DNA from: an uncultured Hoeflea sp.
GTDB lineage: Bacteria; Pseudomonadota; Alphaproteobacteria; Rhizobiales; Rhizobiaceae
Assembly (NCBI RefSeq): GCF_947501405.1
Contig: NZ_CANMVK010000002.1
Span: forward strand, 124,001-188,000
Direction: 5' to 3'
DNA length: 64,000 nt
In this document: piece by piece, positions 1 to 64,000 of the stretch
Position numbering within the stretch: the first letter of the stretch is position 1
Layout: each line of letters opens with the position of its first letter
Translations under genes and position numbers: made by a program
The notes under the pieces: generated by a model
Database searches by the model: none
What the model was told of the DNA's origin: nothing
The model's input: the letters and a program-made list of their open reading frames with translations, nothing else

Positions 1-1
1 C

Positions 2-430
2 CAGACCGGCGATGCCTGGTTCACCCTGATCCTGATGGATGTCTGGCACTGGACGTCACTGGTGGTGCTGTTGGCCTATGCCGGACTGGTGTCGATCCCC
101 GACGCCTATTATCAGGCTGCCAAGATCGATGGGGCGTCCTCCTGGGCGATCTTTCGTTACATCCAGTTGCCCAAGATGAAGCGGGTGCTGACCATCGCCA
201 TCCTGCTGCGCTTCATGGATTCCTTCAACATCTACACCGAACCTTCGGTGCTGACCGGTGGCGGACCGGGCAATTCGACCACGCTGTTGTCGATTGATCT
301 GGTCAAGATCGCGCTTGGCCAGTTCGACCTTGGGCCCGCAGCCGCGATGTCACTGATCTACTTCCTGGTGATCCTGTTAATGAGCTGGATCTTCTACACC
401 GTCATGACCCGCGACGAGGCGAACCAATGA
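2..430 (+). CDS. glpP: ABC transporter permease, glycerol type (3' end only)
   Basis: C-terminal 142 residues of an inner-membrane permease of the carbohydrate ABC family; the reading frame is open to the window edge, so the true start lies upstream. The cytoplasmic EAA loop that contacts the ATPase is visible (YYQAAKIDGASSW, about 40 residues into the visible part), followed by a Pro-rich turn and two hydrophobic segments. It overlaps the next permease gene by ATGA, so the two are translationally coupled and should form a heterodimeric pore. The next two genes match the rhizobial glycerol transporter set (glpP-glpQ-DUF2160), which is why glycerol is proposed as substrate. Family is certain; substrate is inferred from neighbours. 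Confidence 0.85.
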   Translation, partial: QTGDAWFTLILMDVWHWTSLVVLLAYAGLVSIPDAYYQAAKIDGASSWAIFRYIQLPKMKRVLTIAILLRFMDSFNIYTEPSVLTGGGPGNSTTLLSIDLVKIALGQFDLGPAAAMSLIYFLVILLMSWIFYTVMTRDEANQ

Positions 431-1227
431 GACGTCTAACCTGGCTAGTTCCGACGATCTACATCCTGTTTCTGATGCTGCCGATCTACTGGCTGGTGTC
501 GATGTCGTTCAAGACCACCAACGAGATTTTGGGATCGTTCACGCTGTTTCCGCAGAGCTTCACGCTCGAGAATTACCGCGTCATCTTCACCGACCCGACC
601 TGGTATAATGGCTATATCAACTCGCTGATCTATGTCTCGATCAACACCGTGCTTTCGGTCTGCATCGCATTGCCCGCGGCCTACGCGTTTTCGCGCTACC
701 GGTTCCTGGGCGACAAGCACCTGTTCTTTTGGCTGCTGACCAACCGGATGGCCCCGGCCGCAGTCTTCGCGCTGCCGTTCTTCCAGCTCTATTCGGCGAT
801 CGGCATTTTTGACACGCATCTGGCGGTGGCGCTCGCGCATACGCTGTTCAACGTGCCGCTGGCGGTCTGGATCCTTGAGGGCTTCATGTCGGGCGTGCCC
901 AAACAGCTTGACGAGACCGCCTATATCGACGGCTATTCCTTCCCGAATTTCTTTGTCCGCATCTTCGTGCCGACCATTGCGGCTGGTATCGGCGTGGCGG
1001 CCTTCTTCTGCTTCATGTTCTCCTGGGTGGAGCTGCTGCTGGCCAAGACGCTCACCGCCGTGGCCGCCAAACCGATCGCCGCGACCATGACCAAGACCGC
1101 CTCATCCTCCGGCTACGAGCTGGGACTGCTGGCGGCGGCGGGCACACTGACCATCATTCCGGGCGCCATCGTGATCTATTTCGTCCGCAACTACATCGCC
1201 AAGGGCTTTGCCCTCGGGCGGGTCTGA
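427..1227 (+). CDS. glpQ: ABC transporter permease, glycerol type
   Basis: A 266-residue inner-membrane permease of the MalG type, with about six membrane segments beginning at residues 7-27. The EAA-type loop is ETAYIDGYS (residues 163-171), preceded by the usual MSGVPKQLD. The C-terminus (TASSSGYELGLLAAAGTL, ending GFALGRV) is the form I associate with the rhizobial glycerol uptake permease GlpQ. It starts by ATGA overlap with the preceding permease and is followed 19 bases later by a DUF2160 membrane protein, which is the same order as in the glycerol operon. It should pair with the upstream permease; the ATPases and the binding protein are not in the visible part. Family assignment is firm; glycerol is a context-based inference. 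Confidence 0.88.
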   Translation: MRRLTWLVPTIYILFLMLPIYWLVSMSFKTTNEILGSFTLFPQSFTLENYRVIFTDPTWYNGYINSLIYVSINTVLSVCIALPAAYAFSRYRFLGDKHLFFWLLTNRMAPAAVFALPFFQLYSAIGIFDTHLAVALAHTLFNVPLAVWILEGFMSGVPKQLDETAYIDGYSFPNFFVRIFVPTIAAGIGVAAFFCFMFSWVELLLAKTLTAVAAKPIAATMTKTASSSGYELGLLAAAGTLTIIPGAIVIYFVRNYIAKGFALGRV

Positions 1228-1246
1228 GCCTGAAAGGAGCGGCACA

Positions 1247-1570
1247 ATGGAAGATATTGTGATGTTTTCGCAAGACTGGTGGACCCAGCCACTTGGCACC
1301 TGGATGGCCTGGACCCGGGCGACGGTTGGCTTTTTTGTCTTTATCGTCACGGCCATCGCCGCCATGGGCGTATGGGAGTATTACAGCCCCGGCGGCGCGC
1401 CCCGGCGCGGGGTCTTCGCCATCGACACCACCCGCGGCGATCGGTTGTTCCTGTCGCTTCTGGGCAGCGCCTTCATCTTCATGGCCTGGCTGTTCATCTT
1501 CGGCGCGCCGCTGTGGTGGCCGCTGGGAATCTGCGCCATCTGGGCGGTGTTCGTGTTTCGCTACGTGTGA
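1247..1570 (+). CDS. DUF2160 small membrane protein of the glycerol transporter operon
   Basis: A 107-residue protein with three hydrophobic segments (about residues 20-40, 63-83 and 85-103). The start chosen is the ATG preceded by AAAGGAGC with a 6-base gap; an upstream in-frame ATG overlaps glpQ and has no ribosome binding site. Its size, the WWTQPLGTWMAWT opening and its place right after glpQ match the DUF2160 family that accompanies glycerol ABC transporters, where it is an accessory membrane component of unknown mechanism. In the rhizobial operon the next gene is the substrate-binding protein glpV; here the strand switches immediately, so glpV is missing from this position. Confidence 0.85.
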   Translation: MEDIVMFSQDWWTQPLGTWMAWTRATVGFFVFIVTAIAAMGVWEYYSPGGAPRRGVFAIDTTRGDRLFLSLLGSAFIFMAWLFIFGAPLWWPLGICAIWAVFVFRYV

Positions 1571-1597
1571 ATGCCGGTGGTTTGACAAAGCGGCCTT

Positions 1598-1619
1598 GCC
1601 TCGGGTTTTGACCCCAGGC
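1598..1619. terminator. Short hairpin between convergent genes
   Basis: Arms GCCTCGGG and CCCCAGGC pair with one mismatch around the loop TTTTGA, in the 59-base gap between the end of the glycerol operon and the end of the C-methyltransferase gene on the other strand. No T-run follows on either side, so it could slow or stop transcription from both directions but is not a textbook intrinsic terminator. Confidence 0.3.
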
Positions 1620-1629
1620 AGTCCCATGC

Positions 1630-2853
1630 TCAGTCCACCCGAAGCTCCGGAACGGCGGTGACGAACCGGGTTCCCCGGGCGGCGAGCCCGGCATTCTGGG
1701 CGCGAACCTCGTCGGAGATGTTCCAGGGCAGGATCAGCAGGTAATCCGGCGGGTTCTCGTCAAGCGCCGATGGCGCCAGAATGGGAATCCGGCTGCCCGG
1801 CATGTACCTTCCGGTCTTAGACGGCGCGGCGTCCACGATGAAGGGCAGCAGGTCCGGCCGGACGCCGGCATAATTGAGAAGCGTGTTGCCCTTCGCCGCA
1901 GCACCATAGCCCGCGACGCTAAGGCCTTCGCGCCTGGCGCAAAGCAGGAACTCCAGAAGCCCGTTCTTGACCGCATCCGCCTTGGCTTGAAAGCCTTGAT
2001 AAAAACCGTCTGTGTTCATGCCGCGGCGGTTTTCTTCCGCGAGAAGACTGGCCACCACTGACGCATCCTTGTGCCCCGCATCTTGGTGACAGCCATAAAT
2101 GCGCAGACTGCCGCCATGGGTCGGAAGCTCCTCGACATCGAAGATGCGTAGCCCGGCCTGCTTGAAAATCCGTACCGCCGTCAGCAGGGACAGATAGGAA
2201 AAATGTTCATGATAGACGGTGTCGAATTGGCTGAACTCCACGAGCCGCATCAGATGCGGAAATTCGAGTGTGATAACGCCTTCGGATTTCAGCGCGGTTG
2301 CCAGCCCTAAGGTGAAATCATTGATGTCGGGCACATGCGCAAACACGTTGTTGCCGGCGATCAGATCCGCCTTGCGGCCCTCATTGGCCAGTTGCGTGGC
2401 AAGCCCTGAACCAAAGAATTCGCGAAGCGTTGGCACGCCTATCGATTCGGCCGCTGCCGCAGTGCTTGCGGTGGGTTCGATGCCCAGGCAGGCAATGTCC
2501 GCGGCAACGAAATTCTTCAAAAGATAGCCGTCATTTGACGCCACCTCGATGACGAAGCTTTCCCGGTCGAGGCCGAAGCGCCGCGTCACCAGTTCGGCAT
2601 AGGCTTTGGCGTGATCCAGCCAACTGCGCGAGGTCGAGGAGAAATAGGCGTATTCGGCGTTGAAAAACTCCGCCTCCGCCGCGTAATCCTCAGTTTGAAC
2701 CAGCCGGCAATTGCGGCAGACAAACAGCCGCAGCGGATAGTGCAGCTCCGGTATGCGCAGATTTTCCGCCGACAGATAGGCGTTGGATGGAGGCGCGCTG
2801 CCCAGATCGAGGAAAACCTGGTCGAGCGGCGTATGGCAGTGACGGCAATTCAT
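1630..2853 (-). CDS. NDP-hexose C-methyltransferase
   Basis: A 407-residue cytosolic SAM-dependent methyltransferase of the TylCIII/NovU type, which adds a methyl group to C3 of a 4-keto-6-deoxy sugar nucleotide. Three parts are visible: an N-terminal zinc-binding domain with C3/C6 and C46/C49; a central SAM-binding fold with EVASNDG at 103-109; and a C-terminal family domain with AGYGAAAKGNTLLNY near residue 310. It is the last gene of a four-gene minus-strand operon and overlaps the epimerase gene by ATGA. With rfbF and rfbG upstream, the substrate is probably CDP-4-keto-6-deoxyglucose or its epimer, giving a branched-chain 6-deoxyhexose. Methylation at C3 rather than C5 is inferred from the family, not shown by the sequence. 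Confidence 0.85.
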   Translation of the reverse strand: MNCRHCHTPLDQVFLDLGSAPPSNAYLSAENLRIPELHYPLRLFVCRNCRLVQTEDYAAEAEFFNAEYAYFSSTSRSWLDHAKAYAELVTRRFGLDRESFVIEVASNDGYLLKNFVAADIACLGIEPTASTAAAAESIGVPTLREFFGSGLATQLANEGRKADLIAGNNVFAHVPDINDFTLGLATALKSEGVITLEFPHLMRLVEFSQFDTVYHEHFSYLSLLTAVRIFKQAGLRIFDVEELPTHGGSLRIYGCHQDAGHKDASVVASLLAEENRRGMNTDGFYQGFQAKADAVKNGLLEFLLCARREGLSVAGYGAAAKGNTLLNYAGVRPDLLPFIVDAAPSKTGRYMPGSRIPILAPSALDENPPDYLLILPWNISDEVRAQNAGLAARGTRFVTAVPELRVD

Positions 2854-3398
2854 AACGCGATCGGCTCCAGGTCGCTGAGCAGCGGGTGCGACCGGTCCCG
2901 GTCGGAGATCTCCGAGACCGGCAGCGGCCAGTCGATCCCGACGCCATCGTCATCAAAGCGAAGCCCGCCCTCGTGATCGCGATTGTAGGCCGCCGAATGG
3001 CAGTAAAGCACCTCGGTGTCAGGGGCGAGCGTCTGGAAGCCATGTGCCACGCCTTGGGGCACATAGATCATGGTTCCTTGAGCCGCGACCAGCTCCAGCG
3101 CGGTCCAGCGGCCGAAGCTGCCCGAGCCCCGGCGCAAATCCACCAACGCATCAAACATGGCGCCCCGGACGCAGCGCACCAGCTTGGCTTCCGCGGCCGG
3201 CGGGCGTTGAAAATGCAAGCCCCTGAGCGTGCCTTTGTGCGCGCTGCAAGAGGCATTCATCTGCACCCATCGGGTTTCCAACCCTTGCGCGGCGAACTCC
3301 TCCGCGCAAAAGATCCGCGCAAAAAACCCCCGGTCGTCTCCGATCGGTTCGGGATCGATCCGGAAGGCGCCGGCAATCGGGAGGGGCGTGAAGATCAT
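2850..3398 (-). CDS. NDP-4-keto-6-deoxyhexose 3,5-epimerase (RfbC family)
   Basis: A 182-residue cupin-fold epimerase of the RfbC/RmlC family. Visible family features are the GTLRGLHFQ strand with catalytic His62, the following basic residues (K72, R75), YVPQGVAHGF near 112-121, and the Tyr138 region (AAYNRDHEGG) where RmlC has its catalytic Tyr. Length is usual for the family. It overlaps rfbG and the C-methyltransferase gene by 4 bases each. Because the operon starts with a CDP-sugar synthase rather than a dTDP one, it most likely works on CDP-4-keto-6-deoxyglucose, epimerising C3 and/or C5 before or after C-methylation, so it is not expected to be the rhamnose enzyme. Confidence 0.85.
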   Translation of the reverse strand: MIFTPLPIAGAFRIDPEPIGDDRGFFARIFCAEEFAAQGLETRWVQMNASCSAHKGTLRGLHFQRPPAAEAKLVRCVRGAMFDALVDLRRGSGSFGRWTALELVAAQGTMIYVPQGVAHGFQTLAPDTEVLYCHSAAYNRDHEGGLRFDDDGVGIDWPLPVSEISDRDRSHPLLSDLEPIAL

Positions 3399-4438
3399 CC
3401 CGCCTCGAACTCCGCGATCTGGGCAAGGCTGAGATCGAGCGCCGAAGCGCCTTGATCAACGCCGCGATACCAGGACATCGTTCGAGCCACCGCCGTCTCG
3501 AACGGCCAGCGCGGCGACCAGTCAAGATGCAGCCGCGCCATGTCGCTGGCCACCGAGAGCAGCCCGGCTTCGTGCGGCGCCGACGGATCGGACATATCGC
3601 GCCATGCGCCCGGCCAGAGGGTCAGGGCTTCCGCCACGAGGTCTCCGACGGTGCGGAAGTCGCCGGCGGCGGGGCCGAAATTATAGGCTCTGGCGTGGGA
3701 GATGTCGGCGTGCAGCCGGGCCGCCAGTTCGAGATATCCGGACAACGGGTCAAGCACATGCTGCCAGGGGCGCACCGAGGCCGGGTTGCGGACCTCGATC
3801 GATTGGCTGCCCTGCAGGGCCCGGACAATATCCGGCAGGATGCGGTTTTCGGCAAAGTCGCCGCCGCCGATCACATTGCCGGCCCGCGCCGTGGCGATCC
3901 GCAATCGGTTTTCATTGGCGTAGCTGTCGCGCCAGCTCGCCACAAGCATTTCGGTCGCAGCCTTGGAAGCGCTGTAGAGATCGTGTCCGCCCAACCGGTC
4001 GCTCTCCCGGTAGGGGTGCTGCCACTCGCGGTTCTCATAAATCTTGTCGGTCGTCACCACGATCAGCGTTGCCGGATCGCCTGTCTCGCGCAGCGCATCA
4101 AGCAGATGCAGCGTGCCGCCGACATTGGTTTGCCAGGTTTCCACCGGCGCCGCGTAGGAGCGCAGCACCAGCGGCTGTGCGGCCAGATGAAACACGATCT
4201 CGGGTTTGACTGCATTCACACGCCGCGCCACCACGTCGGCGTCCCGGATGTCGCCAATGACGTGATCGAGCCGGGAAGAAAGGCCGAGACTGTCAAACAG
4301 GCTGGGGTCGGTGTCGGGCACAAGCGCCAGACCATGCACTTGCGCACCCATCTCGCTCAGCCACAGCGACAGCCAGCTCCCTTTGAAACCGGTATGTCCG
4401 GTCACCAGCACCCGGCGATTGCGCCAGAATTCCCTCAT
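3395..4438 (-). CDS. rfbG: CDP-glucose 4,6-dehydratase
   Basis: A 347-residue extended SDR enzyme converting CDP-glucose to CDP-4-keto-6-deoxyglucose. It shows the NAD-binding VTGHTGFKG (12-20), the catalytic TTDK (129-132) and the YxxxK pair (Tyr155, Lys159) in DLYSASK. The GFKGSW form after the nucleotide-binding Gly residues is typical of RfbG. The start was placed at the ATG that overlaps the rfbF stop codon (ATGA); an upstream in-frame start would lie well inside rfbF. Second gene of the operon rfbF-rfbG-epimerase-C-methyltransferase. Confidence 0.93.
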   Translation of the reverse strand: MREFWRNRRVLVTGHTGFKGSWLSLWLSEMGAQVHGLALVPDTDPSLFDSLGLSSRLDHVIGDIRDADVVARRVNAVKPEIVFHLAAQPLVLRSYAAPVETWQTNVGGTLHLLDALRETGDPATLIVVTTDKIYENREWQHPYRESDRLGGHDLYSASKAATEMLVASWRDSYANENRLRIATARAGNVIGGGDFAENRILPDIVRALQGSQSIEVRNPASVRPWQHVLDPLSGYLELAARLHADISHARAYNFGPAAGDFRTVGDLVAEALTLWPGAWRDMSDPSAPHEAGLLSVASDMARLHLDWSPRWPFETAVARTMSWYRGVDQGASALDLSLAQIAEFEAG

Positions 4439-5208
4439 GCCCAGCTTTTCCAGGGCGGCTGGTCGGTGGCCCACAGCCGTTCGAGGTTTTCCTTGTCGCG
4501 CAGCGTGTCCATGGAGGCCCAGAACCCGTCATGTTTCCAGACCGCCAATTGGCCGTCTGCCGCAAGCCCCTCCATCGGCGCGCCTTCGAGATTGTCGCTG
4601 TCGCCGGAAATCCTGTCGATGATCGAGGGTTCGCAGACGAAAAACCCGCCACTGACCCAGCGCCCGTCGCCGCGCGGTTTCTCGAGAAACTGGGTCACCC
4701 GGTCGTTGTCGATTTCAAGCGCGCCGAACCGGCCGGCGGGCTGCACCGCGGTAATGGTCGCGGCGACCTTCTGCTGGCGGTGGAACTCGATCACCCGTGA
4801 GATGTCGAGATCGGTGACCCCGTCGCCATAGGTCAGGCAGAAAGTAGAGTCGAGATGCTGACGCACGCGCTTGAGCCGACCGCCCGTCTGGGTGTCGGCG
4901 CCGGTATCCACCAGGGTCACCTTCCAGGGGTCGGCATAGCGCTGATGCACTTCCATGGAGTTCTGCGACAGATCGATCGTCACATCCGACATGTGCAGGA
5001 AGTAGTTGGCGAAATACTCCTTGATGATGTAGCCCTTGTAGCCGCAGCAGACCACGAATTCGGTGATGCCGTGGGCCCCATAGAGCTTCATGATGTGCCA
5101 AAGAATCGGCTTGCCGCCGATCTCGATCATCGGTTTGGGCTTGAGATGCGATTCCTCGCTGATCCGGGTCCCGAGCCCGCCGGCCAGAATGACTGCTTTC
5201 AAGGACAT
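4435..5208 (-). CDS. rfbF: Glucose-1-phosphate cytidylyltransferase
   Basis: A 257-residue nucleotidyltransferase making CDP-glucose from glucose-1-phosphate and CTP, the entry step to CDP-6-deoxy sugars. The N-terminal signature is AGGLGTRISEES (9-20) followed by KPKPM, and the body contains GYKGYIIKEYF and LTYGDGVTD, all typical of RfbF rather than of the dTDP-specific RmlA. First gene of the four-gene minus-strand operon. The 298 bases between it and the divergent GT25 gene hold the presumed promoters; the stretch near 5260-5290 is relatively AT-rich, but no clear boxes could be assigned. Confidence 0.95.
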   Translation of the reverse strand: MSLKAVILAGGLGTRISEESHLKPKPMIEIGGKPILWHIMKLYGAHGITEFVVCCGYKGYIIKEYFANYFLHMSDVTIDLSQNSMEVHQRYADPWKVTLVDTGADTQTGGRLKRVRQHLDSTFCLTYGDGVTDLDISRVIEFHRQQKVAATITAVQPAGRFGALEIDNDRVTQFLEKPRGDGRWVSGGFFVCEPSIIDRISGDSDNLEGAPMEGLAADGQLAVWKHDGFWASMDTLRDKENLERLWATDQPPWKSWA

Positions 5209-5506
5209 GGCGCGCGGTCTTTCTCCGGTATCGGGGTTTGCAACAGGACGAGGCGGGCCATGTGAATCACACTGTTTTTAAGTTTAGGCATGGAAAATGC
5301 ACCACCGCCCGGCCATTCGCAACGCCAAGCTTTGCCCTGTACAGGGGCAGATGGCCTTTATACCGGCCGAATGGCGCGAGTTGACGCGTCCATATTGGCG
5401 CTTGCGGCAACAAATCCCGGTCGTCTACAACACATTCGGATTTGCAACGGGTTCTGGCTGGCGCGCATTGCGCGATCAGCATTGTCCCGCAGAGGACACG
5501 GGCGCA

Positions 5507-6265
5507 ATGAGCGGGACCGGCGATATCGAGGCCTTCATCATTCATCTGGCGCGCGCCGAGGCGCGGCGGTCGCAGGTTGACCGGATCCGGTCCGACTGCC
5601 CGTTGCCGGTGCGGATCCTCGACGCTGTGGATGGCCGGGCGCTGTCGCCGGCGGACATTGATGCTGTCTATTGCCGATCCGGCCTTCACACGCCGCGCTA
5701 TCCGTTTGAACCGACGATCGGAGAGATCGGCTGCTTTCTTAGCCACCGCAAGGCATGGCAAGCCATCGTCGCAAGCGGTCTCGAGGCCGGGTTGGTGTTT
5801 GAGGATGATGTGCAAGTTGACACTACAGCATTTCGAGCGGCTCTGGACCTGGCCCGTACACATATCTCCCAATACGGGATCATCCAGTTTCAGGTGCGTG
5901 AAATCACAGATCAAGGCCCGGCAATCGCCTCCGCGGATGCTGTACGGCTCACCCGTCCGGTTCTGGTGCCCCTCAGGGCGTCCTGCACGCTCTATTCGCG
6001 CCAGGCGGCACAACAGCTTCTCGACAGGACACTCCGCTTTGACCGTCCCGTCGACACTTTCATGCAAATGCATTGGCTGACCGGATTGAGGCCGCTGATC
6101 GCAGTGCCGTCCGGCGTGGGCGACAACAGCCGCGAAATCGGCGGCACCACCATTCAGGCCAAAAATCTGCCATGGCTCAAACGCCTCCGCCGCGAAGTGC
6201 TCCGCCCGCTTTACCGCGCACGCATCCGGGCATTGTCGCGCAGCAACGACCAGCCGCCGGACTGA
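5507..6265 (+). CDS. Glycosyltransferase family 25 protein
   Basis: A 252-residue LPS-type glycosyltransferase of family GT25. Visible features are the N-terminal strand IEAFIIHLARAEAR (7-20), the family motif IGCFLSH (74-80) and the metal/nucleotide-binding FEDDV (98-102). The frame stays open upstream to 5297, but the extra 70 residues do not resemble GT25 sequence and the family pattern starts right after Met at 5507, so the shorter start is preferred. No signal peptide is seen; it should act on the cytoplasmic face of the inner membrane. It is the first of three plus-strand glycan genes lying between two sugar-nucleotide operons. Donor and acceptor are unknown. Confidence 0.82.
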   Translation: MSGTGDIEAFIIHLARAEARRSQVDRIRSDCPLPVRILDAVDGRALSPADIDAVYCRSGLHTPRYPFEPTIGEIGCFLSHRKAWQAIVASGLEAGLVFEDDVQVDTTAFRAALDLARTHISQYGIIQFQVREITDQGPAIASADAVRLTRPVLVPLRASCTLYSRQAAQQLLDRTLRFDRPVDTFMQMHWLTGLRPLIAVPSGVGDNSREIGGTTIQAKNLPWLKRLRREVLRPLYRARIRALSRSNDQPPD

Positions 6266-6328
6266 GCCGCGCCGCGCGAGCTCGCCGGTATCTGGACCAT
6301 CCGTCGGGAATGGGATATCCAGCCGCCC

Positions 6329-7120
6329 ATGTCCGCATTCGACACCATCATTGCCAGCCTGTTGCCGCCGAAACTCGCACTGTCGCTCGCTCGCCGGCTG
6401 ATGAAGTCGGCCGGCATCGGCTATGGCGGCATTGTCGCCAAATCGGGTGAGATCACGGCCGCCGCAACGGCGCTCGCCCGTGCGGGCGTCCAGACCCCGG
6501 CTCCGGTTCTGTTCGATGTCGGCGGCAATGTTGGCGAGTGGACACTGGCTGCCAAGCAGATGTGGCCTGCCGCCACAGTGCATGCCTTTGAGCCCTCGGC
6601 GAGCCATCTGCAAAAATTCAATGCAGCCACCGGAAAGCTTGATGGCGTGACCGTCAATGCGGCCGCCCTGGGTGCCGAGCCCGGTGAAGCGGTGCTTTAC
6701 AAGGACTCCGAGATCACCGGACTGGCCTCGATGACCAAGCGGGATCTCACCCATGTCGGCCTGACGATGGAATTGAGCGAGACCATCCGGGTCGACACGC
6801 TGGATCGATATTGTGCTGCGCATGACGTTGCAGCGATCGATCTGCTCAAGATCGATGTCGAAGGCCATGAGATGGATGTGCTCACCGGTGGTCTTGACCT
6901 GCTCAATCAACGGCAAGTGGCCGTGGTTCAGTTCGAATTCGGCGGCTGCAACATCGATACGCGCAGCTTCTTCAAGGACTTTTTCGATTTTTTCGAGTCC
7001 CGCCGTTACGCGCTTTATATCCTCGGGCCAGGTGGCCGGCTCAATCCGGTGACGCGCTACCGTGAATTCAACGAACAGTTCGCGACCACCAACTATATCG
7101 CCATTCGGCAACCGGAATAA
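6329..7120 (+). CDS. FkbM family methyltransferase
   Basis: A 263-residue SAM-dependent methyltransferase of the FkbM type. The SAM site reads FDVGGNVGE (62-70), the acidic loop HAFEPS follows (85-90), and the family motif LKIDVEGHE is at 173-181. FkbM proteins O-methylate hydroxyls of sugars or polyketides; next to glycosyltransferase genes the target is most likely a glycan residue, for instance as a chain cap. It lies 63 bases after the GT25 gene and 6 bases before the GT11 gene, so the three are probably one operon. The exact substrate cannot be read from sequence. Confidence 0.85.
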   Translation: MSAFDTIIASLLPPKLALSLARRLMKSAGIGYGGIVAKSGEITAAATALARAGVQTPAPVLFDVGGNVGEWTLAAKQMWPAATVHAFEPSASHLQKFNAATGKLDGVTVNAAALGAEPGEAVLYKDSEITGLASMTKRDLTHVGLTMELSETIRVDTLDRYCAAHDVAAIDLLKIDVEGHEMDVLTGGLDLLNQRQVAVVQFEFGGCNIDTRSFFKDFFDFFESRRYALYILGPGGRLNPVTRYREFNEQFATTNYIAIRQPE

Positions 7121-7126
7121 GCAGAC

Positions 7127-7999
7127 ATGACACAACCCCATGTGATCTCGCGCCTTCACGGCGGGCTCGGCAATCAGCTTTTTCAGTATGCGGTCGGCCG
7201 CGCCGTAGCCCTGAGGACCGGTGCCGAGTTGTTGCTCGATGCGCGCCTGTTCACCGATGCCAATCCGTTTCAGTATGATCTTGGGCATTTTCAGATCGAG
7301 GCCCGTGTTGCCGCCGAAAACGAGTTGCCGCCCGCCAAGGATCGCAAGATTGCCTATGGCTTGTGGCGGTTGTTCGGGCGCTCGCCGCGCTTTGTTCGCG
7401 AACGGGGATTGGCCTATAATAAGCGGATCGCGACCATCACTGCCGACTGCTACCTGCACGGCTATTTCCAGTCTCAGCGCTATTTCGCCGACATTGCGCC
7501 AACGCTGTGGAGCGATTTGAAGTTCAAACAGCCCATCACCGGTGAAAACGCCCGCATGGCCGAGCGGATCGGAATCGGTCCGTCTGTATCGATGCATATC
7601 CGCCGTGGCGACTACATCACCAACGCCAAGGCCCAGGCCGCACATGGGTCGACGGATCTTGGCTATTACGAACGCGCGCTCGCGGAAATCCGGTCCCGGA
7701 TCGGGCAGGATCCCGTGGTCTATCTGTTCTCCAACGATCCGCAATGGGTCCGCGAGAACATGCAGCTTGACGCCGAACTGGTGCCGGTGGCCATCAATGA
7801 CGGGCGGACCGCCCATGAGGACCTGCGGCTGATGAGCCTTTGCGACCACAATATCATCGCCAATTCCACATTTTCCTGGTGGGGCGCCTGGCTAAATCCG
7901 TCCCATTCAAAAATCGTTGTCGCGCCGGCGCGGTGGTTTGCCGATCCGAAACTCTCCAATCCCGACATCACCCCGCCGGGCTGGCTGCGGCTCGAATAG
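7127..7999 (+). CDS. GT11 glycosyltransferase (alpha-1,2-fucosyl- or colitosyltransferase)
   Basis: A 290-residue family GT11 enzyme. Diagnostic motifs are HGGLGNQLFQY (11-21), the GDP-sugar-binding HIRRGDY (157-163) and the C-terminal NSTFSWWGAWL. GT11 enzymes transfer L-fucose from GDP-L-fucose in alpha-1,2 linkage. The neighbouring minus-strand operon appears to make GDP-L-colitose (3-deoxy-L-fucose), and in E. coli O55 the colitosyltransferase WbgN is of this fucosyltransferase type (from memory), so the donor here may be GDP-colitose. Family is firm; donor is inference. Confidence 0.88.
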   Translation: MTQPHVISRLHGGLGNQLFQYAVGRAVALRTGAELLLDARLFTDANPFQYDLGHFQIEARVAAENELPPAKDRKIAYGLWRLFGRSPRFVRERGLAYNKRIATITADCYLHGYFQSQRYFADIAPTLWSDLKFKQPITGENARMAERIGIGPSVSMHIRRGDYITNAKAQAAHGSTDLGYYERALAEIRSRIGQDPVVYLFSNDPQWVRENMQLDAELVPVAINDGRTAHEDLRLMSLCDHNIIANSTFSWWGAWLNPSHSKIVVAPARWFADPKLSNPDITPPGWLRLE

Positions 8000-8023
8000 C
8001 CATCGCCAGTTACAGCGGCAGCG

Positions 8024-9208
8024 TCACCCGAAGGCTGCCTTGAGCGCGGTGGCAAGCTGGTCCATCGGCTCATCAAGCGGATAATGATGGTTGCCGATGA
8101 ACAGGCCGCTGGTGTCGGCCAGTTCGGCGTTTGTGAGTTCGCCATAGATTTCGTGGTCCATATAGCGCGTCACCACTTCATTTTTGGCGAAGTTGCCGGC
8201 GACGATCGGCCGGGCCTCAATGCCGTGGCGGTCAAGGCAGGCGACCAGTTCCTTACGGCTGATGCCGCAATCGGGATTGATGATCATCGAGAAGCCGAAC
8301 CAGCTGCTCTCGCCGATTTCGCGCTGGGTTTGGATCTGCGGGAAACCAGCCATCACCTGTTGGAACAGGCTGGCGTTCTTGCGGCGATTTTCCACGATCA
8401 TCGACAATTTGGCCATCTGCTCAAGTCCGATGGCCCCGCTCATTTCCAGGGGTCGCAGATTGTAGCCCGGCAGCACGAAACGGAAGGCTTCCTCGAACGG
8501 GTCCGCGCCCTTGGCCCCGGTCACATGGTTGGGATCGGGCAGGTTGCGGGTCCAGCCATGGGCACGGAGGCTGAGCATAATGTGATAGAGCTCCTCGTCA
8601 TGGGTGACGGTAACGCCGCCTTCCATCGTCGAGATGTGATGCGAGAAGAACGCCGAATAGCTGCCTGCCAGTCCGAATGTGCCTGTCTGCTGCCCGTTCA
8701 ATGTTGCGCCGAGTGACTCGCAATTGTCTTCAAGCAGCACGATCTCGCGGCTGCCAATGCTGGCCTTGATCCGATCGAAATCATTCGGATTGCCGAGCAG
8801 GTTGACCGCCAGGATTGCCCGGGTCTTGTCGCTGACGGCGGCATCGAGCTGGTCGAGATCAAAGTTCAGCGTATGAAGATCGATGTCGACGAATTTGAGC
8901 CGCAGGCCATACTGGTAGAGCGGCGAATAGGTCGTGCTCCACGATACCGCCGGGACGATCACCTCGTCGCCGGGCACGAGCTTGTAGCGTGAGTGATATC
9001 GCAGTGCAGCAATAAAAAGCAGGTTGGCCGACGAGCCAGAATTCGACATCACCGCGTAAGGCGCGCCGATCTGCTCGGCGAACAGTTTTTCAAACGCCGC
9101 GACTTCCTTTCCCATCGAGAAGAAGCCGGATTTAACCACCCGGTCGATTGCCGCATATTCCTTCTCATCCCAGGAACTTGTGGCCAGTGGGAAAGCTTTT
9201 TCTGTCAC
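8024..9208 (-). CDS. colD: GDP-4-keto-6-deoxy-D-mannose 3-dehydratase (ColD-like, His active site)
   Basis: A 394-residue PLP enzyme of the DegT/DnrJ/EryC1 fold. The position that carries the PLP-binding Lys in sugar aminotransferases is His190 (FFSHHISTMEGG, 187-198). That substitution marks the 3-dehydratases ColD and RfbH, which remove the C3 hydroxyl instead of transaminating. The length fits ColD (about 388) better than RfbH (about 437), and no four-cysteine iron-sulfur pattern like that of RfbH is present. The aspartate contacting the pyridine ring is probably in LLEDNCESLGA (158-168). Last gene of gmd-reductase-colD, joined by 4-base overlaps, which fits GDP-L-colitose synthesis: Gmd makes the 4-keto sugar, ColD deoxygenates C3. 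Confidence 0.85.
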   Translation of the reverse strand: MTEKAFPLATSSWDEKEYAAIDRVVKSGFFSMGKEVAAFEKLFAEQIGAPYAVMSNSGSSANLLFIAALRYHSRYKLVPGDEVIVPAVSWSTTYSPLYQYGLRLKFVDIDLHTLNFDLDQLDAAVSDKTRAILAVNLLGNPNDFDRIKASIGSREIVLLEDNCESLGATLNGQQTGTFGLAGSYSAFFSHHISTMEGGVTVTHDEELYHIMLSLRAHGWTRNLPDPNHVTGAKGADPFEEAFRFVLPGYNLRPLEMSGAIGLEQMAKLSMIVENRRKNASLFQQVMAGFPQIQTQREIGESSWFGFSMIINPDCGISRKELVACLDRHGIEARPIVAGNFAKNEVVTRYMDHEIYGELTNAELADTSGLFIGNHHYPLDEPMDQLATALKAAFG

Positions 9209-10146
9209 GACGAAGTCTCCTCAGCCGCGGTCGAAAGCGCTCGGAAGTGGCTATAGGTCTGGGCGATAGCGTCATCGAGCGAGGTCGACGGCATCCAGCC
9301 GAATTGGCGCTGCAGATCGACCGAGACGAGTTTCTGTTTCATTCCGACCGGCTTGCTCGAGTCGTGGGTGAATGTGCCTTGCCAGCCGATCACCCGCGCT
9401 ACTGCGGCGTAATAGTCGTTGACTGAATGATCTTGGCCGACGCCCATGTTCATCATGCCGGGTAGCTGATTGAAACCTGTGACCGCGGCCCAGATACCGT
9501 CAGCCAGATCCGAGGCGAACATGAATTCGCGCCGCGCCTCGCCGGTGCCCCAGATTTCGACGCTGTCAGCGCCGCTTTGCCGGGCCTCATCGATTTTGCG
9601 GATGATGGCAGGCAGAAGGTGCGAGACCGCCGGATCGAACTTGTCGTGAACGCCGAAGATGTTGCAGGGAATGAGCGTCTTGTAGGCGAGTTCAGGGGTG
9701 GAACGGCTAACATAGTCGCATAACCGTGCCGTCACCACCTTGGCCAGCGCATATCCCTCATTGGTAGGCTCAAGTTCTCCCGATAGTATTGCGGTTTCTT
9801 CAAGCGGGTTTGGAGCCGCCCGCGGATACATGCACGAACTTCCGATGTTAATCAGCTTCGGCACACCCGCTTTCCGCGCCGCCATCACGATGTTGCGGCC
9901 CATATCCAGGTTCTCGACCAGAAACTCGACCGGGTGCGCCATGTTGGCCTGGATGCCGCCAACCCTGCCAGCCGCATGAATGATCAGCTCAGGTTTGAGT
10001 GCGGCAATGACATCTTCGGTGGCCGCCATGTTGGTGAGGTCCAACTCGGCGCTTCGCGGCGCGAACAGCTCATGGGTTTGTGCAAGCGCATGGTCGCGGA
10101 TATTGCGCCCGACCATGCCATTGCCGCCAGTCAGAAGTATCTTCAT
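9205..10146 (-). CDS. GDP-L-colitose synthase (ColC) or GDP-L-fucose synthase, SDR family
   Basis: A 313-residue extended SDR epimerase/reductase. It has GGNGMVG (7-13), Ser103 and Cys105 in GSSCMYP, Tyr132 and Lys136 in YALAK, and His167 in GVHDKF, matching the catalytic set of GDP-fucose synthase. The colitose enzyme ColC/WbdJ belongs to the same family and catalyses the same C5 epimerisation and C4 reduction on the 3-deoxy intermediate. The gene sits between gmd and a ColD-like dehydratase with 4-base overlaps on both sides, so ColC is the better reading, although GDP-L-fucose synthesis cannot be excluded and the enzyme might do both. Confidence 0.82.
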
Positions 10147-11225
10147 CCGTTTGAATCCCGGGCACGCGCCCGCATCGCCTCAGCCTCGGCGAAATCAGAT
10201 GCGGCCATTTCTGCCACAAGCTCGGCGAAGGAGGTCTGCGGCGTCCAGCCGAGTTTTTGCTTGGCTTTGGAGGCGTCGCCCAAAAGCGTCTCCACTTCGG
10301 CGGGACGGAAATAACGGGGATCAACCGAAACGACTACCTTGCCGGAAGGATCACGGCCGACCTCGTCCACGCCTTCGCCCTCGAAATGGATCGTCATATC
10401 CAGCGCATCGGCTGCGGCGAGAACGAAATCGCGCACCGAATACTGCACGCCCGTGGCGATGACGAAATCGTCGGGCTCTTCCTGCTGCAGCATCAGCCAC
10501 TGCATCTCCACATAGTCCCGCGCATGACCCCAGTCGCGCAGCGCGTCGAGATTGCCAAGCTTGAGAACATCCTGTTGGCCAAGCTTGATCCGCGCCAGCG
10601 CCCGGGTGATCTTGCGGGTGACGAAGGTTTCGCCGCGCAACGGGCTTTCGTGATTGAACAGGATGCCGTTGCAGGCATAAAGCCCATAGGCTTCCCGGTA
10701 ATTGACGGTAATCCAGTAGGCATAGAGCTTGGCCACGCCATAGGGGGAGCGCGGATAGAACGGCGTGCGTTCGGTCTGCGGCGTCTCCTGCACCAGCCCG
10801 TAGAGCTCCGATGTCGAGGCCTGATAGAACCGGCTCTTGTCCTTGAGACCGAGGATGCGGATGGCTTCAAGCAACCTCAAGGTCCCTATCGCATCGGAAT
10901 TGGCGGTGTATTCCGGTTCCTCGAACGACACCGCGACATGGCTCTGTGCGGCCAGATTGTAGACTTCGTCCGGTCGTGTCTGCTGCAGAATATGGGTGAG
11001 CGACGAGGAGTCGGTCATGTCGCCATGGTGCAGGACGAACTGCCCTGAACGGCCGTACTCGCCATCGAAAAGATGGTCGATCCGGGCGGTATTGAACAAC
11101 GACGTGCGCCGCTTGATGCCGTGCACCTGATAGCCCTTGGCGAGCAGGAATTCTGAAAGATAGGCGCCATCCTGCCCTGTCACGCCGGTGATCAGGGCAA
11201 CCTTGTTGGATGTGTCAGCGGTCAT
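10143..11225 (-). CDS. gmd: GDP-mannose 4,6-dehydratase
   Basis: A 360-residue cytosolic SDR enzyme converting GDP-D-mannose to GDP-4-keto-6-deoxy-D-mannose. Motifs: GVTGQDG (14-20), the NADP-binding [16 protein letters not shown], the catalytic Thr/Glu in STSELYG (137-143), and Tyr162/Lys166 in [24 protein letters not shown] is also specific to Gmd. First gene of the three-gene GDP-sugar operon. The 279 bases upstream, before the ribokinase stop codon, contain the presumed promoter; nothing else recognisable was seen there. GDP-mannose supply genes (manB, manC) are not in the window. Confidence 0.95.
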
Positions 11226-11504
11226 GGTCGAGGCTTCTTTCTTGGCGCGGCAGTGCGCGGACTGCCCGCCGCCAGTGCTTGATGGGCGTAGCTGACCGCC
11301 TTTTCCTTGTTTTTGACGACAAACTCAAGCCGCGAAAGGCGATCGCCGTCCGGGAGTCGCGGGATTTTGGGCGGTCAGATGTCCTGTTGGTGACCCTCAA
11401 TCATGCCTCAGCTACTCGAGTTCCGGCGATATCGACTGCGCCTGGATTGCCTCGAAACCGCATGCGTGCCGGCGATCAATGCCGAGACTTGGCAGCGCTG
11501 TGAT

Positions 11505-12425
11505 CTAGCCCCGCTCAAGCAGCGCCATAATCTCGTCCCGCGAGGGCATTGAGGGTGCGGTTCCGGGACGGGTTACCGAGATCGCCGCGGTGGCGCAGCC
11601 GAAGCGCACCGCGGAAACCGGCTCCATACCGTCCGCCAATGCCGCCGCAAAGCCGCCATTGAAGGCATCGCCCGCCCCGGTGGTCTCCGCGACCGGACCG
11701 GCGTCAAAGGCGGGAACGTGCAGGCTCTGGCCGCCGGAATGATAGAGCGCGCCCTTCTCGCCGAGCGTGATCACTGCGGCTCGGGCGCCCCTTTCGACAA
11801 GCCTTTCGGCAGCGCGGGTGGCGTCCTCAATCGTGGTGACCGCAATGCCGGTCAGGGCTTCCGCTTCGGTCTCGTTGGGGGTCACGTAATCACACAACGC
11901 CAGCATGCCGTCGGCAAGTTCGGCCGCCGGCGCGGGATTTAATACCGTAATCGCGCCACCGCCGCGGGCGATCTCCAGCGCGCGATGAGCCGCGTCCATC
12001 GGTTGTTCGAGTTGCGTGACAAACACCGAAGCGGTCCGGATCAAGTCGCTGTTGGCGTCAATATCGGCCGGTGAAATATCTCCAGCGACGCCCGGGCAGA
12101 CGATGATGGCATTGTCGCCGCTGCCCGATTCGACAAAGATGTAAGCGGCCCCGGTGTAGCCGTCATCATGCTGTGAGACGGCCGCAGTGACGCCGGCCTG
12201 CTCCCATGTATTAAGCGCCATCTCGGCGAAGGGATCGCGTCCCAGCCGTGAGATGAAATGGGTCTCGGCGCCGGCCCGGGCCGCGGCCACGGCCTGGTTG
12301 GACCCCTTGCCGCCGGGCCCCAGCGCGAAGCTCTCGCCCATTATGGTTTCGCCCATTTTCGGCGCGCGGCGGGCGCGGTAGGCAGTGTCGGCGACGAACA
12401 CGCCGAGGATGACGACCTTGGACAT
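11505..12425 (-). CDS. rbsK: Ribokinase-type PfkB sugar kinase
   Basis: A 306-residue PfkB-family kinase with the two family signatures: GPGGKGSNQAVAAARAGA (about 37-54) and the ATP/catalytic TTGAGDAFNGG near residue 254, whose Asp is the catalytic base. It phosphorylates a free sugar or keto-sugar with ATP in the cytosol. It is the last gene of the minus-strand arm ATPase-fucU-kinase that leaves the first operator (14175). The rbsK name reflects family resemblance only; with a FucU-type mutarotase in the same arm the substrate may be something other than ribose. Confidence 0.85.
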   Translation of the reverse strand: MSKVVILGVFVADTAYRARRAPKMGETIMGESFALGPGGKGSNQAVAAARAGAETHFISRLGRDPFAEMALNTWEQAGVTAAVSQHDDGYTGAAYIFVESGSGDNAIIVCPGVAGDISPADIDANSDLIRTASVFVTQLEQPMDAAHRALEIARGGGAITVLNPAPAAELADGMLALCDYVTPNETEAEALTGIAVTTIEDATRAAERLVERGARAAVITLGEKGALYHSGGQSLHVPAFDAGPVAETTGAGDAFNGGFAAALADGMEPVSAVRFGCATAAISVTRPGTAPSMPSRDEIMALLERG

Positions 12426-12456
12426 GATGGCTCCCTCGCATGGATTTGATGGTTGC

Positions 12457-12519
12457 GGTCTCCGGGTCCGGTGCTGGGTCCTGAAGCCTCGAGCGGATGA
12501 CAGGGCCGGACCGGAGACC
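12457..12519. repeat. Intra-operon inverted repeat between fucU and rbsK
   Basis: GGTCTCCGGGTCCGG (12457-12471) and CCGGACCGGAGACC (12506-12519) are complementary apart from one bulged base, separated by 34 bases, and nearly fill the 102-base gap between the two genes. An RNA hairpin here could separate the expression levels of the mutarotase and the kinase, or be an mRNA processing site. There is no T-run. Confidence 0.5.
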
Positions 12520-12527
12520 TGGCGATC

Positions 12528-12980
12528 TCAGTCTTCGGGCGGAACCACGCCCTTGCGCAACATGATGCAGCCGTAAAACCGCCGCTCGCCGGTCTGGATC
12601 ACCGCATAGGCCTGTTTGGCCAGATCGTAGAAGGCGAAACGCTCGATGCTGACCATCGGCCGGGGCTTGCCTTCCGCCGCGTCGATCGCCTGTTGCACTT
12701 CGGCCTGAACCGGCGGCACTTCTCCGGGATTGCCGACGATCTCCATGCGTCCGGCGAAATCCTCCACAAAAGTGTCGAGCGGCAACACCGACAACACTGC
12801 TTCCACGGCTTCGCCCGCCGTTAGATTGTCCATCCGCAGCAAATCGCCGATCACCGTCTGCCGGGCAATCGAATCCGAGGGAAAATTGGTGTCCGCGATA
12901 ATCAGCGTATCGCCGTGGCCCATGGCGCGAAGCGCATAGAGCACTTCAGCGTTCAGTCGCGGATCAAGTCCCTTGAGCAT
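12528..12980 (-). CDS. fucU: RbsD/FucU-family mutarotase (FucU type)
   Basis: A 150-residue sugar mutarotase interconverting the anomers of an imported sugar. The opening MLKGLDPRLNAEVLYALRAMGHGD is the FucU form of the family, with the conserved His of GHGD and IIADTNFPSDS following. The C-terminal half has FYDLAKQAYAVIQTGERRFYGCIML, also typical of FucU. The FucU type prefers 6-deoxy or galacto-configured sugars such as L-fucose, in contrast to RbsD on ribose. It lies between the transporter ATPase and a kinase in one arm of the GntR regulon, which is the main clue that the imported sugar could be an L-fucose-like hexose. Confidence 0.87.
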   Translation of the reverse strand: MLKGLDPRLNAEVLYALRAMGHGDTLIIADTNFPSDSIARQTVIGDLLRMDNLTAGEAVEAVLSVLPLDTFVEDFAGRMEIVGNPGEVPPVQAEVQQAIDAAEGKPRPMVSIERFAFYDLAKQAYAVIQTGERRFYGCIMLRKGVVPPED

Positions 12981-13032
12981 AATGTCCTCCCATTGGTGTC
13001 ATTGCTGCGATATCCTGCAATCGGATCGGCCG

Positions 13033-14097
13033 TCACTCAAGCCGCAATCCGCTCTCGGTATCGAACAGATGCGCCATCTCGAGGCGCGGCCTGAGCCGGA
13101 GAATGTCACCGGGCTTGAAGCCGTGGCGTTCCTGGAACACCGCGATGATCTCGCGCCCGGCGGCGCGCAACACCAGATGCGTTTCCGACCCGGTCGGCTC
13201 CACCACCGCCACCTTGGCCTCGAAGCCGGCATTGTCGAGCACCAGATGCTCCGGACGGATGCCGAAAGTGACTTTCCGACCCTCGTCGAGACCGGGAACA
13301 TCCGGCGCATCGAGCAAAACCTCCTGGGCGTCGATGCACAGCCGGCCATCCCGCCGGGACACAACGCCCTCGATCAGGTTCATCGAAGGCGAACCGATGA
13401 AGCTCGCGACAAACACATTGGCCGGCCGGTCATAGAGCTCGAGTGGCGCGCCTTGCTGCGAAATATGGCCGTCGCGCATCACGACGATCTGGTCCGCCAT
13501 GGTCATGGCCTCGATCTGGTCATGGGTGACATAGACCGTGGTGGTCGACAGCCGCTGATGCAGCTCGCGGATCTCGGTGCGCATCTGCACCCTGAGCTTG
13601 GCGTCGAGATTGGACAGCGGTTCATCAAACAGGAAGACCTGGGGTTCACGTACGATCGCCCGGCCCATGGCGACGCGCTGGCGCTGGCCGCCCGACAACT
13701 CTCTCGGATAACGCTTGAGATAGGGCTTGAGGCCCAGAATCTCTGCCGCCGTGTCCACCCGCTGGTCGATTTCCGCCCTTGGCATGCGCTGCATCTTGAG
13801 TGCAAATCCCATATTGGCGGCCACCGTCTTGTGCGGGTAGAGCGCGTAATTCTGGAACACCATGGCAATGTTGCGTTCGGCCGGCGGCAGATTGTTGACC
13901 ACCCGCCCGCCAATGCTGATCGTACCGGCGGTCACGCCCTCAAGCCCGGCAATCATTCTGAGCAGCGTGGACTTGCCGCAGCCCGAGGGGCCGACAAGCA
14001 CGACAAAGCGGCCATCGGGAATGTCGACATCGACGCCGTGGATGACTTCCACCGACCCGTAGGCCTTGTAGAGTTTCTCGATCCTGACGTCCGCCAT
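13033..14097 (-). CDS. Carbohydrate ABC transporter ATPase (UgpC/MalK type)
   Basis: A 354-residue ATPase of the sugar CUT1 class. Walker A is GPSGCGKST (36-44), the signature is [14 protein letters not shown] (134-147), Walker B is VFLFDEP (154-160), and the switch His is in VYVTHDQ. A C-terminal TOBE domain of about 110 residues is present. The start at 14097 (MADVRIEK) fits the family; an upstream in-frame ATG adds seven unconserved residues. It is divergent from the binding-protein gene with its own operon partners downstream (fucU, rbsK), and it should energise the two permeases at 16050-18090, since that side encodes no ATPase. Confidence 0.92.
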
Positions 14098-14174
14098 GCC
14101 GCCCCCGTGCTTTTGCATTGCCGTTTTGCCAAGTGGTACCCCACCGAAAAGGCGCTGTCTATCATCTAGTCATA

Positions 14175-14186
14175 CTAGCATGTTAG
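14175..14186. promoter_or_regulatory. GntR-type operator, copy 1
   Basis: CTAGCATGTTAG, a near-perfect palindrome centred on CATG, lies in the 250-base divergent region between the transporter ATPase and the binding-protein gene. It shares 19 positions with copy 3 (CATACTARCATGTTAGATG) and its 12-base core is identical to copy 2. A TTGACA box at 14191-14196 lies just downstream, facing the binding-protein gene, with no convincing -10. The GntR/FCD regulator at 25510-26208 is the obvious ligand. Confidence 0.75.
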
Positions 14187-14347
14187 ATGCTTGACAGCTT
14201 GGCGGAAGGCTGAAATGTTTTCACCCTGTCCGGAAAACCGGACCCGGCCGTTGGGAAGAAAAAGGCGTTCAGCGACCATAAAACTGGTCTCGAAGCCTCC
14301 CGGGTCCGGACCGCTGAGGAGAGCGGGCAACGCAAGGGAGGTGTTTC

Positions 14348-15979
14348 ATGAAAGTCGAATTGTTTGAACACGCAGTCAGGGTGGCCATGAGCCGCCGCCG
14401 GCTGTTGCAGGGCGCCGCCGCCGTCGGCGGCATGGCCGCCATGGGTGGCATGGGCGCCACCACCGCCGCTGCGCAGGATGATGTCCGCGCCGCAATTCTC
14501 AAGATCCCCGGCGTCGGCGCCGGATCGCCAACCGACGCCGATTGGCAAAAGGTCGGCGAAATGTGCCTTGGCGCCACCAAGGCCAATGTCGCCGAGGGCG
14601 AATTCGAAGGTGTCGAGCTGACCTTCATGGGGCTCAACAACCAGAACCTTCACAATTTCCTGTTCCGCGGCTTCCTGAAGCCATGGGAGGCCTATACCGG
14701 CGCCAAGATCAACTGGATCGATCTCGCCCAGGCCGACTACAACGCCCGTCTGCAGCAGTCGATCGCCACTGAAACGGTGGATTTCGACCTTTTGGAAATG
14801 GGTGCGCCATTCGAGGGCGACACCGCAGGCCGCGGCCTGCTCGACGAGATGCCCGATTGGGTGGCCGAGCAGATCGACGCCGACGATCTGGTGGATTATC
14901 TCAAGGCGCCGGTCGGCACCTGGGATGGCAAGACCTATCGCGTCACCATCGATGGCGACTGCCATACCTTTGCCTATCGCACGGATTACTTTGGCGAGGG
15001 CGGTATTGGCGGCGCCGAAGTGCCCAAGACCTGGCAGCAGGTCAACGAGGTGTCCAAGGCGCTGGCGGGCCAAACCGACCCGCTTACCGGCCTTCCTGCC
15101 CATGGCTATCTCGACCCGCTCAAGGGCTGGGGCGGCTTCGGCTTCTACTTCCTGGAAAACCGTGCCGCGGCCTACGCCAAGCATCCCAATGACAAGGCAT
15201 GGCTGTTCGATCCCGATACCATGAAGCCGCGGGTCAACAACCCGGCCTGGGTGCAGGCGATCCAGGACGTGATGGATTTGATCGCCACCGAAGGCGCTTA
15301 TCCCGCCGACCAGATCAACGCCGATCCGGGCACCACGGCGTTTTCGCAGTTCCTCGCAGGCACTGGCTCGATGCTGATGTGGTGGGGCGATGTCGGCTCG
15401 TCCGCGCGCACCTCCGACACTTCGGTGGTCGGCGATGTCGTCGGATTCGGCATCAATCCCGGCTCGGACCGCGTTTACAACAGCCAGACCGAGGCCTGGG
15501 AAGACACCTACAACGAGGCCCCCAACATGGCCTATATCGGCTGGGGCATCTATGTCACCAACCGCGTGTCGGGCGACGAGAAGAAGCGCAAGGCGGCCTG
15601 GTCCGCTGCGGCCCATCTGGGCGGCAAGGATCTGTCGCTTTGGACCTCGGCCTATCCGTCCGGTTTCCAGCCCTACCGCAACAGCCACTTCAACTACGAA
15701 GAATGGGAAGCGGCGGGCTACGACAGGGCTTTCGTGGAGGACTATCTCGGGTCCAACGCCGACAGCTACAACCATCCCAACGCCGCCATCGAGCCGCGCA
15801 TTCCGGGCATCTTCCAGTACTACTCGGTCGCCGAGGATGAACTGGCCAAGGGCTTTGCCGGTCAATACGGCTCGGCCCAGGAAACGGCCGACGCCATCGC
15901 CGCGGCCTGGGAGAAGATCACCGACCAGATCGGGCGGGACAGTCAGGTCGCGCTCTATAAGGCGTCTCTTGGTCTCTGA
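14348..15979 (+). CDS. Carbohydrate ABC transporter substrate-binding protein, Tat-exported
   Basis: A 543-residue periplasmic binding protein, large for this class. The N-terminus carries a twin-arginine signal: SRRRLL (15-20), an Ala/Gly/Met hydrophobic stretch, and a likely cleavage site near residue 42 (TTAAAQ). The mature part has features of sugar-binding proteins of the CUT1 class (FRGFLKPWEAYTGAKINWID, and KTWQQVNEVSKAL). A ribosome binding site GGGAGG precedes the ATG. It is followed by a strong hairpin and two permease genes, and sits directly downstream of the first operator. Substrate is not evident; regulon context suggests a 6-deoxyhexose or related sugar. Confidence 0.9.
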   Translation: MKVELFEHAVRVAMSRRRLLQGAAAVGGMAAMGGMGATTAAAQDDVRAAILKIPGVGAGSPTDADWQKVGEMCLGATKANVAEGEFEGVELTFMGLNNQNLHNFLFRGFLKPWEAYTGAKINWIDLAQADYNARLQQSIATETVDFDLLEMGAPFEGDTAGRGLLDEMPDWVAEQIDADDLVDYLKAPVGTWDGKTYRVTIDGDCHTFAYRTDYFGEGGIGGAEVPKTWQQVNEVSKALAGQTDPLTGLPAHGYLDPLKGWGGFGFYFLENRAAAYAKHPNDKAWLFDPDTMKPRVNNPAWVQAIQDVMDLIATEGAYPADQINADPGTTAFSQFLAGTGSMLMWWGDVGSSARTSDTSVVGDVVGFGINPGSDRVYNSQTEAWEDTYNEAPNMAYIGWGIYVTNRVSGDEKKRKAAWSAAAHLGGKDLSLWTSAYPSGFQPYRNSHFNYEEWEAAGYDRAFVEDYLGSNADSYNHPNAAIEPRIPGIFQYYSVAEDELAKGFAGQYGSAQETADAIAAAWEKITDQIGRDSQVALYKASLGL

Positions 15980-15995
15980 TCCCGTAGACTGATCC

Positions 15996-16025
15996 AAGCG
16001 CCGGCGGCCCGAACCGCCGGCGCTT
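15996..16025 (+). terminator. Hairpin between binding protein and permeases
   Basis: A 12-bp perfect stem, AAGCGCCGGCGG with CCGCCGGCGCTT, loop CCCGAA, starts 16 bases after the binding-protein stop codon. There is no T-run, so it is better seen as an mRNA stabiliser or partial attenuator that makes binding protein accumulate above permease. Confidence 0.7.
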
Positions 16026-16049
16026 CATTCCAATTCAGGACATCCGCAG

Positions 16050-17156
16050 TTGGCCGAGCAGGGCGATTTCCTTCACGTTGTCACCACCGACAATCTCTCC
16101 AGTCGCAGGATGGCGCTGGGCCGTGCCATAATCTGGGGCTCGGCCGGGTTCCTGGCGGTTGTGGCGCTGGCGCAGACCCTGCAGGAAACCGGCTACGCCG
16201 ATTTCGGCTTCTCCACCTGGCGACCGACGCTCTACGCCTATGTGCTGTGGGCCATCTGCCTTTGCTGGGGGCAGGTGCTGATCCGCGGGGAGCAGGGCAA
16301 GCGGGTGCTTTTCGTGCTGCCGGCCGCGCTGTTCGTGATCTCGATGGTGGTGTTTCCGCTGCTGTTCGGGCTGGTGATCGCCTTTTCGGACTGGAACCTG
16401 TCCTCGCCGACCGGCCGCACGTTCAATGGCCTCGACAACATCCGGCAGATGTGGAACGACGATTTCTACTGGAATGCGCTCGCCAACATGGTGCGCTACA
16501 CGCTGGCCATCATCGTCGAATACGCCATCGCCTTCGGATTGGCGCTGCTGCTCAATTCGCAAATCCGCGCCCGCAAGTTTTTCCGCGTCGCCTTTTTGAT
16601 GCCGCTGATGCTTTCACCCGTGGCGGTGAGCTGGATGATCGGCAAGTCGATGATGGAAATCCGCTTCGGCCCGCTGGCGCGGCTGGCGCGGGAACTGGGC
16701 TGGGATTCGCCGTCCTTCTTCGGGTCTCCGGAAATGGCCCGTTTCACCATCATGGTGATGGACGCCTGGACCTATATTCCGTTCATGATGATCATGATCC
16801 TGGCGGGCCTGCAGGCGATCCCCAAGGATATCCAGGAGGCCGCAAAGGTTGATGGCGCACGCGCCTGGCGCGGGTTCTGGGAGGTCACCTTTCCGCTGAT
16901 GCTGCCGGTGTCGATCACCGTGATCCTGATCCGCATCATCTTCAAACTGAAGCTTGCCGACATCATCATCAACGTGACTGCCGGAGGACCGGGCGGCGCC
17001 ACCGACAGCGTCACCAGTTTCATCTTCAGGGAGTATCGCGACCGCTCCAATGTTGGCTACGGAACGCTTCTGGCCATGTTCTATCTGGTGCTGATCGTCA
17101 TCGCCATCACCATTGTCATGAAACTCACCGACCGCTGGGCGCGGCCGCGCTATTGA
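16050..17156 (+). CDS. Carbohydrate ABC transporter permease (MalF type)
   Basis: A 368-residue inner-membrane permease with about eight hydrophobic segments, two of them in an N-terminal extension. The EAA loop is EAAKVDGARAWRGFWEVTFP near residue 267, and the C-terminal GGPGGATD is typical of MalF-type subunits. The proposed start is TTG, preceded by AGGA nine bases upstream; an ATG 60 bases downstream has only an overlapping AGG. It lies after the binding-protein gene and 16 bases before the second permease, with which it should form the channel. Confidence 0.88.
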   Translation: MAEQGDFLHVVTTDNLSSRRMALGRAIIWGSAGFLAVVALAQTLQETGYADFGFSTWRPTLYAYVLWAICLCWGQVLIRGEQGKRVLFVLPAALFVISMVVFPLLFGLVIAFSDWNLSSPTGRTFNGLDNIRQMWNDDFYWNALANMVRYTLAIIVEYAIAFGLALLLNSQIRARKFFRVAFLMPLMLSPVAVSWMIGKSMMEIRFGPLARLARELGWDSPSFFGSPEMARFTIMVMDAWTYIPFMMIMILAGLQAIPKDIQEAAKVDGARAWRGFWEVTFPLMLPVSITVILIRIIFKLKLADIIINVTAGGPGGATDSVTSFIFREYRDRSNVGYGTLLAMFYLVLIVIAITIVMKLTDRWARPRY

Positions 17157-17172
17157 CCGGGGAGGCGAGACC

Positions 17173-18090
17173 ATGAGCCAGCAGATCTTTCACGACAGTC
17201 CCTCCGACCTCGCCCACAAGACCAAGTGGTTGTCGGGTCGCGTCGCTGTCTATGGCGCCTTGATCCTTTGGGCGATCATCTGCCTGTTCCCGATCTACTG
17301 GACCATCACCACCTCGTTCAAGATGGCGCCCGATGTGATGCGCGGCAATCTCATCCCGTTTTGGGATTACCAGCCGAAGTGGCTGGGCTGGAGATCGCTG
17401 GGGATCTCGCCCGACACCATCGGCGCGGAATCCACCGTGCGCGAGGAATTCCTCAAGCGCTTTCTCAATTCGGTCATCACCGCGCTGTCGGCGTCCGCAC
17501 TGGCGGTGTTTTTGGGATCGCTGGCCGCCTATGGATTGTCGCGCTTTTCCTATCGCTTCGGGTTCATGCGCAACTCCGACATCTCGTTCTTCTTTCTCAG
17601 CCAGTTGATCCTGCCGCCGGTGGTTCTGGCGCTGCCGTTTCTGGTGCTCTACAAATCGCTGGCGCTGCTCGACACCCGCATCGGCCTTATCCTGCTCTAT
17701 ACGCTCACCGTGCTGCCCATCGTCATCTGGATCATGCGCGACCAGTTCGCCGGAATCCCGAAAGAACTTGAGGAAGCGGCCCTGGTCGATGGCCTGTCGA
17801 TCTGGGGCGCATTTGCCACCATCGTGCTGCCGATCGCGCTGCCGGGCATGGTGGCGGCCTTCATTCTGTCACTGGTGCTGACCTGGAACGAGTATTTCTT
17901 CGCAGCCCTTCTGACTTCGACCCACGCCAACACATTGCCGGTGATGGTGGCGAGCCAGACCGGCAGCCAGGGCATCAGCTGGTGGTCAATGGCAGCCCTG
18001 TCCTTCGCCGCCATCCTGCCGCTGATCGTTATCGGCATCCTGCTGGAGCGTTACATCATCAAGGGCATGGCCGCGGGCGCGGTGAAGTAG
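17173..18090 (+). CDS. Carbohydrate ABC transporter permease (MalG type)
   Basis: A 305-residue inner-membrane permease with six membrane segments; the first spans about residues 26-47. The EAA loop reads EEAALVDGLSIWGAFATIVLP near residue 197, and the protein ends IIKGMAAGAVK, the usual MalG-type end. A GGGGAGGCGAGACC stretch precedes the ATG. Last gene of the plus-strand transporter arm that starts at the first operator; it pairs with the MalF-type permease upstream and, presumably, with the divergent ATPase. Confidence 0.9.
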   Translation: MSQQIFHDSPSDLAHKTKWLSGRVAVYGALILWAIICLFPIYWTITTSFKMAPDVMRGNLIPFWDYQPKWLGWRSLGISPDTIGAESTVREEFLKRFLNSVITALSASALAVFLGSLAAYGLSRFSYRFGFMRNSDISFFFLSQLILPPVVLALPFLVLYKSLALLDTRIGLILLYTLTVLPIVIWIMRDQFAGIPKELEEAALVDGLSIWGAFATIVLPIALPGMVAAFILSLVLTWNEYFFAALLTSTHANTLPVMVASQTGSQGISWWSMAALSFAAILPLIVIGILLERYIIKGMAAGAVK

Positions 18091-18175
18091 TTCAGGGACG
18101 GCGGTGCTCCGGAGCGTATGATGGTTACCCGCGGCACAGGAACTGATCCGCTATGGTACGCTCAAGGTAAGCTGC

Positions 18176-19669
18176 TCATTTGCCTGTATCCAGTTCAGCC
18201 ATGATGTCTTTGGTCTGCTGATAGAGTTTGAGAAACAGCGGGTATTGCCGCTCATAGGCGGCATGGTGCGCGGCGTGGATCGTCTCTGCCGCGGGGTTCC
18301 AGATGGTCATGTCGTCTCGCGCGGCCCGTCCAACCGCAAATGCCGCCAGGAACGCATCGCCATAGGAGGCGCCGGTGGTGGTTTCGCAGACGATCTGGTC
18401 GAGCCCGCTCAGATCGGACGTCGCCTGGAGCCAGGGCCGGTTCTTAGTGCCGCCGCCCACCGCCAGCACCCGCGCCGGTCGCTGCCCCGCTTCGGCATAG
18501 GTGTCGGCGATATGACGCGTGGCCGAGGCGATGCCTTCGAGAACGGCGCGATACATGTCGCCGCGATCATGGGTCAGGTCGAGCCCGAAGAACGTGCCCT
18601 TTGCCTGGGTGTCGTGGATCGGCGTGCGCTCGCCGGAGAAATAGGGAAGGCAGATCAGTCCCCTGGCACCCGGCGGCGAGGCCTCGGCTTCCCTGGCCAG
18701 CACGCCGAACGCACCGTCGCGTGCAAGCTCCCGGGCGAAGCGGTCGCGGAACCAGTGCGTCAGAGTGCCCGATGTCGCAAGCCCCGCCATGGCGGCGTGC
18801 TCGCCGGGAAACAACCACGGCGCATGCCATAGCCGTGCATCGGACAGCCGCCTGTCGGATAGCAGGATTATGAAGATGGTCGAGCCATACATCATCATCA
18901 TATCGCCAGCCTGGCGCACCCCGACACTGACCGCCTCCGCCGCCGCATCGATAGTGCCGCAGGTCACCGGCGTGCCCGCGGCCAACCCGGTATCGTGCGC
19001 GGCGTCATCGCTCACATGCCCGGCGATCTCGGTCGACCACATCAGCCGGGGCAGCCTGTCTGGCGGACAGAAACTCGCAAGATCGAAACACCAGTCCTGT
19101 TTGGCGATGTCGTAGAGTGGCGAGAAATTGGCTGCCGTATAGTGATCGATCACATAGTCGCCGGTCAGCCGGTAGGTCAGATAGCTGGTCGAGGTCAGGA
19201 TCTTGCCGGTCTTGTCCCACAGCTCCGGATGGTTGCGTTTGAACCACAGGATCTTGGGCCCGACCGATTGCGAGGTCAGCGCATTGCCGCAGCGCGCCAG
19301 GATTACGTCTTCGCCGATTTCGGCGTTCAAATCATCGATCTCGCGCGCGGCCCTTGTGTCGACGCCGTAAAGCACGCCATTGCTCAGCGGTGCGCCATCG
19401 GCATCGACAGGCAGCATGCAGGGACCTATGGCAGAGGTCGCCACCGCCTTGATTTCGGCCGGATCGACACCGCTGTCGGCGATCAGCTTTCGGGTGATGA
19501 AAACGAAATCGCCCCACCAGTCCTCTTCGGCCCGGTGCTCGGCCCAGCCGGGCCTTGGCACGATCATCTCATGGGCGCGGGCGGCCTGGGCGATGATGCG
19601 GCCGCCATCGGCAACCAGCACGCCTTTGGATTCGAAGGTGCCGATATCGACGCCGAGTGTGTAGCCCAT
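18176..19669 (-). CDS. FGGY-family carbohydrate kinase (xylulokinase-like)
   Basis: A 497-residue sugar kinase of the FGGY family. The N-terminal phosphate-binding strand is GVDIGTFESKGVLV (5-18), the central domain has CGTIDAAAEAVSVG with the probable catalytic Asp, YFSGERTPIHD is the xylulokinase-like FGGY signature, and VLAVGGGTKNRPWLQ is the second ATP motif. It should phosphorylate a keto-sugar (pentulose or hexulose) in the cytosol. It is the last gene of the arm BtpA-M42-kinase reading from the second operator, with 3 bases between it and the M42 gene. A TIM-barrel sugar isomerase elsewhere in the regulon could supply its ketose. Confidence 0.87.
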   Translation of the reverse strand: MGYTLGVDIGTFESKGVLVADGGRIIAQAARAHEMIVPRPGWAEHRAEEDWWGDFVFITRKLIADSGVDPAEIKAVATSAIGPCMLPVDADGAPLSNGVLYGVDTRAAREIDDLNAEIGEDVILARCGNALTSQSVGPKILWFKRNHPELWDKTGKILTSTSYLTYRLTGDYVIDHYTAANFSPLYDIAKQDWCFDLASFCPPDRLPRLMWSTEIAGHVSDDAAHDTGLAAGTPVTCGTIDAAAEAVSVGVRQAGDMMMMYGSTIFIILLSDRRLSDARLWHAPWLFPGEHAAMAGLATSGTLTHWFRDRFARELARDGAFGVLAREAEASPPGARGLICLPYFSGERTPIHDTQAKGTFFGLDLTHDRGDMYRAVLEGIASATRHIADTYAEAGQRPARVLAVGGGTKNRPWLQATSDLSGLDQIVCETTTGASYGDAFLAAFAVGRAARDDMTIWNPAAETIHAAHHAAYERQYPLFLKLYQQTKDIMAELDTGK

Positions 19670-19672
19670 CGC

Positions 19673-20770
19673 CTATGTCTCCCGCGTCAGCTTGAAATCC
19701 GGACCGATATTGCCGATCGCCGCCAGTGCCAGTTCGCACATCGATTGCAGATCGGACAGATCGCAGCATTCGACTGCCGAATGGGAATGCCGCATCGGAA
19801 AACCGATATCGATCGAGGCCACCCCTTCGCCGACCAGTTGCACATAGGACAGGTCCGTCAGCACACCGATCTGCGCCGAGCGCTGCAACGGCATGTCCAG
19901 TTCCGCCGCGGTGTCCTCGAACAAGCTGACCATCGAAGGATGTGGAATCACCCCGTTGAGCGTGCCGCGCCCGTGAAATGAGTAAAGGCTGATCCCCGGT
20001 CCGCCGCCAAGCCGCATGTCGCCGCGATCAGCCAGATCGGGCGTATCGGTGGCCAGCATCAGGTCGATCTGGATGGCGATGTCCGGCTGCAGCGCCTGCG
20101 CCGCCACCAGTGCGCCGCGCAGATTGAATTCCTCCTGCACGGAAAACACCACATGCACCGTCGGCCCGCCGTCGCGAGCGGCCAGGCCACGGGCAATTTC
20201 CAAGAGCGCCGCGCAGCCGGCCCGGTCATCGACCGAGGGTCCCGCAACCCGGTTGCCGGCGAGTTCGATAATACGCGCTTGATAGACCACCGGCGTGCCG
20301 ATCTTGACGCCGGCGGCCTCGACCGCCTGTTTCGAGCCATGACCGGTGTCGATCAGGATCTCCGGCGTCGGCACCACCTTGTACTTCTCGTCCGGCGTCG
20401 TGGCGTGATGCGCCTTGTTCATGATGATGCCGGGCACGTCGCGACCCTCGCCGATACACAGCGTTACCGCCTGCGCCGCCATGGCGCGTTCGGAGACCCC
20501 GCCCATGCGCTCGACCCGGATCAGGCCATCCGCCTCGATTCGGCGCACGAAAAAGCCCAGCTGATCCATATGGGTGAAGATCATCACCGAGGGGCTTTCC
20601 GGTTCGCCTTCGAAACTGGCGATCACATTGCCCATCCGGTCGACCCGGCTTTCAACACCCGCATCCGAGAAACGCGCGCGGATCAATCTGGCGACCCGCT
20701 CCTCATGGCCAGACAGGCCCGGTGTCCTCATCAGGTCGTAAAGATCGGTGCGCAACCGGCCCGTCATCAC
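19673..20770 (-). CDS. M42-family metallohydrolase (FrvX/SgcX-like)
   Basis: A 365-residue protein of the M42 glutamyl aminopeptidase/endoglucanase-like family. The dinuclear metal set is intact: His67 and Asp69 in THMDQLG, Asp181 in DDRAG, Glu213/Glu214 in VQEE, Asp236 in IQIDLM, and a late His in MRHSHS. Family members FrvX, SgcX and YpdE sit in E. coli sugar operons with unknown physiological role. Here it overlaps the BtpA gene by ATGA and is followed closely by a sugar kinase, so a role in processing a sugar conjugate is more likely than bulk peptide degradation. No signal peptide; cytosolic. Confidence 0.87.
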   Translation of the reverse strand: MMTGRLRTDLYDLMRTPGLSGHEERVARLIRARFSDAGVESRVDRMGNVIASFEGEPESPSVMIFTHMDQLGFFVRRIEADGLIRVERMGGVSERAMAAQAVTLCIGEGRDVPGIIMNKAHHATTPDEKYKVVPTPEILIDTGHGSKQAVEAAGVKIGTPVVYQARIIELAGNRVAGPSVDDRAGCAALLEIARGLAARDGGPTVHVVFSVQEEFNLRGALVAAQALQPDIAIQIDLMLATDTPDLADRGDMRLGGGPGISLYSFHGRGTLNGVIPHPSMVSLFEDTAAELDMPLQRSAQIGVLTDLSYVQLVGEGVASIDIGFPMRHSHSAVECCDLSDLQSMCELALAAIGNIGPDFKLTRET

Positions 20771-21579
20771 GCGTCCCCGCGCGCGGCGCGGGCGCGATCC
20801 ATCAGGTCCTTCGCGCGCTCCGGATCGATCGCCTTCCAGGTGTCGCCATCGATCTTCAGCGCCGAGCCGATGATGCAGCCATCAGCCACTCGAAGCACAT
20901 CGCCAATGGTCTCGTGCTTGACCCCTGTATTGGCAAGCACCGGCGTGCCCGGCAGGACCGCCTTGACCGCTTCGAGATCCGAAAGTGCGGCCGCCTCGCC
21001 GGTGATCTGGCCCGAGACCAGCACCGCGTCGGGGATCGAGGAAAACACCGCGCTGCGCGCCCGGTCGGCAAGCGGCCGCCGGTCGAGACTGTCGGCGAAT
21101 TCTGCCGACACATTGTAAAGCATCGCCAGATCGCTGCGCCCCAGCCGGTCGCGATAGCGCATCGCCTTGCCGGCATCGGGAGTCCACGGGCCCATGTCGC
21201 TGGCATAGGTGCCGGTGAAGATCTCGCGCACAAAGGCTGCGCCGGTGGCGGCAGCCAACGCCACCGAACTCATCGGGTCCCACAGCACGTTGACGCCAAA
21301 GGGGATCTCGATTTCGTCACGCAACTTGCCGATGACATAGGCCATGGTGGCGGTCGACGCGGTGTCGACACTAAACTCATAGGGCCGGTCGTTTTCGTTG
21401 CCGAACATGATGGCGTCGAAGCCGGCCGCCTGCAATGCGCCAAGATCGGCGCGGGCCGCCACCACCAGACCGTCGAGCCCGGCCGCCCGGTCATGCAGGG
21501 GCGAGCCGGGCAACGCACCCAGATGCACCATGCCGACCACCGGCTTTCCCGATCCAAAAACATCAGTGAAATTGCTCAA
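20767..21579 (-). CDS. BtpA/SgcQ family TIM-barrel protein
   Basis: A 270-residue protein of the BtpA/SgcQ family. The start VVGMVHLGALPGSP (14-27) and the C-terminal phosphate-binding-like GCIIGSALKIDG are recognisable family features. The family is named after a cyanobacterial photosystem I biogenesis factor, but the bacterial SgcQ branch is found in sugar operons and its reaction is not established. Pairing with an M42 hydrolase is the same as sgcX-sgcQ in E. coli. It is first in its arm, directly divergent from the aldose dehydrogenase gene across the second operator. Confidence 0.85.
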   Translation of the reverse strand: MSNFTDVFGSGKPVVGMVHLGALPGSPLHDRAAGLDGLVVAARADLGALQAAGFDAIMFGNENDRPYEFSVDTASTATMAYVIGKLRDEIEIPFGVNVLWDPMSSVALAAATGAAFVREIFTGTYASDMGPWTPDAGKAMRYRDRLGRSDLAMLYNVSAEFADSLDRRPLADRARSAVFSSIPDAVLVSGQITGEAAALSDLEAVKAVLPGTPVLANTGVKHETIGDVLRVADGCIIGSALKIDGDTWKAIDPERAKDLMDRARAARGDA

Positions 21580-21640
21580 TACAGTCTCCCAATCCTCGCG
21601 CAGGCCAGAATGAGGACTAGGCAGCGCTTCACCAAATATA

Positions 21641-21652
21641 CTAGCATGTTAG
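21641..21652. promoter_or_regulatory. GntR-type operator, copy 2
   Basis: CTAGCATGTTAG, identical in its 12-base core to copy 1, in the 90-base gap between the divergent BtpA and aldo/keto reductase genes. Being only 17 bases before the reductase start codon, it overlaps or adjoins that gene's ribosome binding region and could block both promoters of this short divergent region. Confidence 0.75.
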
Positions 21653-21669
21653 CAGGCAGGGAGATGCAG

Positions 21670-22698
21670 ATGCAATTGAAGACACGACATTGGGACCGGA
21701 TCGGAAACGGTGGGCTGACATTCACCGAACTGGGCTTCGGGACCGCGCCGCTGGGCAATCTCTATCGCGCCATTAGCGATGAAGAGGCCGATGCGGTGCT
21801 CACCCGCGCCTGGGATCTGGGCGTGCGCTATTACGACACCGCGCCGCTTTATGGCCTCGGCCTGTCGGAAACCCGGCTGAACCGGTTTTTGCGCGACAAG
21901 CCGCGCGATCAATATGTGCTCTCGACCAAGATCGGCCGGCTGCTGCGGCGCTGCGAAGCAGGCGAGGAGCGTGATTGCATCGGCAAGTTTTTCGATGTCC
22001 CGGCCCGCAAGGAAGTCTACGATTACAGCTATGACGGGGTCATGCGCTCGGTGGAGTTCTCGCTCGAGCGGCTTGGTGTGGATAGCATCGATATCCTGTT
22101 CGCTCATGATCTCGACATCTTCAATCATGGCAGCCAGGAAGCGCTTGACGCCAAGTTGGCCGAGTTGATGTCGGGCGGCTACAAGGCGCTGGTCAGCTTG
22201 CGTGATCAAGGGACGATCAAGGCCTTCGGCGCGGGTGTCAATGAATGGCAGCCCTGCCAGTGGATGACCGAGCAGGGCGATTTCGATCTGTTCCTGCTGG
22301 CGGGGCGGTACACGCTGCTTGAACAGGAGGCATTGGAAAGCTTCCTGCCGCTGGCCACCAAACGCGGCATCGGCATCATCATCGGCGGGCCCTACAATTC
22401 AGGCATTCTCGCCACCGGCGCCAAACCCGGCGCGTATTACAATTACGATCCCGCGCCGCAGGACATTCTCGACCGTGTCGCAAGGATCGAGGCGGTTTGC
22501 CAGCGGCACGGTGTGCGCATGGTCGATGCGGCTTTCCAGTTTCCGCTGCGCCATCCGGCGGTGGTCTCGGTCATCCCCGGCGGCCAGGGCGTCTCCGAGA
22601 TGGATGCCAATCTGGCCGCTGCCACTGCCGCCATTCCCGGTGCCTTGTGGGACGATCTCAAGGCCGAAGGTCTGATGCGCGATGACGCGCCGGTCTGA
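21670..22698 (+). CDS. Aldo/keto reductase, L-fucose/D-threo-aldose 1-dehydrogenase-like
   Basis: A 342-residue NAD(P)-dependent aldo/keto reductase. The catalytic tetrad is visible as Asp56 and Tyr61 (DTAPLYG), Lys87 (STKIGR) and His146 (FAHDLDIF). ELGFGTAPLGNLY near the N-terminus matches the branch that oxidises L-fucose, L-galactose or D-arabinose at C1 to the lactone. The ATG at 21670 has GGGAG six bases upstream; one at 21664 is also possible. The next gene is a COG3618-type lactonase, the expected next enzyme, 20 bases downstream. This supports a non-phosphorylating aldose oxidation pathway. Confidence 0.87.
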   Translation: MQLKTRHWDRIGNGGLTFTELGFGTAPLGNLYRAISDEEADAVLTRAWDLGVRYYDTAPLYGLGLSETRLNRFLRDKPRDQYVLSTKIGRLLRRCEAGEERDCIGKFFDVPARKEVYDYSYDGVMRSVEFSLERLGVDSIDILFAHDLDIFNHGSQEALDAKLAELMSGGYKALVSLRDQGTIKAFGAGVNEWQPCQWMTEQGDFDLFLLAGRYTLLEQEALESFLPLATKRGIGIIIGGPYNSGILATGAKPGAYYNYDPAPQDILDRVARIEAVCQRHGVRMVDAAFQFPLRHPAVVSVIPGGQGVSEMDANLAAATAAIPGALWDDLKAEGLMRDDAPV

Positions 22699-22718
22699 GT
22701 GTCAGGAAAGACTTACCC

Positions 22719-23558
22719 ATGAAGATCGACGCCCACCAGCATTTCTGGAATCCAAGCCGCGGCGATTATGACTGGATGCCGATGGACAACGAGGTCCTGG
22801 CCCGGCCCTATATGCCGTTTGATCTCGCACCCGAGCTTGAAAACCACGGAATTGATGCGACAATTCTGGTTCAGGCCGCCGCCACGGTGGAGGAGACCGA
22901 GTACATGCTCGGCATCGCCGACGCCACGCCGTTCGTTGCCGGCGTTGTCGGCTGGGTGGATTTCGAGAATCCCGCCGGTCTCGAAGTCCTGAAGCGGCTC
23001 GCCGGGCATCCGAAGTTCAAGGGTGTGAGGCCGATGATCCAGGACATCCCCGACGATGACTGGATGCTTCGCGACGATGTACAGTGGGGATTTCAGGCGA
23101 TCACCGATCTGGATCTGACCTTCGATGCGCTGGGGTTTCCCCGGCATCTGGCCAACTTCCTCACCATCCTCAAACGCTATCCGGAAATGCGGGTGGTCGT
23201 CGACCATTGCATGAAACCGCAGATCCGCGACCATTCAGACGCTACGTTCCGGTTCTGGGCGGATGGCATGGCGCGGATCGCCGGCGAAACCAGCGCTTTC
23301 TGCAAGTTTTCCGCACTGGTCACCGAAGCCAATCCGGGCTGGATCGTCGAGGATCTCAAACCCTATGCCGATCATGTGTTCGAAGTTTTCGGCCCGGAGC
23401 GGGTGATGTGGGGCTCGGACTGGCCGGTTTGCCAATTGGCTGCGAGCTACAAGGACTGGCATGCGGCGGCGGAAGCCCTCACCGCCCGGCTGGACGCAAG
23501 CGCGCAAGCCCAGATCTATGGCGGCTCTGCGGCCCGTTTCTACCGCATCGGTGTTTGA
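22719..23558 (+). CDS. Amidohydrolase, L-fuconolactonase-like
   Basis: A 279-residue TIM-barrel amidohydrolase of the COG3618 lactonase group. Metal ligands visible are His6 and His8 in DAHQHFW, a mid-protein His in VVVDHCMKP, and the Asp in MWGSDWPVC. Members hydrolyse sugar lactones such as L-fucono- or L-rhamnono-lactone to the aldonic acid. The gene follows the aldose dehydrogenase directly, which makes the lactone product of that enzyme its likely substrate. No signal peptide. It converges with the PfkB kinase gene; the 42 bases between hold no clear terminator. Confidence 0.87.
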   Translation: MKIDAHQHFWNPSRGDYDWMPMDNEVLARPYMPFDLAPELENHGIDATILVQAAATVEETEYMLGIADATPFVAGVVGWVDFENPAGLEVLKRLAGHPKFKGVRPMIQDIPDDDWMLRDDVQWGFQAITDLDLTFDALGFPRHLANFLTILKRYPEMRVVVDHCMKPQIRDHSDATFRFWADGMARIAGETSAFCKFSALVTEANPGWIVEDLKPYADHVFEVFGPERVMWGSDWPVCQLAASYKDWHAAAEALTARLDASAQAQIYGGSAARFYRIGV

Positions 23559-23600
23559 TTGCCTTCACACAGACAAGTCGCCTTCAAAGCTCGTTGACGC

Positions 23601-24497
23601 CTAGGTGCTGCGCACCAGCGCTTCGACATCCGCGCGGGTGATGGCGCTGCGCCGGTCAAGCGTGGCTGATACGTGCAGTGCCGCCGCAGCCTGTCCGAAA
23701 TCCACCGCCTGGCGAAGCTGCGCGCCGCTGTCCGATGCTGCTGCCAGCGCGCCTAAAAACGCATCACCTGCCCCATGGGTCGAGACAACCGCTACGTTAT
23801 GACCGGGAAGGTGGGTGACGGTCTCCGCTTCGGCCAGCACCACGCCATCTCCGCCCAGCGTCAGTATCACCGAACCGGGGCCGATTGCGGTCAGCGACCG
23901 GGCGGCAGAGAGCGGCTCCAGCGCATTCTCGTTTTCGCCCAGCATGTCGGCTGCTTCCACCCGGTTGACCACCAGCGTGTCGACCAGGCCGAGCAATTCG
24001 GCGCCGACTTTGCGGGCCGGTGCGGCATTCAACATCACCTGAACGCCCGCCGCGCGCGCCCGCTGCGCGATTGCCAGATTGACGGCTTCAGGAACTTCGT
24101 TCTGCAAAAGCACGATCGAAGCATCGTCGGGCAGAACGATCCGGTCCGGCTCGATCTGGAGATTGGCGGCCGAGACAATCACCGCGCCATAACCGCCTGC
24201 CGGCTCGACAATGGCGACGCTCATCCCGGATGCACCCGGGTCGCGCTGCACTTGCGAGGTCTCGACACCCGTCGCTTCAAGGCCATTCAGCAGCACAGCG
24301 CCGGCGGCATCGTCGCCCACGCGCCCGGCGAAATGCGTGGCTGCGCCCATGCGTGCGGCGGCCACCGCCTGATTGCCGCCCTTGCCGCCCATGATGTAGT
24401 TGACCGCGCCGCCGGCCACCGTCTCGTCCAGCCGCGGCAGATGCGGCGCGTCCACCACCACGTCATAATGCAACGATCCGCAAACGAAGACGCTCAC
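23601..24497 (-). CDS. PfkB-family sugar kinase
   Basis: A 298-residue ribokinase-like kinase with GGKGGNQAVAAARMGA near residue 38 and the catalytic THGAGDAFLGA near 240. It is a different protein from the other PfkB kinase in this regulon (11505-12425): the signatures are shared but much of the rest is not. It overlaps the isomerase gene by ATGA and is the last gene of the GntR arm. It could phosphorylate either a free sugar or a 2-keto-3-deoxy acid made by the UxaA-type dehydratase; sequence alone does not decide. Confidence 0.85.
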   Translation of the reverse strand: MSVFVCGSLHYDVVVDAPHLPRLDETVAGGAVNYIMGGKGGNQAVAAARMGAATHFAGRVGDDAAGAVLLNGLEATGVETSQVQRDPGASGMSVAIVEPAGGYGAVIVSAANLQIEPDRIVLPDDASIVLLQNEVPEAVNLAIAQRARAAGVQVMLNAAPARKVGAELLGLVDTLVVNRVEAADMLGENENALEPLSAARSLTAIGPGSVILTLGGDGVVLAEAETVTHLPGHNVAVVSTHGAGDAFLGALAAASDSGAQLRQAVDFGQAAAALHVSATLDRRSAITRADVEALVRST

Positions 24498-25477
24498 CTG
24501 GTTGTCCCGTAAAGCGCTTCGGCGACGATGCCGAGCGAACGCGTCGCATCCTGCCGGGCAATGGCCGAGGCCAGCGCCGCATTGTCCACCAGGCCTGCGG
24601 CGGTGCTTCTCAGCCGCTCGGCCATCATGATGTTGGCGCGCGCCTCGTCGCAGGGATCGAGCCCGCCATGATCTGGAAAGGTGTCGAAATAGATCACCCC
24701 GTCATAGCCCATGCGTTCGAGTTCGACGAACAACTCTACCGTCTGCACCGGATGCACCGAACCCACCATCAACCCGTCGTCGCGCTTGCCGTAGCCGTCA
24801 TTGAGATGCACGCCCAGAAGCCGCGAATGCCGCGCGACGAGATGCGCCGAATGCGCTGGCAATTCATCGGCGTAAAGAACATGGGCGAAATCCAGCGTCA
24901 CGCCCAGATTGGGTCTCTCCGCCTCCTTGACCGCCAGCAGCGTTGTCCCGATGTCGGGCATCAAGGCATAGGCGCGCGGCTCGTTGGGCTTGTATTCGAT
25001 GGCGATATCGAGCCTCGAATCGTGATCGGCGACTGCGGCGAGTGCTGCGATGGTGTCGTCCCACATCCGTCCGTAATCGCCCTGGAACGAGTAATCGACG
25101 CCATCCTGGCCCATCCACAATGTCATCAGCGAGCCACCCATCTCAGCGAGTGCGTCGAGACCGCGTTTGGTGATGTCGATGGCCGCCTGGCGAACTTTCA
25201 CATCGGGATGGGTAAAGGCGCCGAGCCTGAAGCCGGGATCGGTGTAGTAGCGCATCGCCAGTCCGTTGAGCGCCATGCCATGGTCCGACAGGATCCGCGA
25301 CAGCTCCGCGGGCGTGTGATAGGCGAAATGATCGGGATAGTTCAGGTCCGCGGCGTCGAGCCCGTCCACCTGGCCCGCGCGGGCGATCATGTCTGCCGCG
25401 GTGGGTTTGCCCGGCAGCCCGGTCTTGAAAGCGTTCAGCCGGGCGGCGTAGCGCGGGCGGTTGGGCAAATCGGGCAT
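24494..25477 (-). CDS. Sugar isomerase/epimerase, xylose-isomerase-like TIM barrel
   Basis: A 327-residue protein of the AP-endonuclease-2/xylose isomerase-like TIM-barrel family. Likely metal ligands are the Glu in IAIEYKPNEPR, the Asp in VTLDFAHVLY, the His in GVHLNDGYGK and the acidic residue in IYFDTFPDHGG. These enzymes interconvert aldoses and ketoses or epimerise ketoses. It lies between the regulator gene and the PfkB kinase gene in one arm; with the FGGY kinase in another arm, it could form an isomerise-then-phosphorylate branch. Substrate unknown. Confidence 0.82.
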   Translation of the reverse strand: MPDLPNRPRYAARLNAFKTGLPGKPTAADMIARAGQVDGLDAADLNYPDHFAYHTPAELSRILSDHGMALNGLAMRYYTDPGFRLGAFTHPDVKVRQAAIDITKRGLDALAEMGGSLMTLWMGQDGVDYSFQGDYGRMWDDTIAALAAVADHDSRLDIAIEYKPNEPRAYALMPDIGTTLLAVKEAERPNLGVTLDFAHVLYADELPAHSAHLVARHSRLLGVHLNDGYGKRDDGLMVGSVHPVQTVELFVELERMGYDGVIYFDTFPDHGGLDPCDEARANIMMAERLRSTAAGLVDNAALASAIARQDATRSLGIVAEALYGTTR

Positions 25478-25509
25478 CGGCAGCCTTTCAGGAATGGGTG
25501 CGAAAACTT

Positions 25510-26208
25510 CTAGGCGTTGTCGAACAATTCCGGCCGCTGATCGACCAGCGGTTCGAGCAATTTGACCAACTGGCGCAGGTGATGCTTGGTGGCCTCGCGT
25601 GCGGCTTGCGCGTCGCGGGCTTCGAGCGCCGCCACAATCGCCCGGTGCTCGTTCAGCGTGGCTTCAATGCGGCCGGGTGTGGGAAGGTTGAGCCGGCGTG
25701 CGCGGTTGACATGAACCCAGGCAGTGTCCGCCAGTATCGCCAGCCGCTTGTAACCGGTGAACGACAGGATCAGCTCATGCATCTGCGCATCCATCTGGTA
25801 AAAACCGGGGATGTCGCCATCCTGCATCAACGCTTCCTGGACCCGCAGATTGCGTTTGAGCAGAACCAGTTGCTCATCGGTGATGGTTTGGGCGACGATT
25901 TCGACCGCCGCCAGTTCCAGCGCTTCGCGCAGGAATGCGCCCTCGCGGATTTCGTCCATTGAAAATCGGGCCACGAAGGTGCCGGCTTGCGGCACCACAT
26001 TGACGAGCCCTTCCGCTGAAAGCCGCGCCACGGCTTCCGCCACCGGCGAGCGCGACACGCCAAGTTCCTCGCAGATTTCGGATTTCTGCATGATTTCGCC
26101 GGGCCGGAAGGTCAGGGACAGGATCGCCTGCTTCAGCGACATGTAGACTTTCTGCGCGAGCGACCCGGGAAACTCGTCAAGTGGTTGCAACGCGGGTCGT
26201 GATTTCAT
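25510..26208 (-). CDS. GntR-family transcriptional regulator with FCD domain
   Basis: A 232-residue regulator. The winged helix occupies residues 20-80, with QKSEICEELGVSRSPVAEAVARL as recognition region. The C-terminal helical FCD domain has the metal/ligand-binding set Asp140, His144, His188 and His210. The start at 26208 has GAGAG upstream; an alternative upstream ATG at 26244 would put codons into the operator region and lacks a ribosome binding site. It heads its own operon (isomerase, PfkB kinase) and has the best copy of the shared palindrome 38 bases before its start, so it is probably autoregulated and the master of the whole 11.5-27.9 kb regulon. Confidence 0.93.
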   Translation of the reverse strand: MKSRPALQPLDEFPGSLAQKVYMSLKQAILSLTFRPGEIMQKSEICEELGVSRSPVAEAVARLSAEGLVNVVPQAGTFVARFSMDEIREGAFLREALELAAVEIVAQTITDEQLVLLKRNLRVQEALMQDGDIPGFYQMDAQMHELILSFTGYKRLAILADTAWVHVNRARRLNLPTPGRIEATLNEHRAIVAALEARDAQAAREATKHHLRQLVKLLEPLVDQRPELFDNA

Positions 26209-26245
26209 GGACTCTCGCAGTGGATTAACCTTAGCTTGTAGCATA

Positions 26246-26257
26246 CTAACATGTTAG
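26246..26257. promoter_or_regulatory. GntR-type operator, copy 3 (perfect palindrome)
   Basis: CTAACATGTTAG is a perfect 12-bp palindrome between the divergent GntR and UxaA genes. On the minus strand, TTGACA (26278-26273) and TAACAT (26256-26251) form a promoter with 16-bp spacing whose -10 lies inside the palindrome, so binding would shut off the regulator's own operon. Confidence 0.78.
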
Positions 26258-26327
26258 ATGGAACCTTAGGCCTGTCAAGCCGATGCCCGGTTTGAGACGT
26301 CAGGCCTTTATACCGACGGACCGGCCG

Positions 26328-27854
26328 ATGACAACCAAACTCCCTCCGGCGCTTCGCCTGCATCCCGACGACAATGTGATCATAGCGCTCGCTGATCTGG
26401 CGCCGGGTGCGCACCTTCCAGGGCTGGAGCGGCCGCTGGCGCAAGCTGTGCCGCGCGGCCACAAGATTGCCGGCGTCAAAATCGGCAAGGGTGCGCAAGT
26501 GATCCGCTATGGCCAGACCATCGGCGTGGCGACAGCGGATATCGCCCCCGGTGAACATGTGCATGTCCAAAATCTGGGAATGGGTGGACATGGTGCCGAT
26601 TATGCATTTGCGACGGAGGTGAGGGCGCTGCCGGGTCAACCGGAGCCGCGGCATTTCATGGGCTATCATCGCAGTGACGGGTCGGTCGGCACCCGCAACT
26701 ATCTCGGCATACTCACCTCGGTCAATTGCTCGGGTTCGGTGGCGCGCTTCATCACCGAGGCGGTGGAGCGGCAGGGCTGGCTTTCCGAATTTGAAAATGT
26801 CGATGGCGTGGTGCCGATCGTGCATGGCACCGGCTGCGGCATGTCGGGCAGCGACGAGGGCTACCACACCCTGTTTCGCACGCTTCAGGGCTATGCCCGC
26901 AATCCCAATTTCGCAGGCATTTTGTTGCTCGGGCTTGGCTGCGAGGTCATGCAGGTTCCCGATCTGGTCGGCCGAGGACGAATGCGAACTGACAAGAACT
27001 TCCGCTACATGACGATCCAGCAATCGGGCGGCACCCGCAAAACCATCGAGCGCGGCGTCGAGCAATTGAAGGAGATGGCGGAGGCCGCCAACCGGATCAC
27101 CCGCCAGCCGGCGGGGCTCGAACATCTGATGATCGGCCTTCAGTGCGGCGGCTCCGACGGCTACTCCGGTATCACCGCCAACCCTGCGCTGGGCGCGGCT
27201 TCGGACCTGCTGGTCGCTCATGGCGGCACCACCATCCTGTCGGAGACTTCTGAGATCTACGGCGCCGAGCACCTGCTCACCCGTCGCGCGGTCACCCCTG
27301 AAGTGGGCGAGAAAATCGTCGAGCGGATCCGCTGGTGGGAGGATTACACCGCCCGCAATGGCGGCGAGATGGACAACAACCCTTCGCCCGGCAACAAGAA
27401 AGGCGGGCTGACGACCATTTTGGAAAAATCCCTCGGGGCGGTCGCCAAGGGCGGCACGGCGCCGCTCACGCAAGTCTATAAGTTCGCCGAACCGGTGACC
27501 GAACGCGGCTTCGTGTTCATGGACAGCCCTGGTTATGATCCCTGTTCGGTCACCGGCCAGATCGCTTCCGGCGCCAATCTGATTGCGTTCACCACCGGCC
27601 GCGGATCGGTGTCGGGCTACAAGCCGACGCCCTGCATCAAGCTTGCCACCAATTCCGAAATGTATGGCCGCATGGCCGAGGACATGGACGTCAATTGCGG
27701 CGACATCGTCAGCGATGGCGTCAGCCTTGAAACCAAGGGCCGCGAGATTTTCGAGCTGTTTCTGCGCGTTGCCTCGGGCGAACAGACCAAAAGCGAGGAA
27801 CTCGGTTTCGGCGGCGCCGAATTCGTTCCCTGGCAGATGGGCGCGGTGATGTAA
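26328..27854 (+). CDS. UxaA-family aldonate dehydratase (altronate dehydratase type)
   Basis: A 508-residue two-domain UxaA-type dehydratase. The N-terminal SAF-like part covers about residues 1-90 (PGEHVHVQNL near its end). The catalytic part shows SVNCSGSVA, HGTGCGMSGSDEG, LGLGCEVMQVP, LQCGGSDGYSG and NPSPGNKKGGLTTILEKSLGA, the family's cysteine-containing iron-binding motifs. Start chosen at 26328 (MTTKLPPALRL); an upstream in-frame ATG adds 15 non-conserved residues. It would dehydrate an aldonic acid to the 2-keto-3-deoxy acid, following the dehydrogenase and lactonase of the same regulon. The usual L-fuconate dehydratase is an enolase-superfamily enzyme, so this would be a non-orthologous substitute or a sign of another substrate. 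Confidence 0.88.
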   Translation: MTTKLPPALRLHPDDNVIIALADLAPGAHLPGLERPLAQAVPRGHKIAGVKIGKGAQVIRYGQTIGVATADIAPGEHVHVQNLGMGGHGADYAFATEVRALPGQPEPRHFMGYHRSDGSVGTRNYLGILTSVNCSGSVARFITEAVERQGWLSEFENVDGVVPIVHGTGCGMSGSDEGYHTLFRTLQGYARNPNFAGILLLGLGCEVMQVPDLVGRGRMRTDKNFRYMTIQQSGGTRKTIERGVEQLKEMAEAANRITRQPAGLEHLMIGLQCGGSDGYSGITANPALGAASDLLVAHGGTTILSETSEIYGAEHLLTRRAVTPEVGEKIVERIRWWEDYTARNGGEMDNNPSPGNKKGGLTTILEKSLGAVAKGGTAPLTQVYKFAEPVTERGFVFMDSPGYDPCSVTGQIASGANLIAFTTGRGSVSGYKPTPCIKLATNSEMYGRMAEDMDVNCGDIVSDGVSLETKGREIFELFLRVASGEQTKSEELGFGGAEFVPWQMGAVM

Positions 27855-27936
27855 GCGCCAAAGCGCTGCCTCACGCCGGAGATGTCAAAAGCTGGCGGAT
27901 GAAGCCGCTACACAAGACAAAGCGCACACAAGACAA

Positions 27937-27968
27937 AACGGCGGCCCGAAGGCCGCCGTTCTTTTGTT
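27937..27968. terminator. Bidirectional intrinsic terminator
   Basis: A perfect 10-bp stem AACGGCGGCC / GGCCGCCGTT around the tetraloop CGAA is followed by CTTTTGTT on the plus strand and by TTTTG on the minus strand. It can end both the UxaA transcript and the convergent GMC dehydrogenase operon. Confidence 0.88.
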
Positions 27969-27981
27969 CTGCTGCGGAAGC

Positions 27982-29553
27982 CTAGAGGTTTCCTGCGCCC
28001 ATTTCACTGGCGATATGATCAGCCTGGCGGATGGCCAGGGCGACGATGGTTAGGGTCGGGTTTTCCGCGGCCCCGGTGGTGAACTGCGAACCGTCCGAGA
28101 TGAACAGATTGTCGATGTCGTGGGTCTGACCCCAGCGGTTGACGACACCGTCGCGCGCATTCTCCGCCATTCGGTTGGTTCCCAGATTGTGCGTCGACGG
28201 ATAGGGCGGCGTCGGAAACGTCCGCGTTGCGCCGACCGCGTCATAGACCGCCATGCCCTGCTTGTAGGCATGCGCACGCATCGCCTTGTCGTTGGGATGA
28301 TCGTCGAAATGCACATTCGGCGCTGGCAGGCCATACTGGTCCTTGAGATCGTGGTTGAGGGTGATCCGGTTGGTCTCCTGCGGCATGTCCTCGCCGACGA
28401 TCCACATGCCGGCCATGTTCTCGTAGGAATCGAGCGCGGTGGTGAACTCCCGTCCCCAACCGCCGGGATCGAGGAAGGCGGCCATGAACGGCAGGCCGAG
28501 CGCCAGGGTTTCAAGCTCGTAGCCACCCACAAACCCGCGTGAGGGATCATGACGCGACTCGTCCTGGATGATCCCGGCCATGGTCGTTCCGCGCCACATC
28601 CGCACCGGCTTGTCAAACACCGCATAGACCGATCCGGTCATGTGACGCATATAGTTGCGGCCGACCTGCCCGGAGGAATTGGCGAGCCCGTCGGGGAACA
28701 TGCTTGACGCCGAATTGAGCAGCAGCCGCGGGCTTTCGATCGAATTGCCGGCGACGCAAACGATCCGCGCCTTTTGCAGATGCTGATTGCCGTCCTGGTC
28801 GGCATAGAGCACGCCGCTGGCCTTGCCGCTGGCGTCATGCTCGATCTTGAGCACATGGGCGCGCTCGCGAACCTCAAGATTGCCGGTGGCTTCGCCGCGC
28901 GGAATGTCGGTGTAGGCGGCGGACCATTTGGCGCCCCATTTGCAGCCCTGGAAACAGAACCCGGTCTGCTGACACGCCGACCTGCCGTCATATTCAACGC
29001 TGTTGATCGCCATCCGCCCGGTGTGAACCTCGCTGTATCCGAGCTTCTTGGCGCCGGCTTCAAACACCTTGTAATTGTTGCATCCGGGCAATCCTTCGCG
29101 GTCGCCGGTGCGGGTTACGCCGAGTTTCGTCTCGGCTTTTTCGTACCAGGGCTCCATTTCCGCCAGATCGATCGGCCAGTCGAGCAGATTGGCGCCCTGT
29201 ACATCGCCATAGGTAGTTTTGGTCTTGAACTCATGGGCCTGGAAGCGCAGCGATGCGCCGGCCCAATGGGTCGTGGTTCCGCCGACCGCCTTGACGATCC
29301 AGGCCGGCAATCCGGAAAAATCCTTGGCGACCCGCCAGTCGCCGGAGGTCGAACGGGCGTCGAGCCAAGCCAGTTGCCCGAAGCTGTCCCACTCATCATT
29401 GACGTAGTCTTCCGGCAGATATCTGCCGCCAGCTTCCAGAGCGACCACCTTCACGCCCTTCTGGGCCAGTTCATTGGCCAGCACGCCGCCGCCGGCGCCG
29501 GTGCCGATAACCACGACGACCGTGTCGTCATTGAGATCATATTTTGCAACCAT
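27982..29553 (-). CDS. GMC-family FAD-dependent dehydrogenase
   Basis: A 523-residue flavoprotein of the glucose-methanol-choline family, in the branch of gluconate-2-dehydrogenase and similar sugar or polyol dehydrogenases. The FAD-binding Rossmann motif is GTGAGGG near 17-23 with the acidic end of strand 2 in VVALEAG; VGGTTTHWAGAS follows; the catalytic His is probably in PSTHNLGTNRM, and FISDGSQFTTGAAENPTLTI is the usual C-terminal FAD region. It has no signal peptide of its own and lies 15 bases downstream of a Tat-exported small subunit, so it is probably carried out of the cell with that partner. No cytochrome c gene accompanies it here. Substrate unknown. Confidence 0.9.
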   Translation of the reverse strand: MVAKYDLNDDTVVVVIGTGAGGGVLANELAQKGVKVVALEAGGRYLPEDYVNDEWDSFGQLAWLDARSTSGDWRVAKDFSGLPAWIVKAVGGTTTHWAGASLRFQAHEFKTKTTYGDVQGANLLDWPIDLAEMEPWYEKAETKLGVTRTGDREGLPGCNNYKVFEAGAKKLGYSEVHTGRMAINSVEYDGRSACQQTGFCFQGCKWGAKWSAAYTDIPRGEATGNLEVRERAHVLKIEHDASGKASGVLYADQDGNQHLQKARIVCVAGNSIESPRLLLNSASSMFPDGLANSSGQVGRNYMRHMTGSVYAVFDKPVRMWRGTTMAGIIQDESRHDPSRGFVGGYELETLALGLPFMAAFLDPGGWGREFTTALDSYENMAGMWIVGEDMPQETNRITLNHDLKDQYGLPAPNVHFDDHPNDKAMRAHAYKQGMAVYDAVGATRTFPTPPYPSTHNLGTNRMAENARDGVVNRWGQTHDIDNLFISDGSQFTTGAAENPTLTIVALAIRQADHIASEMGAGNL

Positions 29554-29568
29554 GTCGGACGCCTCCCT

Positions 29569-30093
29569 CTATATCCAGTTGATGTCGTCAAAGCCGTGAT
29601 CGATGTAGCCGCCCTGGCTGAAGCTTTCGCCCTCATAGCCAAACAGCGGCCAGACGGCCTTCTGGTTGTACAGGCCGGTGACCAGGCCGCCGCGGATGCG
29701 CTGGAAGAACGTGCTGTCCTCCATGCCGCGCAGAATATCGACCCGGTCGCGTTCCCAGCCGGTCTCGATATAGGAGGCGTGTCCCTTGCCGCGCGCCGCC
29801 GCATCCAGCGCCGCAATGCCGGCTTCGATCTCCGGCGCCGCGTCCTCGGTGTCGTAGGCTTTCACCGCGGCGGCGTAGAATTCGTCACCGACCCGGTCAT
29901 GGGGATAGATGTCGCGCGCCATCTGGATCAGCGTCGCCATAGAGGCGGGCTGGAGCGCGGTGGTTTCCATCGCCCAGGCCGCGTCTGAGCCGGCGATGAA
30001 GCCCGGTCCGGCCACGAATGCCGCTCCCATCGCGACCGATCGCGACAAGAGCTGCCGGCGGGTCATGCCTTTGGGCTTGGTTTGAACTGTCAT
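29569..30093 (-). CDS. Small subunit of GMC dehydrogenase, Tat signal
   Basis: A 174-residue protein with a clear twin-arginine signal (TRRQLL at 11-16, hydrophobic stretch, likely cleavage near residue 40 after AAWA). Size and place directly before a GMC flavoprotein match the gluconate-2-dehydrogenase subunit 3-like family, which escorts the flavin subunit through the Tat system and stabilises it. The remaining sequence is mixed helical with a Tyr/Trp-rich C-terminus (GLYNQKAVWPLFGYEGES). A GAGGAAAAC stretch precedes the start. Confidence 0.83.
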   Translation of the reverse strand: MTVQTKPKGMTRRQLLSRSVAMGAAFVAGPGFIAGSDAAWAMETTALQPASMATLIQMARDIYPHDRVGDEFYAAAVKAYDTEDAAPEIEAGIAALDAAARGKGHASYIETGWERDRVDILRGMEDSTFFQRIRGGLVTGLYNQKAVWPLFGYEGESFSQGGYIDHGFDDINWI

Positions 30094-30158
30094 GTTTTCC
30101 TCCTTGGTAATGTCCTTGGCGCGGTCCCTCCCGACCAGGCCGGACTTGCGGCGACGGC

Positions 30159-30554
30159 CTAGAGATACCGGCCGGCGCGCTGCAGCACTTCGATCTGGTA
30201 TCCGTCCGGATCGGCAATGAAAAAGAAGCGCGCGATCACCGTTCCCGCGGGCGCGAAATCCACAAGCTTGCGGGGTTCGAGGCCGAGGGCCGTCAAGCGC
30301 GCGTGTTCGGCGGTAACATCGTCGACCGAAAACGCCAGATGGCCGTATCCGTCGCCCAGCTCATAGGGGCTGGTGCGGTCCTTGTTGACCGTCAGTTCGA
30401 GCTCGAAGCCGGTCTCGCCATTGCTGAGATAGATCAGAGTGAAGCTGTCGAAATCGAGCCTGTCGGCGACATCCAGGCCGAAGGCTGCTTTGTAGAACTC
30501 GACGGAGCGCGCCTCGTCGAGCACGCGGATCATGCTGTGAATGGCCTTGGCCAT
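30159..30554 (-). CDS. VOC-family protein, lactoylglutathione lyase-like
   Basis: A 131-residue vicinal-oxygen-chelate protein with the two beta-alpha-beta-beta-beta modules of glyoxalase I. Possible metal ligands are His6 (HSMIRV), a Glu in GFELELTV, His in GHLAFSVDD and Glu in GYQIEVLQR, the same four positions as in GloA. It could be a glyoxalase I removing methylglyoxal, which sugar catabolism produces, but the family also includes dioxygenases and resistance proteins. It lies 65 bases upstream of the GMC small subunit on the same strand and may be co-transcribed. Confidence 0.8.
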   Translation of the reverse strand: MAKAIHSMIRVLDEARSVEFYKAAFGLDVADRLDFDSFTLIYLSNGETGFELELTVNKDRTSPYELGDGYGHLAFSVDDVTAEHARLTALGLEPRKLVDFAPAGTVIARFFFIADPDGYQIEVLQRAGRYL

Positions 30555-30643
30555 GAGATCTCCCGAATTGGTCCAGACTTGCCCGACAAGTTTGGAGCCC
30601 GTTTCGGGGGATGGGGTAGTAGCGGTATACTACGGCTGCGGTT

Positions 30644-30937
30644 TCATTCCGCCGCCATCATTCGCTCGGGGCTGACGCCGCTGGTTTCAAGATAGACCAG
30701 ACAGCAGCAGCGCAGCAGCGACGCGAAATTTTTGGGCTCGCCGTGCAGCTCCAGAACCTCCGCATGCAGCTTCGACATGAAGCCCGGCGTGGTCATGTCC
30801 TGGGAGCTGGCGAGCTCATCGAGGATGGCCCAGAAGGTCCGTTCAAGGCGAATGGAGGTGCTTTGGCCGTTGAGCCGCAGCCTCCGTGTGATTTGCTCGT
30901 AGCGCGCCGGATCCTGTCCGGCGAAGATTTTGCACAT
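30644..30937 (-). CDS. Ribbon-helix-helix domain protein
   Basis: A 97-residue protein with a ribbon-helix-helix DNA-binding pattern: the strand NGQSTSIRLERTFW (residues 22-35) followed by two helices (AILDELASSQ and the segment after TTPGFMSKLH). This is the alphaproteobacterial stand-alone RHH type that lacks an obvious toxin partner. The start is the ATG with AGGGAGGAA upstream; earlier in-frame starts have no ribosome binding site. A CCC run near residue 78 is unusual. Function unknown; a small regulator is likely. It lies 89 bases upstream of the VOC gene. Confidence 0.72.
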   Translation of the reverse strand: MCKIFAGQDPARYEQITRRLRLNGQSTSIRLERTFWAILDELASSQDMTTPGFMSKLHAEVLELHGEPKNFASLLRCCCLVYLETSGVSPERMMAAE

Positions 30938-31186
30938 TGCTTCCTCCCTCTCATCGCGAAATCGATGAGTTTGCGGCCTTTGGCTTGCCGACAATCCACA
31001 AGTGTGCCGCAACCGAACGGGATTTTCCAGCAATCATTGGTGAGTGTCCGGCGCGGGAGACGGTTTCGGCTATACCGGCCGTCCAAGGCATGGCGTTGGC
31101 TGCGGCCTGCGCCCTGCGTCAAAGTCATGGTTTGGCTCTCCCCAAAATCACCCGATTGACTCTTGCGGCGGATTCAGTGTTGAATA

Positions 31187-31201
31187 GAACATAACAGGAA
31201 C
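31187..31201 (+). promoter_or_regulatory. LexA SOS box (GAAC-N7-GAAC)
   Basis: GAAC, seven bases (ATAACAG), GAAC: the direct-repeat LexA site of alphaproteobacteria, ending 13 bases before the imuA start. TTGACT at 31156-31161 with TTGAAT at 31180-31185 could be the promoter, whose -10 adjoins the box. Confidence 0.85.
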
Positions 31202-31214
31202 ATTTGGGTGCGAC

Positions 31215-32126
31215 ATGAACCTTGCGAGACTGCGGGCCGCGGCGGATATTCTGGATGCCCATACCCGGGCTCACGGTCAGGGTCAGGCCGCGCGCGGCCT
31301 GTCCGCAGGTTCGCTTCATGGTGTGTCCAGCGAGGCTGTGGCAGTGCCCCTGGCCTTGGGCGCGGATGCGGTCGACCGCGTTCTCGAAGGCGGGCTTTCC
31401 TGCGGCGGACTGCATGAAGTGCGATGCGCGCTGGCCCGCGACATCGGCGCGGGCGCAGGCTTTGCGCTGGGGCTTGCGGCGCGGGCGTTCAGCCACGGCC
31501 GCGATGGCCGGCGGCGGATTGTCTGGGTCAACGATCCCGCCGCGCGCTGCGATGGCGGCGGGCTGCTTCCCGCCGGCCTTGCCCAATACGGGCTTGATCC
31601 GGCGGCATTCACGCTGATCGAGCCGCGCGACTTAAAGGGCGCGATGTGGGCGGCCGACGAGGCGGCGGGTTGTGCGGGCCTTGCGGTGCTGGTGTTTCAG
31701 ATCAGGGGCAACCCGGCGCGGTTCGACATGACCGCGACACGGCGGCTGCTGCTGCGCGCCCGCGAAAACGGGGTGCTGGCGCTGACCCTGCGCCAGAGCG
31801 GGGAGGAGGAGGCAAGTGCTGCGGCAACGCGCTGGCGCGTGCAGCCTCACATCTCGGAGGCGGATGAACTGGATCAACGCGGCGTGGGAGCAATGCGGCT
31901 GCTGCTCACGCTGGAACGCAACCGCGCCGGTCGCACCGGCCAATGGCCTTTGGCCTGGAACCCCCAAACCGGAATGTTCGACCATGCCGCATCCCAGCCT
32001 GCAGCCCGTGCCGCGCCGCCAGCGCATTCTCGCCATCGCCTTCAGCCATCTGCCGACCGACCGGATTCACCGGGCGCGCTGGGGCAAATCCTGGATCACC
32101 GGCAGGACTTCGGACGCGCATCCTGA
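31215..32126 (+). CDS. imuA: ImuA, RecA/SulA-like mutagenesis protein
   Basis: A 303-residue protein of the ImuA family, distantly RecA-like, acting with ImuB and DnaE2 in DNA-damage-induced mutagenesis. LSCGGLHEVRC near residue 61 and RRIVWVNDP near 100 are recognisable. It begins right after a perfect SOS box. The family pattern seems to end around WNPQTGMFDH (about 255); the remaining 45 residues come from the region where imuB has already begun, giving an unusually long 143-base overlap and a tail that may be non-functional or the result of a lost stop codon. Confidence 0.87.
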   Translation: MNLARLRAAADILDAHTRAHGQGQAARGLSAGSLHGVSSEAVAVPLALGADAVDRVLEGGLSCGGLHEVRCALARDIGAGAGFALGLAARAFSHGRDGRRRIVWVNDPAARCDGGGLLPAGLAQYGLDPAAFTLIEPRDLKGAMWAADEAAGCAGLAVLVFQIRGNPARFDMTATRRLLLRARENGVLALTLRQSGEEEASAAATRWRVQPHISEADELDQRGVGAMRLLLTLERNRAGRTGQWPLAWNPQTGMFDHAASQPAARAAPPAHSRHRLQPSADRPDSPGALGQILDHRQDFGRAS

Positions 32127-33669
32127 CGCGCCGCCGGTGGTTGTCACCGGGACGGTCAAGAACGCCATCCGCATCGTTGCGCTGGACGATCGCGCCCGCA
32201 CCTGCGGCATTCGCCCCGGCCAGACGCTCAGCGACGCCCGGGCTCTGGCGCCCCGGCTCGACTGCCATCCCGCCGATGCCGAGGCTGACCATGCCCTGCT
32301 GCTTGGGATCGCGGCCTGGTGCGAGCGTTACACCCCGCTTGTCGCGCTTGATGCCGATCCGGATGCGAGCCCGGACGCGGGTCTTGCCGCCGCCGGTCCC
32401 GGCCTGTTCATGGACATCACCGGCTGCGCCCATTTGCTGGGCGGCGAGGCGGCGCTGATCACCGATCTCGAGGCCCGGCTCACCGCCCAGGGCTTTCATG
32501 TCCGGTTGTGCCTGGCCGACACGCCGGGCGCGGCCTGGGCGATGGCGCGCTATGGCGCCGCGCACATCATCGCCGAGGGCTGTCACGGCGAAGCCATCGC
32601 GCCGCTGAGCCTGAGCGGGCTGCGGCTGTCTCCCGCGCTCACCGCCTCGCTCGGCCGGGTCGGACTCAAGACCATCGGCTGCATCGCCGGTTTGCCGCGT
32701 GCGCCGCTCGCCGCCCGTTTCGGATCCGGATTGATGCAGCGGCTCGACCAGGCGCTGGGCCGCGAGGCCGAGGCGATTTCACCCATCATGCCGGTGGCGG
32801 AACTCTCCGCCGAGCGCCGTTTTGCCGAACCGGTGACCCATCACGATGAGATCAGCCATGTGCTTGGCGCGCTGGCCGCAAGCCTGATCGAGCCGCTTGA
32901 ACGGCGCGGCCTCGGGGTTCGCCGCGGCCGGCTCAAGTTGTTCCGGGTCGATGGCCATGTCGCCGAACTGGAGATCCAGACCGCACGGCCCTTGCGTGAT
33001 GCGCCGATGATCGAGCGGCTGTTTGGCGAACGCATCGCCGGCCTGCATGAGGATCTCGACGCGGGCTTCGGCTTCGATCTGATGCGGCTCGACATCGTCC
33101 ATGCCGATCCTTTCGACTCCGCCCAGGCCGATATGGTCGCCGGCGCCGGCCTGATCCAGGACCACGATGCGTTGGTTGACCGGCTCGGCGCGCGGCTCGG
33201 CCTCGACCGGGTGCAGCGCTTCGTGCTGGCCGACACCCACATTCCCGAACGCAGCTTCGGTCGCGCGCCGGTGGCCAGCCTTGCCGGACATGGCGGCGCA
33301 GGCTCCCAGGCCCGGCTTCGCAGCCAGACCCAGAACCAGCTTTCAGCGCCCGATCCGTTAGCGTCCGATGCGCGCATCTTTCGGCCGCTGATCCTGTTCG
33401 AGCGCCCCGAACTGCTCAGCACCATTGCCGAAGTGCCCGATGGCCCGCCGCTCAGGTTCCGCTGGCGCGGCGCGTCCTACGAGGTGGCGCGCTCCGAGGG
33501 GCCCGAGCGCATCGCCTGTGAATGGTGGCGCGACGGGCGCGGCGCCCCCACCCGCGACTATTTCCGCGTTGAGGACCATCACGGCTATCGCTTCTGGCTG
33601 TTCCGGCACGGGCTCTACGGCCGCGAAACCAGCGAGCCCGCCTGGTACATGCACGGGCTGTTCGCATGA
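31984..33669 (+). CDS. imuB: ImuB, catalytically inactive Y-family polymerase
   Basis: A 561-residue Y-family polymerase homologue that lacks the N-terminal catalytic carboxylate: LAIAFSHLPTDRI (about 16-28) stands where active enzymes have the Asp/Phe/Phe motif. ImuB serves as a scaffold linking DnaE2 to the sliding clamp. Start at MPHPSLQPV; the frame is open further upstream but those residues are only a shadow of imuA. It overlaps dnaE2 by ATGA. Middle gene of the SOS cassette. Confidence 0.92.
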   Translation: MPHPSLQPVPRRQRILAIAFSHLPTDRIHRARWGKSWITGRTSDAHPDAPPVVVTGTVKNAIRIVALDDRARTCGIRPGQTLSDARALAPRLDCHPADAEADHALLLGIAAWCERYTPLVALDADPDASPDAGLAAAGPGLFMDITGCAHLLGGEAALITDLEARLTAQGFHVRLCLADTPGAAWAMARYGAAHIIAEGCHGEAIAPLSLSGLRLSPALTASLGRVGLKTIGCIAGLPRAPLAARFGSGLMQRLDQALGREAEAISPIMPVAELSAERRFAEPVTHHDEISHVLGALAASLIEPLERRGLGVRRGRLKLFRVDGHVAELEIQTARPLRDAPMIERLFGERIAGLHEDLDAGFGFDLMRLDIVHADPFDSAQADMVAGAGLIQDHDALVDRLGARLGLDRVQRFVLADTHIPERSFGRAPVASLAGHGGAGSQARLRSQTQNQLSAPDPLASDARIFRPLILFERPELLSTIAEVPDGPPLRFRWRGASYEVARSEGPERIACEWWRDGRGAPTRDYFRVEDHHGYRFWLFRHGLYGRETSEPAWYMHGLFA

Positions 33670-36600
33670 GCCCGCCCCCTGCCAACACAAACCGCCAGGG
33701 CGCCGGTGTGCAGGCTTCGGATCCGGCCTATGTGGAACTTGCCGCCGCCAGCAATTTCTCTTTTCTGCGCAGCGCATCCCATGCCGAGGAACTGGTGGTG
33801 CAGGCGACGCGGCTGGGGCTTGCGGGCATCGCGATCACCGACCGCAATTCGCTGGCCGGCGTGGTGCGCGGCCACATGGCGGCCAAGGAGGCGGGGCTTG
33901 GCTTTGCGCCCGGATGCCGGCTGGTGTTCGTCGATGGCACGCCCGATATTCTGGTCTGGCCTGAAAACCGCGCCGCCTATGCCAATCTTTGCGAGGTGCT
34001 CACGCTCGGCAAACGCCGCGCGCCCAAGGGCGAATGTCATCTCACGCTTGAGGATTGTCTCGCCCATGGTGACGGGTTGCTGATGGCGGTGGTGCCGCCG
34101 CCATCGCTCGCCGGACCCGCATGCGCCAAAGCGCTCACGCCGGTGCTTGAGCAGTTGCGCGCCCGCTTTGCCGGTTACCTATATCTGGCGCTCACCCGCC
34201 ATCACGGCGCGCAGGATCGCCGCCACATGGCCGCGATCGCCGGACTGGCGCGGGAGTTCGGTCTGCCGCTGGTGGCGGTGGGCGATGTGCTCTACCACGC
34301 GCCCGAACGGCGTCCGCTGCACGATGTGCTGACCTGCATTCGCGAAGGCGAGACGCTGGCGAGCATCGGCACGCGTCTGGCGCCCAATGCCGAGCGGCAT
34401 TTGCGATCCCGCGATGATATGCTGCATCTGTTCAAGGGGCATGAGCAGGCGGTGGCGCGATCGGCCGAGCTGTTTGGGCGCATTGCATTTTCACTCGATG
34501 AATTGCGCTACCAGTATCCCGACGCGCCGATGTTCGAAAGCCTGGGCCCGGAGCCGCTGCCCGCGCAGCAGGCGCTCGAAAGGCTCACCGCCATCGGGCT
34601 TGAGGCACGCTACCCCGAAGGGGCGCCCGAAAAGGTGCTCAAGGCCATCGCCCATGAAACGGCGCTGATCAAAAAACTCGATTACGCGCCCTATTTTCTC
34701 ACCGTCTACGACATGGTCCGCTTCGCCCGCTCGCAGGATATCCTGTGCCAGGGCCGAGGCTCGGCGGCCAATTCCGCGGTCTGCTATTGTCTCGGCATCA
34801 CCGAGGTCGATCCCGGCAAGGTCGATCTCCTGTTCGAGCGCTTTATCTCGGAGGAGCGCAACGAACCGCCCGATATCGATGTCGATTTCGAGCATGAGCG
34901 GCGCGAGGAGGTGATCCAGTATATCTACGCCAAATACGGCCGCGACCGGGCCGGACTGGCCGCCACCGTGATCACCTACCGAGCCCGTTCCGCGATCCGC
35001 GAGGTGGGCAAGGTGTTTGGCCTGTCCGACGATGCCATTGCCGCCATCGCCGGCACCAAATGGGGCAGCTGGTCGCGCGAGATCGACACTGAGGACGCGC
35101 GCCGCGCGGGCCTCGATCCAAGCGACAAGCATCTTGCGCAGATGCTCGATCTGGCCGGCCAGATCATCGGGTTCCCGCGCCATCTCTCCCAGCATGTCGG
35201 CGGCTTCGTGATCACCCGCGACAGGCTGTCTTCGCTGATCCCGATCGAAAACGCGGCGATGGAGGACCGCACCATCGTTGAATGGGACAAGGATGATCTC
35301 GAAAGCCTCGGCATGCTCAAGATCGACGTGCTGGCGCTGGGTATGCTGACCTGTATCCGCAAGGCGTTTGCGTTTCTTGAAAACCATTATGGCCGCCGCG
35401 AAACGCTCTCGTCATTGCCTGACGGCGACAAGTCAACCTATGACATGATCTGCCGCGCCGACACCATCGGCGTGTTTCAGATCGAAAGCCGGGCGCAGAT
35501 GTCGATGCTGCCACGGCTCAAACCGCGCACCTATTACGACTTGGTCATCGAGGTGGCGATTGTCCGCCCCGGGCCGATCCAGGGTGACATGGTGCACCCC
35601 TATCTGCGCCGCCGTCAGGGTAAGGAAAAGGTAACTTACCCCAAGGAGGAACTGCGCGCCGTGCTCGGCAAGACGCTGGGCGTGCCGTTGTTTCAGGAGC
35701 AGGCGATGAACATTGCCATCGTCGCCGGCGGGTTCTCGCCTGGTGAGGCCGACAAGCTGCGCCGCGCCATGGCCACCTTCCGCAGGGTCGGCACCATCGG
35801 CTCGTTCCAGCAAAAGATGGTCGAGGGCATGGTCGGCAATGGTTATGAGCGCGACTTCGCCGAACATTGCTTCCGTCAGATCGAGGGTTTCGGCGAATAT
35901 GGCTTTCCCGAAAGCCATGCGGCCAGCTTCGCGTTGCTGGTCTATGTCTCCTGCTGGCTCAAATGCCACTATCCGGATGTATTCTGCGCGGCCATCCTCA
36001 ATTCCCAGCCGATGGGGTTTTACGCGCCCGCGCAATTGATCCGCGATGCGCGCGAGCATGGCGTCGACATCCGCCCGGTCGATGTCAATTGTTCCAACTG
36101 GGACGCCACCCTTGAACCGCGGCCTGATCCGCAGCCCCTGTCGGCCCGCCACCGCGATATGGCGGGCGTGATGAAGCACACCCACGCCGTGCGGCTGGGG
36201 TTCCGTCACGTCAAGGGTTTAAGCGAGGAGGATGCGGTGACGCTGGCTGAAAATCGCGGCCGCGGCTATGACAGCGTGCGCGATCTGTGGATGCGTTCGG
36301 GCCTGCCGCGGCGGGCGATCGAGCAACTCGCTGAGGCCGATTGCTTCCGGTCCATCGGGCTCGACCGCCGCGATGCGCTGTGGGCGGTCAAGGCGCTCGA
36401 TCCGCTGTCGAGCGCCGAGCGGTTGCCCTTGTTTGCCGCAGTCGACACCCAGAACCTGCAGAATGAGCCCGACATCGCCTTGCCGCCGATGCCGCTGGGC
36501 GAGCAGGTGATCAATGATTATCAGTCGCTGTCATTTTCACTCAAGGCGCATCCGATGGCGTTCTTGCGGCCGCGCCTCGCCCGCTCCGGCTGCCGCCAGA

Positions 36601-37091
36601 ATGTGGACCTGCAGGACATCCGGTCGGGTCGCACGGTCAAGGTCGCCGGGCTGGTGCTGGTGCGCCAGCGGCCGGGCTCGGCCAAGGGCGTGGTGTTCGA
36701 GACCATCGAGGACGAAACCGGCGTGGCCAACATCATCGTCTGGCCCAAGGTGTTTGAAAAATTCCGCCCCATTGTGCTTGGCAGCCGATGTATCGGCGTG
36801 CGCGGCAGACTGCAGAACGAGCAGGGCGTCATCCATGTGGTCGCCGATCATCTCGAGGATCTCACCCCGATGATGGCGGAGATTTCAGACATGGCGGATC
36901 AGATGGGCGGGCTCGCCAATGCAGACGAGGTGCGCCGGCCGATCGAGGATACGCGCGCCCGCGACCGCAAGCCCGCTGCCCGCATCGTAAGGCTGATTCG
37001 CGATGCACCGGAAGTGCGCCGTGACTATCAGGAGCTGGCAGGCGCCCGCGCCGCAGGCAGTGCCTTGCCGAAGGGCCGCAATTTTCATTGA
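33666..37091 (+). CDS. dnaE2: Error-prone DNA polymerase III alpha subunit DnaE2
   Basis: A 1141-residue C-family polymerase that performs translesion synthesis after SOS induction. The N-terminal PHP domain begins YVELAAASNFSFLRSASHAEEL, where the first metal-binding His of the replicative enzyme is replaced. The catalytic Asp pair is in PPDIDVDFEHERR (near 402-404) and the third Asp in KIDVLALGML (near 553). A helix-hairpin-helix and OB fold follow (VKVAGLVLVRQRPGSAKG). The C-terminus LPKGRNFH is the usual DnaE2 ending. Last gene of imuA-imuB-dnaE2, translationally coupled to imuB. Confidence 0.95.
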   Translation: MSPPPANTNRQGAGVQASDPAYVELAAASNFSFLRSASHAEELVVQATRLGLAGIAITDRNSLAGVVRGHMAAKEAGLGFAPGCRLVFVDGTPDILVWPENRAAYANLCEVLTLGKRRAPKGECHLTLEDCLAHGDGLLMAVVPPPSLAGPACAKALTPVLEQLRARFAGYLYLALTRHHGAQDRRHMAAIAGLAREFGLPLVAVGDVLYHAPERRPLHDVLTCIREGETLASIGTRLAPNAERHLRSRDDMLHLFKGHEQAVARSAELFGRIAFSLDELRYQYPDAPMFESLGPEPLPAQQALERLTAIGLEARYPEGAPEKVLKAIAHETALIKKLDYAPYFLTVYDMVRFARSQDILCQGRGSAANSAVCYCLGITEVDPGKVDLLFERFISEERNEPPDIDVDFEHERREEVIQYIYAKYGRDRAGLAATVITYRARSAIREVGKVFGLSDDAIAAIAGTKWGSWSREIDTEDARRAGLDPSDKHLAQMLDLAGQIIGFPRHLSQHVGGFVITRDRLSSLIPIENAAMEDRTIVEWDKDDLESLGMLKIDVLALGMLTCIRKAFAFLENHYGRRETLSSLPDGDKSTYDMICRADTIGVFQIESRAQMSMLPRLKPRTYYDLVIEVAIVRPGPIQGDMVHPYLRRRQGKEKVTYPKEELRAVLGKTLGVPLFQEQAMNIAIVAGGFSPGEADKLRRAMATFRRVGTIGSFQQKMVEGMVGNGYERDFAEHCFRQIEGFGEYGFPESHAASFALLVYVSCWLKCHYPDVFCAAILNSQPMGFYAPAQLIRDAREHGVDIRPVDVNCSNWDATLEPRPDPQPLSARHRDMAGVMKHTHAVRLGFRHVKGLSEEDAVTLAENRGRGYDSVRDLWMRSGLPRRAIEQLAEADCFRSIGLDRRDALWAVKALDPLSSAERLPLFAAVDTQNLQNEPDIALPPMPLGEQVINDYQSLSFSLKAHPMAFLRPRLARSGCRQNVDLQDIRSGRTVKVAGLVLVRQRPGSAKGVVFETIEDETGVANIIVWPKVFEKFRPIVLGSRCIGVRGRLQNEQGVIHVVADHLEDLTPMMAEISDMADQMGGLANADEVRRPIEDTRARDRKPAARIVRLIRDAPEVRRDYQELAGARAAGSALPKGRNFH

Positions 37092-37142
37092 TCCCGGTGA
37101 CGCTCGCCGCCCGGCTGCCGGCCAGCCTTTCAGACAAGGTGT

Positions 37143-38156
37143 TCACCCGGCCGGTGGCGGGCCGAGCGTGCCGCGTTCGACGATCGCGGTGGGAATCTCG
37201 ATCTGCCGGTCGACAGGCTGCTTGTCGATCAGTTTGAGCAGCATCTCCGCCGCCGCTTCGCCCATGCGCCGGTGCGGCACCCGAACCGTGGTCAGGCCCG
37301 GATCGACGACGGCGGAAATATCGATGTCGTCAAAGCCGGTGATCGACACGTCGCCGGGAACCCGCAGCCCCATCTCGCGCGCCTTGCGCATGGCGCCCAC
37401 GGCCAGCACGTCATTGCCGCACATCACCGCGGTCGGTCGCGGCTCGGCCGTCATCAATGCGCCAAAGGCCTCTGCGCCGTCGTCAAAACCATAAGGGGCT
37501 TCAATCACCCGGATTTCGCCGAGTCCTGCTTCTCGGGTCGCGGCGCGCACGCCGTCGATGCGGTCGCTTGCCCGGTCATTCATATACGATATGCCGCCGA
37601 TCATGGCGATGCGGCGATGCCCCCGCGCGATCACCCGGCGGGTCAGATCAAAGGCGGCAGCGCGATTGTTGAAGCCGACGAAATGCCCCTCCGGCCCGCC
37701 CAGGTTCCAGGCGCCCAGATAGGGAATTCCCCGTCGCCGCAAATAGTCCACATTGGCCTGCGGCCGCGCCGAGCCGATCAACAGCAGCCCGTCGGCGCCA
37801 CGGCTGATCATCACGCCAATCTGTTCGCGCTCATGCTCGGGATCATAGCCCGAACTGGCCACAAGCAGGGTCTTGCCGGCCTTCGAGAGCACTTCCTGGA
37901 AGGACTGGACCCCGCGCGCAAAAATGGCGTTTTCCATGGTCGGAATAATGGCTCCGACGGTATTCGTGCGCCGCGATGCAAGCGCCCGGCCGCCGAAATC
38001 CGGAGTGTACCCCAGCGCCTCCACCGCCTGCATCACCCGCTCACGGGTGGTTGTGATCACCCGTTCCGGGGCGTTGAGGCACCGCGACACCGTTGCCGTC
38101 GATACGCCCGCCGCCCGCGCCACGTCGTCAAGGGTTGGTCTTGCAATCTCGTTCAT
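37143..38156 (-). CDS. LacI-family transcriptional regulator
   Basis: A 337-residue LacI/GalR regulator. The N-terminal helix-turn-helix reads PTLDDVARAAGVSTATVSRCLN (7-28), followed by the hinge helix near GGRALASRRTNTVG, and a periplasmic-binding-protein-like sensor domain. It is divergent from the sulfonate transport and degradation genes, with two tandem LacI-type operators in the 111-base gap, so it very likely represses that cluster until a pathway compound binds, and itself too. Confidence 0.93.
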   Translation of the reverse strand: MNEIARPTLDDVARAAGVSTATVSRCLNAPERVITTTRERVMQAVEALGYTPDFGGRALASRRTNTVGAIIPTMENAIFARGVQSFQEVLSKAGKTLLVASSGYDPEHEREQIGVMISRGADGLLLIGSARPQANVDYLRRRGIPYLGAWNLGGPEGHFVGFNNRAAAFDLTRRVIARGHRRIAMIGGISYMNDRASDRIDGVRAATREAGLGEIRVIEAPYGFDDGAEAFGALMTAEPRPTAVMCGNDVLAVGAMRKAREMGLRVPGDVSITGFDDIDISAVVDPGLTTVRVPHRRMGEAAAEMLLKLIDKQPVDRQIEIPTAIVERGTLGPPPAG

Positions 38157-38201
38157 CGCACCTCCGGTCGGGCACTATACAACAAAAAACAGCAATCGAA
38201 A

Positions 38202-38237
38202 TGTAAGCGCTTGCATATCACCATGTAAGCGCTTACA
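38202..38237. promoter_or_regulatory. Tandem LacI-type operators
   Basis: TGTAAGCGCTTGCA (38202-38215) and TGTAAGCGCTTACA (38224-38237), the second a perfect palindrome and the consensus LacI/GalR site. Centres are 22 bp apart, about two helical turns, so two dimers would sit on the same DNA face. A weak promoter (TTGCAT at 38211, TACACT at 38234, 17-bp spacing) runs through both sites toward the TRAP operon. Confidence 0.9.
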
Positions 38238-38267
38238 CTGCGTCATGTTGGAGCCTTGGGAGGGGTC

Positions 38268-38498
38268 ATGACACGATCAGGAAAATTGGCGTTCTGGGTT
38301 GCCTTGCTGTGTGCGGCCCTGTTTTCGGCCGATGTGGTCGCCGGCGCATTTTTCCGCGCGGCGTTCCTGTCCGATGTGGCGCAGGCCTTGGTGCTTGCGC
38401 TCTCCTGCAGTTTCTTTGTTGCCGGTCTGCTTTTCATTGAAAGGCAGAACAAGGCCGGCGAGACGTCAAACATCAATGGGGAGGAGAATACCCAATGA
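38268..38498 (+). CDS. Small membrane protein heading the TRAP operon
   Basis: A 76-residue protein with two hydrophobic segments (about residues 8-28 and 34-53) and a short polar tail. The ATG follows a strong GGGAGGGG; a TTG twelve bases earlier overlaps that site and is less likely. It overlaps the dctP start by ATGA. No family recognised. Position as first gene of the sulfonate TRAP operon suggests an accessory role in transport or in insertion of the membrane subunits. Confidence 0.75.
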   Translation: MTRSGKLAFWVALLCAALFSADVVAGAFFRAAFLSDVAQALVLALSCSFFVAGLLFIERQNKAGETSNINGEENTQ

Positions 38499-39646
38499 AC
38501 GACAAATCGATTCAGGCCGAAGTGGTGTCGGTCGAAAGGCGAAACTTTCTCAAGCTGACCGGAGCCGGCGCGTTTACCGCCGCCTTGGTCGCCGGCGCGG
38601 CCGGCACCCTGTGGTCGGATGCGGCCGTGGCGCAGACCGCCAAGGAAGAAAGCGAGCGCGAGGCTGCCGCCGAGCACATCATGACCATTGCCACCGCCTA
38701 TATCCTTGGTGCGTCGCGCAGCTATCCGATCATGCAGCTCGATCTCAAGGAAAACATCCAGAACGCCACAAATGGCAAGGTCTATGTCCGGCTCGCGCCG
38801 GGCGGTCAGCTGGGCGCCGGTGGCGCGCTTGTGCAGAAGGTCCAGGGCGGCACCATTCAGGCAGCACAACATTCGCTGTCCAATTTCGCGCCGTTCGCGC
38901 CGGCCGCCGACCTGATCAACCTGCCCTATTTCTGCGGCGCCAACCAGAAATTCGTCAATCTGGTGACGTCCGATGCCTGGAAGTCCGAAGTCCATCCGAA
39001 AATCGAGGCCGCGGGCTTCAAGCCGCTGTTCTACATCGTCATCGATCCGCGTGTCGTCGCGGTGCGCAAGGGTGGCAATGTGGTCATGAGCCCGGGCGAC
39101 ATGTCCGGCGTCAAGTTCCGCGTTCCCGGCTCTGCAATGCTGCAGCAATACTATCGCATGGTCGGCGCCAACCCGACACCGGTGGCCTGGGGCGAAACCC
39201 CGTCCGCCATCAAGCAGGGCGTCGCCGACGCTCTCGATCCGTCGGTCGGCGCGCTCTACGTCTTCGGCTTCAAGGATATCCTGAGCCACGTGACCTTCAC
39301 CCAGGCCGTCCCCGACAGCCAGGTGTTCTCGATGAACCTCGAATGGTTCAACGGCCTGCCTGCGGATGTGCAGGAAGGCATTGAGTTCGCAGGGGAAATC
39401 ACCGCCCAGCAGAACCTCGCCAAGGTGCCCGCCGCCCGCGGCTACGCCATGTCGGAGCTGCGCAAGTCAGGTGTCGAGTTCCATTCCCTGAGCAACGATC
39501 AGCTTGCCGAATGGCAGGATGTCGGCGGCTACCAGAAGTCCGAATGGGACACCTTCAAGACCGAGCTTGCAGGGTCAATGGAGACCTTCACCAAGCTCGA
39601 GGAAGCCGCAGGCACCATGGGCCGTTACTACGTCCACGACGCCTGA
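38495..39646 (+). CDS. dctP: TRAP transporter substrate-binding protein
   Basis: A 383-residue periplasmic TRAP binding protein. The N-terminus has a twin-arginine-type signal (RRNFLKLTGAG from residue 15, cleavage likely near AVAQ at 46), while many TRAP proteins use Sec. The body has the DctP-fold features QKVQGGTIQ, LPYFC and VPGSAMLQQYYRMVGANPTPVAW, where the conserved Arg (KFRVPG) binds a substrate carboxylate or, here probably, a sulfonate. By context the ligand is 2,3-dihydroxypropane-1-sulfonate, making this an HpsK/L/M-type transporter subunit. Confidence 0.9.
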   Translation: MNDKSIQAEVVSVERRNFLKLTGAGAFTAALVAGAAGTLWSDAAVAQTAKEESEREAAAEHIMTIATAYILGASRSYPIMQLDLKENIQNATNGKVYVRLAPGGQLGAGGALVQKVQGGTIQAAQHSLSNFAPFAPAADLINLPYFCGANQKFVNLVTSDAWKSEVHPKIEAAGFKPLFYIVIDPRVVAVRKGGNVVMSPGDMSGVKFRVPGSAMLQQYYRMVGANPTPVAWGETPSAIKQGVADALDPSVGALYVFGFKDILSHVTFTQAVPDSQVFSMNLEWFNGLPADVQEGIEFAGEITAQQNLAKVPAARGYAMSELRKSGVEFHSLSNDQLAEWQDVGGYQKSEWDTFKTELAGSMETFTKLEEAAGTMGRYYVHDA

Positions 39647-39659
39647 CCCACACACCATC

Positions 39660-39686
39660 TGCCGGCGCCTTCCTGGGGCGCCGGCA
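39660..39686 (+). terminator. Hairpin between TRAP binding protein and membrane subunits
   Basis: A 10-bp perfect stem (TGCCGGCGCC / GGCGCCGGCA) with a 7-base loop, 13 bases after the dctP stop codon and without a T-run. It parallels the hairpin after the ABC binding-protein gene at 15996 and probably raises binding-protein expression relative to the membrane subunits. Confidence 0.68.
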
Positions 39687-39759
39687 TCCCTCACGATCAT
39701 TCATGTCAGCTTGCGCCGATGGGGTATCGCCCTGAACGGACACGCAGGAGGAGAGAGGC

Positions 39760-40275
39760 ATGCCTGGATTTCTTGCAGCACTGGATCGAAACGCCGAGCG
39801 TTGGGCCCTGCTGGTCTTTTACGTGATGCTCGTGGTGACCATGGCGGTCGAGGTATTGCGGCGCGAAGCGTTTTCCTATTCCTCGATCTGGGGGGAGGAG
39901 ATCGTGCGCTACTCCTTCATCTATCTTGCCTGGATCGGCGCGGCGTCGGCGGTGCGCGAGCGGGCCCATATCCGTATCGACGTCATCATGCATTACCTCG
40001 GCCCGCGCATGAAGGCCGCACTCTATATGTTCGGCGACATCGTCATGTTCGCCGTGGCGGTGATTGCGCTCTACTGGTCGTTTGAAAATGTCGCCGTGTC
40101 TTGGAAATTCGGATCGGTCAGTCATGGCCTGCGCGTCTCCATGGTCTGGTTCCTGCTGGCTGTACCGATCGGCTTCACGCTTCTGATCGTCAGGCTGATC
40201 CAGTCCTTCATTCATGATGTCATTTCGCTTCGAACCGGCCGGCCGGTGTTCGAAGGCAACCAGCTATTTGATTGA
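39760..40275 (+). CDS. dctQ: TRAP transporter small permease
   Basis: A 171-residue inner-membrane protein with four membrane segments, the size and pattern of DctQ. SSIWGEEIVRYSFIYLAWIGAASAVRERAHIRIDV (about 41-75) is the family core, with the Glu/Arg residues that cap helix two. AGGAGG precedes the start. It works with the large permease nine bases downstream in Na+-driven uptake. Confidence 0.9.
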   Translation: MPGFLAALDRNAERWALLVFYVMLVVTMAVEVLRREAFSYSSIWGEEIVRYSFIYLAWIGAASAVRERAHIRIDVIMHYLGPRMKAALYMFGDIVMFAVAVIALYWSFENVAVSWKFGSVSHGLRVSMVWFLLAVPIGFTLLIVRLIQSFIHDVISLRTGRPVFEGNQLFD

Positions 40276-40284
40276 GGCGATACG

Positions 40285-41613
40285 ATGTTGTGGAATCAGC
40301 AGTTAAATACGGTCGTGCTGGGGTGGGATTTTTACGCACCGGTGATCCTGTTTGTCCTCCTGTGCGCGCTCGCCATCCCGGTCTGGGCGGCAATCGGCTC
40401 GGCGGCAATTCTCATGTTGATCATGTCGGGCGCGCTGCCGCTCTCGCTGGTCGGCGAATCCCTGTTCGACGGTATCGATCACTTCGCGCTCACCGCGATC
40501 CCGCTTTTCATCCTCACCGGCGATGTGCTGGTCCGCACCGGTCTGAGCCGCAAGTTTCTCGATGTGGCAGAGGCTTTGACCTGCTGGACCAAGGGCGGAT
40601 TCGGTTCGGCCACGGTGCTCGTCTGCGGCATGTTCGCGGCGATTTCCGGTTCTGATGCCGCCGGCGCCGCCGCCGTCGGTCGCATGACCATCAACCGGCT
40701 GGTCGAAAGCGGCTATCCGCGCCCCTATGCCTGTGCGCTGGTGGCTGCCGGCGCCTGCACCGGCATTCTGATCCCGCCGTCGATCGCCTACATCATCATC
40801 GGCCTGGTGCTCGGCATCTCCGCCTCCACGCTGTTCCTGGCGGCGCTGATCCCGGGGATCTGCATCCTTGTCTCGATTCTGGTCACCAATATCGTCGTCA
40901 ACCGGATCTACAAATACGAAGGCGGCGAGCCGATGAGTTTCGCCGAGTGGAGCAGCAATCTCGGCAAGACTTTGAAGTCGGGCTGGTATGCGTTTTTGGT
41001 GCCCGGGATCATCTTCTACGGCATCTTCTCGGGGCGTCTGACCCCCACTGAAGCCGGCGCCACGGCGGTGATCGTCACCATCATCATGGGTCTGGGGCTC
41101 AAGACGCTGAAACTGTCGGATTTTCCCGCCATGCTGCTTGGCTCCGCCAAGGTGGTCGGCGTCATCCTGCCCATCATCGCCTTCTCGCTGCCGCTGGCTC
41201 AGGCGCTGGCGATCATGGGCGTGCCGCAAGGCTTCGTCGCCGCAGTGACCTCGATCAGCGACGATCCGGCCATACTCATCCTTTTGATGATCTTCATCCT
41301 GATCGCTGCAGGCTGTGTGATGGAGACCACACCCAACATCGTCATTCTGGCGCCGATTCTCAAACCATTGGCCGACAACATCGGCATGAACGAGATCCAG
41401 TTCTGCATCATGATGATCACCTCGCTGGGCGTCGGTTTCATTACGCCACCGCTCGGGCTCAATCTGTTCGTCGTGTCTGGCATCACCGGTGAGTCCATTC
41501 TGAAAATAGCGTGGCAGGCGATTCCTTTCGTATTCTTCATGTTGCTGGTGGTGCTTGTGATTGCGTATGTGCCCGCACTGTCAACAACCCTGTTGCCCGA
41601 AATCTATCAGTAG
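40285..41613 (+). CDS. dctM: TRAP transporter large permease
   Basis: A 442-residue inner-membrane protein with 11-12 hydrophobic segments. Family signatures are IPLFILTGDVLVRTGLSRKF, SGSDAAGAAAVG, GILIPPSIAYIIIG and the matching late loop FITPPLGLNLFVVSG; the two PP loops form the transport core. It ends 13 bases before the HpsN-like dehydrogenase, fitting co-transcription of uptake and degradation genes. Confidence 0.92.
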   Translation: MLWNQQLNTVVLGWDFYAPVILFVLLCALAIPVWAAIGSAAILMLIMSGALPLSLVGESLFDGIDHFALTAIPLFILTGDVLVRTGLSRKFLDVAEALTCWTKGGFGSATVLVCGMFAAISGSDAAGAAAVGRMTINRLVESGYPRPYACALVAAGACTGILIPPSIAYIIIGLVLGISASTLFLAALIPGICILVSILVTNIVVNRIYKYEGGEPMSFAEWSSNLGKTLKSGWYAFLVPGIIFYGIFSGRLTPTEAGATAVIVTIIMGLGLKTLKLSDFPAMLLGSAKVVGVILPIIAFSLPLAQALAIMGVPQGFVAAVTSISDDPAILILLMIFILIAAGCVMETTPNIVILAPILKPLADNIGMNEIQFCIMMITSLGVGFITPPLGLNLFVVSGITGESILKIAWQAIPFVFFMLLVVLVIAYVPALSTTLLPEIYQ

Positions 41614-41626
41614 GAGTCCCGCGGTC

Positions 41627-42943
41627 ATGTCCCGCATCTACCTCAAGAAAGCCGAAAAAACCTCGACATCGGATTCCGGATCGGTCCGCGACACCGTTCA
41701 GACCATTCTCGATGATATCGAAAGGGAAGGCGAGCAGGGCGCCCGCCGCTACGCCGAAAAGTTCGACCGCTACACCGGCAACATCGTTGTCACCCGCGAC
41801 GAGATCGAAGCCGCCGCGGCGCGCCTTCCGCAGCGGCTCAAGGACGACATCCGCTTCGCCCATGACAATGTCCGCCGCTTCGCCGAAGCCCAGAAGGGCA
41901 CCGTCGGCGATGTCGAACTGGAAATCGTGCCGGGCCTTGTGGCCGGGCAGAAAACCATCCCGATCGAGGCAGCGGGCTGTTACGTGCCCGGCGGCCGCTA
42001 CAGCCATGTTGCTTCGGCGATCATGACTGTGACCACCGCCAAGGTTGCCGGATGCGGCCATATCACCGTGTGCTCGCCGCCGCGCCCCGATGTCGGCGTG
42101 CACCCTGCCATTCTCTATACCGCCGATCTGTGCGGCGCCGACACCATCCTCGCCATGGGCGGGGTGCAGGGCGTCGCCTCCATGGCCTTCGGCCTGTTCG
42201 ACGTGCCGCCCTCTGGCATTCTTGTCGGACCGGGCAACCAGTTTGTTGCCGAAGCCAAGCGCATCCTGTTCGGCCGGGTCGGCATCGACATGTTCGCCGG
42301 CCCCACCGACAGCCTGATTCTGGCCGACAAGGATGCCGATGCGGACATCGTCGCCGCCGATCTCGTCGGCCAGGCCGAACATGGCTACAACTCGCCGGTC
42401 TGGCTGGTCACCGACGACCGCGCGCTTGCCGAGCGGGTCATGGAAATCGTGCCCGGCCTGATCGCCGATCTGCCGGAAGTCAATCGCGAAAATGCCGAGG
42501 CCGCCTGGCGCGACTATGCCGAGGTGATCCTGTGCGACAGCCGCGAGGACATGGCCGCCACTTCCGATGATTATGCGCCCGAGCATCTCACGGTGCAGGC
42601 TGCCGATCCCGACTGGTGGCTCGACCGCCTGCGCTGCTACGGCTCGCTGTTTCTGGGTGAGGAAACCACGGTGGCGTTCGGCGACAAGGCATCAGGCACC
42701 AATCACGTGCTGCCGACTTCGGGCGCCGCGCGCTACACCGGTGGATTGTCGGTGCACAAATTCATGAAGATCGTCACCTGGCAGCGCGCCACCCGCGAGG
42801 GGTCGCGTCCTGTCGCCGAGGCCACGGCCCGGATCTCCCGGCTCGAGGGCATGGAAGGCCACGCCCGCACCGCCGACATCCGTTTGCGCAAATATTTCCC
42901 GCTCGACAATTTCGATCTCACCGGCGCGGATCCGGATATCTGA
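41627..42943 (+). CDS. hpsN: Sulfopropanediol 3-dehydrogenase (HpsN-like, HisD family)
   Basis: A 438-residue NAD-dependent dehydrogenase of the histidinol dehydrogenase family. Zinc ligands Gln249/His252 (GQAEHGY), Asp353 (FGDKASG) and His412 (GHARTAD) and the catalytic pair Glu319/His320 (APEHL) are all present. In the sulfonate branch this enzyme oxidises (R)-2,3-dihydroxypropane-1-sulfonate to (R)-sulfolactate in two steps. GYNSPVWLVTDD and HKFMKIVTWQR fit that branch rather than biosynthetic HisD, and no his gene is nearby whereas SuyA and SuyB follow. Start at 41627 after TAGGAG; an upstream start would run into dctM. Confidence 0.87.
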   Translation: MSRIYLKKAEKTSTSDSGSVRDTVQTILDDIEREGEQGARRYAEKFDRYTGNIVVTRDEIEAAAARLPQRLKDDIRFAHDNVRRFAEAQKGTVGDVELEIVPGLVAGQKTIPIEAAGCYVPGGRYSHVASAIMTVTTAKVAGCGHITVCSPPRPDVGVHPAILYTADLCGADTILAMGGVQGVASMAFGLFDVPPSGILVGPGNQFVAEAKRILFGRVGIDMFAGPTDSLILADKDADADIVAADLVGQAEHGYNSPVWLVTDDRALAERVMEIVPGLIADLPEVNRENAEAAWRDYAEVILCDSREDMAATSDDYAPEHLTVQAADPDWWLDRLRCYGSLFLGEETTVAFGDKASGTNHVLPTSGAARYTGGLSVHKFMKIVTWQRATREGSRPVAEATARISRLEGMEGHARTADIRLRKYFPLDNFDLTGADPDI

Positions 42944-42944
42944 A

Positions 42945-43703
42945 ATGACACCGGACTCGATTTTTTCGCTAAAGGGCCGGGTGGCGCTTGTCACCGGGGC
43001 CAGTTCCGGGCTTGGCCGGGCGTCGGCCAATGTGCTCGCAGCGGCCGGCGCCAGTGTGGTTGGCCTGGCGCGCCGCGCCGATGCGCTCGATCAATGGCGT
43101 GCACAAGCCGGCGGGCAAACCGCGGCGCTCACCGCCGATTTGGGCGAAGCCCGGGATTTTGCCGACCTGGCAAGCCGTGTCTCGGAGCCGTTCGGGCCAC
43201 CCGATATCCTTGTCAACGCTGCGGGGCTCAATCTGCGGCAACAGGCCGACGCGGTGACGCCGGAAGGATGGGACCAGACGATCGCCCTCAATCTCACGGT
43301 TCCGTTCTTTCTCGCCCAGGCGCTGGTACCGGCGATGCGAAAAAAGGGCTGGGGCCGGATCGTCAATTTCGCCTCGCTGCAGTCGCGACGCGCTTTTGCA
43401 AACGGCATTGCCTATGGTGCGTCGAAGGGCGGTGTCGAGCAGCTCACCCGCGCCATGGCCGAGGCATGGTCGTCCCATGGGGTCAACGCAAACGCCCTGG
43501 CGCCGGGCTTCTTCCCCACCGAATTGACCGGCCCGGTCTTCGCCGACAAGGAGGTCTCGGCCGCCCATGCCCGCGCCACCTGCATCGGGCGCAATGGCGA
43601 GATGGCCGACATGGCCGGCCCGCTGTTGTTTCTCGCCTCGGCGGCATCGGATTATGTCACCGGGCAGGTGCTGTTCGTGGATGGAGGCTACACCGCCAAA
43701 TGA
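42945..43703 (+). CDS. SDR-family dehydrogenase of the sulfonate pathway
   Basis: A 252-residue classical short-chain dehydrogenase: TGASSGLG (17-24), NAAG near 91, catalytic Ser in FASLQS, and YGASKGG with Tyr and Lys. In described sulfopropanediol pathways, two further dehydrogenases (HpsO and HpsP) interconvert the enantiomers of the substrate through the 2-keto form so that HpsN can use both; this gene and the next are the natural candidates. It starts one base after the hpsN stop codon and overlaps the next gene by ATGA. Confidence 0.85.
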   Translation: MTPDSIFSLKGRVALVTGASSGLGRASANVLAAAGASVVGLARRADALDQWRAQAGGQTAALTADLGEARDFADLASRVSEPFGPPDILVNAAGLNLRQQADAVTPEGWDQTIALNLTVPFFLAQALVPAMRKKGWGRIVNFASLQSRRAFANGIAYGASKGGVEQLTRAMAEAWSSHGVNANALAPGFFPTELTGPVFADKEVSAAHARATCIGRNGEMADMAGPLLFLASAASDYVTGQVLFVDGGYTAK

Positions 43704-44695
43704 AAGCGCTGGTCTACACCTCCCCCAAATCCCTCGTCTATCGCGATGAACCCGACCCGGTTCTGCCCGATGGCCAGAGCCTGGTGCGGGTTGACGCGGT
43801 CGGCATCTGCGGGTCTGACATGCACGCCTATCTCGGCCATGACGAACGCCGGCCGCCGCCTTTGATCCTCGGCCATGAAGCCGCCGGCGTGGTGGTGAAG
43901 GGGCCGCTTGAAGGCAAACGCGTCACGGTCAATCCGCTCGCTGCCTGTGGAACCTGCCGCGCCTGCCGTTCGGGGCGTTCGAACCTGTGTCCAGATCGCC
44001 AGATCCTGTCGATGGCGCCGCGTCAGGGCGCATTCGCGGAGCTGATCGCCAGCCCCGCTGACAATCTGGTGGAAATCCCCGAACACGTGTCGTTCGAAAA
44101 GGCCAGCCTCGCCGAACCGCTGGCTTGCGGCTGGCACGGCGTGCGGCTTGGAAAAACCGCGCTCGATCAGGTCTTGTCAGAGGCCAGGTGCCTGGTGATT
44201 GGCGGCGGCGCCATTGGTCTTGGTGCGGCGTTGTCGCTCAAGGCGCAAGGCGCGCGCGACATCACCATCTGCGAGGCCAATCAACAGCGCCTTCCGGCCT
44301 TGCGCCGGGCGGGCGGCTTTAATGTCGAGACCCCCGATGCTGTTCAGCTCGAAGCGCCCGGCGGGTACGATCTGGTGATTGACGGCGTCGGATACGCGGC
44401 CACCCGCGCCAGCGCCAGCCGCGCTGTCCGGCCCGGCGGTGTTATCGTTCACATCGGCCTTGGGGATGGCGAGGGCGGCCTCGACATCCGCCGCATGACG
44501 CTCCAGGAAATCACCTTCATCGGCGCCTACACCTATACGCCCGAGGATTTCCGTGAGACCGCGAAAGCGATTTTCGATGGCCGCCTCGGTGCGCTCGACT
44601 GGCCGGACATCCGGCCGCTCGAAGATGGCGGCGCGGCCTTCGCCGACATTCTCGCGGGCCAGGTGTCCGCTCCGAAAATCATTCTCAATCCCTGA
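43700..44695 (+). CDS. Zinc-dependent alcohol dehydrogenase of the sulfonate pathway
   Basis: A 331-residue medium-chain dehydrogenase. Catalytic zinc ligands are in GICGSDMH (Cys/Asp) and LGHEAAG (His-Glu); the structural zinc set of four Cys is CGTCRACRSGRSNLC. The Rossmann motif is IGGGAIGLGAA with an acidic end to the following strand (ICEAN). Start at the ATG overlapping the SDR stop codon. With that SDR it probably interconverts sulfopropanediol enantiomers via the ketone (HpsO/HpsP roles); which gene does which direction is not readable from sequence. Confidence 0.85.
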   Translation: MKALVYTSPKSLVYRDEPDPVLPDGQSLVRVDAVGICGSDMHAYLGHDERRPPPLILGHEAAGVVVKGPLEGKRVTVNPLAACGTCRACRSGRSNLCPDRQILSMAPRQGAFAELIASPADNLVEIPEHVSFEKASLAEPLACGWHGVRLGKTALDQVLSEARCLVIGGGAIGLGAALSLKAQGARDITICEANQQRLPALRRAGGFNVETPDAVQLEAPGGYDLVIDGVGYAATRASASRAVRPGGVIVHIGLGDGEGGLDIRRMTLQEITFIGAYTYTPEDFRETAKAIFDGRLGALDWPDIRPLEDGGAAFADILAGQVSAPKIILNP

Positions 44696-44736
44696 CCCAT
44701 CAAGTCAGGCACTCACGATCGAAAAGGAGACGAGGC

Positions 44737-45024
44737 ATGGGAGCCCCCCATTTATTGGTACATGATCACACGGACAATGTCGGCGTTGTTGTTGTCGAGG
44801 GTTTGACTTCGGGGACCAAGATGCTTTGCGTTGTCACGCATGACAATTCGAGTTTTTCGCTTACGGCGGGGGCTGATGTTCCGATCGGCCACAAGATCGC
44901 GCTTTCAGACATCAAGTCGGGCGATACGGCGATCAAATATGGCGAGGACATCGGCAAGTTCATCGCCGACGTCGCCAAGGGCGCGCATGTGCACACCCAC
45001 AATCTCAAGACCAAGCGCTGGTAG
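44737..45024 (+). CDS. suyA: (R)-sulfolactate sulfo-lyase small subunit
   Basis: A 95-residue SAF-domain protein corresponding to the detached N-terminal domain of UxaA-type dehydratases. [24 protein letters not shown] is the family end, as in the full-length UxaA protein of this window. A small SAF subunit directly before a UxaA-like large subunit, in a cluster with an HpsN-like enzyme, fits SuyA, which with SuyB cleaves (R)-3-sulfolactate to pyruvate and sulfite. AAAGGAGA precedes the start. Other detached UxaA pairs (altronate or galactarate type) are possible but less likely in this context. Confidence 0.85.
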
Positions 45025-45035
45025 GAGCAAACGTG

Positions 45036-46217
45036 ATGGCATCGAACTATTCCAACATGACCTTTCACGGCTACCGGCGCGAGAACGGCCGGGTGGGGGT
45101 GCGCAACCACGTCGTCATCCTGCCGGTCGACGACATCTCGAATGCCGCCTGCGAGGCGGTGGCCAACAACGTCAAGGGCACGCTGGCGATCCCCCATGCC
45201 TATGGCCGTCTGCAGTTCGGCGAGGATCTCGAGGTGCATTTCCGCACCATCATCGGCACCGGGGCCAACCCCAATGTGGCGGCTGTGGTGGTGATCGGCA
45301 TCGAGCCGGGCTGGACCAGGAAGATCGCCGACGGCATTCGCAAGACCGGCAAGCCGGTCGCCGAGTTTTCGATCGAGCAGAAGGGCGACTTCGAGACGAT
45401 CCGGGCGGCGGGATGGGCTGCCAAGGAATTCGTCCATCACGCCTCCGAGCTGCAGCGCGAGGAGTGCTCGATCTCCGAGCTCTGGGTGTCGACCAAATGC
45501 GGCGAGAGCGACACCACCACGGGCCTGAGCTCCTGCCCGACGGTGGGCAACATGTATGACAAGCTGCTGCCCGAGGGGATCACCGGGTTCTTCGGCGAAA
45601 CCTCGGAGATCACCGGGGCCGAACATATCTGCCAGAAGCGCGCCATCAATGAAGAGGTCGGCGAGCGCTGGCACGCAATGTGGAAGGCCTATCAGGACGA
45701 CGTCATCTTCGCCCACCAGACCGACGATCTTTCCGACAGCCAGCCGACCAAGGGCAACATCGAGGGTGGTCTGACGACGATCGAGGAGAAGGCGCTGGGC
45801 AATCTCGAGAAGATCGGCCGGACCTCCAGGTTCATCGACATTCTCGATCCCGCCGAGATGCCCGATTCCGGCAACGGGCTGTACTTCATGGATTCGTCCT
45901 CCGCGGCAGCGGAATGCGTCACTCTGATGGCGGCGGGCGGCGCGGTGATCCACACCTTCCCCACGGGCCAGGGCAATGTGGTGGGCAACCCGATCGTGCC
46001 GGTGATCAAGATCTCCGGCAATCCGCGCACCCTGCGCACGATGAGCGAGCATATCGATGTCGACGTGACCGGCGTGCTGACCCGCGAGATGACCATCGAC
46101 GAGGCCGGTGATGCATTGATCGACATGATCCGCCGCACCTCAAACGGCCGCGTAACCGCCGCAGAAGCCCTCGGACACAGAGAATTCTCAATGACAAAAC
46201 TCTACCGATCAGCGTAA
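45036..46217 (+). CDS. suyB: (R)-sulfolactate sulfo-lyase large subunit
   Basis: A 393-residue UxaA-like catalytic subunit. It opens [21 protein letters not shown], has [21 protein letters not shown] where the dehydratases carry QCGGSD, and [13 protein letters not shown] and [16 protein letters not shown] in place of NPSPGNKKGGLTTI. The usual HGTGCG is replaced by a segment near GTGANPN. These differences set it apart from sugar acid dehydratases and fit SuyB, releasing sulfite from sulfolactate. The ATG at 45036 has AGGAG eight bases upstream; GTG at 45033 is an alternative. It follows suyA by 11 bases. Confidence 0.87.
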
Positions 46218-46280
46218 GAGAACGCGAAATGATACCGGCCGTCCGGATCGCATACATCCGGGCGGCTTTCTATTTGGCGA

Positions 46281-47300
46281 ATGGACCGCAATCCCATGGC
46301 ATCCCTGTCTGATCTGAAGGCGCGTGCGCAAGCCCTGTTTCCCGGTTTGCTGCTGGCGCTGACCATCGCCGCCGCCGCCAGGTTTCTCTCCGAGCATTAT
46401 GTGGCGCCGGTGATGCTGTTTGCGCTGCTGATCGGCATGGCCTTCAACTTTATGGCCGATCAGCCGCGAACGGCAGAGGGCGTGGTGTTCTCATCGAAAA
46501 CGCTTCTGCGGCTGGGAATCGTGCTGCTGGGCGCGCGGATCACGTTGGGCGATATCGCCGGCATTGGCGTGTCCGGTCTGTCGACAGTGGCAGGCCTTAT
46601 GGCGCTGACCATCGGGTTTGGTTTTGTCTGCGCCAAACTGTTTTCGCGTGGCTGGCGTTTTGCCATTCTGACAGGCGGCGCGGTGGCGATCTGCGGAGCT
46701 TCAGCGGCGCTGGCGCTCGCCGCCGTCATTCCCGCCAATGAAAAGACCGAGCGCAATGTGCTGTTCACCGTGGTGGCCGTCACCACGTTGTCGACCATCG
46801 CCATGATCGTCTATCCCGTGCTGTTCGGACTGGCCGGTCTCAGCGACGGGCAAAGCGGCTTCCTGATCGGTGCCACGGTGCATGATGTCGCCCAGGTGGT
46901 GGGGGCTGGCTACTCGATTTCCACCGAGGCCGGCGACACCGCCACCATCATCAAATTGCTGCGGGTCACCTTGTTGCCGGTGGTCCTCATCATTGTGGCG
47001 CTGTCGGTGGCCGGGCAGGGCGGCGGCTTTTCACAGGTGCGCTTGCCACTGTTCGTGGTCGGGTTCGGCGCGCTCACACTCGCCAATTCGGCCGGGCTGA
47101 TTCCGCCGGCCTTGGCCGGGTTGATGGTTGATGCCTCGTCCTGGCTGCTGGTGACGGCGATTGCCGCACTTGGCGTGCGCACCAGCATGAAGGCGATGCT
47201 CGATCTCGGCTGGCGGCATGTCGCGGTGATCGTGCTCGAGACCCTGTTCCTGCTGGCGCTGGCCTGGGCGGCGGTCTCGGCTGGGCTCACCGGGTTTTGA
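46281..47300 (+). CDS. suyZ: PSE-family membrane exporter (YeiH/SuyZ type)
   Basis: A 339-residue inner-membrane protein with about ten hydrophobic segments, of the YeiH/putative sulfate exporter family. LGIVLLGARITLGDI and GGAVAICGASAALALAAVIPANEKTE are family hallmarks. Members beside sulfonate degradation genes are proposed to export the sulfite or sulfate released, which here would come from SuyAB. It follows suyB by 63 bases on the same strand. An ATG at 46296 is an alternative start. The exported ion is known only by proposal for the family. Confidence 0.82.
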   Translation: MDRNPMASLSDLKARAQALFPGLLLALTIAAAARFLSEHYVAPVMLFALLIGMAFNFMADQPRTAEGVVFSSKTLLRLGIVLLGARITLGDIAGIGVSGLSTVAGLMALTIGFGFVCAKLFSRGWRFAILTGGAVAICGASAALALAAVIPANEKTERNVLFTVVAVTTLSTIAMIVYPVLFGLAGLSDGQSGFLIGATVHDVAQVVGAGYSISTEAGDTATIIKLLRVTLLPVVLIIVALSVAGQGGGFSQVRLPLFVVGFGALTLANSAGLIPPALAGLMVDASSWLLVTAIAALGVRTSMKAMLDLGWRHVAVIVLETLFLLALAWAAVSAGLTGF

Positions 47301-47313
47301 TGCCGGATCCGGC

Positions 47314-49180
<1,867 letters not shown>

Positions 49181-49182
49181 CC

Positions 49183-50202
49183 ATGGCGCACATGACCATG
49201 ATCGAGGCGATCCAGAACGCGCTCGACATCTCCATGGGCCGCGACGAGAAGGTCGTCGTCTTCGGTGAGGATGTCGGCTATTTCGGCGGCGTGTTCCGCT
49301 GCACCGCCGGGCTTCAGAAGAAATATGGAAAATCCCGGTGTTTTGACACCCCGATCAGCGAATTGGGAATCGTCGGCGCGGCAGTCGGCATGGCGGCTTA
49401 CGGGCTGAAGCCTTGCGTCGAGATCCAGTTCGCCGATTACGTCTACCCCGCCTACGATCAGATCGTCTCGGAAGCCGCGCGGCTGCGCTACCGGTCCGCG
49501 GGCGGTTTCACCTGCCCGCTGGTGGTGCGCATGCCCGCTGGCGGCGGCATCTATGGCGGCCAGACCCACAGCCAGAGCCCCGAAGCGCTGTTTACCCATG
49601 TCGCAGGGCTCAAGACCGTGGTGCCCTCCACTCCGTCTGACGCCAAGGGCCTGCTGACCGCGGCGATTGAAGATCCCGATCCGGTGATTTTCCTCGAGCC
49701 CAAGCGGATCTACAACGGACCCTTCGACGGCCACCACGACCGGCCGATCGTGCCCTGGAAAAAGCATCAGGGTGGCCAGGTCGAGGAGGGTTACTACAAG
49801 ATCCCGCTCGGCCAGGCGGCCATCCGTCGCCCCGGCAAGGCGCTGACCGTGCTTGCCTATGGCACCATGGTTCACGTCGCGCTCGCCGCGGTCGAGGAAG
49901 CCGGCGTTGATGCCGAAGTCATCGATCTGCGCACCCTGATGCCGCTTGATGCCAAGACGATCATGCAATCGGTCAAAAAAACCGGCCGCTGCGTGATTGT
50001 TCACGAGGCCACCCAGACATCCGGCTTTGGCGCCGAACTGGCGGCTCAGGTACAGGCCGAGTGCTTTTATCATCTCGAGGCGCCGGTGACCCGTGTGGCC
50101 GGTTGGGATACGCCCTATCCGCATTCGCAGGAGTGGGACTATTTCCCCGGCCCGGCGCGGATCATTCGGGCGATCACCGGGGTCATGGAGTCGGTGCAAT
50201 GA
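49183..50202 (+). CDS. bkdA2: Branched-chain 2-oxoacid dehydrogenase E1 beta
   Basis: A 339-residue E1 beta subunit. VVVFGEDVGYFGGVFRCTAGL (about 24-44), DTPISELGIVGAAVGMA and GGGIYGGQTHSQSPEALF are characteristic, with PKRIYNGPFDG near 167. It starts two bases after the bkdA1 stop codon and overlaps bkdB by ATGA. Confidence 0.95.
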   Translation: MAHMTMIEAIQNALDISMGRDEKVVVFGEDVGYFGGVFRCTAGLQKKYGKSRCFDTPISELGIVGAAVGMAAYGLKPCVEIQFADYVYPAYDQIVSEAARLRYRSAGGFTCPLVVRMPAGGGIYGGQTHSQSPEALFTHVAGLKTVVPSTPSDAKGLLTAAIEDPDPVIFLEPKRIYNGPFDGHHDRPIVPWKKHQGGQVEEGYYKIPLGQAAIRRPGKALTVLAYGTMVHVALAAVEEAGVDAEVIDLRTLMPLDAKTIMQSVKKTGRCVIVHEATQTSGFGAELAAQVQAECFYHLEAPVTRVAGWDTPYPHSQEWDYFPGPARIIRAITGVMESVQ

Positions 50203-51545
50203 CCAAGGACAAAGACGATGTCTTCACCATCCGCATGCCCGATGTTGGCGAGGGCGTGGCAGAGGCCGAACTGGTCGAATGGCATGTTGAGCCCGGGGAT
50301 ATAGTGCGAGAGGATCAGATCATCGCCGCGGTGATGACCGACAAGGCCACCGTCGAAATTCCATCCTCCGCCACCGGCAAGGTGATCTGGCTGGGCGGCG
50401 AGGTTGGCGATGCGCTGGCGGTTGGCGCTGATCTGGTACGGATTTCCGCAGACCCCAATGCCGGGATCGACCCGACTGGTAAACCTGACGCGCGATCTGC
50501 GGCTGAGGCCGTCGCCGTGGTCCCATCACCGGAAACCCCGGATGAGCACGAACCGCAGACCAGGGAGCCCGCGGGCGGACCAATCGAGCCCGAAAAATCC
50601 GATCCACGCGCAGCGCTCGCCAATCTGGCTGAAGCGCCGCGTCCCGCATTGGAACGCCGGTCGCCCGGCGACAAGCCGCTTGCCAGCCCGGCCGTCCGCC
50701 GACGGGCCTTGGATGCCGGCGTTGACCTGCGTCAGGTGCCGGGATCCGGTCCCGCCGGCCGCATCACCCATGCTGATCTCGACGCCCATCTTGAAGCGCC
50801 GGAACCGCAAGCGGCGAAAGCCGCCGGCGGACGCCTGCGCAAAACCGGCGTCACCGAGACGCCGGTGGTCGGGCTGCGACGGGCGATTTCACGCAAACTG
50901 TCCCAGACCTGGTCGAAGGTGCCGCACATCACCATCGTCGAAGAGGTGGATGTCACAGCGCTTGAGGAGCTCCGTGCCAGCCTCAACGCCGAGCGTGGTG
51001 CAGGGAAGCCACGGCTTACCATCCTGCCGTTTCTGGTGCAGGCGCTGGTCCGGGCAGTCGCCGACCAGCCGGTGATGAACGCCCATCACGATGATGAGGC
51101 GGGTCAGCTCCGCAGCTTCGAAGGCGTGCATGTCGGCATCGCCACCCAGACCCCGCAGGGCCTCAAGGTGCCTGTGGTCCGTCACGCCGAGGCGCGCACC
51201 CTTGATGACACCGCCCACGAGATCGCCCGTGTCGCCGACGCCGCGCGCGACAACACCGCGCTGCGCGAGGAGCTGACCGGTTCGACCATCACCATCACCT
51301 CGCTGGGCGCGCTGGGCGCGATCGCCACCACGCCGCTGATCAATGCGCCGGAGACGGCGATTGTCGGCGTCAATCGCATGGCGGTGCGGCCGGTCTGGGA
51401 CGGAACCCAGTTCATGCCGCGCAAGATCATGAACCTGTCTTCGAGCTTCGATCACCGGGTGATCGATGGCTGGGATGCGGCGGTGTTCGTCAAGCGGCTC
51501 AAGTCGCTCTTGGAAACCCCGGCGCTGATATTCGTGGAGAGCTGA
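50199..51545 (+). CDS. bkdB: Branched-chain 2-oxoacid dehydrogenase E2 (lipoyl transacylase)
   Basis: A 448-residue dihydrolipoamide acyltransferase. It has one lipoyl domain with the lipoylated Lys49 in MTDKATVEIP, a Pro/Glu-rich linker, a peripheral-subunit-binding domain (about 163-202: ASPAVRRRALDAGVDL, GSGPAGRITHADL), and a catalytic domain with the active-site His in SSSFDHRVIDGWDAA near 418. Start at the ATG overlapping the bkdA2 stop codon; longer in-frame starts fall inside bkdA2. It transfers acyl groups to CoA. Confidence 0.94.
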   Translation: MTKDKDDVFTIRMPDVGEGVAEAELVEWHVEPGDIVREDQIIAAVMTDKATVEIPSSATGKVIWLGGEVGDALAVGADLVRISADPNAGIDPTGKPDARSAAEAVAVVPSPETPDEHEPQTREPAGGPIEPEKSDPRAALANLAEAPRPALERRSPGDKPLASPAVRRRALDAGVDLRQVPGSGPAGRITHADLDAHLEAPEPQAAKAAGGRLRKTGVTETPVVGLRRAISRKLSQTWSKVPHITIVEEVDVTALEELRASLNAERGAGKPRLTILPFLVQALVRAVADQPVMNAHHDDEAGQLRSFEGVHVGIATQTPQGLKVPVVRHAEARTLDDTAHEIARVADAARDNTALREELTGSTITITSLGALGAIATTPLINAPETAIVGVNRMAVRPVWDGTQFMPRKIMNLSSSFDHRVIDGWDAAVFVKRLKSLLETPALIFVES

Positions 51546-51546
51546 G

Positions 51547-52944
51547 ATGGCCGAGACGCATTGCAAGTTGCTGGTGATCGGCGGCGGCCCCGGTGGTTAC
51601 GTCACGGCCATCCGCGCCGCCCAGCTCGGGATCGATACGCTGATCGTCGACGATGGCCCGCTGGGCGGCACCTGTCTTAACATCGGCTGTATTCCCTCCA
51701 AGGCGCTGATCCACGCGGGTGACGAATTTGAAAAACTGATCGACGCTGCGCGGGGCGGCTCGCCATTGGGAATGTCCGCGGCAGCGCCGGAGATCGATTT
51801 CGCTCGGACCATGGCCTGGAAGGATGGCATCGTCGCCAAATTGACCGGCGGCGTGGCAGGTCTTTTGAAAAAGGCAGGCGCGAAGTCATTGCGCGGCCGC
51901 GGCACCATCCGCGATGGCAAATCGGTCACCGTTGAAACCGATCTCGGCGCTCAAACGGTTCATGCCGAGTACATGGTCATCGCCACCGGTTCCGAGCCCG
52001 TGGAACTTGGCGTACTACCCTTTGGCGGCAAGGTGATCTCGTCGACCGGCGCGCTGTCGCTCCCGACCGTGCCTGAGCGTTTGGTGGTGGTCGGCGCAGG
52101 CTATATCGGGCTTGAGATCGGAACCGCCTTCGCCAAGCTCGGCGCCAAGGTGACGATCCTTGAGGCCGCGTCGCAGATCCTGCCGGTCTGGGATGCCGAT
52201 CTCACCCGGCCTGTCGCCAAACGGCTGGCTGATCTCGGTGTCGCGGTCATGACCGATGCAAAAGTCACCGGCCTGTCGGATGACGGGGAGCGGTTGCAGG
52301 TCCGTTCAGGCGCCGGTGACGACATCGAACTGGAGGCTGATAAGATCCTGGTCGCCGCCGGTCGCCGGCCGCGCACAAAGGGTTTTGGCCTTGAGCAGCT
52401 CGCCCTTCCGATGGACGGGCCATTCATCCGCATCGACAATCAGTGCCGCACCGCCATGCGCGGGGTTTACGCCATTGGTGATGTGACTGGCGATCCGATG
52501 CTGGCCCACCGCGCCATGGCCCAGGGCGAGATGGTGGCCGATCTGATCGCCGGCAACCGCCGGGTCTGGGACAAGCAAGCGATCCCGGCCATCTGCTTCA
52601 CCGATCCGGAGATCGTTACGGTCGGGGTCGGTCCCCAGGCGGCGCGGCGCGAGGGTCACGCGGTGCGGATCGGCCAGTTCCCGTTGCGCGCCAACGGGCG
52701 GGCGATGACGCTCGGGCGCGATGACGGCTTTGTCCGGGTTATCGCACGCCAGGACAATCATCTGGTTCTCGGCATTGAGGCCGTGGGCGCAGGAGTGTCC
52801 GAGTTCGCATCCGCCTTCGCGCTCGCCATCGAAATGGGCGCCAGGCTCGAAGACATCGCCGACACCATGCACGCCCATCCGACGCTGGGCGAGGCGATCC
52901 AGGAATCCGCGCTTGCTGCGCTTGGTCGCGGATTGCATTTTTAG
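51547..52944 (+). CDS. lpdV: Dihydrolipoamide dehydrogenase (E3)
   Basis: A 465-residue flavoprotein disulfide reductase. FAD motif VIGGGPGGYVTAIRAAQLG (10-28), redox-active Cys43/Cys48 in GGTCLNIGCIPSKAL, NAD motif VVGAGYIGLEIG near 180, and the C-terminal His-Glu pair in MHAHPTLGEAIQE. One base after the bkdB stop codon. It reoxidises the E2 lipoyl group and completes the complex. Confidence 0.95.
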   Translation: MAETHCKLLVIGGGPGGYVTAIRAAQLGIDTLIVDDGPLGGTCLNIGCIPSKALIHAGDEFEKLIDAARGGSPLGMSAAAPEIDFARTMAWKDGIVAKLTGGVAGLLKKAGAKSLRGRGTIRDGKSVTVETDLGAQTVHAEYMVIATGSEPVELGVLPFGGKVISSTGALSLPTVPERLVVVGAGYIGLEIGTAFAKLGAKVTILEAASQILPVWDADLTRPVAKRLADLGVAVMTDAKVTGLSDDGERLQVRSGAGDDIELEADKILVAAGRRPRTKGFGLEQLALPMDGPFIRIDNQCRTAMRGVYAIGDVTGDPMLAHRAMAQGEMVADLIAGNRRVWDKQAIPAICFTDPEIVTVGVGPQAARREGHAVRIGQFPLRANGRAMTLGRDDGFVRVIARQDNHLVLGIEAVGAGVSEFASAFALAIEMGARLEDIADTMHAHPTLGEAIQESALAALGRGLHF

Positions 52945-53393
52945 ATCAGGCGATTGCCGGACATCTCGATTTCAGCACTCCGGCGGTCGGCAAGCCTTGA
53001 TCAGGGCGTCAACGCCACGTCTGGCGAAGAAAGTGTTGATTGAGATTTCATGACGGGACACCTCTGCCCGCTCGACAGCCTTCCGGCCCTGTGACCTGAT
53101 CATCGCTTCCGCGCGGAGGCGGACCGTCTACGGTTCGCATGCGCGATGCGCAATTTGTTTGAAGTCATAATTGTTGCAACCAAGTAGAAATGTCACCGGC
53201 TACGCAAAGCAGGAATGTCGCCAAAAGCGCTGATGGTAGCAAAACCTGACCGGGCGGAGACCTCACATATCGCAGCCCTGGCTGGCTTTGCGGGGCAGGG
53301 GGAGCGGACGTTCGTGCTCAAAGCAGCGAAGGTGTCAAAAGAGCCCACTTTACCGAATGCTGCACAACACCCCAAAGGCTGCTTTGCGGATTG
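52945..53393. other. 449-base region without a gene
   Basis: No open frame here resembles a protein; the short frames are unsupported. From about 53150 the base composition changes. Two similar 11-mers in the same direction, GAAATGTCACC (53187-53197) and GGAATGTCGCC (53212-53222), 25 bases apart, resemble the repeated ends of some transposable elements, but no transposase is seen. It marks the border between the bkd operon and the GNAT/LysR/dpp-remnant patch. Confidence 0.5.
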
Positions 53394-54389
53394 CTATCGC
53401 TTGATAGACCAGACCATCGCGGTCTCGTAACCAGCAGATTCCAGCAACTCGATCTTGGAAGCCCAACCCGCCGGACAGACGACAAAGGCGGCTCCTATCC
53501 CACGGTTGGCGAATGCCGCCTCAGCCGCTCGCAATAGCGCGCTCGCACCTTCACCGCCGTGGTCGAGAGCCGCCGGGTTGGCCAGCTCAGGGTAGTAGTA
53601 ATCGTCAATCACACCCGTCCCCGTGATGTCGTGGGCAGGGGGAAAGTGCAGCCGTGAGGCGGGCTGTGCGATGATGTAGCCTTGCAAGTCCTCGGACGGG
53701 CCCAGAACCATCATGTCCCGATCTCGGAGCGTTAGACTCCGCGTCATCCAGGCTGAAAACCGTGGATCAGCTTCGGGATGGATTTCCCAGAACGGGTCGA
53801 TGTCAAAAAGAACCTGACGGTTCTCGGCGCTGCGGGCAACGATACCTGGAACATCGTCTTCCCTCGCTTGTCGAACACCGGCGGGCATTCCCTTATCGCC
53901 AAGGTCACTGCGTGACAGATAAAGCGTGAGGGGTTCATACCCGCTTGTCTCGAACGCGGTTCGCCAGATCTCGCCCGTGACGAAGGATGCCAGTTTGATC
54001 CTGGCACCGGCTTCGTGAAGTGCGTCCTCGGCTGCGGCCAACAAGCCCTCCAAAGTGCCGCTTGGTGCATCGGCTGCAACGAAGGAGTCTGGCAGGATCA
54101 GTCCCGGCTCGCCGAACGAGCCTGCATAGATTGGGGGGACCGGAAGCAGCATCGCATGAATGACACCCGTGATCTGACCCCCATCGTCCGCGACATGCCA
54201 AAACTGTTGAAAGGGTTGCCCATCGGCCGTCAGCGCAAATGTCAGCGCCTTTTCGATCTGCGCGGGCGCGTCGTCTGCCATCTTCCAGAGGATCGCATCC
54301 TCTGCATGGCGTTCCTGCGCATCCAGCATAAGTAGCTTGACCAGGCGCGGCATGTCGTCGGGTGTTGCTGGTCGGATCGTCTGGGTCAT
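53394..54389 (-). CDS. GNAT-family acetyltransferase-like protein
   Basis: A 331-residue protein with two GNAT-like halves: TIRPATPDDMPRLVKLLM (about 4-21) opens the first, and MPAGVRQAREDDVPGIVARSAENR near 175 opens the second. The acetyl-CoA pyrophosphate loop is not clearly canonical in either half, so one or both may be inactive. The start at 54389 (MTQTIRP) fits the family; earlier in-frame codons look non-coding. It is divergent from a LysR-type regulator 124 bases away, which may control it. Base composition is less GC-rich than in neighbouring operons, hinting at acquisition. Function unknown. Confidence 0.75.
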   Translation of the reverse strand: MTQTIRPATPDDMPRLVKLLMLDAQERHAEDAILWKMADDAPAQIEKALTFALTADGQPFQQFWHVADDGGQITGVIHAMLLPVPPIYAGSFGEPGLILPDSFVAADAPSGTLEGLLAAAEDALHEAGARIKLASFVTGEIWRTAFETSGYEPLTLYLSRSDLGDKGMPAGVRQAREDDVPGIVARSAENRQVLFDIDPFWEIHPEADPRFSAWMTRSLTLRDRDMMVLGPSEDLQGYIIAQPASRLHFPPAHDITGTGVIDDYYYPELANPAALDHGGEGASALLRAAEAAFANRGIGAAFVVCPAGWASKIELLESAGYETAMVWSIKR

Positions 54390-54513
54390 AGCTCGGTCTC
54401 TTGTAGCCATTGCTGAATGCCGCTTCCCCGCCTGTATCGGCCGCCTGCACCAAATTGACAAAGCAGAATAATTCCATCAGCGTTTAGAAAAACTATCGTC
54501 TTTGAGGCATCGA

Positions 54514-55377
54514 ATGAAGAACGTAAACCTGAACGCGCTCCGGGTGTTCTCTGTCGTCGCATCGCACGGGAACCTGCAACGCGCGGCTGAGGAGCTGAAT
54601 CTATCGCGTGGCGCAGTCTCTCAGCGGATCAAGCAGCTCGAAATCGAGCTGGGGGTGGTTCTTCTCGTGCGTGGCGCACGTGGTGTCTCGCTGACCCCGG
54701 AAGGCGAGCGCTGTCATACGGCGATGGAAGACGCTTTGGCGATCCTCGACACTGCCTTTGTGAGCATCGGCGAGGACGGTGATCGCGTCACGCTACACCT
54801 TGGTTCTTCCACCGCAACGAAGTGGCTGATGCCCCGGATGGACGCTTTCGCGGCCAAGTTTCCGAACGTGTCCCTCACCACACAGGTCCACGAGCAGGTT
54901 CTGGCGCGCAGTCTGGGCCGGAACGAGATCGCAATCTGGCCTGGTGAAGCGCATGACACGAATACAGCTCACGGATCGCGCCGCTTGGCCGACATCAGTC
55001 TGATTGCCGTATGCAGTCCTGATTTCCTGCGACCGGATTGGCCAATGGGGCTGGAGACACTGCTGACGCTGCCGCTCCTTCAGGATGCGCACCGTCGGTG
55101 GGAAAAGCTGATCCAGGAAACCGGGTATGGAGACACGCACAAGCTACTCAACTTCGACCGATCTGCCTTGGCTCTCGATGCTGCTATCGGTGGTCACGGC
55201 GTTGCAATCGCGCCGACCTACATGGTGGAGAATGATCTTCGGTCAAAGAAACTGGTGGAGGTTTGGGTCGATCCCGATCTCTCTGATGATGGGCTCTATA
55301 TCTCATGGTCAAAGGACCATCTGGGCCAGACGTGGATCAAGCGGATCGTTGATTGGATTGCGTCTGAATTCGAGTGA
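54514..55377 (+). CDS. LysR-family transcriptional regulator (GcvA-like)
   Basis: A 287-residue LysR-type regulator. The helix-turn-helix is in NLQRAAEELNLSRGAVSQRIKQLE (20-43) and the substrate domain begins near residue 87 (VTLHLGSSTATKWLMPRMDAFAAKFP), the GcvA-like form. The ATG has GAGG six bases upstream; a TTG twelve bases earlier is unlikely. It is divergent from the GNAT gene, its likely target. Its stop codon overlaps the start of a truncated dppA remnant (GTGA), showing that the gene abuts the wreck of another operon. Confidence 0.88.
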   Translation: MKNVNLNALRVFSVVASHGNLQRAAEELNLSRGAVSQRIKQLEIELGVVLLVRGARGVSLTPEGERCHTAMEDALAILDTAFVSIGEDGDRVTLHLGSSTATKWLMPRMDAFAAKFPNVSLTTQVHEQVLARSLGRNEIAIWPGEAHDTNTAHGSRRLADISLIAVCSPDFLRPDWPMGLETLLTLPLLQDAHRRWEKLIQETGYGDTHKLLNFDRSALALDAAIGGHGVAIAPTYMVENDLRSKKLVEVWVDPDLSDDGLYISWSKDHLGQTWIKRIVDWIASEFE

Positions 55378-55652
55378 AACAGACCTTCGGTTCGGGAAAG
55401 CGAGCGGCAGCAAAGTCCGCTTCCAAGCCATTGGCCTGGCGCAATGCCTGGGATATCCCCGAGATGACCGCCAAGGCCGATGCGGCAAAACGTGCGGAAT
55501 TGTATTTCGATCTGCTGAAAGAGCACCAGCGGGTCTCGCGCTTCGTGATCATGTTCCAGGAGATCGAGGTTTTGGCCCGGCGTAAAAATATTGATGGCTT
55601 CATCATCGGGCCGTCGTTCAACGACAATTCCTTCAAGGTTGTGACCAAGTAA
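55374..55652 (+). pseudogene. Remnant of dipeptide-binding protein gene (3' end of dppA)
   Basis: A 92-codon frame whose last 70 or so residues look like the C-terminus of a peptide ABC binding protein: AWDIPEMTAKADAAKRAELYFDLLKEHQRVS, then FVIMFQEIEVLARRKNIDGFIIGPSF, ending NSFKVVTK. The roughly 450 upstream residues and the signal peptide are gone. The first 20 codons (Lys/Ala-rich) are probably not part of the original gene. Its left edge coincides with the LysR stop codon, so the patch carrying GNAT and LysR seems to have replaced the front of dppA. Confidence 0.72.
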
Positions 55653-55675
55653 TTGTCGAGCCTGTCCCAATCCGC

Positions 55676-55698
55676 GGGGGGCGCGCAAGCGCCCTCCC
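55676..55698 (+). terminator. Hairpin after the dppA remnant
   Basis: GGGGGGCGC pairs with GCGCCCTCC around a GCAA tetraloop (one G-T pair), 23 bases after the dppA remnant, without a T-run. It is the third hairpin in the window placed between a transporter binding-protein gene and its permease gene, and supports the view that this was once a working dpp operon. Confidence 0.6.
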
Positions 55699-55705
55699 GG
55701 CCATT

Positions 55706-56416
55706 GTGGGAAAGACCTTCCGTCTTTCGGCAACCGTTTTCGTCACCATTGTCGGTTTGCTGGTCGTCACCTTCCTGATTGGCCGGGTTGTACCGGGCGA
55801 TCCGGTTTTAGCGGTGGTTGGCGACCGCGCCTCGCAGTCGACCTACGGCCGTGTGTTCATCGAACTCGGGCTTGACCGGACGCCATATGCGCAATTCGGG
55901 CTCTATATGGAGAAGGCGCTAACCGGCGATTTCGGCGAAAGCGTACTGACCAAGCGGCCGATCCTCGACGATCTGTTGCGGGTGTTTCCTGCCACGGTGG
56001 AACTCGTCACGGTCGGCATCATCATCGGTACGCTGTTTGGCATTCCGGTCGGGGTTTGGGCTGCGGTGCGGCAGGGAAAGCTGGTCGACCAGATCGTCCG
56101 AATTCTCGAGCTGGTGGGCTATTCCGCACCGATCTTTCTTGATGAGCCCACCTTAGCACTTGACGCCTCGATCCAGGCCGAGGTTCTCAATCTGCTTGAC
56201 CGGTTGCGCGCCGGGCGCGGGTTGACTTATGTGCTTGTCAGCCACGATCTTGCCGTGGTCTCGCACATGTGCGACCGGCTGATGGTGATGCGTGACGGCC
56301 AGGTGATCGAGCAGCTCACCCGGCACGCGCTGCAGGAGCACAACACCAAGAACGCCTATACGGGCAATCTGCTGACGGCGAGTGAGGGTTTTACCCGTGA
56401 TCCCGCCTTGCACTAA
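55706..56416 (+). pseudogene. In-frame fusion of dppB 5' end with dppF 3' end
   Basis: A 236-codon frame made of two unrelated pieces. Residues 1-145 are the N-terminal half of a DppB-type permease (first membrane segment, GRVVPGDPVLAVVGDRAS, GDFGESVLTKRPI, VGYSAPIF). From about residue 146 it is the C-terminal part of a DppF-type ATPase, beginning at Walker B/D-loop (DEPTLALDASIQAEVLNLL) and continuing through LVSHDLAVVSHMCDRL. The join lies near 56137-56145. A deletion has removed the rest of dppB, dppC, dppD and most of dppF while keeping frame. Lacking the EAA loop, Walker A and signature, it can be neither a permease nor an ATPase. Confidence 0.85.
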
Positions 56417-56430
56417 CGGGAGCTGCGGCA

Positions 56431-57495
56431 ATGGCAGACGTGCCTTTTTTCGATGGCCACAATGATTTCCTGCTCAGGCTGCTGGAGGCGCCCGAACGCC
56501 GCGATACCACCTGGCTAAAGCCCGGCATTGAGGGTCACCTCGATCTGCCGCGCATGAAAAAGACGGGCTTTGCCGGCGGCTTCTTCGCGATCTACATCCC
56601 CTCGCTTGAAGAAGATCAGCCGGACAACCGCGATGAGGTGATGGACAATCCGCCCTACGCGCTTGAGCTGCCGCCGGCGCTGGAGCTCGAATATGCCCAG
56701 CCGGTTGCACTGGCCATGGCCGGGCACCTGATGTGGATGGAGCGGGTCAGCGGCGGCCAGTTCAAGGTCTGCCGCAGCGCGGCGGAGCTACGCCAGACCA
56801 TCGCCCGGGGCAACATTGCCGCGATTATGCACATGGAGGGCGCTGAGGCGATCGGCCCCGATCTCGATGCGCTGCACAGCTTTCACGCCATGGGCCTGCG
56901 TTCGATCGGCCCGGTATGGAGCCGCCCCACGGCTTTCGGCCACGGCGTGCCTTTCGTCTTCCCCGGCGAGCCTGACACCGGGCCGGGGCTGACAGACGCG
57001 GGCAAGGCGCTGGTCAGGGAGTGCAACGAACTCAAGATCCTGATCGATCTGTCGCATCTCAATGAAAAGGGTTTTGACGACGTCGCCCGGCTCTCCGATG
57101 CGCCGCTGGTCGCCACCCATTCCAACGCCCATGCAATCACCCCGTCGACGCGCAATCTCACCGACCGGCAATTGGCGGTGATCCGCGAAAGCGGCGGCAT
57201 GGTCGGCGTCAATTTCGCCACTGTGTTTTTAAGGCCCGACGGCCGGCGCGCAACGGATATGGAGCTCGAGCCGGTGCTCAGGCATTTCGATCATCTGATC
57301 GAAATGCTCGGCGAAGACCATGTCGGCTTCGGTTCAGATTTCGACGGCGCCGGCATCCCGGACAAGATCGGCGACGTCACCGGTGTTCCGGCGCTGATCG
57401 AGGAAATGCGCAAACGCCAATACGGCGACGCACTGATCGAAAAGATTGCCCGTCACAACTGGCTGTCCGTGCTGGAACGGACCTGGGGCGGCTAA
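56431..57495 (+). CDS. Membrane dipeptidase (M19 renal dipeptidase family)
   Basis: A 354-residue zinc dipeptidase. Metal ligands are His9 and Asp11 in FDGHNDFL, Glu in IMHMEGAEAIG, and His residues in LIDLSHLN and ATHSNAHA; VGFGSDFDG near 288 carries the late Asp. No signal peptide is visible, so it is probably cytosolic. It follows the dppB'-'dppF fusion by 14 bases: the usual arrangement is a dipeptide transporter plus a dipeptidase, and this enzyme is intact although its transporter is destroyed. It could have kept a role with dipeptides entering by another route. Confidence 0.9.
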   Translation: MADVPFFDGHNDFLLRLLEAPERRDTTWLKPGIEGHLDLPRMKKTGFAGGFFAIYIPSLEEDQPDNRDEVMDNPPYALELPPALELEYAQPVALAMAGHLMWMERVSGGQFKVCRSAAELRQTIARGNIAAIMHMEGAEAIGPDLDALHSFHAMGLRSIGPVWSRPTAFGHGVPFVFPGEPDTGPGLTDAGKALVRECNELKILIDLSHLNEKGFDDVARLSDAPLVATHSNAHAITPSTRNLTDRQLAVIRESGGMVGVNFATVFLRPDGRRATDMELEPVLRHFDHLIEMLGEDHVGFGSDFDGAGIPDKIGDVTGVPALIEEMRKRQYGDALIEKIARHNWLSVLERTWGG

Positions 57496-57531
57496 GGTGT
57501 CCAATCCTACTTGGACCCACCCGAAACGCCC

Positions 57532-59670
57532 TCAAACGTTCCGCTTCAGCCCCGCCACTCGCGCCAGCACCGCGTTCGCCGCATCCAGAACATTCGAGCC
57601 CGGGCCGAAGATTTCGGCGACGCCCTTTTCGCGCAGGAAGGCATAGTCCTGTTCCGGGATCACGCCGCCGACGACCACCTGGATGTCGGCGCGACCCTTG
57701 TCCTTGAGCCGTGTGATCAGTTCGGGCACCAGCGATTTGTGGCCGGCAGCGAGTGACGAGACGCCGACCACGTCGACGCCGAGCGCGATGGCCTTTTCGG
57801 TCACTTCGGCAGGCGTTTCGAACATGTCGGTCAGATCCACCTTGAAGCCCATGTCGGCAAATGCCGTGGCGATCACCTTGGCGCCGCGGTCATGGCCATC
57901 CTGGCCCATCTTGGCCACCAACACATGCGGCGCGCGGCCTTTCTCGCTTTCATATTCCGCGATGCGGTTGCGGATCGCCTGATATTCGGGATCATCGTGG
58001 TAGACGTCCTCATAGACGCCGCCGATCACCCGGGTCAGCGCATGGTGACGGCCGCCGAAACCGCGTTCCATGGCGTCGGAAATCTCGCCCAGCGAGGCCC
58101 GTGCGCGGGCGGCTTCCACGGCTGCGGCAAGCAAATTGCCGGTTCCCGATGCCGCCACCTCTTCAAGCGCCGCAATGGCCGCTTCGCAGGCCTTCGGATT
58201 GCGGCTGTCGCGCATCTTCTTGAGCCGCACCACCTGTCCGGCGCGCACCTTTTCGGTGTCGATGTTCAAGATGTCGACCTGCGGCTCGTCATCAAGCCGG
58301 AACCGGTTGACGCCGACAATCACGTCCTCGCCCCGGTCGACCCGCGCCTGCCTGCGGGCTGCCGCTTCCTCGATGCGCATTTTCGGCAGGCCCTGTTCAA
58401 CGGCCTTGGTCATGCCGCCCAGCGCCTCGACCTCGGCGATCAGCTCCCAGGCTTTGTCCGCCAGATCCGCGGTCAGCTTCTCGACATAGTAGGAGCCGCC
58501 AAGCGGATCGACCACATTGGTCACCCCGGTCTCGTGGGCCAGAATAAGCTGCGTGTTGCGGGCGATCCGGGCGGAGAATTCCGTCGGCAACGCAATCGCC
58601 TCGTCAAACGAGTTGGTGTGCAGCGACTGGGTGCCGCCAAGCACCGCGGCCATCGCCTCGAAGGCCGTGCGCACCACATTGTTGTAGGGGTCCTGCTCGG
58701 TCAGCGACACGCCCGAAGTCTGGCAATGGGTGCGAAGCATCTTCGAGCGTTCGGATTTGGCGCCGAAATCACTCATGATTTTCGACCACATCGCCCGCGC
58801 CGCCCTAAGCTTCGCCGCCTCCATGAACACGTTCATGCCGATGCAGAAAAAGAATGACAGCCGGCCCGCGAATGCATCCACATCCAGTCCCTTGGCCTGG
58901 GCGGCGCGCACATATTCCATGCCGTCGGCCAGGGTGTAGGCGAGCTCTTGCGCCAGCGTCGCGCCGGCTTCCTGCATGTGATAGCCGGAAATCGAGATCG
59001 AGTTGAATTTCGGCATCTCGCTTGCGGTGAACTCGATAATGTCGGCGACGATCCGCATCGAGGGTTCGGGCGGATAGATATAGGTGTTGCGGACCATGAA
59101 CTCCTTGAGAATGTCGTTCTGTACCGTTCCGGTAAGTGCCGCGCGGTCGACGCCCTGTTCCTCACCAGCCACGATGAACATCGCCAGCACCGGAATGATG
59201 GCGCCGTTCATGGTCATCGACACGCTCATCTCGCCGAGCGGAATGCCATCGAACAGGATCTTCATGTCCTCGACCGAATCGATCGCCACGCCGGCCTTGC
59301 CGACATCGCCGGTGACCCGCGGATGGTCTGAATCATAGCCCCGGTGGGTGGCGAGATCGAAGGCCACCGACAGGCCTTTCTGCCCGGCGGCAAGGTTCTT
59401 GCGGTAAAACGCGTTCGATTCTTCCGCCGTTGAAAATCCTGCATATTGGCGGATGGTCCAGGGCTTGGCCGTATACATGGTGGCCCGCACACCGCGGGTG
59501 AACGGCGCGAAGCCCGGCAGTTCCGAAGCTGCCTGCTCCGGCAGGTCGGCAGAGGTGTAAAGCGGCTTCAACGTGATGCCTTCCGGCGTCTCGGTGTTCA
59601 GGCTTTCAATCGGCTTGCCGCGCAAATCCTTGGTGGCGAGCTCAAGCCAGTCGCGGGTGGTCTTGGTCAT
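57532..59670 (-). CDS. scpA: Methylmalonyl-CoA mutase
   Basis: A 712-residue adenosylcobalamin enzyme interconverting (R)-methylmalonyl-CoA and succinyl-CoA. The N-terminal TIM barrel has [21 protein letters not shown] and the substrate-binding [21 protein letters not shown]; the C-terminal B12 domain has the cobalt-binding Asp591-x-His593-x-x-Gly596 (GQDGHDRG), then [11 protein letters not shown] and GGVIPEQDY. Single-chain length is right for the homodimeric type. It overlaps the PccA gene by ATGA, so propionyl-CoA carboxylation and rearrangement are coupled. Confidence 0.95.
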
Positions 59671-61673
59671 TTCGCGAACTCCATGATGATCTCGTCGACG
59701 GCGAGGCTGTCGCCGGCTTTCACCGGAATGCGTGAGACCGTGCCCTTGCGTTCGGCCTTGAGCACATTTTCCATTTTCATGGCCTCGACCACGGCCAGCG
59801 TCTGACCTTCCTGTACCTCGTCGCCCTCGTCAACGGCGATCGACACGATCAGCCCGGGCATCGGACACAAAAGCAGATTGGAGGTATCGGGCACCACCTT
59901 CTCGGGCATCAGCCGCGCCAGCTCGGCGACACGCGGGCTGAACACTTGCGCCTTCACATCGACGCCCAGCTGTCTCAACCGCCAGCCGGCATCGGCGGGC
60001 TCCACCTTGATCGCGTGGCTGCCGCCATCGATGGTGAAAATCGCAAGCCGGTCGCCGGGCATCCAGTGGGTCTCGACCTCGATGGCGTCACGGCCGGGCA
60101 GGCGAACCTTGTAGCCGCCCTGGGTGTCGTCGATATGGCCATCGATTTCGTGGCCGCCGATAACGGCAACCTTGTCCTCATGCGCCCGCTTTTCCGCCTG
60201 GCTGAACCGCGCGCCTGAAATCCAGGCGTTGCGTTCGCCCTGGATGTGGCTGAGCACCAGCGCCGCGACCGCGAAACGCTCAAGCACAGTGTCGTCGGGC
60301 GGCACCGGGCCGAACCCGTCGGGATATTCCTCGGCGATGAAGCCGGTTGAAAGCCGCCCCTCGCGCCAGCGCGGGTGCTGCATCAGCGCCGACAGGAAGG
60401 GCAGATTGTGACCGATCCCCTCCACCTCGAAGCGGTCCAGCGCATCGGCCATGGCGTCCACCGCCTCAAGCCGCGTTGGTGCATGGGTGCACAGTTTGGC
60501 GATCATCGGATCGTAAAACATCGAGATCTCCGAGCCCTCGCTCACCCCGGTGTCGTTGCGAATGGTGATGCCGTCCACGGTTCCTTCCTGTGGCGGCCGG
60601 TAGCGCGTCAGCCGCCCGATCGAGGGCAGGAAATTGCGGTACGGATCCTCGGCGTAAAGCCGGCTCTCGACCGCCCAGCCATCAAGCCGCACATCGCCCT
60701 GGCCGAACGACAGTTTTTCGCCGGCGGCGACACGGATCATCTGCTCGACCAGATCGACGCCGGTGATCAGCTCCGTCACCGGATGCTCGACCTGCAGCCT
60801 TGTGTTCATTTCCAGAAAATAGAACTTGCGGTGCTTGTCGACGATGAACTCCACCGTGCCGGCGGACTGGTAATCCACCGCATTGGCGAGCGCCACCGAC
60901 TGTTCGCCCATTGCCTTGCGGGTCTCGGCGTCGAGGAAAGGCGAGGGGGCTTCCTCTACCACCTTCTGGTTCCGCCGCTGGATCGAGCATTCCCGCTCAC
61001 CGAGATAAAGCGCGGTGCCGTGACTGTCGGCAATCAGTTGGATTTCGATATGGCGCGGTTCCTCGATGAACTTTTCGATAAAGATGCGGTCATCGCCAAA
61101 TGAGCTGGCGGCTTCCGATTTCGAGCGTGCGAAACCCTCCCGCGCCTCATCATCGTTCCAGGCGATCCGCATGCCCTTGCCGCCGCCGCCGGCCGATGCC
61201 TTGATCATCACCGGATAGCCTATTTCCGCAGCGATCCGTGCCGCGTGGGCCTCATCCTCGATCAGGTCCATATGGCCTGGAACGGTGGAGACACCGGCTT
61301 CGGCGGCGATCTTCTTCGAGGTGATCTTGTCGCCCATTGCTTCGATGGCTTTGACCTTGGGACCGATAAAAGCGATGCCTTCTTTCTCCAGCGCCTCGCA
61401 GAACGACGCCCGTTCGGAGAGGAAGCCATAGCCCGGATGCACGGCCTCTGCGCCGGTGTCCTTGCAGGCCTGGATGATCCTGTCCGCCATCAGATAGGAC
61501 TGATTGGCTGGCGGCGGACCGATATGCACCGCCTCGTCGGCCATCGCCACATGCATGGCGTCACGGTCGGCGTCGGAATAGACCGCCACTGTCGCAATGC
61601 CCATCTTCTTGGCGGTCTTGATGACCCGGCAAGCGATCTCGCCCCGGTTGGCAATCAGGATCTTGGAAAACAT
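59667..61673 (-). CDS. pccA: Propionyl-CoA carboxylase alpha subunit (biotin carboxylase + BCCP)
   Basis: A 668-residue subunit: N-terminal biotin carboxylase ([24 protein letters not shown]-grasp region with [11 protein letters not shown] near 161; [14 protein letters not shown] near 282), a linker domain, and a C-terminal biotinyl domain with the biotin Lys633 in EAMKME, 35 residues from the end as usual. The start at 61673 has GGGGA eight bases upstream; one nine bases earlier has no room for a ribosome binding site. It needs a beta subunit, pccB, which is not in this window. Together with the mutase it feeds propionyl-CoA from valine, isoleucine and odd-chain fatty acids into succinyl-CoA. 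Confidence 0.95.
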
Positions 61674-61717
61674 GCACTTCATCCCCGCTGTTGGGCCTGC
61701 GGCCCCTTGCTAACCGT

Positions 61718-61825
61718 CGTCATCCTCGGGCTTGACCCGAGGACCCATTGTTGAGGTACCGAGAGGTACCTGCTGCCTGCATCCTCGTCCGGCTCTGGAT
61801 CCTCGGGTCAAGCCCGAGGATGACG
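61718..61825. repeat. Large extragenic inverted repeat
   Basis: Two 30-base arms (61718-61747 and 61796-61825) are reverse complements at 29 of 30 positions and are separated by 48 bases. Each arm is itself palindromic, CCTCGGG-N5-CCCGAGG. In the middle, GGTACC-GAGA-GGTACC makes a smaller palindrome. The CATCCTCGGGCTTGACCC motif is one I recall as a repetitive extragenic palindrome scattered in alphaproteobacterial genomes. It lies in the 170-base gap before pccA, downstream of an unrelated small gene on the same strand, so it could also act as transcription terminator for that gene. Confidence 0.85.
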
Positions 61826-61843
61826 AGGTGATTGAGGCTTGAC

Positions 61844-62221
61844 CTATACTTCCAGCACGTCCGCGAAGGCCTCGGGCATGCTCGCCCGCGCCACTTCCAC
61901 GTCGATCTGCAGCATCGCCGAGTAGGATTTGGGATCGAACGGCTGCTCCGCCGGCACGATCTCCCTTTCGAACAACCAACTGATCCGGCCCGCATCGAGA
62001 TTGCCGCGCTCGAACGGCTCATCGCCAAACCGATGCCACAATGCGTGCAGGAACGCGGTGTCGGCGAGTTTCTCGGTTGAGGTCCGGTCGGCCATTCGGC
62101 GGCGGGTGATGATCGCCGTCACGCCGCGCGGATTGGCGCGGCGGATGGTGAACTGGAACCCCGTGCCGGGCAGGCCGGACGGGATTCCGCGATGTTTGGT
62201 CATGTCGGGCAGCTTGGGCAT
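61844..62221 (-). CDS. Conserved-looking small protein of unknown function
   Basis: A 125-residue soluble protein, not recognised. It has an Arg-rich N-terminal half (FTIRRANPRGVTAIITRRRMADR) and an acidic C-terminus (DVEVARASMPEAFADVLEV); no membrane segment, signal peptide or Cys. Its start codon overlaps the stop codon of the glutathione enzyme gene by one base (TGATG), so it is translationally coupled to that gene and probably real. The ending just before the large inverted repeat suggests the operon stops here. Confidence 0.6.
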   Translation of the reverse strand: MPKLPDMTKHRGIPSGLPGTGFQFTIRRANPRGVTAIITRRRMADRTSTEKLADTAFLHALWHRFGDEPFERGNLDAGRISWLFEREIVPAEQPFDPKSYSAMLQIDVEVARASMPEAFADVLEV

Positions 62222-63141
62222 CAGGCCTCGCCTTCCTTCCCGTCGTCGAGCTTGTCCTGGGTTCTCAGCTCGAAATCGGAGGCGTCGTGGCGCTCGCGCA
62301 ATTGCTCGGACGGGTCGCCGAAAGCGCGGTTGACCATGCGGCCGCGCTGCACTGCTGGCCGTTCAGCGATCATCGCCGTCCAGCGCTGCACATTCTTGTA
62401 GCCGTCGACCTCCAGATAGGTCCCGGATTCACCATAGATCTTGCCCTGCGCCAGCACGCCGTACCAGGGCCAGATCGCCATGTCGGCGATCGAGTACTCC
62501 TCGCCGGCCATGAACGCATGGTCGGCCAGATGCCGGTCGAGCACGTCGAGCTGGCGCTTGACCTCCATGGAAAACCGGTCGATGGCGTATTCGATCTTCA
62601 TCGGCGCATAGGCATAGAAATGCCCGAAACCGCCTCCGAGATAGGGCGCCGAACCCATCTGCCAGAACAGCCAGTTCAGCGCCTCGGTGCGCGCCTTGTG
62701 ATCGGCAGGCAGAAACGCCCCGAACTTCTCGGCGAGGTAAAACAGGATCGAGGCGCTCTCGAACACCCGCGTCGGCTCATCCGTCGAACGGTCGACCAGC
62801 GCCGGGATCTTGGAATTCGGATTGGCGCCGACAAAGCCCGAGCCGAACTGGTCGCCCTCGCCGATATTGATCAGCCAGGCGTCATACTCCGCGCCTGAAT
62901 GCCCGGCCGCCAGCAGCTCCTCGAGCATCACCGTCACCTTCACCCCATTGGGTGTGGCCAGCGAATAGAGCTGCAGCGGATGCTTGCCCACCGGCAGTTC
63001 CTTGTCGTGGGTCGAACCCGCAATCGGCCGGTTGATATTGGCGAACTGGCCGCCATTGGCGCTCTTCCATTCCCACACCTTCGCAGGCTGATAGCCGGCG
63101 GGCAGGTTGTTTTCGGGCGGAAACTTGGTGTCATCGGTCAT
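62221..63141 (-). CDS. yghU: YghU-type glutathione disulfide-bond oxidoreductase
   Basis: A 306-residue glutathione S-transferase-fold protein of the YghU/Nu class. The long N-terminal extension (NLPAGYQPAKVWEWKSANGGQFANINRPIAGSTHD, about 12-46) is specific to YghU. The thioredoxin-like half includes NPNSKIPALVD with the cis-Pro and ESASILFYLAEKFG; the helical half has the Trp/Tyr-rich IADMAIWPWYG. These enzymes reduce small disulfides using glutathione. Upstream in the same strand is a cupin gene, 123 bases away. Confidence 0.92.
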   Translation of the reverse strand: MTDDTKFPPENNLPAGYQPAKVWEWKSANGGQFANINRPIAGSTHDKELPVGKHPLQLYSLATPNGVKVTVMLEELLAAGHSGAEYDAWLINIGEGDQFGSGFVGANPNSKIPALVDRSTDEPTRVFESASILFYLAEKFGAFLPADHKARTEALNWLFWQMGSAPYLGGGFGHFYAYAPMKIEYAIDRFSMEVKRQLDVLDRHLADHAFMAGEEYSIADMAIWPWYGVLAQGKIYGESGTYLEVDGYKNVQRWTAMIAERPAVQRGRMVNRAFGDPSEQLRERHDASDFELRTQDKLDDGKEGEA

Positions 63142-63264
63142 GCGGTGTCGTCCTTTTTGGTGAGCGAAGTCTCACCCTGCATATAGGCGAACGCCCGCCC
63201 GATACAGCCATCGCCGCTTAAGGCTACCCGTTCAAGATTCCGTGTTTTCCGCACGAGCATCGCC

Positions 63265-63660
63265 TCATCCCGCATAGTCATCGTCGCTCACATGTTCGAG
63301 CCAGGTCACCGCCACGCCATCCAGCGCCTCCTGGATGGCGAGATGGGTCATCGCCACATCCGGCGATGCCCCGTGCCAGTGTTTCTCGCCAGGCTCGAAC
63401 CAGACCACGTCGCCCGGCCGGATCTCCTCGATCGCACCGCCTTCACGCTGCGCCCGGCCAAGCCCGGACGTCACGATGATCGTCTGCCCCAGCGGATGCG
63501 TGTGCCAGGCCGTCCGCGCGCCGGGCTCAAATGTCACCGAAGCGCCCTGGACCCGGCCCGGAGCTTCGGCTGCAAACAGCTTGTCGAGCCGCACCGAACC
63601 GGTAAACCAATCTTCCGGTCCCCTTGCCGATGGCGTCGTGCCTGCGCGAGTGATTTTCAT
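63265..63660 (-). CDS. Cupin-domain protein (mandelonitrile lyase/carboxymuconolactone-associated type)
   Basis: A 131-residue single-domain cupin. Metal-binding motif 1 is [21 protein letters not shown] (about 48-68) with two His and a Gln in place of Glu, and motif 2 is [25 protein letters not shown] with His. The opening [16 protein letters not shown] is typical of a cupin group annotated near carboxymuconolactone decarboxylases or hydroxynitrile lyases. The ATG at 63660 has GAGGACC upstream; an earlier in-frame ATG gives a non-family extension. Reaction unknown. Confidence 0.82.
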
Positions 63661-63702
63661 GGTGTGGTCCTCTTCATAATGGCAAAGCAACTGGTGCACA
63701 TG

Positions 63703-63999
63703 TCAGTTTCCATTCAAGACGGTTGCACGCTTGCCAAACTTTTTTTTCCAACGGACTTCAGCGGCAATGCCGTCTTCTCTCGTGGCAAGACCGCCAAGCG
63801 TTTCGAGCACTGAGAACTGCAGATTATCTGCAAAGACGGCGATTTCAGCGACCCGGTCAATCATGACCTTGTTCCCACCATGCCCGGAAGCTGCGTAATT
63901 CGACCAGCGCTCCCAAATGCCCTTAGCTCCAGTTGCCGAACCTACATAAAGATCGCCATTATCGATGTCGGTTATGAGATAAACGCCTCGTGTTGATGA
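63703..63999 (-). CDS. GIY-YIG nuclease family protein (3' end, cut by window edge)
   Basis: Read from the right edge on the minus strand, an uninterrupted frame of 98 codons ends in TGA at 63705-63703. It begins within STRGVYLITDIDNGDLYVGSATG, matching the GIY-YIG domain core (GVYLI strand and the YVG strand ten residues later), followed by IWERWSNYAASGHGGNKVM and an Arg/Lys-rich C-terminus. The conserved Arg after the YVG strand may be the one in ERWSNY. The gene starts outside the window. It ends 42 bases before the cupin start codon on the same strand. GIY-YIG proteins of this size can be stand-alone nucleases or parts of larger restriction-like proteins. Confidence 0.72.
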   Translation of the reverse strand, partial: SSTRGVYLITDIDNGDLYVGSATGAKGIWERWSNYAASGHGGNKVMIDRVAEIAVFADNLQFSVLETLGGLATREDGIAAEVRWKKKFGKRATVLNGN

Positions 64000-64000
64000 G

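Follow-up and report, generated by a model that had tools for sequence, protein, structure and literature searches.

Three copies of one short palindrome stand between divergent genes in a block of sugar-related genes from an uncultured Hoeflea sp., and the question that they raise is whether they tie the whole block to one regulator, encoded beside the third copy, and which sugar such a regulon would serve. The window, that is, the entire stretch of DNA that was analysed, is 64 kb long. Judged from sequence comparison, the best overall explanation, which we consider very probable, is a local, autoregulated GntR/FCD repressor that would act at three sites on six transcription arms and govern the use of a fucose-type sugar.

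The gene block and its palindromic sites

On the basis of the list of open reading frames and their family matches, the block consists of 15 genes in six arms (Table 1), in agreement with the first-pass annotation, which had put the regulon at twelve genes or more. The three palindrome copies that it had reported are exact matches, and all three are intergenic and flanked by divergent genes, as it had also claimed, with operator 2 ending 11 bases ahead of the AKR ATG (21664). Between copies 1 and 3 it counted 19 agreeing positions, one more than there are: site 1 (CATACTAGCATGTTAGATG) and site 3 (CATACTAACATGTTAGATG) are identical at 18/19.

We scanned the whole genome (4,451,211 bases) for CTARCATGTTAG, allowing at most one mismatch. 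Three places only were found, each exact and each in the block, so the motif is not common elsewhere in the genome; in the same scan the pattern written backwards, used as a control, matched 8 times forward and 4 times in reverse. At two mismatches or fewer, the 64-kb window held 8 strand matches (dinucleotide shuffles averaged 1.48, and 0/100 reached 8), including one extra place beyond the three sites (63287, 2 mismatches).

Table 1. Genes, promoter-like element and operators of the block (window coordinates).
Feature	Coordinates	Strand	Basis or remark
Ribokinase-family kinase	11505..12425	-	one ribokinase cut-off met, another missed
RbsD/FucU-family mutarotase (FucU)	12528..12980	-	best NCBIfam match L-fucose mutarotase, 88.9 bits, below cut-off 141
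UgpC-type ABC ATPase (UgpC)	13033..14118	-	subfamily cut-off met
Operator 1	14175-14186	none	CTAGCATGTTAG exact; separates UgpC-FucU-kinase and SBP-permease arms
Sugar ABC transporter substrate-binding protein (SBP)	14348..15979	+	weak PDB match to sugar-binding proteins, plus position
ABC permease 1	16050..17156	+	family match
ABC permease 2	17173..18090	+	family match
FGGY sugar kinase	18176..19669	-	family match
M42 metallohydrolase	19673..20770	-	36% identity to E. coli SgcX
BtpA/SgcQ family protein	20767..21579	-	44% identity to E. coli SgcQ
Operator 2	21641-21652	none	CTAGCATGTTAG exact; separates BtpA-M42-FGGY and AKR-amidohydrolase arms
Aldo/keto reductase (AKR), proposed L-fucose (or L-galactose/D-arabinose) dehydrogenase	21664..22698	+	family match
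Amidohydrolase_2, proposed L-fucono-lactonase	22719..23558	+	PDB 4dlf, E 8.6e-42
PfkB/ribokinase-family kinase	23601..24497	-	family match; GntR arm
Xylose-isomerase-like TIM-barrel protein	24494..25477	-	family match; GntR arm
GntR/FCD regulator (gntR), proposed repressor	25510..26244	-	Pfam GntR 66.5 bits, FCD 96.5 bits, both above cut-offs
Operator 3	26246-26257	none	CTAACATGTTAG exact; between GntR and UxaA
gntR promoter-like TTGACA-16-TAACAT	26251..26278	-	overlaps operator 3 palindrome
UxaA/GarD-family sugar-acid dehydratase (UxaA), proposed L-fuconate dehydratase	26283..27854	+	family match

Pfam and NCBIfam searches with the SBP returned no match. UxaA may start at 26283 or at a later ATG.

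Conservation of the sites in relatives

Conservation was assessed in 80 loci of named relatives with an orthologous GntR, 1.39 Mb being read in total. Immediately upstream of gntR, 77/80 loci have the palindrome with no more than two mismatches (46 exact, 19 with one mismatch and 12 with two); as a control, 59 other palindromes of equal half-site composition reached at most one locus each. Seven of the 12 positions of the operator core CTAACATGTTAG are invariant across the 77 anchored loci, and three of the 80 orthologs (L078, L091 and L101) have no site near the gene. Counting at most one mismatch in loci with the gene start in view, orthologous sites accompany UxaA in 62/62, BtpA in 36/42, AKR in 44/63, SBP in 8/8 and UgpC in 7/7 loci, as well as an alternative dehydratase, FucD, in 5/8. 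Altogether, 150/153 sites in the 80 loci are at starts of mapped genes of the block or its variants (141/144 once sites fewer than 20 bases apart are merged), within a zone that begins 300 bases ahead of the gene, ends 20 bases into it and makes up 13.5% of bases; control palindromes of the same composition lack such placement. The sites are thus conserved beside orthologous genes. The proposal that one regulator ties the six arms together is supported by this conservation with the GntR and the block genes, while the regulator is predicted to bind the sites.

UxaA was not found in the stretch read of 18/80 loci, among them L036, L037, L040 and L041, which belong to the closest Hoeflea; in three of these four the gntR site is weakened. 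This speaks against the proposal, as do the three orthologs without a site and the count of 44/63 at AKR. Five loci without UxaA hold the enolase-type dehydratase FucD with a site. A clean swap of UxaA for FucD has to be qualified: FucD was not found in the stretch read of 13/18 UxaA-less loci, and L067, L086 and L087 hold both enzymes, FucD there being without a site. The switch as a whole appears to recur across dozens of related species in Hoeflea and Rhodobacterales. What began as a repeat spotted by eye would thus provide a regulon whose defined operator could serve to annotate fucose-type catabolism in these groups.

The candidate sugar pathway and its substrate

The enzyme families of the block point to oxidative use of L-fucose, D-arabinose or L-galactose. 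Dehydrogenase, lactonase and sugar-acid dehydratase families are all present, with the amidohydrolase, FucU and UxaA missing the curated NCBIfam cut-offs. In the proposed scheme, SBP, the two permeases and UgpC would import L-fucose or a stereo-related sugar and FucU would mutarotate it, after which AKR would oxidise it, the amidohydrolase would open the lactone and UxaA would carry out the dehydration; the BtpA-M42-FGGY arm, the two ribokinase-type kinases and the isomerase-like protein would form a co-regulated branch. The block contains neither a 2-keto-3-deoxyfuconate dehydrogenase (SDR) nor a diketo hydrolase (FAH). Since the nearest SDR and FAH genes of this genome are on contigs C4 and C1 with no adjacent site, the end of the proposed pathway lies outside the regulon here.

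The regulon could be exactly as described and still serve D-arabinose or L-galactose, in which case UxaA would dehydrate D-arabinonate or L-galactonate; we regard this reading as rather unlikely. The three sugars share configuration, and AKR has L-galactose dehydrogenases as its nearest solved relatives (E 2.5e-34). D-arabinose has to be taken seriously as an alternative because a P. mimosarum cluster, in the available text of its description, combines a UxaA/GarD-family D-arabinonate dehydratase with an AKR that oxidises both D-arabinose and L-fucose (PMC6336799). In that cluster a KDP dehydratase follows, whereas 25/80 of the relatives' loci hold an SDR and 17 a FAH relative. A 6-deoxy sugar is favoured instead by the FucU-family mutarotase, by the lactonase, whose best NCBIfam match is L-fucono-1,5-lactonase (222 bits, below the cut-off of 400), by the enolase-type dehydratase in five UxaA-less loci and by the FAH relative, which is nearest to a 6-deoxyhexonate hydrolase. 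Promiscuity is possible in the enzymes that favour a 6-deoxy sugar, and the majority of these matches fall below curated cut-offs.

As a candidate substrate, L-fucose has a precedent in Rhodobacteraceae bin08, for which an ABC transporter and an oxidative route for this sugar were reported in 2017, with predicted FucR sites marked in a figure (PMC5507952). One of our relatives, L080 (Rhodobacteraceae bacterium HLUCCA08), is, going by its name only, probably the bin08 genome; it holds this GntR, the enolase-type dehydratase, SDR, FAH and sites. A fucose regulon has already been predicted, and published, for a genome that probably belongs to this group. The available main text of PMC5507952 does not state the regulator family or the motif of bin08, and BtpA, FGGY and ribokinase go unmentioned in it. 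The window block differs from bin08/L080 in having UxaA and in lacking SDR and FAH. Among the matches listed in a literature search for fucose regulons, only this paper looked relevant to Alphaproteobacteria, and a search for the operator string gave no match.

The BtpA-M42-FGGY arm shares SgcQ and SgcX relatives with the E. coli sgc operon. Unlike that operon, which includes the PTS genes sgcA, B and C and the epimerase gene sgcE, the block has no such families among its 15 genes and carries an FGGY kinase in their place; an HxlB-like SIS protein, found in 16 relatives' loci, is likewise absent. The substrate and function of SgcQ and SgcX are not established according to the available text of a 2026 E. 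coli study (PMC13343008). No BtpA relative was found by sequence in the PDB at E 0.01, and a literature search combining three of BtpA family, SgcQ, SgcX, M42, FGGY and ribokinase gave no match. Two observations weaken the idea that this arm serves fucose use only: 57/199 family genomes have BtpA (E at most 1e-30), 51/57 of them without this GntR, and L199, L202, L203 and L204 hold BtpA, M42 and FGGY without fucose-type genes. Seven of the 18 BtpA regions read share much of the gene set and have no GntR and no site. By placing relatives of SgcQ and SgcX in a sugar context, the regulon would suggest candidate substrates for them.

The regulator, its operator and the mode of control

As the first-pass annotation had pointed out, the GntR/FCD gene adjoins copy 3 and its promoter-like element overlaps the palindrome. 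A single base separates the gntR ATG from operator 3, which covers the gntR -10 box and extends to the gntR start. In most relatives, too, the -10 box lies under the site, and in 56/77 loci TTGAC precedes the start of the site by 20 or 21 bases. Translation of gntR might instead begin 36 bases deeper in the frame. We propose that a dimer of the regulator would bind CTARCATGYTAG at the three divergent control regions, including its own, and shut off all six arms. At operator 3 it would directly block RNA polymerase, since the gntR -10 box lies under the palindrome; release would be brought about by a pathway sugar acid (L-fuconate or its 2-keto-3-deoxy product) in the FCD domain.

Position is not proof of repression at operators 1 and 2, because a promoter scan found no sigma-70-like promoter there. 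The regulator might instead be an activator, or repress some arms and activate others, but this is improbable given how well the placement over the gntR -10 box in most relatives fits repression.

It is very unlikely that the palindromes are bound by some other regulator, FCD or unrelated, with the local GntR a mere neighbour. Some other genomes do have the 12-mer close to unrelated GntR genes, but in the relatives' loci the sites follow this ortholog. Within the family, orthologs of the GntR are present in 15/199 genomes, all 15 with a site at most one mismatch from CTA[AG]CATG[TC]TAG beside gntR, and exact CTAACATGTTAG is found in 14/15 GntR-positive versus 14/184 other genomes (Fisher P 5e-13). 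Seven family clusters with similar genes, free of a GntR ortholog over the 19.9 kb read, contain zero sites (at most one mismatch), and no such site lies near any other FCD gene of the Hoeflea genome itself. The notion that the repeats are a chance or structural feature with no regulatory role can be dismissed, since, although short palindromes arise by chance, the genome-wide confinement, the conservation and the control palindromes all reject it.

The proposed repressor resembles the FadR subfamily in combining a GntR HTH with an FCD domain and in its short palindromic operator in divergent regions; additional half-sites near the sites are described for that subfamily (PMC4494728, available text). 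The common FadR consensus is TKGT/ACMA, whereas CTAACATGTTAG lacks these boxes, and exceptions such as NanR and BioR are known (PMC4494728). One recognition-helix residue is Ser, Ala or Thr in 89/89 aligned orthologs and Arg in the 8 other FCD regulators of the same genome with a readable helix. Regulator and operator both depart from the family pattern, which would make the recognition code testable.

Eleven of the 14 GntR-negative family genomes with the exact 12-mer have a distant GntR within the 3 kb read, and the palindrome is, on this comparison, not private to our regulator in other genomes. Nine of the 11 keep the recognition-helix arginine, with the site 100-120 bases from the aligned HTH in three and about 1 kb away in six; a simple rule by which loss of the arginine leads to this motif is therefore weakened. 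The distant GntR proteins of G064 and G167 (38-39% identity) have Ser or Ala. Because of this residue, and of a relative of UxaA (61%) that G064 has on the other side, these two may be distant members of the regulator group.

We tentatively entertain, as possible though doubtful, a broader reading: that SgcQ (BtpA), SgcX (M42) and a sugar kinase make up a branch that phosphorylates L-fucose or a stereo-related sugar, giving a lead to the substrate of the E. coli sgc operon; that this group of regulators defines an AAC-AT-GTT operator class without TKGT/ACMA, read by a helix without the usual arginine; and that the gntR mRNA is leaderless, the operator extending across the -10 box and its first two codons. 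FCD domains carry a metal site built from conserved Asp and His, and in the regulator itself D152, H156, H200 and H222, some of which may be its ligands, are invariant across 15 sequences.

Palindromes and gene block in the window

The three 12-base palindromes lie at the positions reported in the first-pass annotation, each in a divergent intergenic region. Sites 1 and 3, said there to agree over 19 positions, are near-identical, matching at 18 of the 19. That the window holds no further copy was confirmed, the next-best place having two mismatches, and the motif is not common elsewhere: beyond the three sites there are zero matches with up to one mismatch in the window's own genome (4.45 Mb, 11 contigs). 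By ORFs and family assignments, 15 genes in six arms surround the three regions, consistent with the six arms and twelve genes or more that had been proposed. Since the arms meet tail to tail, all 15 genes lie in arms starting at a site. The best named matches of the window GntR are from Hoeflea.

Features of the window (positions in nucleotides unless stated otherwise)
Feature	Position	Strand	Content
Site 1	14175		CTAGCATGTTAG; arms UgpC, FucU, ribokinase / SBP, permease, permease
Site 2	21641		CTAGCATGTTAG; arms FGGY, M42, BtpA / AKR, amidohydrolase
Site 3	26246		CTAACATGTTAG; arms GntR, TIM isomerase-like, PfkB / UxaA
gntR	25510..26244	minus	GntR/FCD regulator
Gene block	11.5-27.9 kb		15 genes
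Tail-to-tail meeting points	18.1 and 23.6 kb
gmd and second gene	9205-11225	minus	GDP-mannose 4,6-dehydratase (Pfam); second gene
GMC region	27982-30093	minus	GMC oxidoreductase; small protein without Pfam hit

Directly past the end of the UgpC-FucU-kinase arm lie gmd and a second gene that looks like fcl; we take the pair to provide GDP-L-fucose synthesis. The window scan found no palindrome in the gap between this region and the arm. A gmd gene (93%) is also present near the regulon in two other loci, L043 and L049. The GMC region adjoins the block, convergent with UxaA, and has no site.

Conservation of the palindrome with the regulator

GntR orthologs (E ≤1e-50) were found in 15 of 199 family genomes, own genome counted, and in all 15 a site with up to one mismatch to CTA[AG]CATG[TC]TAG stands beside gntR. 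Exact CTAACATGTTAG occurs in 14 of the 15 versus 14 of the 184 others. Conservation beside orthologous genes was also seen among named genomes: using the best 80 loci of 247 relatives (largely Hoeflea and Rhodobacterales), we found the palindrome upstream of gntR in 77 (46 exact, 19 with one and 12 with two mismatches); L078, L091 and L101 lack it at up to two mismatches. Each of 59 control palindromes with permuted half-sites occurs upstream of gntR in at most one locus.

Scanning the 80 loci (1,387,810 bases) at up to one mismatch to the same consensus yielded 153 sites, 150 of them at mapped gene starts (in a zone from 300 bases ahead of the start to 20 bases into the gene; such zones cover 13.5% of bases), or 141/144 when sites less than 20 bases apart are merged. 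Exact CTAACATGTTAG occurs 57 times versus never for any of the 59 controls, and with one mismatch 108 times versus a control mean of 0.6 (maximum 4). At this threshold, sites mark the first genes of arms (UxaA 62/62, GntR 76/80, BtpA 36/42, AKR 44/63, SBP 8/8, UgpC 7/7), arm-internal genes are mostly site-free (TIM 0/44, amidohydrolase 0/43, M42 1/43, FGGY 2/45), and perm1 (7/25) and SDR (4/25) are intermediate.

Seven of 18 BtpA-centred regions drawn from family genomes, 19.9 kb read each, contain a good part of the gene set and no GntR ortholog (L193-L196, L198, L200, L201), and the palindrome with up to one mismatch is absent from the 19.9 kb of every one. Genes of this set are therefore also under other control, the palindrome tracking the regulator; in these clusters the regulator has apparently been replaced. 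L200 comes from G164, where a different contig holds GntR together with its site; on a separate contig of GntR-positive G197 (L209), BtpA is immediately preceded by a site with one mismatch.

Two side observations concern individual genomes. Four of the closest Hoeflea relatives (L036, L037, L040, L041) have no UxaA beside gntR, and in three the centre bases of the gntR site are changed. GntR-positive G187 carries a CTAGCATGTTAG site 234 kb from its GntR locus (contig C16, position 130943; 9944 in L121), where the 19.9 kb read contains no mapped gene.

Operator anatomy and specificity

Across the 77 anchored gntR loci, 7 of the 12 palindrome positions are invariant. In 56 loci a TTGAC precedes the start of the site by 20 or 21 bases, a spacing that places TAACAT within the site as the -10 box. 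An in-frame ATG follows one base past the palindrome in 57 loci, and the gntR transcript would start at or near it, i.e. be leaderless. In 35 of these 57, CTA or TTA serves as the second codon; the two make up about 0.25% of 90,852 codons in four genes of these loci, and we infer that another half-site overlaps here and is constrained at the DNA level. Two palindromes overlap with an offset of 8 bases in nine loci (L068, L076, L080, L086, L087, L088, L092, L102, L105). PMC4494728 describes additional half-sites close to sites of the GntR family.

According to the same paper (PMC4494728), FadR-type sites share, with named exceptions, a consensus with TKGT/ACMA boxes, which are absent from the window operator. 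Among nine other FCD hits in the own genome, one without a helix of its own found, all eight distinct helices read have Arg where orthologs of the window GntR have Ser (59), Ala (23) or Thr (7) (n=89; 92 loci scanned, three left unaligned with no whole copy in view). We take its counterpart in E. coli FadR to be an Arg that contacts DNA. Counting against a simple residue-to-motif code, Arg-keeping GntR proteins lie near the same 12-mer in nine genomes lacking an ortholog of the window GntR. In 11 of 14 such family genomes (L137-L150), the 3 kb that holds exact CTAACATGTTAG also contains a distant GntR gene, which suggests that this palindrome serves other GntR regulators as well.

Pathway and substrate

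The nearest relatives of AKR are L-galactose dehydrogenases. The amidohydrolase has 4dlf, labelled 'Amidohydrolase 2', as nearest structure and L-fucono-lactonase as nearest model, and FucU is nearest to L-fucose mutarotase, both scores being below cut-off. UxaA is present in 62 of the 80 loci, an SDR relative in 25 and an FAH relative in 17; for FAH the closest match is 2,4-didehydro-3-deoxy-L-rhamnonate hydrolase (446 bits, under the cut-off of 500). Five loci (L076, L080, L085, L098, L102) lack UxaA and have an enolase-superfamily dehydratase with its own site; its NCBIfam hits are below cut-off, and the name FucD reflects a presumed resemblance and its context. SDR and FAH relatives (at least 70% identity) then follow in L076, L080 and L102, with weaker ones in L085 and none seen in the L098 locus. 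Three other loci have both dehydratase types, the FucD gene there being site-free. UxaA also adjoins the site in nine more distant GntR orthologs of 50-57% identity (G013, G014, G061, G112, G116, G117, G153, G164, G187), whose regions often include AKR, FucU, FAH or SDR.

This enzyme set fits oxidative L-fucose use; counting against pathway completeness, SDR and FAH are absent from the window block and UxaA from four of the closest Hoeflea loci. D-arabinose or L-galactose as the substrate rather than L-fucose is a less likely alternative (PMC6336799).

The window BtpA and M42 are 44% and 36% identical to E. coli SgcQ and SgcX, respectively. BtpA is also found apart from fucose-type genes; co-regulation, together with fucose-type clustering in the GntR-free clusters, suggests that the BtpA/M42 substrate is a sugar of the L-fucose group.

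The string CTAACATGTTAG was not found in the literature searched. A complete fucose pathway has been reported for bin08, with predicted FucR sites in a figure (PMC5507952); L080 is probably this bin08, and that study may have been the first to describe the core regulon. Finally, clustering places a protein whose closest match is creatininase, at a score below cut-off, close to the regulon in L065, L070, L081, L093, L106, L108 and L114; by tblastn it is there in 17 of the 80 loci.
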